Positions 1 to 33,484 of a stretch of 33,484 bases of DNA are shown here, piece by piece. Below the pieces are notes generated by a model, which saw only the letters and a list, made by a program, of their open reading frames with translations, did not search any database and was not told the DNA's origin. The stretch comes from Fragilaria crotonensis (taxonomy: Eukaryota > Bacillariophyta > Fragilariophyceae > Fragilariales > Fragilariaceae): assembly GCA_022925895.1 (NCBI GenBank), contig JAKSYS010000680.1:1-33484 (forward strand), read 5' to 3'. Positions within the stretch are counted from its first letter, which is position 1; each line of letters starts with the position of its first letter. Both the position numbers and the translations under genes were made by a program.

Positions 1-709
1 ATCCTGCTTCCCTTTAGATCAACTTGTAGTACATCCGTAACATGGATCGCCATGTTGTGATTCGACAGAAATTGGCGGAGAGAAAGGATCCACGTTGGCG
101 TCAGGTAATCCAAAACGATTGTTGATGCTCCAGAAGATGGGACAAAATACCCGCTTCCAACCGCGTCTTCAATTGTATGACCAAAAGTTCTCCCACTTCC
201 GCACGACGGTAGATATGATGGCGAAAGTACTTCACCATCTCAATTCCACACTCGGTGCGAAGATCCATCAGTCCCAATCCTCCCATGGAAAGCGGCCCGT
301 GGCGGACTGCTGTTGGTAGATTCCTATTCATCCCTAGCTTTGTACAATTGCCGGCAATATCCTTGTTTGTATCGTTCCAACTCCTCCTCATCGATCGCTA
401 ACGCTGGAAGCGAGTATCGCATTGCTGGCTCATAGGTTGTTCGTACGAAAACTCTTATGTCGCTCGACGTCAACCGTGGTGTCTGTATCCGGATGCGTAC
501 TGTCGGCCTTTTTCTTCAGTATGGAAACGGGGAAAAATCGCTGATCGGGTTTTGTAACTCCAAGTATTCGTGTTGCTTGATTGAGTGATTGTCGGCGAAT
601 TACAACTCGGTGCGGATCTTGTCCTTGGCCTCAATCTGACTGTTGCGAGGGGATCTATCGTTTGCTCGAAGAATGGGACGTCCTGACCTCCAATCCCAAT
701 ACATGACAA
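1..709 (-). pseudogene. Post-RT C-terminal region of retrotransposon ORF2 (partial, broken)
   Basis: This is the region downstream of the reverse transcriptase in the same element. The stretch at 391-101 is open for 96 codons and includes a GPLSMGGLGLMDLRTECG motif, the glycine-rich segment usual after the RT in these elements. Below 100 the reading continues in another frame (LRQFLSNHNMAIHVTD-like) and leaves the window. The stretch 709-470 is a third frame with the path RILGV..PDQRFFP. At least three frame changes occur, so no full product is possible. Its role in an intact element is unknown beyond being part of the ORF2 polyprotein. Confidence 0.7.
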
Positions 710-730
710 ACCACGAGCATTTTGAAAGAT

Positions 731-1620
731 TTAGAGAACCTCCGAGTAGTGCAATAGTTTCTCCCATGTTTGTGCTAGATCTTCAAGGCTTGTTACGAGA
801 TCTTCAAAGGACATACTTCCGTTGTCCGTGAATCCGAGGGCAGTGTCGTCCACAAATGCATCCACCAATCTCGAATGCGTATTGACGCCGTCCGATGATC
901 GGAAGCTCATTCGGAGGGGACTGACTCGCTCCAGCGTATTCAGAAGAATGACTACCAACGTGAGCCAAACAGCAGGGATGCCTGCCTTGCCCTGTACCAA
1001 AAAGAGGAGCAAATGGAGTACCTGTATAGGAATTCTCCGACACCCATACACAGTTTTAACCATATAGCGCATAAGTTCCAACGATTGGGCGTGAGACCTT
1101 ACAGCATTGATCGGCATGCCGCATCGTCGGGCGGCCAACATTCCCAGGGCTACTATGATACGATCGAAACACGCAGACGCGTCATTATCGAATCGAGCGT
1201 AGTTGGTCTTCAAAAGTCTACTCATGTCGGCCGTTAGTTGGGTCAACATGATAGGTTCCATTGTCGTTTTCCCTGGAGTTGAACCGTGTTGGCCTGAGTT
1301 GAGTAGATTCATCTGCACTGCTCTCCGTACCAGTCGCGATCCCCAAGTGAGTTTCAGGAACAAGTTATAGTCTGCCTCGAACAGATGAATGATACGTAGA
1401 CGATTGATTTTGGGATCTCCCTTATCTTTTCGATCATGACGTTCACTGCTTTTTGCCATCTGGGAATAGATATCCCGCGTGTCACAACAATGTTCAAGAA
1501 TTTGGCCATACTGTCGAGCAGGATCGGATCCTGTACCAACGCTTTATAGTGACCGAGGTGTCGTCCAGATGGGGACGTAGTGGTAGATTCCTTCCAACTT
1601 AGGATTCCTTTCTTGAAATC
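731..1620 (-). pseudogene. Reverse transcriptase domain of non-LTR retrotransposon
   Basis: The motif order is that of a reverse transcriptase: a GRHLGHYKALVQDP lead-in at about 1600-1540, a palm motif FDNDASACFDR (block A), GQHGSTPGKTT, and the catalytic box AFVDDTALGF (block C, FVDD form of YxDD). The enzyme would copy element RNA into DNA at a nicked target. There is a frameshift near 1430 between VNVMIEK and DKGDPKINRLR. A 242-codon frame (1459-731) looks intact but contains two compensating shifts: from about 1040 to 975 the expected ENSYTGTPFAPLFGTGQG reading lies in another frame and the open frame reads unrelated residues. The domain is therefore probably inactive. Confidence 0.88.
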
Positions 1621-1729
1621 CTCACTGGAGATGGTAATGGGGATTGATCAGTCTTGTACCGAGTTGGGAATGGTGAACGACGCGAGAAAACTTTCAATAG
1701 CATGTCGTCTCCATGCCATGAAGATGGTA

Positions 1730-2644
1730 CTATCCCCGTAGGAGATCCTCGGCTGCAGGAGACAAACTGGTGAATGTTAACGCGTCATGGATCGTGCCAT
1801 TGCCGCAAGGTGAAGAAGCTGCAGCTCTGAATGCGTCTCTATTGAACTTGACAAGGTGGGCTTCGATTTCTCGCGAGAGATGATGGTGTCCCACATTATG
1901 TCCGGGAGGTCTCTCCAATACCGTGTGCACATCGCCGGGCTGAGTTACCTTGCTGGCTTCTTTCTCGCGAGGAATTTTCAACTTTGTGAGTGGAGAGTAT
2001 TCCCGGTTTAATCAAGTTTTTGATATGTGAAAACATATTTCGATTTGATCGCCTGAGAGTGTTCGTCGTACGATTTTGGCCTTTCGCATGGATTCATGCT
2101 GTGTGGTGATTAGTGTCAGCGTCGTATGTGTCTAACAGATCTTGAAAACTCTGTTGGCGGTGAGACAATGAATGTTTCTGAACGATGCGCAGTTGTTTAG
2201 ATGCCTCGTTGAGACGCTTTCTGACCGTGTTCACATCCAATGCCTGACCAAACTCGGGAAGTCGAAAGGACGAGTCAAATTCTTGAATCTTCGTTTCCCA
2301 TCTTTGAAAGGTTTCTGGTAATCTGCCCCATGTAGGAGTTCGCGCAGTCGGAGTTTCCAGTATCGCATTATCACCCCGTATTGCGTAGTTTCGGCGACCA
2401 TTTATATGTTTTCGGTTGGATGGAGAACCTTTTCGGCATGCATCATCGCGCGGCCTTGGTCGTTGTCCCACGCACATAAGAGTTTGCGGAGTTGTGGCGT
2501 TGTCATTTCCTGATGACGTGCATGTAACTCTTGGATCCGAGATTCCATATTGTGAGTCTCGTAGTATTTCCGGACTCCCGATAGATACGTAGCAACCATT
2601 TCTGGATTTCCACTGTACAACGATCTCATATTCGGTGTATCCAT
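1730..2644 (-). pseudogene. Linker between endonuclease and reverse transcriptase of the retrotransposon
   Basis: Open pieces at 2644-2402, 2477-2094 and 1981-1730 lie in different frames and join the endonuclease to the RT. The first two overlap, and the reading continues from one to the other through a frameshift near 2440. Residues such as YLSGVRKYYETHNMESRIQ and QSFQDLLDTYDADTNH suggest helical, charged protein. No catalytic motif was recognised. The assignment comes from position inside the element. Confidence 0.55.
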
Positions 2645-2749
2645 TGGACTATCAACCGTATCCCCAGGATTTCTTCCAGTCTTAGATCGACATAGAGACC
2701 TCGGTGATCTGATTGTGGGCCTCTATATAAGCAAGACTGCCTTGGCGCA

Positions 2750-3920
2750 TTACAGAGGATACAACTTTTGACACCTGAGTATATAATCGATCCGTCGATT
2801 CGCTGAACCAATAAATGTGGATGGGGCAGGGTGAGTGCTGTGTAAGTCAGACAAATCGCAGGATCCAATAAATTCCTGCAAGTGCTTATCCTGATAGATG
2901 GTTCCGTTTGCGTCCATCATTACCAAAATCGAGTGCCCTGCATTCTGGAGCTTCATGATTGTCTGTCGGAGATCTGATAGTATCCTCTGTCGGGGCTGGG
3001 GAGAAACTTCACCTTGTCTCCGGTAGTACTCATGTCCCTTACCAATGCACTCCCTAGTGGCGCCTGCCTTACTGATCCTCGCATACTCTGTAGACAGTGA
3101 GTAACGAAAGAGTGGATCCGCCTTTACCTTCGATGGTGATTCCACTCCATCTGCCCAGTCCTGTAGGGTCGCAGATTCCTGGACCTTGAACTGTCGTTGT
3201 GTGTTTTCCTCGGATAGTGGTGAGACATCCCCTGCCTGAAAAGATTCGCTACTCGAACATCGATCCACCTCCGTTATTGGGTACCCAAAGACTGTTTTCC
3301 CCAATCTAAACTGTCTCTAACACTCGCTGTGTATTCCATTTGGAGATGGTATTGTTGCCACGCGGTGTTTGTCTCAGCCAATCCAAAACAGTCGACTCTG
3401 AATGCCGCCATCTGGGACATGTAGTATTTGTAGTCCTCCAATCCGGAGGAATACGTCAATCCCTTTACATTCTGAAAGAATATCCTTAACGAACGTGGGT
3501 CTTTATACACAACCGCATCACCGAATGATTGTGTAGCCTGTGGGTCTGTTTGCTTTCTTGCTTTGATTCGTCCAGGGCGATGTCTCGGGAGCATTAAAAC
3601 TGATGACAGATGTGGCAGTGGTGGATGCCTGTCTTGTCCTTGTGACATATAGCGGCCTCTTGTTCTGTTGGACATTCCGCCATTGCATGATTGACCAAAT
3701 GGAATCGTGGTAGTATCTAGGCTGTTCATTTCTCTCGCGGTAGTCTCTCCTCGTGTCCGCATCACCTCTCTGTACGCTGCTGATTATGATGCTGTGTCGC
3801 CATTAATCAGGTTTGCCACCGTCTGGATCGAGGGGTCTTGTGTATTGATCGTCCAGATCGGTTGGGGCTTCGCGATGCAAGGTTCCCAATATGATGTTGT
3901 CCGCTAGCCTGGTGTAGGGT
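2750..3920 (-). pseudogene. AP-type endonuclease domain (exo/endo/phosphatase fold) of the retrotransposon
   Basis: The domain begins at about 3570 with LRIFFQNVKGLTYSSGLEDY, the typical QN start of the fold, followed by DCFGLAETNT, where the Glu would be the metal-binding residue. After a frame change near 3300 it continues to SILVMMDANGTIYQD (DxN motif) and ends with SANRRIDYILRC, matching the S..RIDYI block. In a live element it would nick target DNA to prime reverse transcription. The N-terminal portion (3920-3600) has a stop and a frame change. The final catalytic SDH block was not found in the open frame. Confidence 0.8.
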
Positions 3921-3958
3921 ATTAGCGTGTTGTAGTTCCTCGAAAGCATCTTCAAGGT

Positions 3959-5478
3959 TTAAGCAGACGTCCGACGACTCAGACATATCCTCAAGAAGGT
4001 CTTCACCACCGATTCCATGAATTGCGAATCCTTCACCCTTCTCTTCTTGGTATGCAAGGCCTCTATTGGTTTAATCTTGTCCTTATCTATCTTATCCGCA
4101 ATTATGCAGTTGTTGTGTTCGTCATCGCCGATTCGGTGTTTGATCTTGTATGCTGTTTCTTTTCTCAGGAGATCTGTAAACGCTCGTGTCTTGGGATGAG
4201 TCCTGAGATGTCTTCGATTTCGTCGATCCAGAATGCACGCTCGACCCGCCACTATGTTGGCTTCTTTGTTTGCCCTAGGATTTTCCAAATTTCCAGGGTT
4301 TGAATACTTCGTGCCGTCGATGTGTTGTCGTGTCATTGCTATTTCCATTTTGTCCGCCATGGCTGTCATAAACTGAGATAATTGTTCGAATTGTTTCTCA
4401 TGTCCAACATCGTGTATGACATGTCTTGTTGGCTTTCCATTGTGAGAAGTATCTTGTCGTTCATGTCTGAAAATTGGTTGGATGTTTCCTTGGAAAGTAC
4501 CTCCAAATTATCTGATAAGATCTTTTGCTCTTTTGCCGATTGTTCCAGCTTCACATTTGAATGTTCTAGTTGCGTCTGGACTGCCGACATTTTGGTATCC
4601 AACTCCTCTATTCTTGTGAATTGCCGTTCAAGATTGTTCAAGCGGTCCGATGATATCTTCCCTGATGTTTTCGACTCCTGTTGTTGTCGTTTGATTAACT
4701 GTTCGAGTTCATGGAATCTAGAGTCCGTGCTATTCATTCGAGAGACAACTGTCATTGATCGTGTTGAGGTTGTGCTTCTTTCCTCTTCCATACTTGTGGC
4801 AGAACTTGCCTCCGACCCGAGGTACGGATTGTTTTGCTCATGGTTGTTGCGTTGGTTAGTTGTTCCAGTGGACTGATCGCTACGGTTGTTGGACGCCTCA
4901 GATGGAGTTGGCCATGCTTGTTTTGTGCGTTGGAGATGTGAGTTCAGACTGGTGTTCTGTGAGACTGTTTGGGGCTTGTTGTGATTGGAATTGTTGCTTG
5001 GCGACGTTGAATCTGACCTTGGTTGTCCTTCTGGTTCTCGGTGCCATGTTGTCGCCATCGACATTTGTTCCAGGAATTGCACATTTGCTTGGATCTCCGT
5101 CTGAATGACTATTACGTCGGGAAGACCTGGTAAATTGTCTCTGAACCTTGCTTCTCGATGACTCGGAGGGAAAAGCCTTGATTTGTATTGCTGCCATTGA
5201 TATTGTGCGCGTTTAAAATAATGACTCGGAGTCACCAAATATGCCTTGTTGTCATTTGTCCCGTTAACTGCATCGCATAAAGCTGAAGTGGTTCCGTCCT
5301 TTTCTTTAAGAGATGCTATCCATTCTCGTGTAGATCGTTTTGTTGTTGATCCGTCTTCATGGTATTCAGTGCGAACTTGATCAAGATGAGTGACTTGTGG
5401 AGAAAGTGTGATCGCTTGCAATGACTTTGCCCACCTGTCATGGAACTGAAAATGTTTCCGAACCTGTTCGTTGCTCAT
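3959..5478 (-). pseudogene. C-terminal half of retrotransposon ORF1 (coiled-coil, Q/S/T-rich)
   Basis: A 370-codon frame (5478-4366) begins MSNEQVRKHFQFHDRW and is followed by a second frame of 136 codons (4369-3959) overlapping by a few bases, so one frameshift separates them. The first part (about residues 1-150) is a globular region. Residues 150-235 are rich in Ser, Asn, Gln and Thr. Residues 250-360 form a likely coiled coil with heptads around QLIKRQQQESK and LDTKMSAVQTQLEHSN. The second piece is basic with KKRR near its end. Coiled coils in LINE ORF1 usually drive oligomerisation on RNA. The ATG at 5478 probably lies inside the original longer ORF1. Confidence 0.65.
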
Positions 5479-5593
5479 TGTGCCTAGCGTATCTTGGTAA
5501 GAACAGAGCGATACCTCGTCCCGTCATGATCGGAAGAAGTGCTTGGCACAACGGTGTGACATTTCTCCCCGCATTGGATCGTGAGATGTGGAA

Positions 5594-7107
5594 TTAGCTG
5601 ATCCATAGGGCACTTTTTCTGTCGAATGACGTCAAAAATGGAGCATGATCCGGCAGTAAACTCCTTAAATACTTGTTGTACCAGAGTTTATGAGTGGTGT
5701 TCGGAGCTTTGAGCAGGATATATCCTGCTGTAACCATTTTACCACTTGAGCTCGCAGAGTTTGAAATTGTGACATCAAGTTGTTTTGTTGTAAACTTTTC
5801 CTTCATCATTTCAGAATTCTTCCACATGGACGGATTGTTCTTAAAGCCAAAGCGGACTCCAAATATCATCTGAGATCGCTCTGGTATCATTGTAACTTTC
5901 GGAGATATATAGTCTCGTAACCCGATAGCTGTTAGATTTTGCACCGAATTTGACATCATCAAATCTTCGCTTTCCCACCGGTACAGCATTCCGTATTGTT
6001 CGGGAGAATATCACTCACTAAGTTGTAGATTGCTTCATTCATTTTATTTTTGTCGCTTTCGTATACTGCCAAATCCTCCGGTGGGAACCATTTGATCGTG
6101 ACTCGATGGGTACCATCGTTTGTCGGAATGTTTGGATGTGGTGCTGTTTGGGTGGTTGTATTGTTCCATGGCGTCGTACTCTCCTTTTCATTTAGATCAT
6201 GTCGGTTGTTACCAAATACGTGTTGGGTTTCCTGTTCAACTTCGTTATCCGTCACATTTCGACCAAGTGGAAGTTGCTGAGAATCCTGCTTCTTATTCTC
6301 TCTCATCGTTTTGTTGAGCTGGTCAGCTTTTTTCCTTTCCTTTCGATCACGTCTTTGTTCTTTTGGATCAATGGGAGTTGTCCTCGTTGTTCCGGCAGTT
6401 TGTTTTCCATGGGTCGATAGTTCCTTGGTAATTCTTCTGGGGAAGATTAAAACCAGGAGCAAAGGCACCGACAACATTGCTCGTATTCACGTTAATAATG
6501 GACTGCTGATTTGGTGGGCTCTTTGATCGACGGCGTCCTGAAACTGGGATCCAAGCTTGGGCATCGTCAATCTCCATTTCCTCTTGCTGTTTGAAAATCG
6601 CATCTCTTTCCAAGAGTAAGCAGTGGTATCGGTTTCGTGCAATGTCGTTGGGTCATGGACCGCTAGATACGGTTGAGAGATGTTGGTTGCCCAATCGTTT
6701 AACTTGACTGGAACCTGGAGATCACGATCAACGTGACTCATGAAGTTATACCAGATTGCTCTATGGACCATGAGAGGATCCGTGTTAACAGCTGCCCAAA
6801 CTTTGTCGCATTCGAAACAATCTTCGAACACAAACAATCCAAGATGAATGTATCGATTCCAGTTGGTTGGGTGTCCGTACTGCCGATAGGCCTGCGCGTT
6901 GGCGTTCCTACGATAACGTTCTTGGCGGGAAAACCAGTCGGGAGCTTCGGGAATGGGTTGATCTACCCAGGTGTCAGTCTCGAATCCATACATCGTGTGC
7001 GATGGAGTCAAATCGACGGGGAGAGCCGAAGGAGGCGTGGGAGCCGTTCCTTCGGTCATGGTCATGATGCTTGGGGTACGCGACAACTTCCTATTTACTG
7101 TACGCAA
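5594..7107 (-). pseudogene. N-terminal half of retrotransposon ORF1
   Basis: Three frames in succession carry the reading: 7107-6487 (206 codons), 6613-5959 in two frames, and 5989-5594 (131 codons). Recognisable blocks are TDTWVDQPIPEAPDWF near the start, WIPVSGRRRSKSP (basic), VTIKWFPPEDLAVYE, LRDYISPKV and TAGYILLKAPNTTHKLWY. The last blocks look like a folded nucleic-acid-binding domain shared by this retroelement family. At least three frameshifts separate the pieces, and the reading goes on through 5590-5480 into the piece that follows. No enzyme motif is present. Confidence 0.6.
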
Positions 7108-7141
7108 TTACGGACTGCGGACAGACTGTACTTGCGAAACT

Positions 7142-8102
7142 CTAAACTAGAAAATTGTGTTGTCTGGCCACATCTCTGGACTCCTGCACTCTGTCGCAGA
7201 AATTAGCTCTCTCTCTACCGGAAACAAGCGCGTGATCCAATGTGAACGATGCGCACTGGGAAGGGACTTTGATGAAGATCCGATGCTTATCGGGGAGTAA
7301 ATAGGCTTGGTAATGATGGTTGGTGTAGTCACGGGGGTCGACACACATCTCAATCGTGAATCCATTGTGCAGTTTTCCGTTTGTCCTTCTCCCCGTGAAG
7401 TGGAACACCTGTGCCTCTCTGTTCCTCTCGGGGCTTTCAATATCCACTTCAATCTCAACTTAATCATACATGAAAACGGTGTGTTGATCAGAATGAATGC
7501 AAACACAAAATGGAATAAAAGAAAGTCAATACAACTTACCAAAATCCTTCGCCATCAAAACCCGGTGAATGTACGTCATATCTTTGCTTGCGGTTGCTGG
7601 AATGGTAGTAGCAATGGACATCATGTTTGTTGCTTCTGATGGGTTTGTTGGCAGTGATGCAAACAATGGTTGATGCAGAATAGGAGGAGGTGATCCAAAT
7701 GTGTTTTGTTCAGGTGGTGGCGGGGATCCGTGGAATGGAACAATGCTTGAGGCGATTTTGAAGGTTGTGCCAGAAAATAGACGGAGAGCAACTTGATGAA
7801 ATGACTCTGCTGGGAGAAGTTTCCACTTTGCTATCTTGTTGCGAACCTGCTTTCTCAGGTCTGACTTGGTTCTCCCGTAGAGCTCTGGCTTTCGATCACA
7901 AACACTTTTGGCAGATACTTGATATATTCCACCTTTCTTCTATGTCTACCAAGAGCTGGCGTAGTACTGCGTCGCTCAGACCCTTTGTCTTCTTGACAGC
8001 TGTGCTATGGGGAGCAGTACAGGGCAATTCTGGTTTGCTTGTTGTTGGCCGTTGTCGTCTGAGATTCTGTTTCGGTTGTCGACTTCCATTGACCAAATCC
8101 AA
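7142..8102 (-). pseudogene. Two-exon gene of unknown function, frameshifted in exon 1
   Basis: Exon 1 (8102-7540) reads GLSDAVLRQLLVDIEE, shifts frame near 7940, then continues SVCDRKPELYGRTKSDLRKQ and a Pro-rich linker (SPPPPEQ) to MAKDF. A GTAAGT donor (first base 7539) and a TAAG acceptor (7459) give an 81-bp intron, and splicing joins the frames as F-V-EIEVDIESP. Exon 2 (7458-7142) has FHFTGRRTNGKLHNGF and KVPSQCASF. The N-terminal part looks like a small helical domain of about 70 residues. I do not recognise a function. It may belong to a mobile element or be a host gene. The position directly 5' of the LINE may be coincidence. Confidence 0.5.
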
Positions 8103-8196
8103 AATTGTGAATCACACCAAGAATGGGCCAAGTGAATGTGCCTACGAGGTGCCATTTTCAAACAACCACGGCTTCAATGTACTCGGAGTACTGTAG

Positions 8197-8789
8197 AATG
8201 ATCTGTTCGAATTAACCGTCAAAATCTTCTAGTTGAATTTTAACACAGTAATTTGTCTTACTGCAAACCTACCAGGTACTTGTACTGTAGTATCCAAGGA
8301 TCAATGGTGTATGCATGTATGATTGTACTCCAGTAACACTTACAATTCTCGTCTTGAGTACGTACCCTGCATACAACTATAACATGATGGTACATACGAT
8401 AGTAACTCAAAGATTAGTAGGGCTGCATACAATATCTATTTGCATTGTACAGCAATGTCCTGTAGAATGAACAGTACAAATTAACGGTCGTAATCTACTA
8501 TTCTTTAGACAAGGCTTGGCTTGATGGTGTGAGGAAGAATGTGGTCATCTTGTGTGCTCCTGGATACATTCTGGTTGCATTGTCATACGCCGTCAGATTT
8601 GCTTCTTGGGCTTGGAGACCGGCCACCAACAACAAAATGCTCGTATACAGTGCTGTACAAATACAGCAACAATCTTTTTTGACACCAACACAACACAATC
8701 TCATCAGCCATTCATCATCATCAACAGAATCACCCTCGTTCTCGCCCTTCCCTTGTTGACAGTCCCTGTCTCTGATTTCTTGTCTCATT
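8197..8789. other. Intergenic stretch with an imperfect 45-bp direct repeat
   Basis: No convincing gene. A segment beginning CTGTAGAATGA at about 8194 recurs in the same orientation at about 8461, with shared AATTAAC-GTC and AATCT parts. The DNA between is rich in GTACTGTAGTA-like words. From about 8685 the plus strand becomes CAACA- and CATCATC-rich, like a 5' leader for the small reading frame at 8790. Confidence 0.4.
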
Positions 8790-9034
8790 ATGCCACCAAA
8801 GAAGAAGCCAAGTAGAGGAGGTGCTGTTGAGAAGAACTTTTTCCACGAGACCCAAGGTTCAATTTTGCTCTCTCGGCACATGCAGAAGATGTGCAGGCGC
8901 TGCGCAAGAATAAGTATTTGAGTACAAAGAACCTGTTGGACTACTTGATCCAAGGAGGAGCTCCATCCCACACCACCATTGCTTCCTCTCAGGATGAAGA
9001 TATATCGGTACCACCATTGTACATTGTGGATTAG
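8790..9034 (+). pseudogene. Small basic-headed protein, frameshifted
   Basis: An ATG at 8790 reads MPPKKKPSRGGAVEKNFFHE, with a PKKKP nuclear-localisation-like head. A frame change at about 8840-8860 (near a T run) leads to FNFALSAHAEDVQALRKNK and a stop at 9032-9034. The combined length is about 80 residues. The leader upstream is CAACA-rich, which supports this start. I do not recognise a family. It lies convergent to the MULE transposase and could be an accessory frame of that element or a host gene. Confidence 0.3.
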
Positions 9035-9045
9035 CAACAACTTCC

Positions 9046-11033
9046 CTATATTAAATTGTGACCTTGCTGATTTGCCAACCTGACAGATAGTTCCGTGGAA
9101 CCATTACCGACGTGTGACTGAGATCCAGTATCCTCCATTGTTTTCAGTACATCCCCGAACTGCGGACTGGCTTGACCGATAGGATCATTCCCAAACACAA
9201 CAACATCTCGTTGACTCTTGATGTGTGAACGGCATTTCCGAGTCGAGTTAATCCCAACGCCTGTATGCTCACGCGGAAAAGAACACAAGGTGTCATAAAG
9301 TCGACTTCTTTCCACTTTCTGTACACCGCACAGGCATGCCGGCAGGGAAACATACAATCTTGCCATGCCCCACACGAACACCATTGTACACCAGGCCTTA
9401 CGATGTGAATACTTCGCTGGTGCATTGGTGACCCGTGGGCGACGGAGAGGACAATGTCATGCTCGCCTTCGTCAGCAGTGGAACCATACTCTGATGATGT
9501 CACTTTGAACTCATCACACCCAAGTTCAATCTCCATCACTGCCATGGATGCTGCAGCATCCCAACGTGCTTTAAAAATCTGAGCGACACGGGGAACAACT
9601 TCCGAATCCTCACGCTTCAAATACTTCGTTCGACAATCACCAATCCTTGTCGACATAATGTCAACAATCTTTTCTAAAGCTTCCATCCACGCCAGATCCC
9701 GAGCCTCTGAGAACATGTTGTTCACGCTCTCACTCGTGTTGGATGTAACAATTCCGTATCGAGGGGCAAGTTCGAGTGTTGCCAGGCAATCCATTGTGAA
9801 CATTTCCAGAGCACACCGCCGCTTTCAATGCTTTCAATAGGCAGCAGCGCTGGGCTTTATTTGGCGCACCAGATCCAGCATATTAGCAGCATTCCTTGCA
9901 GAATACGTCTTGGCCATCGCCATAACATAGCGTCCACACTGTTTTCCAAACCGCTGGGTCACGTTGATTCTATGTGCTTAGCACAGCTAAACTCCAAATT
10001 CTTTGGGAAAACATCGTCCAGGGCAGCCTTGAGACCCTTATCCCGATCCGAAATAAAGACAAATGAACGTCCACTAAGGATAGGAGATGCTTGCTTGAGA
10101 AGCCTTAGCATCTTCGTCCATGTTGCTCCATCTTCGTTACCAGAAGATATCATCAGCCCAATGGGAAACACATCATTGTTTCCTGACAACACAGATGCGA
10201 CATACAGTGTTCCCTTGTACTCGCTGCGCAGGTGAGTTGCGTCAAGCGAAACAACAGGTCGCACAAACTTCAGAGCCTCGTTCATAAAACCAGGAAAGAA
10301 ATAGACATCGACCAACTCGTTGGTTTCGCTCTTGTGCATCCGATGACCGACTTGGGGTTGCATTTCTTCATGGCTTCTACGTACGGGATAATCTGCTCAA
10401 AACTCTTCGCAATTAATCTCCGTCCTACCCCGGCATCGGTTGTTATTACACGGTATGCCGTCATGTGGACAATTATACCGCATTCGTTTGCTGCGGTTTT
10501 GATGACGTCGTTCGGTGTCGGATCACCATCCTTCGTTTTGAGAACCTTGACGACAATGTCATTCAGCTTTGCATGGCGACGCTTCTTCCATTTCCGCCCA
10601 TCTTTTGCCTTTGCTGGGCGGCGAACGTCACTGTGTTTGGTCTTCATCTTCGAGACAAAACTTCCATTGGCTCGTCGGCGGGAGATACGAATTTGGAAAG
10701 GACACCCCAGATGCTCGCGGCATTCGTACACACGAAATTTGTCGTTGATTGACCTCTTGATGCGCAAGTAATTCCCAGTCCGAACTTCATAAGCTTCGAC
10801 AATAGGATTCACAGCTTCCAGTGTTGGAAAGCACTGCAACTTTGCTTCCTTCATAAGGTCGTAGAAGGTAGTGTCGCCTGAAAGAGCGCTAACACTATCT
10901 TCATTCTCTGTCTTTGAAGCAGCAGCATCTTCCATCTGGGATTCAGTGTCAGTGTCGATGGTGTCAAAAATTCTTCATCGTCGTCCTTTACCTTCGCCTC
11001 ATTACTTATGTTTCTGTTATTCGAAGGAAACAC
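9046..11033 (-). pseudogene. MULE transposase with N-terminal zinc-binding region and C-terminal SWIM finger
   Basis: Three main frames carry it. 10935-10282 has the N-terminal DNA-binding part with a CREHLGCPF / KMKTKHS zinc-ligand pattern (FAR1/WRKY-GCM1-like). 10363-9959 has the DDE core: SLDATHLRSEYKG with the first Asp, FISDRDKGLKAAL with the second, then CAKHIES. 9803-9144 has the rest and a SWIM finger CSC-x9-CRH at residues 142-156 of that piece. The tail continues in another frame to a stop at 9046. The 5' part (11033-10935) has a further frame change at a T run and acidic residues (KVKDDDEE). The enzyme would cut and paste the element by its DDE active site. At least three frameshifts make this copy inactive, or the assembly has indels. 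Confidence 0.88.
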
Positions 11034-11043
11034 ATCAGCAGTC

Positions 11044-11179
11044 AGAGTTGCAAATCTTTTGTGTCTCTCACCCGAGTGCTATGTTGTCCTCATCCTCGTC
11101 GTCCACACTGGCAGCAGAGTTGCCAAATCTTGTGTCTCTCACCGGAGTGCTATGTTGTCCTCATCCTCGTCCACACTGG
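11044..11179. repeat. Tandem duplication, about 70-bp period, spanning an acidic coding segment and a splice-donor-like site
   Basis: 11044-11111 and 11116-11179 are near-identical (small indels). On the minus strand each copy encodes an acidic VDEDEDNIAL segment followed at once by GTGAGAGACAC, a donor-like sequence. An acceptor-like TAACAG lies just 3' of the downstream copy (around 11030). It looks like a duplicated exon end in the 5' part of the transposase gene. Confidence 0.7.
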
Positions 11180-11227
11180 TGGTCTCCTTGATGTCGTTGG
11201 CAGCACCACAGACCTGCAAGGGAACAC

Positions 11228-12106
11228 TCAATAGTGTATCCTGATCCTCAGTACAATCGATGGTTGGGACACTACTGTTTCCTCCTCGGTGACAAAGAGC
11301 AGAGGGAAGCATTTCCTGAAAACGCCACGAATCTGCTCACGTGAAGGGGATTTTGCATTAATCAAAGCCGTCGCCAAGTGTTTCCTACCTTCTGTGACAT
11401 TACTTTGAGTGAAAGACATCTCATCAACTTCTTTTCGTTCAAGAAGATGTAACACGACAGCGACTGTAAAGATTCCGCAGTCGTATCCATTGTTCTGCCG
11501 AGGACATTCTTTGTATTGTGCGCGTTGAAGAACGTCGACATCTGACTGGTGTAGGGACTGATATTTGGCTTCATGAAGAATGTAGAACTTAAAGAAGAAG
11601 TTGACCTTCTCGACAATTTCAGCAGCAGTACTGGAACGATGAATTCTCGTTCGTGCGCGCTCCATAGAGTCGTAGAAACACACGTTCACAAAGAATTTTG
11701 GATCATTTACCGAAAAGTCAAAGCATGCCACAAAGAAATGTCCGGGACTATCAGGTGGCCCCCGAACAATTGGAATAATAAGCCTCTGTGGGACATCCTC
11801 GATGTTTTCATCGAGAATATTCTTGAAATCGCCATCCTTGACATGGTATTTGAGAACATTCTTGAACTTGGTGCGAATCTTGCGAATGTGATTCTGGTAT
11901 GCTTTCCAATCATTCTTTGTTCTCGCTTGTTCCCTTTTAATTGAGGCAGTTAGATTCATTGATGATATAAATGCCTCTGCACCAAGACTACCCAGCAACG
12001 GTTCAACAGCCGGTACTGTATGTGACAATGTCGAGTCAGGCAGTAAAGTTGTAAGGTTGATGATGTAGTCAAGAAGAGCAGTACTGAGAAAAGCTCTTTT
12101 AGACAT
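11228..12106 (-). CDS. Ulp1/SENP-type SUMO protease (C48 cysteine protease)
   Basis: This 292-codon frame has the C48 catalytic set in order: His in PGHFFVACF (residue 123), Asp in CFYDSMER (146), Gln in CPRQNNGYDCGIF (204) and the nucleophile Cys (210). The family removes SUMO or related modifiers from proteins. Here it sits just upstream of a MULE transposase on the same strand, as in MULEs that carry captured Ulp1 genes, so it is probably part of the element. The start may be internal: 12311-12107 reads related protein (residues such as HARTQLFPGDPRFGVVIKPP) in other frames, so the original gene was probably longer and has two frameshifts. The catalytic domain itself is intact. Confidence 0.85.
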   Translation of the reverse strand: MSKRAFLSTALLDYIINLTTLLPDSTLSHTVPAVEPLLGSLGAEAFISSMNLTASIKREQARTKNDWKAYQNHIRKIRTKFKNVLKYHVKDGDFKNILDENIEDVPQRLIIPIVRGPPDSPGHFFVACFDFSVNDPKFFVNVCFYDSMERARTRIHRSSTAAEIVEKVNFFFKFYILHEAKYQSLHQSDVDVLQRAQYKECPRQNNGYDCGIFTVAVVLHLLERKEVDEMSFTQSNVTEGRKHLATALINAKSPSREQIRGVFRKCFPLLFVTEEETVVSQPSIVLRIRIHY

Positions 12107-12311
12107 TCAACATCACTTGCCGGCGGTTTGATGACAACTCCAAAACGGGGATCTCCAGGAAACAACTGAGTTCGCGCATGACGAGAAGGCTTTCGTAAAG
12201 ACAACATTGCCAAGAAGTTTGGTTTGAGGAGCGAGTGGTGTGACAGATGAGAGTGCAAAGATTTTTCCATTCTCTGTGTTCGATGCAGTTGCCTCCAAAC
12301 AATGAAGTCAA
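12107..12311 (-). pseudogene. Probable broken N-terminal extension of the Ulp1-like gene
   Basis: Two overlapping frames on the minus strand (NTENGKIFALSSVTPL, then PGDPRFGVVIKPPASDVE) read into the Ulp1 frame at about 12105 through frame changes. The join by frame is inferred. No domain is recognised in it. Confidence 0.35.
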
Positions 12312-13165
12312 CGCTACTGTGTATGAGGCAGTAGGTCAAACACTGTTGTCGTGCACACCTGAAATTTAGCACCACAATGACATCATGGATGAAGAGCCAT
12401 TTATGCAACAGACCTCTGTGGTCAACATTATGACCACAGTCAACATCATTCATAAGCGTAAAGTTCTGAATAGTATAAAGAGATGTGAACACATTGGAAA
12501 TGAAATGTTTGAGGAAAATGCGACGGCAATGATGCTCATTTTGATGTCTTCTACAGGACGGGGTACCATTCATTTCGTGAGAAATGAAGATGGCAGGCGT
12601 GGAAATTGGATTTTTGGTGATTATGGACTAAATTGTAAAAAGTGGGCAAAAGAAATGGACTAAATTGTAAGTGCAAACGTATTTGTACTAAATAGTAAGT
12701 CATTGTACTACTTTGAAAAATCTTTAAAAAGGACTAAATTGTAATTTCCCATAAACTATTGTGCATACGGTATGAATTGTGTTCGGTACGCGAGTCACCG
12801 TACGAACGATCATGATGTGCGACTGATGTGCGATTGAACACAATGTAACGTTTTCTTTATCGGAATCTCGTTTTCCTACCGTCTATCGTACGTTTTAGTC
12901 AATTGTGAAGTTGACGATTACGATTTCACCGTCGTTTCGTCAAGTGCCAGTTGTAGACTATACAGACACACTTGTCAATCAACAGTGGGGATCGGATGAT
13001 GCAAGAAGCCTAGTGCTTGACGCAACCCCACAATGTGAGCCCAAAAGGAGGGATGCAAATTGTAAAGATAGTTAGAAGTGCGAACAGAGTGTTTATTACT
13101 AAGGCAATAACTAATGTCTAACCAGCTTCAATAGTGATTTTTCTTTCACACTTGCTTATCTCCAT
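12312..13165. other. Intergenic stretch, no convincing gene
   Basis: A plus-strand frame of 92 codons at 12385-12663 has no recognisable motif and a composition like non-coding DNA. The section 12625-12744 holds short repeats listed separately. From 12760 to 13165 I see nothing coding. Confidence 0.5.
12625..12744. repeat. Four copies of a 14-bp motif GGACTAAATTGTAA
   Basis: Copies start at 12625, 12657, 12685 (variant GTACTAAATAGTAA) and 12731, all in one orientation with 28-46 bp spacing. They lie upstream of the Ulp1/MULE gene pair. They could be subterminal transposase-binding repeats of the MULE; no matching inverted copy was found on the other side. Confidence 0.6.
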
Positions 13166-13765
13166 TCACTTAATGCCGTATTGAGATTTCAGTTTCAACA
13201 ATCGAACTTCCTGATGAATGTGTTTTCGGACGACCTCCAAGGGGTACTCTTGGTACTGAATTCTAGTATGATAGAGCTGATGCGGAGTCATCCTCTCATG
13301 GTTCTTGATGGAAACATCAAATTTGAGAAGCCGTTCAGCCTCTGAACCATGCCATTGCAACTCGCCACGATAATTGTGCGTAGGTGTTGGGAAATGAATC
13401 CTGTCATGCAGCAGTGCAGCATTCTCTTCTGCAGCCCTGCCACTCTTGGAAAGTTGCTGCTTCTGCATTGCTCGAAGCCGTTGAGGAAACTTTTGGTAGA
13501 GAAATCCTGAAAACTCTGGTCGAGGAGCACAGAACGTCTTCCATACGTCTGCAGGCGACATGATTCCCGACACACTCGGCACTGTTCCAGTTGTCAAAAG
13601 ATTGCGTAGCCCTTTGCGCATTGCTGTTTCTCCATGGTGGCTCATCAGCAGAGGCTGATTGCTCCTGTGGTAGTCATTGGGAGCTGTGCAGAAAGTGTGC
13701 TGAATTTTAAACTGAAGTCGTGCATCGTGACCGTGGGAGTACCGTTGAAACAGGAGCAACGACAT
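13166..13765 (-). CDS. Unknown protein, 199 residues, basic and His/Gln-rich
   Basis: One uninterrupted frame begins MSLLLFQRYSHGHDAR. The C-terminal third has a compact pattern (WHGSEAERLLKFDV, then HTRIQYQEYPLEVVRKHIHQ) that ends in a basic helix KLKSQYGIK. I have the impression that similar C-terminal blocks occur in hypothetical proteins of diatoms, but I cannot name a family or function. There is no signal peptide and no membrane segment. A minisatellite full of TGAGTCA lies about 90 bp upstream of the start and could act on its promoter. Confidence 0.55.
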   Translation of the reverse strand: MSLLLFQRYSHGHDARLQFKIQHTFCTAPNDYHRSNQPLLMSHHGETAMRKGLRNLLTTGTVPSVSGIMSPADVWKTFCAPRPEFSGFLYQKFPQRLRAMQKQQLSKSGRAAEENAALLHDRIHFPTPTHNYRGELQWHGSEAERLLKFDVSIKNHERMTPHQLYHTRIQYQEYPLEVVRKHIHQEVRLLKLKSQYGIK

Positions 13766-13856
13766 CAGTTGAGCTTTCGAGTTCGTGTGGAGATATTTTC
13801 AGGTTTTCGATGCCGGTTTGTTTTGGTTGAGTTCTGTTGGGTGCATCATTTTCTGC

Positions 13857-14009
13857 ATGAGTCGTTCTACCTGAGTCATTTGCTCACCCTGAGTCGTTTT
13901 ACATGAGTCATTTGCTCACCATGAGTCATTTTACCTGAGTCATTTGCTCACCATGAGTCACTTCACCAGAGTCATTTGCTCACCATGAGTCACTTTACCT
14001 GAACTATGG
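13857..14009. repeat. Minisatellite, 32-bp unit, 4.7 copies, each with TGAGTCA-like sites
   Basis: Units run 13857-13888, 13889-13920, 13921-13952, 13953-13984, then a partial unit. Each holds two TGAGTC(A/G)-type words spaced by half a unit and ends TTTGCTCACC. TGAGTCA is the classic AP-1/GCN4-type bZIP site. The array lies between divergent space and the start of the minus-strand gene at 13765. Confidence 0.9.
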
Positions 14010-14025
14010 TCACGGCTTACTAACC

Positions 14026-14165
14026 CTGATGCGGATATCTATTTTCGGAGTAATTACATGATCCTTACATATAGTACAATCGTATCAACAATGTAATTGA
14101 CATCAATTGAAAATGTGTATGTCGTTTTTTAATATAACAAACGATTAGCACGTTCTCCGCATCAG
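14026..14165. repeat. 140-bp AT-rich segment bounded by 10-bp inverted repeats
   Basis: CTGATGCGGA at 14026-14035 is mirrored by TCCGCATCAG at 14156-14165. The inside is AT-rich. It has the form of a small MITE, but the arms are short and no target-site duplication is clear. Confidence 0.3.
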
Positions 14166-14857
14166 CAATCAAAATTGGTCCAGCTTGATATCGACGTAAA
14201 TGAAATATTGTAGTGAGTTCGAATTTGGGGTTTTAAAGGTTGCACTACCTCGCAACGTGGAATGGTGGCACACAAGAACTGCGGTGTGCTGGTGTCTGCA
14301 TCTAGAATAGTCCAGTACTCGTTTCCAGTAGCGAAAAGTCAATTTTCCGCAACCTCCAGAGTTCGATTACATTGTTCTGCCTGCTGACCGATGGGATCAG
14401 CAAGTATTCTTGCATCCAACCACACGAAACACAAATGGTGGTGACAGCCAGTGACACAGCAGTACGAAGATGACATTGTGTTTGCATTTGTTGCCAGAGA
14501 TCCAGGTTGCACCTGGGCTGTAATAATGGGAAAGGCCCCGCCGATAGAGCATCACAGGCAGTCTTGATCCAGATCCATCTCATCGAAGTACAATTATATC
14601 TTTGGTTACAATACTCCACATTGTGTGTTTTGGATTTGAGGATTGTACATGGGACCAAACCGTCACAAAAGGCCAAGACAAAACGCACTCGCTTCCCGTC
14701 TTCACGCGTTGAATGTGAGGTAAAGATTTGCCTATATAAAGACCTTTTCTCGTCGCAAGGACAATACCCAAGTTCAAACCCAGCACCCAGCGTTACTATC
14801 TGGTAGCACCAGCGCCAAGAACACCACTTGACCTACGGCAGTCATGTACGACTTTCT
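14166..14857. other. Stretch without a supported gene
   Basis: Minus-strand frames at 14688-14302 (128 codons) and 14786-14580 are open but show no motif and no family resemblance. They lie downstream of the LRR gene and could be its 3' untranslated region or decayed DNA. Confidence 0.4.
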
Positions 14858-16484
14858 TCAATTGCCGGTTCTTGATGCCACTCCCTTGCACGCATCTATA
14901 AATGCTTCGCTGTCGACGAAGTCAGTGGGGTCCTTTGACATCCTGATCTCCAATCCAAGGGCACAGACCTCGGCTGGGATTTGCTGGGACAACATGGTAT
15001 GCTCGAAATTGGCAAAACTCAGTTTGGTAAGTGCACCCACTTCGCTTGGCACATTCCCAGTCAGCATAGTTGTCAGACATGTCGAGAACAACCAAATCTG
15101 TCAACAGACCAAGCTCAGTAGGGATGGTCCCGGAAAAACGGTTCGACCAAAGTTCAAGGGAAGTTAATTTGGTCAATCGCGCCAATTCGGTTGGCAAAGT
15201 CCCAGTCCATTCATTGATGAGGAATGCCACGCTCTCCAAAGCAGTGAGACGTCCGATGTGTGTCGGTAGCGTCGACGAATTATGCCCTAAACGGTTTGCG
15301 TCGCTTACCACGGAAAGCGACGTTAAATCAGTCATGGCCACAAAGGCGTCCGTCAACCATGTATTGCTTGGAGTGGCGACGCCATCTAAGTAAAGAGTCC
15401 GTATATTGCTGAGGAGGGTAACCTCGGATGGAATCGCAATCTCATCTGTATTGGAAAGCACGAACACCCACAATGTGGTTAATCGCGACAGCTGTCCAAT
15501 CTCTGTTGGAAGCGGCCCTGCCAAGAACACGCTTCCCACTGTCAGCGATTCTGGAGGTAAAAAGGTCAATTGAGATCACAGATAGAACGCAGCCATAGAA
15601 AAGCAAAAACATTCTTGAGGCGAACAAATCTGCGTACCTAATGATTCGACAGTACCGATCTCAGTGGGAATCGATCCAGACAAAGCTGAACCTTCTAAGT
15701 CGAGCATCGTCAACTTTGTGCACAAGCCTATTTCGGAAGGAAGCTGACCCGCCAATGTAGTTGATCGCAGGTCAAGAGTCTTCAAGTCCACCAAACGTCC
15801 AATTTCACTGGGCATGCTTGTCCCTCCAAGATTGTTCCCTGCTAAACTTAGACTTTGGAGCGAAGTCAGAAGTCCCAACTGTGAGGGGACATCTCCCACC
15901 ATTTGGTTGTCGGGCAAAGAAAGGGCGACAATAACGTCCTTCTTGCCGTCCTTGTCTTTCGTACAGTTGACACCGTGCCATTCGCACATTGGCGAGGGCT
16001 GCATCCAATTCTGGGCACTCCTCCACCCATCTCCCCTCAAAGAAAAGTAAATGGTTGCCAAAGCGAAGTACACATCTATATCCTCCATTTCATCATTGTT
16101 TGCACGAGTCCACCGGATTGCCAAGGCATTAGCCGCGATAAGCTCAGCGGGACAGTCATCACCTGCTAGACTCCTAGTCACGTCGTAGTCGGGCAGCGAT
16201 GGATAAATTGCCTTCAGTTCCTCGTACTTCACGCGAGCACACTCTGGCACGATGCATTCAGTGTTGATAGGATTATTGCCGGTACACTCATTTCCCGAGG
16301 AGTTCCCCGCTGTTGGTGATTGGCGGACTGTCAGAACGATGCATACCACGGCTGCAAGAAGAAACGAAACAGCACCGGCAATGAGCAGATAGCAGCGGAA
16401 TCGCTTGAGCGTGCTCTCCAACTGGGTCATGGCACCTTCAACGGTGCCATCATGAGAAGTATTGTAGGGCATCTGTTCGTTCAC
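14858..16484 (-). CDS. Leucine-rich-repeat receptor-like protein, single-pass membrane, two exons, one frameshift
   Basis: Exon 1 (16484-15638) starts MNEQMPYNTS. A membrane segment spans about residues 31-53, preceded by a basic KRFR stop, so the N-terminus is likely cytosolic and the repeats extracellular or lumenal. An LRR cap with WRSAQNWMQPSPMCEWHGVN follows at about 154-174, then repeats of the form LxxLxLxxNxLxGxxPxEIG from about 185. A GTACGC donor and CCAG acceptor give an 87-bp intron (15551-15637), and splicing keeps frame (VESLESLTVG). Exon 2 continues the repeats. Near 15076 the repeat path LDMSDN to MLTGNVPSEVGAL changes frame, suggesting a 1-bp insertion. The repaired path ends at 14858; the unrepaired frame ends at 14922. 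The ligand is unknown; such proteins are a large family in diatoms. Confidence 0.85.
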
Positions 16485-17413
16485 AGGCTCGATTCCGCTA
16501 CAAGTGGCAAGCTGGAGCTCCTTGATTGTTGGTGTGGTTACGATGGGTGAAAATGAAGAAGAAAATCATCAAGCACGCAAGAAAGTGTGACTTGTCGCAT
16601 GCCACGCAAAAAGACATTGAAGAAGCTCGCAGCTTGTTCTGCACAATCAAGACTTCGAAGCGCCTTACGCTCATACTTTTCCCGGAATGACTCCTGTATC
16701 CAACAATTGATCAGGGGATAAAATAGATATTTCTCATCCCCGAAATAAAAAGACGTAACTCATTTTATCCCGTAACTAAAAAAATATGCATCCCTAGATG
16801 ATTGTCCAATCAGATCATGAGCGAATCCCTAAGTGAACTGAATAGTACGACAAATACACATCAAGTTGCTCATGGTCCAAAGGCCAAAGTCCGAAGTGGT
16901 TGCAATTACGTACGCATCCTACCCAAGGTAACGTAGAACGGATAGCGACGTTAGCAATGTGCCTGTGTGGGAAACAAAGACTTGATATATACGCTCTATA
17001 TGACATACAGAGGGTGGTGATCTTTACCTACTACTTGTACCTGGTACCTGCTACCAGCCACTGGTATGTCACCAATTCGGAATTCCCGTTTTAGTACCTG
17101 GTAAGTAGTCTGCGATTGTTGTCGCGCAAACGTCGCACTGTTCAGGGTGGGCCGTAATTTCTTTCTTATTATATATCCATTCATATTATTTTTTATTAAA
17201 TGATTCCAGTATCAAGCAATGTCAGCAGAACCAGGCGATCTCGTAACCTGGTAGTAGTACCTGGTACCAGTACTAGAGTAGGAAAGGTCATTCTTCATGG
17301 TCTGGCATCTACCGTAGCATCTGTCAGTCGGGATGTACTCATACATAACACATGCAGGTCAACGTGACGGCGACCGCCATCACACAACGAGTGTCGCGAT
17401 ATAAGAGAAGGAA
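16485..17413. other. Intergenic region between LRR gene and PCIF1-like gene
   Basis: No gene seen. The two genes are divergent, so promoters of both should lie here. GGGATAAAAT (16715-16724) is mirrored by ATTTTATCCC (16762-16771), a possible hairpin. Between 17030 and 17275 the word TACCTGGTA recurs several times, in one place as the near-palindrome AGTACCTGGTACCAGTACT just before 17275. Confidence 0.5.
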
Positions 17414-19174
17414 ATGTCATCCGTTTTGTTCCAACACCCATCTCAGATGCCCAACGCTATCACTGCTAAAACCGGTAACAGTAATAATCCAAGTCATGAT
17501 AGTCGTAGCAACAATCGGAATATGAGCAAGAAACAACGAAACAAGCCGATTTTGGCAGCTGGTCGAAAGTTGCATCAATTGCCAGAATCCATAGAGGCCA
17601 CAGGTGTGGGAGTGGCCATGGCAGCGTTGCCGAATCGAATCTTGGGACAAGGCAAGCGAAAGGTTTGGGCGGGCGTGGAACGTTGCATCGCGGCGCGTCG
17701 CGAATTGGTGACTACTGCAAGTGGTAGTGCTAGTAATACTGGTACTCGAACAACCGGTAATAGTCGCAATGGCACGAACGAATCACCGATGACTGCAAGC
17801 ACAACATCACGGCGTCGACAACAATGTCCTTGGCAGCCAAAGTTGGAGGCACTTCGTGCGGCATGGATCTTCAAGCTTCGAAAACGATTTCGGGATGATT
17901 GTGGATCCAAGGCTCCTCCTGCGCTTGCCTTTGAGCGTTGGTTCCAAACAAATGAAATGTTATTTACTAATGACAATATTATAAGCGATCCAATACTGAT
18001 CCCCACGACGACCAAACAGACAGTGAACACGACAACAAAGACGAAACGAACCATTATGACGTGGGAATCTATTCTCAATGGTCCATCGGCGCCTGCGGCC
18101 ATTGCGTTCAAGGAGGATTTGGAACGAGCCACAATCGATAGGCACGACGCGGAGCGGATTATCTGCGCCTTGTATGAGAACGTGGCGGCTGCAGCCCGTG
18201 ACATGGCGGATCAGCAAGCGGCAGCACAACGACAGGAGCGAGAGAAGCCTAGTGACAATGCTACGTCAACGACAGCCACCGGAGGAGTGGTCAAGCTGGT
18301 TCGACACAAGCACACGTACGATTTGTTTCTCATCAACAACCAGAAACATATTTTGAAATTGAATCATGAACATTACGACAAGTTGGCGGCGCTTTGGAAT
18401 GTGACGCATGATTTGAGTCCGGACAAGAATGACGATCGTGATGAATTCTACAGCGATTTATACTGCCTCTTGGCGCGGTATTATTCGATTCAAGGACCTG
18501 GATTTCAAGCAGCATGTCCCGAAGCTGTCTTTGACACGTTGCAGTCTGGCCTCCATGTACAACATGAATGCTTCGCAAGTCCGCTGAACTGTTACTACGG
18601 TTCTTTTTGTTCGGCATTTTTTGAGGTTGATGAACCATTTGGATCTTCAGGCTCGTTTTGGGACTTTTCACCGACTCTGGGTGGAAGCTTCCAAGCAAAT
18701 CCACCCTTTGTCCATCATGTCATGGTGCGCATGGTGAGCAAGATAGAATCGCTTCTCTTGAACGACGAAACTGTTCCATTTTCGTTTGTCGTGATTGTCC
18801 CCGTTTGGTTGGAGGAATCGTCGTATCAAGCAATGGCTGCATCAAAATATAAAACCCATCACTATATCATTGCCAAGGCCGATCATGGATTTTGCGATGG
18901 CGCACAACATCAACGAAGAGATCGGTATCGTGTCAGTCCCTACGACACTGCCGTATTCATCTTACAAAACACAGCCGGAAAGACCAAGTTTGTTCCATCG
19001 TGCACATTTGAAGCCGATCTGAGACGTGCCTTTGCCACTGGTGTCCCTACCGAGGCTGCGATACTTCGCCGCAAGAGAGATGGTCGTGGAGAGATGGTCG
19101 TGGAGAGACGGACGAGGACGGTGGTGGGGGTGTGTACAAGGGAAGGAAACGGAATAAAACCGGTGACGGTGTAG
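17414..19174 (+). CDS. PCIF1: PCIF1/CAPAM-like cap-adenosine N6-methyltransferase, C-terminus altered
   Basis: The 586-residue product carries the PCIF1 core: CFASPLNCYYGSFCSAF, then FWDFSPTLGGSFQANPPF with the catalytic NPPF at residues 429-432, then FSFVVIVPVWLEESSYQAM and YDTAVFILQN. In animals PCIF1 adds N6-methyl to a cap-adjacent 2'-O-methyladenosine (m6Am) on RNA polymerase II transcripts in the nucleus. The first 50 residues are basic and low-complexity; the N-terminal WW domain of animal PCIF1 is not visible. A 14-bp tandem duplication at 19077-19104 shifts frame in the tail: the open frame ends at 19174, while the other frame continues to a Lys-rich end and a stop at 19240-19242. 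Duplicated tail fragments elsewhere in the window support the Lys-rich end as ancestral. The methyltransferase core lies upstream and is intact. Confidence 0.9.
   Translation: MSSVLFQHPSQMPNAITAKTGNSNNPSHDSRSNNRNMSKKQRNKPILAAGRKLHQLPESIEATGVGVAMAALPNRILGQGKRKVWAGVERCIAARRELVTTASGSASNTGTRTTGNSRNGTNESPMTASTTSRRRQQCPWQPKLEALRAAWIFKLRKRFRDDCGSKAPPALAFERWFQTNEMLFTNDNIISDPILIPTTTKQTVNTTTKTKRTIMTWESILNGPSAPAAIAFKEDLERATIDRHDAERIICALYENVAAAARDMADQQAAAQRQEREKPSDNATSTTATGGVVKLVRHKHTYDLFLINNQKHILKLNHEHYDKLAALWNVTHDLSPDKNDDRDEFYSDLYCLLARYYSIQGPGFQAACPEAVFDTLQSGLHVQHECFASPLNCYYGSFCSAFFEVDEPFGSSGSFWDFSPTLGGSFQANPPFVHHVMVRMVSKIESLLLNDETVPFSFVVIVPVWLEESSYQAMAASKYKTHHYIIAKADHGFCDGAQHQRRDRYRVSPYDTAVFILQNTAGKTKFVPSCTFEADLRRAFATGVPTEAAILRRKRDGRGEMVVERRTRTVVGVCTREGNGIKPVTV
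19077..19104 (+). repeat. 14-bp perfect tandem duplication that shifts the PCIF1 reading frame
   Basis: GAGATGGTCGTGGA occurs at 19077-19090 and again at 19091-19104. With a single copy, the frame runs on past 19174 to a basic tail of the type RRRQERASAKPAKKTK and stops at 19242. Confidence 0.9.
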
Positions 19175-19242
19175 AACAGCGGAGGCGACAAGAGCGTGCC
19201 AGTGCGAAGCCAGCGAAAAAGACGAAGCGGACGAAGAAGTAA

Positions 19243-20436
19243 CAAAGTGATCGCTACGCATCATGCCTTTTTTCTTCTCAACACGATGTCGAGGTTTGCG
19301 TCAAGGCCATGGAAAGAAATCTACCTCGCCACCCAAGACAGAACACGATGGATAGATGTCCATTTTCACAGTTCTTCCCCACCAACCTTCGTGTTGCGTT
19401 TGATGGGTACTTGTAGTTGTCTCCTTAACCCAACACCCATTGGCTTTCAACTACCGGCAGACGGCCGAGCAATGTGTGCTACTGGAGTAGTGCAGACTAG
19501 GAGGCGCCGTGTGTGTGTGGACATCCACTGCGCACCTCCAAGCGAAATCGTTCCGAAAATTGTTCTACTGGAAGGTCCGGCCCATGCACGTTCCAGCCGT
19601 ACCGTTAGGGGCAGTTGAGTTGCGCGTCAGCCTTGCTCCGATTTGCATGATGCGAGAATTTTAGCAATCGTAATGATCCATCCGAGCCGGCAAGGTTGCT
19701 GCATCGTAAGCAAATTTTTCTTGACAGTAAGCAAAATCAGTAAGCAAATTATGCCGGTAAGCAAATTTTGTAAGCAAATTTTTTCTGTAAGCAAATTTGA
19801 TTTTCGTAAGCAAATTCTTCTTTGCTGTAAGTAAATTTTATTTAGGTGTTTGAAAATTGGTATGTTTTTACGTAGAAAAGACAGTCCCCGTAAGCAAATT
19901 TAATCTCCCAGTAAGCAAATTTTGTAAGCAAATTTCTGCTTACAATAGATTTGCTTATGGTAAGCGAATTCCGTAAGCAATTTCATTCCGTAAGCAATTT
20001 TTTTTTCGCTGTAAGCAAATGTTCTTACAGACGTCAGCCGTGTCACCACCACGCCGGCACATCCAATTTTGCGCAAGCCAGACATCGATCGGAACTTGTT
20101 TCCCTCCCGGCGGGCGCGCATACTTCCTTTATTCAGGACTTCGCCCGTATTGCCGGACCTTCCCGAAGGTGTACTCCAAGTGTATTCCACGGTGGGTTGA
20201 ATCGAAGATGAGAATCAGCGATCGGCTCCGACTTTCATTTTGTATTTAAAAAGTCTTCACAGTGTGTGCATCGAAAGCACTGTAAGAATGTTTCCAGTGC
20301 GGGAGTATACACGAATTCACACGACGCGTGAATGATCGGCGATCCAAAAGCATGGACAATGTCAACACTTGAACAGGACAATTACATGACGTTCAAAGTC
20401 ACACAACTCCTAACCAAGCACTGAAACTACGTGGAG
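19243..20436. other. Intergenic region containing a motif array
   Basis: A plus-strand frame at 19196-19618 overlaps the PCIF1 tail and has no recognisable motif, so it is not called. 19706-20021 holds the GTAAGCAAAT array listed separately. 20040-20436 should contain the promoter of the next gene; no clear core element stands out. Confidence 0.5.
19706..20021. repeat. Array of about 15 GTAAGCAAATT motifs
   Basis: The word GTAAGCAAAT(T) or a one-base variant occurs about 15 times in one orientation (for example at 19706, 19740, 19770, 19787, 19806, 19890, 19911, 19924, 20011), with 11-30 bp spacing and a gap at 19840-19889. Two inverted copies occur near 19938-19958. Spacing is irregular, so it is not a simple minisatellite. 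Each copy starts with GTAAG, which matches a 5' splice-site consensus. Confidence 0.85.
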
Positions 20437-21153
20437 ATGCGTGACTTTCCTGATACTGTCCGGAAGGCTGTCGGTGCTGTTGTACCATTACCTTGCGCTC
20501 AACCGTTTATTGGTATGAAGCTGCTGCAGCCCATTCGGCACGACCAGGTGGCCCGGCATGGCCTCTTTAGACGCAAGCCCGTGCTTACAGATTTCGAGAC
20601 TAATGCAAGGACTCGTGCCGATTTCGTTGTCGATCTACCGGTAGGTGTAAAGGAAAAACTGGAAAGCCTCGGCGCAAATTCCGGGGCGCAGTATGTACGA
20701 GCATTGCAAGTGACTCAATCAGCTCCCTTCCTCAAAGCGCGTTTGCACGTTGTCAACCCACCACAAGCTAATGATCTTGCCGGAATCGGCTTGAAGGCTG
20801 CAAGTGACGACAACTGGAGCCTATGTTTATACAGTGGACTAATCACGAAGAAATCCTTGCCAACGCTAGGAATGAGAAGTATCCTACAGAACGCTGACAT
20901 TAAGTCGGATGACCATTTGACAAACATCAAGGGAGTGGTTACTGCCATTTACTCCGTCACCGGAGCGTTGACGTACGTCGGAGATGTCGAGCATGTTACT
21001 ACGGGTGAAGCGCCAATTGAAAGTGCCCATGTTCTCAAGGGATGGCACTACACGGCAACCGACGATGGAAACGTCATCCTGTCCGAAATTGGTCCAAAAG
21101 AATGGATTATTGCCATCGAGTACAAGACGTTGGAAGAATTGATGATGAGATAA
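20437..21153 (+). CDS. Cluster family protein, copy 1 (gasdermin-like core, hypothesis)
   Basis: Uninterrupted frame of 238 codons from ATG at 20437 (a GTG six bases upstream is in frame). The order of blocks is: amphipathic head FPDTVRKAVG, GMKLLQPI, GLFRRKPVL, ITKKSLPTL, then GVVTAIYSVTGALTYVGD, then an end with KEWIIAIEYKTLEE. Alternating hydrophobic residues in the last blocks suggest beta strands. There is no signal peptide or classical membrane helix. The family is not one I can name with certainty. Block order and length resemble the gasdermin pore-forming domain, which oligomerises in membranes. The C-terminal half is nearly identical to the partial copy at 27485-28004. No regulatory domain is attached. 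Confidence 0.75.
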   Translation: MRDFPDTVRKAVGAVVPLPCAQPFIGMKLLQPIRHDQVARHGLFRRKPVLTDFETNARTRADFVVDLPVGVKEKLESLGANSGAQYVRALQVTQSAPFLKARLHVVNPPQANDLAGIGLKAASDDNWSLCLYSGLITKKSLPTLGMRSILQNADIKSDDHLTNIKGVVTAIYSVTGALTYVGDVEHVTTGEAPIESAHVLKGWHYTATDDGNVILSEIGPKEWIIAIEYKTLEELMMR

Positions 21154-21181
21154 GGACCGGACAACTATGCATTCACAGATT

Positions 21182-21835
21182 TTATTGGGTTGCTTGCTCC
21201 TTCGTCTCGTATATCTCTCCCAACTCCAGTAACTCAATGCCGATCATCCATTCAACTGGACCTGTTTCAGACAGCACGACATGTCCAGAATCGGTCACCA
21301 TGTATTGGCATCCCGCCATTATTTTGACTTGCCCGGTAGGCGTGGGGTCAAATTGCACTCCACCGGTAGTAACGAGCCTAGAATCTCTGATGTATGTCAA
21401 CCCTCCAGTGACGGAGTATAAAACAGTAACCAGTCATGTCTTCCTATTCATTGAGTGAAGCCTCTGAACGTCGTACTCGTCCAGGAAAATAATCAATGCA
21501 ATCGCATTCACCGATTTCCTCGTAATTTTGCAATCGTTAAAAGAGAAGCTCCGAATCTTGTCAGTAGTTGCCTTCAAGTCGATGCTGGCAAGATCCAGCT
21601 GATTCCGTCACCACCCAAGCAAGTATATACTGCACGCTGAACATTTTGACAAGGCTTGCTAGTTTTTCTCGAAGCTCGTCCTCGATATGCGCGATGAGAG
21701 TTTCAGCCTTCGCTTCGACAGTATTAAGCACATCCTTGCGTCGAAAAAGGCCGTAGCAGCCCATGCGTCGACGGCATGGTACGCATGCCGTACCCAGCCT
21801 GAGGACGGCGTTTGGAAAGGCGTGGTTTGCTTAAT
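21182..21835 (-). pseudogene. Cluster family pseudogene, copy 2
   Basis: The minus strand has the family head (HAFPNAVLRLG then CVPCRR, about 21825-21770), then GCYGLFRRKDVLN, a middle part ending at a frame change near 21575, and the C-terminal part (21400-21182) ending with EWMIGIELLELGE. Compared with its neighbours it lacks about 15 residues between CVPC and GCYG (the GVKLLELIDH block) and has frameshifts around 21560 and 21440. It is most like copies at 22442 and 29643. It converges on copy 1, whose stop is only about 30 bp away. Confidence 0.75.
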
Positions 21836-21897
21836 TGATGTGTGTCACAAACCTGACGCAGTCAACGTAATTGATATTTTGTTCAGCCGTGCACCAC

Positions 21898-22063
21898 CGA
21901 AGACGCGGATGACCAGGCGGCCAACCGACCGTTGGGCAACATGTATAAAAGAGAATTACAAAATAATGTAAAGGAGCAGGCGAGGGAGTGGAACAGTGGA
22001 GGTGGCAGAGAACTTGCTAGCGCGAAACCAGCGAAGAACGTGAAGCAGAGGACGACGAAACTA
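21898..22063 (+). pseudogene. Duplicated fragment: family tail joined to PCIF1-like tail
   Basis: 21898-21950 matches the 3' end of the copy at 27485-28004 (shared GAAGACGCGGAT and GGCGGCCAAC words, then AACATGTATAA). 21979-22063 then matches the PCIF1 3' end (ELASAKPAKN compared with ERASAKPAKK). So a family copy and a PCIF1 tail were next to each other before duplication. Confidence 0.6.
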
Positions 22064-22441
22064 AATGTTTGCCATATACTGTGTTTACGTTTTCCTCTTT
22101 TAGGACGAGCGGCGATTTCAAACTTCAAGTTATGAGGAGACACCGCGCCACTCAGTCCTATTTCGACCGGTTCTACCGGTAGTGCAAGTGCAAACATGAA
22201 TAAAAGTTTTCTAAAAGGTTGTCAGGTCCCAAGCAACGTATCCGTGGTACCACCACAACATCCTTTCATTCCACATGGTATGTAATGCATGATTTACGAA
22301 AGATTAGTCGAGAATTCTGAAGCATCCCTCATGCATTTTTCTGTGCTTCTTCATTATGCATGCTGATCATAGGTCAGTTGGCCGGCAGGTGAACCATACC
22401 TTCAGACATGGTGACCCAACTTTTCTAAGTCGCAACGATCT
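22064..22441. other. Intergenic stretch with weak similarity to the pyruvate kinase 3' flank
   Basis: No gene. 22180-22260 resembles 32115-32205 by eye (shared GGTCCCAAG, GCAACGT, and a similar order of short words), which would be a third piece of duplicated neighbouring DNA. This needs alignment. Confidence 0.3.
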
Positions 22442-24598
22442 TTACTGCGTTAAGAAATCCTTCTTTGCGTCTGTCGTTTCCAACTTGAGGAACTCAATGC
22501 CGATGATCCGTTCAACTGGATTGGTTTCAGACAGGACGACTTGTCCAGAATCGGTCACCGTGTATTGACATCCCTCCATGATTTCGACAGGCCCGGTTTT
22601 ACTTTGGTCCAATTGCTTTCCACCATGAGCAACGCGACCAGAATCTCCGACATATGTCAACCCTCCAGTGACGGAGTATATAACAGTAACCACCCCCATC
22701 TTGCGTGTTGCAGGGACGCCATGTTCGTCCAGGAAATCAATCAAGTCCATCACTGACACCGATTTCTTGGTAATTCGACCATCGTTAAAAGAGAGGCTCC
22801 AACTTTTGTCACCAGTAGCCTTCAAGCCGACGCTGGAAAGATCCACATCTCGTAGCGGGTGTGTAGCGTGAAACGCCGACATCAAGCTAGCTGATTGCGT
22901 CACGTCCGAAGCAAGTATAAACTGCACGCTGAACTCTTTGACAAGGTTTTTAAGTTTTTCTCGTTGCTCGTCCTCGACGCACTCGATGAGAGTTTCAGAA
23001 TTCGGTTCGACGGTATTAAGCACATGCTTGCGTCGAAAAAGGCCGTAGCATCCCAGATGGCGGTGATCGATGAGCTCCAGCAGCTCAATGCCAATGCAAG
23101 GTAGACGACATGGTACGCATGACACACCAAGCCTGCTGACAACGTTTGGAAAGGCGTTGGAGTGCTTGATTATTTTCTGTGACAAACCTGACACTGTTTG
23201 GACGCCCCTTTTGATGTCAAGCTCATCGGCTTTCAGCACCCCAAAATCCTCCAAGTGACGTGCAACATCATCGTTTTTCTCCTTGCGAGCCACATCAAGA
23301 GCTGTTTCGCCGTCTTTATTTGTGATATTCAAAACAACCCCTTTGTGTTCCAATAAAGCTCCAACCACTTCCAAATGGCCTTCCTTGCTTGCTTTGATTA
23401 GCGCGGTATCGCCGTCTTTATTCGTGATATTCACATCAACCCCTTTGTGTTTCAATAAGGCACCAACCACTTCCAAACGGCCTTGCTCGCTTGCTTTCAT
23501 TAGAGCGGTGTCGCCGTCGTTATTGCTGATATTCACATCAACCATTTCGTGTTTCAATAAGGCACCAACCACTTCCAAACGGCCTTGCTCGCTTGCTTTC
23601 ATTAGAGCGGTGTCGCCGTCGTTATTGCTGATATTCACATCAACCATTTCGTGTTTCAGTAATGCATCAACCACTTCCAAATGGCCTTGCTCGCTTGCTT
23701 TGATTAGAGCGGTGTCGCCGTCGTTATTGCTGATATAAACAGCAACCATTTCGTGTTTCAGTAATGCATCAACCACTTCCAAATGGCCTTGCTCGCTTGC
23801 TTTGATTAGAGCGGTGTCGCCGTCGTTATTGCTGATATAAACAGCAACCATTTCGTGTTTCAGTAATGCATCAACCACTTCCAAATGGCCTTGCTCGCTT
23901 GCTTTGATTAGAGCGGTGTCGCCGTCGTTATTCCTGATATAAACAAAAACCCCTTTGTGTTCCAATAAGGCTCCAACCACATCCAAATGGCCTTCCTTGC
24001 TTGCTTTGATTAGAGCGGTGTCGCCGTCGTTATTGCTGATATTCACATCAACCCATTTGTCTTCCAATAAGGCTCCAACCACATCCAAACGGCCTTCCTT
24101 GCTTGCTTTCATTAGAGCGGTGTCGCCGTCGTTATTGCTGATATTCACATCAACCCATTTGTCTTTCAATAAGGCTCTAACCACTTCCAAACGGCCTTCC
24201 TTGCTTGCTTTCATTAGAGCGGTGTCGCCGTCGTTATTGCTGATATTCACATCAACCATTTCGTGTTTCAGTAATGCATCAACCACTTCCAAATGGCCTT
24301 GCTCGCTTGCTTTCATTAGAGCGGTTTCGCCGTCTTTATTCGTGATATTCACATCAACCCATTTGTCTTTCAATAAGGCTCTAACCACTTCCAAACGGCC
24401 TTGCTCGCTTGCTTTCATTAGAGCGGTTTCGCCGCCATACTTATCCTTGATATTCACATCAACCCCTTTGTGTTCCGATAAGGCTCCAACCACTTCCAAA
24501 CGGCCTTGCTCGCTAGCATGGATGGGCGCTAACTTAACCTTGTCGAGATTCCCACCTCTGGCATTCCGAATCAATTCTGAATCAAACCTATCACTCAT
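22442..24598 (-). CDS. Ankyrin-repeat protein with C-terminal cluster-family (gasdermin-like) domain
   Basis: 718 residues, one open frame. Residues 1-49 are a head with the first degenerate repeat (FDSELIRNARGGNLDKV). Residues 50-424 hold eleven ankyrin repeats of 34 residues (NNDGDTALMKASEQGRLEVV type), with a closing half repeat to about 458 (TALDVARKEKNDDVARHLED). A short linker leads to the family domain at about 480-710: NAFPNVVSRLG, CVPCRLPC, GIELLELIDH, GCYGLFRRKHVL, ITKKSVSVMDLIDFLDE, GVVTVIYSVTGGLTYVGD and RIIGIEFLKLE. Ankyrin arrays bind proteins, so the N-terminus is likely a sensor or restraint for the C-terminal domain (inference). The repeats are close to identical at DNA level, which means recent expansion or gene conversion. 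This is the most complex member of the cluster. Confidence 0.85.
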   Translation of the reverse strand: MSDRFDSELIRNARGGNLDKVKLAPIHASEQGRLEVVGALSEHKGVDVNIKDKYGGETALMKASEQGRLEVVRALLKDKWVDVNITNKDGETALMKASEQGHLEVVDALLKHEMVDVNISNNDGDTALMKASKEGRLEVVRALLKDKWVDVNISNNDGDTALMKASKEGRLDVVGALLEDKWVDVNISNNDGDTALIKASKEGHLDVVGALLEHKGVFVYIRNNDGDTALIKASEQGHLEVVDALLKHEMVAVYISNNDGDTALIKASEQGHLEVVDALLKHEMVAVYISNNDGDTALIKASEQGHLEVVDALLKHEMVDVNISNNDGDTALMKASEQGRLEVVGALLKHEMVDVNISNNDGDTALMKASEQGRLEVVGALLKHKGVDVNITNKDGDTALIKASKEGHLEVVGALLEHKGVVLNITNKDGETALDVARKEKNDDVARHLEDFGVLKADELDIKRGVQTVSGLSQKIIKHSNAFPNVVSRLGVSCVPCRLPCIGIELLELIDHRHLGCYGLFRRKHVLNTVEPNSETLIECVEDEQREKLKNLVKEFSVQFILASDVTQSASLMSAFHATHPLRDVDLSSVGLKATGDKSWSLSFNDGRITKKSVSVMDLIDFLDEHGVPATRKMGVVTVIYSVTGGLTYVGDSGRVAHGGKQLDQSKTGPVEIMEGCQYTVTDSGQVVLSETNPVERIIGIEFLKLETTDAKKDFLTQ
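23327..24451 (-). repeat. 102-bp coding tandem repeat (ankyrin array)
   Basis: Eleven units of 102 bp (one of 105) encode the ankyrin repeats. Some adjacent units, such as those around 23652-23753 and 23754-23855, look identical base for base, including synonymous sites. Repeats alternate between a few surface variants (KHEMVDVN, KDKWVDVN, EHKGVFVY), so changes are at the loop ends. Confidence 0.95.
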
Positions 24599-25839
24599 AA
24601 CGATCAGCTTGTGACAGGGATCAATGCAAGTGACGATCGAAATCTAATCTTGGCTGAGGGTGATCTGATCTGTGACACGCTAAAGCAAGTCAATTTACGT
24701 GCTGTGTTGAGCGTTGAGAATTCGCGAATCTGTTGTGGAGCTCTGTAGAAGGATGCAAGTGCACAGAACCATGAATCAGCATTTTGAGGGAGTATCATAC
24801 AACTCCGAGCATTCCAGTACTATCATAATCCTACGCAACAGTAATTTGCAAAGCCGCTAGCTCATTTTAAGACGATCGAGCCATACCGGTATGAGCAGCT
24901 AAATAAATAGTAAGACCCTCTAACGACAATCTCAAATAAACATGGCTGGCGAATGAAATCCCATAGACGGTGCTGTACGGTGTACTCTAAAGTTCCCCAT
25001 TTAGCGCTCCCAAATAAAAATTTTCAAAGATATGCCCCAATAATAATCCGGTATAAACGTACACAGGGATTGCACACGATACAACAGGCCTGCACCACGC
25101 CGGCCCCGTTGCTGGCGATTGCAACGGGATCATCCAAGCGATCTAAACGAAAAACGGTGAAGTGTGTTTTCCGGTCGTTCGAATACTCTCTCTCTACTAC
25201 TAGCTAGTATGGATCGAAATGAAAGGTCGACGTGACTGTATAAGATCAAATCCAAACTCTCGTTGGGAGTTCAAATTTACACGATCAATCCAATATATGA
25301 TGTATATAAGCATATAAGCACTATTTCAAAAAAAGTCACGAATGCATTCCCGGTCCTTTACTTGTATAGCAGTACTCAGATTGAATTCGTTCCTAAAACA
25401 ACGCATAGGCCAGGCGGATCCGACTGAAAAATCCATCACACTAATGCCGTTGAAGCATGTTGAATTTTGAACTACTTGTAGACTTGTAGTCTACTCGGAG
25501 TACCCTTGCACCTGGTTCTGCGAGTATGTTGTGTTCTGTATGCCTGAGGATGGTGCGTAGAATTTGTGCATATCCCAAATGATTGAATCAAGGATCAAGG
25601 TATGTATATAGCATATGCGCCGTCCTCGAGAAAGTCTATTTTGGTGCACCATACTACATGTACTGTAATAATCGTAGTAAACAATTCTGTACCTGTATGA
25701 TACTACGTACCAATTGACCAAAAAAGGAGACTTCATTGATGAGCGAAAGGAATAACACCACGCATCTTGATCCAAGGTCTGCAATCGACGGAAAACAACA
25801 TAAACAACTGACGGCGCCACGCTAGTACACCAGCACCAT
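24599..25839. other. Intergenic region between divergent cluster members
   Basis: No gene supported. It should hold the promoters of the ankyrin gene (minus) and the 25840 gene (plus). 24650-24710 shares the words CTGTGACACGC and GTCAATT with DNA upstream of the 29643 copy (30730-30745), which hints at a shared upstream region. The minus-strand frame 26051-25491 overlaps the next gene and shows no motif. Confidence 0.45.
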
Positions 25840-26892
25840 ATGCCGACTCTCGACGACTTACATGATGCTGTCCGAATCGCTATGAAAACGGGCTTGCCTT
25901 TAGCTCGGCCAATCACGGGCATGCAGCTCCTGCAGTTCATCGGAAACGCCGACGTGGAATGGTACGGCGGTATCTTAAGACGCAAGTACGTGCTAAAAGA
26001 ATCCAAGCACCCTTCTGATACTCTCATCAAGTACGTCGATCTCCATGCCAACCATCACAAAGAACCACTTCAAAGAATTCTGGACGCTCAGGACCAACAA
26101 TACCTTAGACCATCTGACGTGTTGAGATCACACTCCTCTGAAACGGAAGCAAGCACATCCGTCCCACTTCAAGGCGCGGGCATTCTCAGATTCGGCTTCA
26201 TGTCTAAAAACAAGAAGAAATTCAGCATCGAATTTGGCAACGGACAAATTCTGAGGAAATCAGTGTCAACAATGAATTTGATTGATTTCCTGGACGACCA
26301 TGAAGTCAAGAGGCGTCGCTCCCTAACGAACATGAAGGGAGTGGTTACTGCTGTTTACTGTATCACTGGAAAGTTGGTGTATAAGGGAACGACCGTTCAC
26401 GTCACCAGTGGTGGAGCGCACTTGAACACAGCGCCAAATCTGCCAATCAACGTTACGGCGGGATTCATGGAGACAAATACGGAAGGGGTAATCCTGCCAG
26501 AAAACACTGAGGAATCTGGAGGATTGACTAATACCGTAAATTCCTCGTCTGTCACTGCAGGTGGAGTGCAATCGAACGCCACGCCAACCGGACCTGTCAA
26601 CGTTAATACGGGATTTCAAAGCACACTTGCAAATATGGAAGACGCACTCCTACCAGAAACGAACACTGAGGAATCTGGAGAATCCACGTCTGTCGCTGCA
26701 GGAACAGTGCAATCAGGTCTTACTTCAATTGCGCCTGTCAATTATACGGCGAGATTGCAACGAACGATGGCCAGTTCGGAAGCGGTAAGCGTGTCACCAA
26801 GCGATACCGATGAATGGATTATCGCCGTTGACATCCTAGAGTTTGATGAACAAGAAAGGGGTAGCAATCGATTAAAGTTCGTTGCACCTTAG
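25840..26892 (+). CDS. Cluster family protein, copy 4, with triplicated C-terminal segment
   Basis: 350 codons from ATG at 25840. Core blocks: LHDAVRIAMKTG, GMQLLQFIG, GGILRRKYVL (residues 43-52), GQILRKSVSTMNLIDFLDD (135-153), GVVTAVYCITGKLVYKG (167-183) and a final DEWIIAVDILEF (324-335). Between the last two blocks, where relatives have one segment of about 45 residues, this protein has three: residues 188-227, 238-280 and 285-326, each starting V(T/A)(S/A)G and containing a TEESG or TDEW end. The repeated part is Thr/Asn/Gly-rich and could be an exposed beta or flexible region. The gene abuts a PCIF1 fragment at its 3' end. It is intact in frame, so it may be functional with an altered C-terminal half. 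Confidence 0.75.
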   Translation: MPTLDDLHDAVRIAMKTGLPLARPITGMQLLQFIGNADVEWYGGILRRKYVLKESKHPSDTLIKYVDLHANHHKEPLQRILDAQDQQYLRPSDVLRSHSSETEASTSVPLQGAGILRFGFMSKNKKKFSIEFGNGQILRKSVSTMNLIDFLDDHEVKRRRSLTNMKGVVTAVYCITGKLVYKGTTVHVTSGGAHLNTAPNLPINVTAGFMETNTEGVILPENTEESGGLTNTVNSSSVTAGGVQSNATPTGPVNVNTGFQSTLANMEDALLPETNTEESGESTSVAAGTVQSGLTSIAPVNYTARLQRTMASSEAVSVSPSDTDEWIIAVDILEFDEQERGSNRLKFVAP

Positions 26893-27160
26893 AAAATTAG
26901 AATTGCTTCCAATGAAAGACGATAAAGTTCAATTTTCGTTTGTGGTTATTGTCCCTGTTCGGTTCGAGAAATCGTCGTATCAATATATATGGCCGCATAA
27001 AATTTAAAAACCCAACACTTAAAATCATCGCCAGGCCGATCATGGGTTTTACCATGAGGCACAATATCAAAAATTGAGGAAAGCCGAGGCTGAATGTCAG
27101 ACCGAGAACAGCTGAAAGATGGTCTAACACAAATACGGTTGCAACAAGGTGGGGATCTAA
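26893..27160 (+). pseudogene. PCIF1-like pseudogene fragment
   Basis: The plus strand reads VQFSFVVIVPVRFEKSSYQY and then, after a stop, QADHGFYHEAQYQ, matching residues around 440-505 of the PCIF1-like protein at 17414 (FSFVVIVPVWLEESSYQ, KADHGFCDGAQHQ). The match starts right after the stop of the preceding gene and contains several stops. It is dead and far too short to act. Confidence 0.88.
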
Positions 27161-27184
27161 GAAATCTACATGTCGGTTCTTCTG

Positions 27185-27412
27185 CCATTCAGTCACCGAT
27201 TTCCTCGTAATTTTGGAATCGTAAATAGAGAGGCTCCAACTCTTGTCAGAAGTAGCCTTCAAGCAGACGCTGACGAGATCCGCATCTTGAAGTGGGAATT
27301 TAGCGTGGAAAGTTGACAAAAAGGCAGCTGATTCCGTCACCACGCAAGCTAGTATATAGTGCATGCTGGACTTTTCGACAAGGTCTTCAAGCTCTTGGGT
27401 ACTTGTATTCTT
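27185..27412 (-). pseudogene. Cluster family fragment, copy 5 (middle part)
   Basis: The open stretch KNTSTQELEDLVEKS, HYILACVVTESAAFLS, FPLQDADL, CLKATSDKSWSLS and KITRKSVTEW matches the central part of the family, closest to the copies at 22442 and 21182. It has neither head nor C-terminal part and continues out of the family into the reverse of the PCIF1 fragment. It is a truncated remnant. Confidence 0.8.
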
Positions 27413-27484
27413 CACACCCGGTTTCCGTTTAAACGTCAGAGTAATGGGTAATGTACTTGGGGACACCGCGAACTCCGTTTGTGC

Positions 27485-28004
27485 ATAGGTTCTAGCGAAG
27501 TCGTGCAGAAGCACTGTTCGAGAGAGCTACTGATCTTGCAAGGAACGGATTGACTGGAGCCTCGCTGCGTTCGGCAATGGCCAAATCAAGAAGAAAGTAT
27601 GTTCAATGATGGAGTTAAAACATATTCTAGAGGAAACTGACGTTATGGTGGATGATCATTTGACAAACGTCAAGGGAGTGGTTCCTGCTATCTACTCCGT
27701 CACCGGAGCGTTGACGTACGTCGGAGATGTCGAGCATGTTACTACTGGTGAAGCGCCAATTGAGAGTGCCGATGTTCTCTCCGGATGGCAATACGCGGTG
27801 ACCAACGATGGAAACGTTATTCTGTCCGAAATCGATCCAAAAGAATGGATGATCGCCATCGAGTACAAGACGTTGGAAGAATTTGATGAGCTATATGATG
27901 CTAGTTGCAAAGCTGGTTACTCGTTGAGAGTACGTGATCACGATAGACCACGAAAGAAGACGCGGATTACCTGGCGGCCAACTGACCATTGATTAACATG
28001 TATA
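27485..28004 (+). pseudogene. Cluster family fragment, copy 6 (C-terminal half)
   Basis: An ATG at 27606 opens a 128-codon frame with LTNVKGVVPAIYSVTGALTY, YVGDVEHVTTGEAP and KEWMIAIEYKTLEEFDE. Upstream, 27485-27605 still reads degraded family protein (GNGQIKKKV and DLARNGL), so the head was lost by a break against copy 5. The C-terminal half is almost the same as copy 1 (20437). An extra tail ends KKTRITWRPTDH. It could be translated as a half-domain, but is more likely a broken gene. Confidence 0.7.
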
Positions 28005-28065
28005 ATGAACCAACACAGAACAAAATGCATGAGGAAGGCGATCGTGTCGAACGGCGGAGGCAGCA
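28005..28065 (+). pseudogene. PCIF1 tail fragment
   Basis: 28037-28065 reads GDRVERRRQHL, matching GDGVEQRRRQ of the PCIF1 tail at 19160-19190. It is in frame with the gene that follows and makes the ATG at 28005 doubtful as the true start of that gene. Confidence 0.55.
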
Positions 28066-28169
28066 CCTTTAGTTTTCAAGTGAACGGGAGTACAGAAATT
28101 CTCAGCATACCTGATCCATCCGAAAGCAAGGACGATATCAACGCTCGAACCAGATTATTGTACTGCAGT

Positions 28170-28922
28170 ATGGAGGACGCCTTTTCAAATGCTGTCCGGG
28201 AGGCTCTCGGTGGAGTTCCACCAGTACTTGTCCCTTGCGCTCAACCATATCCAGGTGTCAAGCTACTGAATCTCATCCCACGCTCCCACATTCGAGTGTC
28301 TGGCCTTTTTCGACGCAAGCGTGTGTTTGGGAACCCCGGAAATTCGTATGATTCTCTCCTCCGTTTAGTTGATCACGATGATGATCAACGAGAAGAACTT
28401 GAAACGATTGTTACAGAAGCCGTACCTGTCAGTTTAAAAACGATTCCAATCAATTCCATGACGGTGGGTTTTAATGCATTCATGCCCTTGCAAGACATGG
28501 AACTTGCCGGCGTTGGTCTCAAGACTTTGAATGACTGCAACTGGAAAATCAATTGCAGCCATGGCCAAATTGAAAAGAAATCATTGTCAATAATAACATT
28601 GACAGACTTTTTAGAGAGGAATCGCGTCGCGTGGCGTCCTTGCATGAGTATCTTCGAGGGAGTGGTTACTGCAATCTACTACATCACCGGAGGGGTGAGA
28701 TACATTGGAGATTCCGAGCTCGTCACAACTGATGGAGTGCAATTGGATCCCACAACGCCAACTAGGCCTGTCAACATAATTGCCGCGGGGTGGCATTATG
28801 TGGTGAACAATGCTGGTCAAGTCCAATTGTTCGAAACCGATCCAACGGAATGGATTGTCGCCATTGAGTACCAAAAGTTGAAAGAAGGAACTGACCACCG
28901 AATCAGGCTCGTTGATTTTTAG
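28170..28922 (+). CDS. Cluster family protein, copy 7 (gasdermin-like core, hypothesis)
   Basis: The start is set at ATG 28170 because relatives begin there (MEDAFSNAVREALGG) and the 55 in-frame codons before it include a PCIF1 tail remnant. The product has 250 residues: amphipathic head 1-15, VPC at 21-23, GVKLLNLIPR 29-38, GLFRRKRVF 45-53, a charged stretch DDDQREELETI 70-80, IEKKSLSIITLTDFL 134-148, GVVTAIYYITGGVRYIGD 164-181 and TEWIVAIEYQKL 226-237. The amphipathic strand around 164-181 is the best conserved part of the family. No ankyrin or other domain is attached. It is the best reference copy of the bare domain and suits structure prediction. Confidence 0.75.
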   Translation: MEDAFSNAVREALGGVPPVLVPCAQPYPGVKLLNLIPRSHIRVSGLFRRKRVFGNPGNSYDSLLRLVDHDDDQREELETIVTEAVPVSLKTIPINSMTVGFNAFMPLQDMELAGVGLKTLNDCNWKINCSHGQIEKKSLSIITLTDFLERNRVAWRPCMSIFEGVVTAIYYITGGVRYIGDSELVTTDGVQLDPTTPTRPVNIIAAGWHYVVNNAGQVQLFETDPTEWIVAIEYQKLKEGTDHRIRLVDF

Positions 28923-29642
28923 AAAAAGCATGAAGCTTCGCGTCGACCCGATCAACAATCACCAATTACCAATACAGCCATTAACGACGATCGAAAACAT
29001 GATTCACTTGGGGACAAACCGACCGTTTGATCAACAAGCATCGTGCAATAAGGAATGAAGAAACGAAGAAACACAGTAAATTGTACTACTCTCTAGTAGA
29101 CCTACTCGAGTGCAGTTCTGGAATATGCATTCTGAAGTACAGTACCGTAGTACTACTACTCGAGTATTGGTGAAGGAATGTGGGTATGCGTGTTGATTGT
29201 ACAGATCCGATTAGGTTTCACCGATTTGACGTCAGCGCGTACCAATCAGGATGCTCTCAGCATGTTACTGTCTTACTGTAGTACTGTATGTCAGTACGTT
29301 GAACGTGAAGTCATCAGTACTGTGACGTGGGCGTTGACGTCAAATTGGTGAAACCTAATCGGACCCATTGGAGAAAGGCAATACTGTACACTGTAGTAAC
29401 CGTACAGTAGATCGAGCAAGTATCCATCCAAAATGTGACAGTAGGTAGGTCTTGTCTAATAAGTTTTGTTAAACTGAATTACGTGTCATCACATTCATTC
29501 AGTTATGAGAGCATGGTAAGCTCTCCAACCAGATATTAAATGATTTGATCAGTAGATTCCACAAAACAAACTCCATACTTCTTCTGTAGGATAAATCCCA
29601 ATGCATGCATTCAAAGCTTGGTCGGTCGCCTGGTAATGATCT
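28923..29642. other. Intergenic stretch with a MITE
   Basis: No gene. 28975-29050 resembles 31880-31930 (shared ACATGATTCAC and GGGGACAAACCGACC-like words), another shared flank. 29050-29460 is rich in GTACTGTAGTAC-like words and contains the inverted-repeat element at 29206-29363. Confidence 0.55.
29206..29363. mobile_element. MITE-like element, 158 bp, 33-bp terminal inverted repeats
   Basis: The left arm (29206-29238) starts TCCGATTAGGTTTCACC; the right arm (29331-29363) is its reverse complement with 2 mismatches in 33. Both arms contain TGACGTCA, the full palindromic CRE. No clear target-site duplication at the edges and no coding capacity. The arms fit a non-autonomous DNA transposon or a regulatory inverted repeat. 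Confidence 0.8.
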
Positions 29643-30671
29643 CTATTGCGTTGCTACCGGTAGTTCCTTCTTCTCGTATATATCACCCAACTCGAGGAAC
29701 TCAATGCCGATGATCCGCTCAGCTCGATTGGTTTCGAACAGGATGACTTCTTCAAAGTTGTTCACCATGTATTGACATCCCGCCATGATTTTGACAGGCC
29801 CGGTTGGCGTGGGGTCCAATTGCACTCCACCGGTAGTAACGAGCCTCGAATCTCCGACATATGTCAACCCTCCAGTGACGGAGTATATAACAGTAACGAC
29901 TCCCGTCTTGCTATTCATAGAGCGAAGCCGCTTGACGGTATTTTCCTTCAGGTAATCAATCAAGTTCGTCTCTGACACGGATTTCTTCGTAATTTGACCC
30001 TCGTTGAAATAAAGGCGCCAACTCTTGTCACTTGTACGCTTCAAACCGACGCTGGCAAGATCCGCATCTTGTAGCGAGAATTCCGCGTGAAAAGCCGAAA
30101 TAAAGCCAGCTGCTTGTGTCACGTCCCACGCTATTGTAGACTTCTCGTCGAACTCTTTGACAAGGGTTTCAAGTCCTTCTCGTTGGTCGTCCTCGACATG
30201 ATCAATGAGAGTTTCAGCATTCGCATCGAAGGTATTCAGCACCCGATTGCGTCGACAAAGACCGTAGTAACCCAGGCGGCGGCGGTGATCAATTAATTCC
30301 AGAAGCTTGACACCGGTACAAGGTCGACGACATGGTACGCATGTCGAACGGAGCCAGCTGACAGCGTTTGGAAAGGCGTTTTTGGACGAGAAGTGCGTCA
30401 TGGATTTGGGCGGCGACCTACCTGATGCAATCAACGCCAATTTTGGGTGCATTGACACAAGCATGTCCTTCACACTCCTGTGGTCGTCGTTTAACGCCCC
30501 ATGTGCCATGAGGAACTCTAATCCCGAAAGATCCTCCAAAAATGCATCATCACCTTCTTTATCCGGTCGAGGCGTATCAAGAGCTTGGTGTGATGTGCAG
30601 CCAATTAGCTCGTTCTCGAGATTTTCATTCGTGTCATTCTGGATCAATTCTGAATCAAGATTGAGACACAT
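29643..30671 (-). CDS. Cluster family protein, copy 8, with remnant of the ankyrin-type N-terminus
   Basis: 342 codons. The family core is at about residues 98-330: NAFPNAVSWLR, CVPCRRPCTGVKLLELIDH, YYGLCRRNRVLNT, ITKKSVSETNLIDYL, GVVTVIYSVTGGLTYVGD and ERIIGIEFLELGD. The first 97 residues begin LDSELIQND and include ALDTPRPDKEGDDAFLEDL. These match the beginning (FDSELIRN) and the closing half repeat (ALDVARKEKNDDVARHLED) of the ankyrin gene at 22442. So this is a sister of that gene with the ankyrin repeats missing, or the state before they expanded. The frame is intact. Confidence 0.8.
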   Translation of the reverse strand: MCLNLDSELIQNDTNENLENELIGCTSHQALDTPRPDKEGDDAFLEDLSGLEFLMAHGALNDDHRSVKDMLVSMHPKLALIASGRSPPKSMTHFSSKNAFPNAVSWLRSTCVPCRRPCTGVKLLELIDHRRRLGYYGLCRRNRVLNTFDANAETLIDHVEDDQREGLETLVKEFDEKSTIAWDVTQAAGFISAFHAEFSLQDADLASVGLKRTSDKSWRLYFNEGQITKKSVSETNLIDYLKENTVKRLRSMNSKTGVVTVIYSVTGGLTYVGDSRLVTTGGVQLDPTPTGPVKIMAGCQYMVNNFEEVILFETNRAERIIGIEFLELGDIYEKKELPVATQ

Positions 30672-31025
30672 AATGATCTACTCAGTACTCTCTGATTTGA
30701 CAAAGAAGCAACACAAAGTGGCGTCTGACACGCAAACGTCAATTCAAAGTGGTACAAGTACCTGGTGTATTGTTCGCTCGGCAGCTGGTATGATCTTTCT
30801 CATTAGTTGGACGAGGTGTTCAAATATTTCACGTGCGAGGGGGGAACCCCCACGGGAAGGCATTTCAGGCTTTTCACAAGTTCGTCATACAAGAATCTCG
30901 ATCCAGAAATGTGTCCATCGAACAAATTGTCTCCAGAATTCCGAAGTCATATGTCACAATGGCTGGAATCAGGGAAACATTTCTTTGGGTAGGCTATGGT
31001 CGCTCTAGTATGATATAATTTTAGT
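30672..31025. other. Short intergenic stretch, function not clear
   Basis: A plus-strand frame at about 30770-31018 reads HVRGGNPHGKAFQAFHKFV and onward with protein-like composition, but has no start and no family I recognise. It may be a gene fragment. Confidence 0.3.
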
Positions 31026-31470
31026 TTATATTACGCGATAGCGAAGAAAAGCATTCCATTGAAGTGTGATTGGCGTTTCGACTTTAGATGACCTGTCGTC
31101 GAGTTTCATTTTCAGTTTGTAGTTTGTAATAGCAATCCCGCGGTCAATTCGACTGGAACTTTCTTGCGTGAGATCCAATTGCGATCCACCATTGCGGTTA
31201 CGAATGTGGAAGCTCCGGTGCATGTCAAACCCTCCTGCAACGTAGTAGATTGCAGCAGGTCACCACACTCCCGCGACCTGAATCATTACGCTACTCCAAT
31301 GCAGCCCTACTTCTTCTCTTTTGAATTTTGCCCATCTTAAACATGGACACGGATTTGTTCTTCAAAGTGATCAGTGGCGAGAGGAAGGAAGGCTGTAGCT
31401 GTTGTCATTTGTCGCCTTGAAGCCGACGTTGGAAAGATCCCCATCTCTTGCAGTTTTGGGATGGATGCAT
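31026..31470 (-). pseudogene. Cluster family remnant, copy 9, heavily decayed
   Basis: In shifting frames the minus strand has DLSNVGFKATNDNSYSLP (about 31430-31380; compare DLSSVGLKATGDKSWSLS in the 22442 copy) and, lower down, a GGSQLDLTQ segment (about 31185) matching GGVQLDPTP. Stops and shifts are frequent. The head could not be traced beyond about 31470. It is clearly older than the other broken copies. Confidence 0.6.
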
Positions 31471-31950
31471 GTAGGTTCCTGGGATCTCGACCGTGGCAGT
31501 AGAGAGATTTAGAAAAGGGTTCGCCTTGTGAGTCACTATACAACCGGAGCAAATCGACATGGCAGGAAACAAGGGTTGATATTGTCGTAGGAAACGATGA
31601 TGGATCAAGAACAAGTAACCTTGGCGCGAAGCGGAGGATTTGCTGCTCCTCCCGTAAGAACATTCGCACAAAGTGTAGGAAAGTGCTTAGGCCAGTCGTC
31701 GACTCTCTGGTACTCGTGTCAAGTGTCGGTCGACCGTGATTGATGATTGGATTAGCAATCGAGGACCAGAAGTTGGAAGAATACATGGGAGAAGAAGTAT
31801 ATTCGGTATCCAAAAGGTTATCAGAAAAGGACTAGAAAGTAGGAACTTCTCGCGAACCCCATCACCATTCACCATGAACAAAACAATGATTCACCTGGCG
31901 ACTACCTAACTTGGAAATAATAACGAAGCGCAAAAAATTGTATTGAACAG

Positions 31951-32020
31951 GCGACGGTGTGGAACAGCGGAGGCGGCAAAGAGCGTGCCAGCACCAAAAC
32001 CCGCAAAGAAGATGAAGTAG
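31951..32020 (+). pseudogene. PCIF1 tail fragment
   Basis: The plus strand reads GDGVEQRRRQ and, after a 1-base insertion, ERAS, as in the PCIF1 3' end (19160-19242). It shows the same tail has been copied at least three times in the window (here, 28037 and 21979). Confidence 0.8.
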
Positions 32021-32220
32021 TTTAGAAAGCAACTAAATTTTCAAGGACAGAAACCCACCTCACGATCTCATTTTATTAGACCGGTTCAAGGACAATGCAG
32101 TTCACGACAAAAGCAAAAGCAGAGACACGAACAGAATTTGATTAAAATGTTAGTCTGGTCCCAAGTGTGTGCAACGTTTCCATGGCACGCCAGCAGTTGC
32201 AACACGCGCTGTTGGTTTCA

Positions 32221-32900
32221 TCATTCGACATGCACCAATTTCATCGTGGCGGTATCATGCTGTGTGTCCACGTCAACATAGACAACCGAATCTCCAACCT
32301 TGACGAATCCCAATTTCTTCGCATCCTCTACTGCCTCCTCCAACGACCCCGTCCCAACAATGGGATGGATACCACGATAAATCATCAACTGCCGTCCCAA
32401 TTTGGCACTGTCACAAAAGCACAAGATGGGCACTTGTGGTCGGTACGCACTCACGAGCGCGGGGAGTGTCCCATCCTTCAAAGTCGACACCAAAATGGCT
32501 GTGGCCTGTTGCGTATCCGCGGCCGTGACGGCAGCCTTGGCAATGGCACCCATGAACGAGGCGTCAGGAGCCTCGAAACGACGGACCGACGCACCACCCA
32601 CACCACCCTCGGACGCGTACCGTTCAGCACTCAAGATAATGTCATTCATGATTTTGACGGATTCGACAGGATACTTGCCCTTGGCAGTTTCTCCCGACAG
32701 CATGACACAGTCGGCACCATCGTAAATGGCATTCGTCACGTCTGCAACTTCAGCGCGAGTGGGACGAGGGTTTTTGGCCATACTTTCCAACATTTGAGTG
32801 GCCACAATGACGGGTTTGCCAACGGAGTTGCAGGCGGCCACCATTTCCTTCTGAGCGTTGGTCACTTGCTGCAATGGGAGTTCGACACCCAAATCGCCAC
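32221..32900 (-). CDS. PYK: Pyruvate kinase, C-terminal exon (partial gene)
   Basis: The exon encodes about 225 residues: GGDLGVELPLQQVTNAQKEM, KPVIVATQMLESM, NPRPTRAEVADVTNAI, DGADCVMLSGETAKGKYP and a C-terminal domain ending KLVHVE. These are the end of the catalytic barrel and the C-terminal domain of pyruvate kinase, which converts phosphoenolpyruvate and ADP to pyruvate and ATP. An acceptor (CAAACAG) precedes GTGGCGATTTGGG at 32900; the split codon is the Arg of the usual ARGDLGVE. The N-terminal and most catalytic-barrel exons are not in the window. An open frame begins upstream at 32961 but its first residues are not kinase-like and are intron. Confidence 0.92.
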
Positions 32901-32993
32901 CTGTTTGCACAGGTCCTTGGTGGTGTCGCCTCCTGTTGGTGTGTTGATGATGTTCTTCCACCCAAAAAGCTGAGCGCGCTTGCTGACACTTAC
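32901..32993 (-). other. Probable intron of the pyruvate kinase gene
   Basis: 93 bp with GTAAGTGTC donor at 32993 and CAAACAG acceptor at 32901. Length and ends match the other introns in the window. The sequence on its 5' side is not pyruvate kinase but a gag-like fragment. Confidence 0.6.
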
Positions 32994-33238
32994 CAAAGTT
33001 TGCCTGTATTTTCGGAATACTTTGTTGGGAGCGCTGCGACAGCAGCGGTGTAGATCTTCATGCCCTTACATGACTTGTAGTTGAGGAGTCCGGTGTCCGC
33101 TTGGACTGGTGTCCTCGCAAAAATCACAATTGGCGCTGCTGGTGCTCCTAGACCTCCTCCGGAAGGAGGTGCAAAGGCTGCGACAATAGCGGCTCCGACA
33201 GCAGCATCGACGATCGCCTGAACTTGAAATTCGTTCAT
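32994..33238 (-). pseudogene. Gag-like N-terminal fragment of an LTR retroelement
   Basis: MNEFQVQAIVDAAVGAAIVA, then a Gly/Pro/Ala-rich stretch, NYKSCKGMKIYTAAVAALP and KYSENTGKL, ending at a stop two codons past the probable donor. The layout (hydrophobic Ala-rich head, then a KIY..A...LP..Y block) is the start of a gag-like protein I associate with diatom LTR elements; the rest of gag, protease and polymerase are absent. It is cut where the pyruvate kinase intron begins. Confidence 0.6.
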
Positions 33239-33484
33239 GTTGAGGCAAGCAGTTCGGGCGGTGCTTGTCCTTGATCCTTCGGGATCTTCGTCAATTATCC
33301 GTTCTGGATGAGCTTAGAGCTGCTGTTGCGCAGAGGAAGCGTGTGGGAAATCTGTCTTACCCGTAGGAGAAGATAGATTAAGTTGCAATTATAGATGTTT
33401 CTAACAAGGAAGATTCGATAGAATCAGTGAATCGATATATCGCTTCACATTCGAAATTCGATCCATGGTGAAACAGCCTGATTC
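33239..33484. other. Non-coding edge of the window
   Basis: On the minus strand this is the leader of the gag-like frame. A TGTTAGAAACATC word near 33400 resembles an LTR start, but no second LTR, primer site or pyruvate kinase exon is visible. Confidence 0.3.

What the first reader, a model, noticed from the sequence alone, without database searches (positions are those of the whole stretch)
20437..31470. Clustered family of possible gasdermin-like proteins in a diatom
Nine full or partial copies of one domain lie in 11 kb, on both strands. Length (238-250 residues for the bare copies) and block order fit the gasdermin pore-forming domain: an amphipathic head, a conserved strand followed by an aromatic/basic (G)LFRRK..L turn, a KK.S....L..L helix, an amphipathic strand pair (GVVT.IY..TG.L.Y.GD) and a final (W/R)I.(G/A)IE strand. 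Gasdermins of animals, fungi and bacteria form pores and kill cells or cause lysis; fungal relatives act in allorecognition. Seen: the family and its blocks. Inferred: the link to gasdermins. A new cell-death or recognition locus in diatoms would be notable, and even if the link fails, the family is unnamed to me and worth naming.
Basis: partly seen in the sequence, partly recalled or inferred. Interest (0 to 1): 0.9.

Follow-up and report, generated by a model that had tools for sequence, protein, structure and literature searches.

The report
Fast-evolving diatom gene family, possibly gasdermin-like
This stretch of a diatom genome holds a cluster of copies of an unnamed protein domain, one fused to near-identical ankyrin repeats, that changes far faster than the gene beside it, as self/non-self or defence genes often do; whether it makes pores like gasdermins could not be tested here.

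Summary
Nine full or partial copies of one domain lie at 20437-31463 on both strands: five intact, three broken or partial, one 25-residue scrap. The genome is a diatom's (silicon-transporter matches, 18 of 19 over cut-off). I count 14 intact and 9 broken or partial places on eight contigs; three of the broken ones lie on C458, a near-allelic copy of C201. No Pfam, NCBIfam, PADLOC, PDB-sequence, GTDB-contig or IMG/VR relative was found.

The gasdermin link could be neither shown nor refuted. Size, a basic-flanked hydrophobic loop at residues 40-51 and a basic head over an acidic body fit a gasdermin pore-forming domain without inhibitory tail (RCD-1 type). Amphipathic strands did not beat shuffles, and no caspase, CHAT or S8 protease was found nearby.

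New here: dN/dS is 0.46-0.83 in eleven pairs, against 0.02-0.03 for the neighbouring duplicated pyruvate kinase. One copy carries eleven ankyrin repeats, adjacent ones 83-99% identical in DNA. Three others carry ankyrins and a W/F-rich insert in the loop. I commit to a recognition/conflict family with a membrane-acting domain, possibly gasdermin-type.

The parts
20437..21153 (+). intact bare domain copy, 238 aa
   Evidence: ORF; as query it matches the other four full copies at E 1.5e-21 to 5e-45
21185..21857 (-). broken copy, nearest to the 22445 and 29646 copies
   Evidence: tblastn pieces 47-65% identical to those two, frame change between the pieces; 1 TGA; DNA match at 21767-21857
22442..24598 (-). 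718-aa ORF: ankyrin array plus C-terminal family domain (domain about 22445-23179)
   Evidence: Pfam Ank_2 E 5e-130; domain match
23298..24514 (-). ankyrin-coding tandem array, 102-base unit, 11.9 copies, 91% matches
   Evidence: TRF; adjacent units 83-99% identical in DNA except the last, degenerate one
25840..26892 (+). intact copy, 350 aa, segment between the two C-terminal strand blocks present three times
   Evidence: ORF; units 1/2 53% (E 3e-13), units 2/3 40% (E 2e-9), units 1/3 no BLAST match
27080..27580 (-). partial, broken copy
   Evidence: tblastn
27552..27992 (+). C-terminal half copy; 27623-27893 is 87.5% identical in DNA to 20880-21152
   Evidence: stop upstream
28005..28922 (+). 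intact copy; bare domain from the ATG at 28170 (250 aa)
   Evidence: ORF
29643..30671 (-). intact copy, 342 aa: 92-residue N-terminal part plus domain (29646-30395)
   Evidence: ORF; 62% identity to the 22445 copy
31389..31463 (-). 25-residue fragment of a ninth copy
   Evidence: tblastn E 5e-4, 64% over 25 residues
32221..32844 (-). 3' part of a pyruvate kinase gene, also found beside family copies on contig C201; used as evolutionary control
   Evidence: Pfam PK and PK_C; 92-94% DNA identity to two C201 copies; dN/dS 0.02-0.03

Best explanation
A diatom multigene family of cytosolic effector/recognition proteins that evolves by birth and death (measured: clusters, broken copies, high dN/dS). 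The common domain most likely acts on a membrane, and the best single guess for how is as a gasdermin-type pore-forming domain without a protease-removed inhibitory tail, as in fungal RCD-1 and Trichoplax gasdermin: a basic head with a hydrophobic loop binds acidic lipids, partners meet, and hairpins insert. In bare copies firing would depend on meeting the right partner copy; in the ankyrin-fused copies a repeat array that turns over quickly would act as sensor or restraint. Shown: the family, its architectures and its fast evolution. Inferred: cytosolic location, membrane action, pores, the sensor role of the ankyrins, and non-self recognition as the cause of the fast evolution.
For: Unnamed domain in 14 intact copies. 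Four bare copies are 238-253 aa, against 244 and 257 aa for RCD-1 (PMC12881547, passages). A loop with a hydrophobic tip and basic flanks lies at residues 40-51 in the 20437 and 28170 copies; the GSDMB beta1-beta2 loop has K43, R44, F46, F47, R50 (PMC10115629, passages); shuffles give such a tip at that place in 1.6-2.6% and anywhere in the protein in 34-40% (pattern chosen after the fact). Head net positive and rest net negative in 11 of 14 copies. Three copies carry a 41-56-residue W/F-rich insert at that loop and one a hydrophobic tail (Kyte-Doolittle 2.35 over 19 residues). dN/dS 0.46-0.83 in eleven pairs against 0.02-0.03 for the neighbouring duplicated pyruvate kinase in three comparisons. 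Eleven ankyrin repeats with pN/pS 1.02, 18 of 34 columns differing in residue, like the high-identity repeats that fungal NLR sensors shuffle (PMC10197012, passages). Fungal gasdermin genes also show birth-and-death evolution (same paper, passages).
Against: No profile or PDB match to any gasdermin. Amphipathic-strand signal not above shuffles. No S8, CHAT or caspase-type protease among 20 neighbouring ORFs scanned, whereas about 80% of fungal gasdermin genes are clustered with proteases (PMC10197012). The loop motif is clear in only 6 of 14 copies. The repeat-array pN/pS interval is wide (0.53-2.63) and the three other arrays give 0.49, 0.76 and 1.21. No gene pair is clearly above 1, and two of the seven pairs given an interval lie wholly below 1, so relaxed constraint is not excluded. 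No expression data.
Confidence: 0.4

Rival explanations
1. A fast-evolving recognition or conflict family whose domain is a soluble beta-rich binding domain, not a pore former; the ankyrins and the domain both bind partners, and another protein does the killing or signalling.
For: Fast evolution and modular ankyrins; no gasdermin match; no amphipathic hairpin signal; a segment of the domain is present three times in an open copy.
Against: W/F-rich insert, hydrophobic tail and basic head point to a membrane.
Confidence: 0.35
2. A weakly constrained, expendable family, carried along by local duplication with the pyruvate kinase segment and with no conflict role; high dN/dS reflects relaxed selection.
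For: Nine of 23 places are broken or partial, three of them on the near-allelic contig C458; no pair has dN/dS clearly above 1; transposon-like genes lie in the window.
Against: The 22445 and 29646 copies differ at 162 sites over 243 codons and both stay open; eight columns are invariant across all 14 copies; the 718-aa ankyrin ORF is intact; two pairs show dN/dS intervals below 1, so the protein is under some constraint.
Confidence: 0.15
3. The domain belongs to another known fold or enzyme family that sequence profiles miss.
For: Shallow single-species alignment and no structure.
Against: No match at useful E-values in Pfam, NCBIfam, PADLOC or PDB sequences; the eight invariant columns are P, P, L, L, G, T, G, E, which does not look like a catalytic set.
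Confidence: 0.1

Closest known systems
Fungal RCD-1 (Neurospora crassa) and Trichoplax gasdermin: gasdermins made of the pore-forming domain only
   Same: Similar length; no room for an inhibitory domain in four bare copies (10-22 residues after the last strand block); unlike copies in one genome that could meet
   Different: No detectable sequence similarity; fold and pores untested; ankyrin-fused, W/F-insert and tail-bearing forms; paralogues in clusters, while RCD-1 variants are alleles at one locus (PMC12881547, passages)
Gasdermin family (PF04598), animals, bacteria, fungi
   Same: Domain length; a basic-flanked hydrophobic loop at a like place in some copies
   Different: No profile match; no protease neighbours found; amphipathic hairpins not demonstrated
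Fungal NLR-type receptors with high-identity WD40/ANK/TPR repeats
   Same: Near-identical repeats joined to a candidate effector domain
   Different: No NACHT or NB-ARC match in the 718-aa protein; the domain is C-terminal to the repeats

Membership tests
Gasdermin (PF04598) | Gasdermin N-terminal fold with two hairpins that become transmembrane strands | not testable with these tools
   Structure prediction switched off, so fold search could not be used
Gasdermin (PF04598) | Profile match to PF04598 | tested here: inconclusive
   No match for any of 14 members or in the own genome; but no over-cut-off hit in 11, 291, 247 and 395 prokaryote genomes either (weak sub-cut-off matches in 5 of 11 at E<=10 and 2 of 395 at E<=0.01), so no positive control
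Gasdermin (PF04598) | Pore-forming domain of about 240 residues | tested here: met
   238, 250, 253 and 253 aa in four bare copies; a length shared by many unrelated families
Gasdermin (PF04598) | beta1-beta2 loop with hydrophobic tip and basic flanks near residues 43-50 | tested here: inconclusive
   GLFRRK or near form in 6 of 14 copies, W/F-rich insert in 3, other letters in 5; 1.6-2.6% of shuffles for two copies
Gasdermin (PF04598) | Amphipathic strands in the two hairpin regions | tested here: not met
   No window beat the shuffled maximum; best beta P 0.33 (18 residues) and 0.57 (12 residues). A low-power test on 14 rows
Gasdermin (PF04598) | Pores in lipid membranes | not testable with these tools
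   Needs purified protein or expression in cells
Microbial gasdermin systems | Gene clustered with a protease gene (S8, CHAT or caspase type) | tested here: not met
   None among 20 ORFs scanned. Not every ORF was scanned, none on C458, and outside the window the held flanks reach only 0.7-7.3 kb, short of the 10 kb of the fungal study. A Ulp1-type C48 protease beside a MuDR-like gene (window 11231-12106) and an S9 peptidase 2.7 kb from a C50 copy were seen. RCD-1 and Trichoplax gasdermin act without cleavage
Fungal NLR-type receptor | NACHT or NB-ARC domain | tested here: not met
   The Pfam scan of the 718-aa protein gives ankyrins and sub-cut-off matches only
Fungal NLR-type receptor | Repeats of high internal identity | tested here: met
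   11.9 copies of 102 bases, 91% matches; adjacent units 83-99% among the eleven good units

The most novel reading that the evidence does not exclude
Diatoms carry their own clade of gasdermins: bare copies that form pores when unlike copies meet, and ankyrin-regulated copies whose repeat arrays are shuffled as sensors. This would be a self-contained cell-death or non-self recognition locus in stramenopiles, outside animals, fungi and bacteria.
Probability: 0.35. Interest if true: 0.88.

Novelty: new variant of a known kind. Interest (0 to 1): 0.6.

Why it matters
Diatoms are thought to die in regulated ways (recalled), but in the paper listings I saw no pore-forming executioner was named for them (capped listings). 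A gasdermin clade in stramenopiles would widen a family best known from animals, fungi and bacteria and give a testable killer for diatom cell death. Even without that link, a family whose dN/dS is roughly 15-40 times that of the co-duplicated gene beside it, with a near-identical ankyrin array, is a good candidate for a diatom non-self recognition locus.

Tried and rejected
Tried without result: Pfam, NCBIfam and PADLOC scans of 14 copies (best single-member E-values 0.046, 0.099 and 0.011, all to unrelated families); PDB sequence searches with one copy and three alignments, weak hits only: a dehydrogenase (E 0.41), a potassium channel (8.8), phycobilisome proteins (0.031, 0.7, 2.2; the best one with no single stretch passing), taken as chance; viral contigs with five queries and genome contigs with A3, no relatives. 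PF04598 in prokaryote genomes, meant to fetch microbial gasdermins as a yardstick, gave only sub-cut-off partial matches; I read the neighbourhood of one (L134), judged it spurious, and dropped the route. In one search one of the 12 loci asked for was not held and so not searched. Hydrophobic-moment analysis gave no significant strand or helix.

Considered and rejected: that the Ulp1-type protease is a partner of the family (it sits beside a MuDR-like gene 8 kb away); that C458 copies are independent members (98.9% identical to C201 over 7 kb).
Full report
What is there. The window is contig C646 of a 62.1-Mb genome in 881 contigs. It is a diatom's: silicon-transporter family PF03842 gives 19 matches, 18 over cut-off, best E 4e-193. 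Between 20437 and 31463 lie nine full or partial copies of one domain on both strands: five in intact open frames (20437, 22442, 25840, 28170, 29643), three broken or partial (21185-21857, 27080-27580, 27552-27989) and one 25-residue scrap (31389-31463). The five full copies match each other at E 1e-20 to 3e-91.

The family in the genome. Four single-protein searches of the own genome and re-reading of the loci give 14 intact copies: C646 five, C50 three, C201 two, and one each on C803, C127, C609 and C212. Broken or partial places number nine: C646 four, C458 three, C201 one, C50 one. C458 is 98.9% identical to C201 over 7 kb with 43 gap openings, so its copies are alleles or assembly variants, not new members. 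Such searches give lower bounds. The 14 copies share eight invariant columns and 28% mean column identity. A tree of the 14 rows has 3 of 11 inner branches well supported.

Known families. No member of 14 reaches a Pfam, NCBIfam or PADLOC family at a useful E-value (best 0.046, 0.099, 0.011, each one member and an unrelated family); the 718-aa protein matches ankyrins. No PDB sequence relative (best chance hit E 0.031), no relative in IMG/VR or GTDB contigs. Other diatom genomes were not in any collection open to me, so nothing can be said of the family's spread.

Gasdermin, tested as far as possible. Structure prediction, the decisive test, was switched off. PF04598 finds nothing in this genome or among the 14 copies. 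It also gave no over-cut-off hit in 11, 291, 247 and 395 prokaryote genomes (three genomes counted twice; sub-cut-off matches in 5 of 11 at E<=10 and 2 of 395 at E<=0.01), so I had no positive control. Proteins predicted to have the gasdermin fold can share as little as 1% identity with known ones: the human protein C11orf42 (PMC8986115, passages). For the link: four bare copies of 238-253 aa, against 244 and 257 for RCD-1 (PMC12881547, passages); a hydrophobic tip with basic flanks at residues 40-51 in two bare copies, where GSDMB has K43, R44, F46, F47, R50 (PMC10115629, passages), seen at that place in 1.6-2.6% of shuffles but anywhere in the protein in 34-40% (pattern defined after seeing it); basic head and acidic rest in 11 of 14 copies. 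Against: no amphipathic strand beats shuffles; the loop motif is clear in 6 of 14 copies; no S8, CHAT or caspase-type protease among 20 scanned neighbouring ORFs, while about 80% of fungal gasdermin genes are clustered with proteases (PMC10197012, passages). Outside the window the flanks I held reach only 0.7-7.3 kb, so that test is partial. RCD-1 and Trichoplax gasdermin lack an inhibitory domain and act without cleavage (PMC12547243, passages), so a missing protease does not exclude the reading.

Architectures. Four of the 14 intact copies are fused to ankyrin repeats (22442, C803, C127, C609; those on C803, C127 and C609 are my reading of the sequence, not a Pfam scan). In the window protein the repeats are eleven units plus one degenerate unit of 102 bases, 91% matches, adjacent units 83-99% identical; 18 of 34 codon columns differ in residue, with pN/pS 1.02, interval 0.53-2.63; the three other arrays give 0.49, 0.76 and 1.21 from 3-4 repeats each, the 0.76 with one unit out of register. 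High-identity repeats that shuffle are described for fungal NLR sensors (PMC10197012, passages). The C803, C127 and C609 copies carry a W/F-rich insert of 49, 56 and 41 residues at the loop. The C50:902 copy ends in a hydrophobic segment, Kyte-Doolittle 2.35 over 19 residues. The 25840 copy has the segment between the two C-terminal blocks three times.

Speed of evolution. Nei-Gojobori dN/dS for eleven pairs is 0.46-0.83. The pairs share copies and are not independent, and one holds the half copy 27606. Seven pairs were given bootstrap intervals: five include 1, two lie below it (C803/C127 0.38-0.87; C201b/22445 0.47-0.88). For 22445 against 29646 it is 0.80 (0.55-1.19) at dS 0.31; of its four sections one (residues 56-115) is above 1, at 1.39 (0.67-4.50), not significantly. 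The pyruvate kinase gene beside the cluster (32221-32844), duplicated beside the C201 copies too, gives 0.02-0.03 in three comparisons of 207 codons at dS 0.13-0.21. The contrast is 15- to 40-fold, though pyruvate kinase is a strongly constrained enzyme and so an extreme control. Relaxed constraint is not excluded; but 22445 and 29646 differ at 162 sites over 243 codons and both remain open, which pure drift would make unlikely (inference).

How it most likely works. A cytosolic, membrane-acting effector/recognition family, possibly gasdermin-type, with bare copies set off by unlike partners and ankyrin-fused copies restrained or triggered by their repeats. Only the family, its architectures and its fast evolution are shown; the rest is inference. 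I give 0.4 to this reading as a whole and 0.35 to true gasdermins.

Literature. Searches for gasdermin with diatom, protist, algae or stramenopiles, and for diatom with cell-death executioner terms or allorecognition showed no paper on a diatom gasdermin among the rows listed; the listings were capped (for example 15 of 29, 10 of 785) and only titles and abstract starts were seen. Passages of PMC12881547 and PMC12547243 place gasdermins in animals, fungi and bacteria. [quoted passage not shown] Passages of PMC11760362, PMC10732462 and PMC10949512 were read too and bear only on context.

Noticed in passing
window 32221-32844; L009 2732-3457 and 6862-8531: Pyruvate kinase copies lie next to family copies on both C646 and C201, so the two genes seem to have been duplicated together.
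   Followed up: partly
window 9147-12106: MuDR-like transposase pieces (SWIM finger; DBD_Tnp_Mut below its cut-off) followed by a Ulp1-type C48 protease gene; looks like a protease-carrying Mutator element.
   Followed up: no
window 17414-19174: 586-aa ORF with a PCIF1_WW domain (Pfam E 5e-53), related to an RNA-cap methyltransferase family (recalled).
   Followed up: no
L013 3186-4064, L014 3358-4257, L015 1553-2407: A W/F/D-rich stretch (WFDE, WFDG, WFNW-like units) of 49, 56 and 41 residues in three ankyrin-fused copies.
   Followed up: partly
C97:29749-33762 and C771:21664-24330 of the own genome: Open frames of 1456 and 1008 aa hold three and two silicon-transporter units in tandem.
   Followed up: no
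C201 against C458 (L009, L010): Two near-allelic contigs: two family copies open on C201 are broken on C458; real allele difference or assembly error.
   Followed up: partly
window 14922-16472: Leucine-rich-repeat ORFs of IPTE.G type.
   Followed up: no
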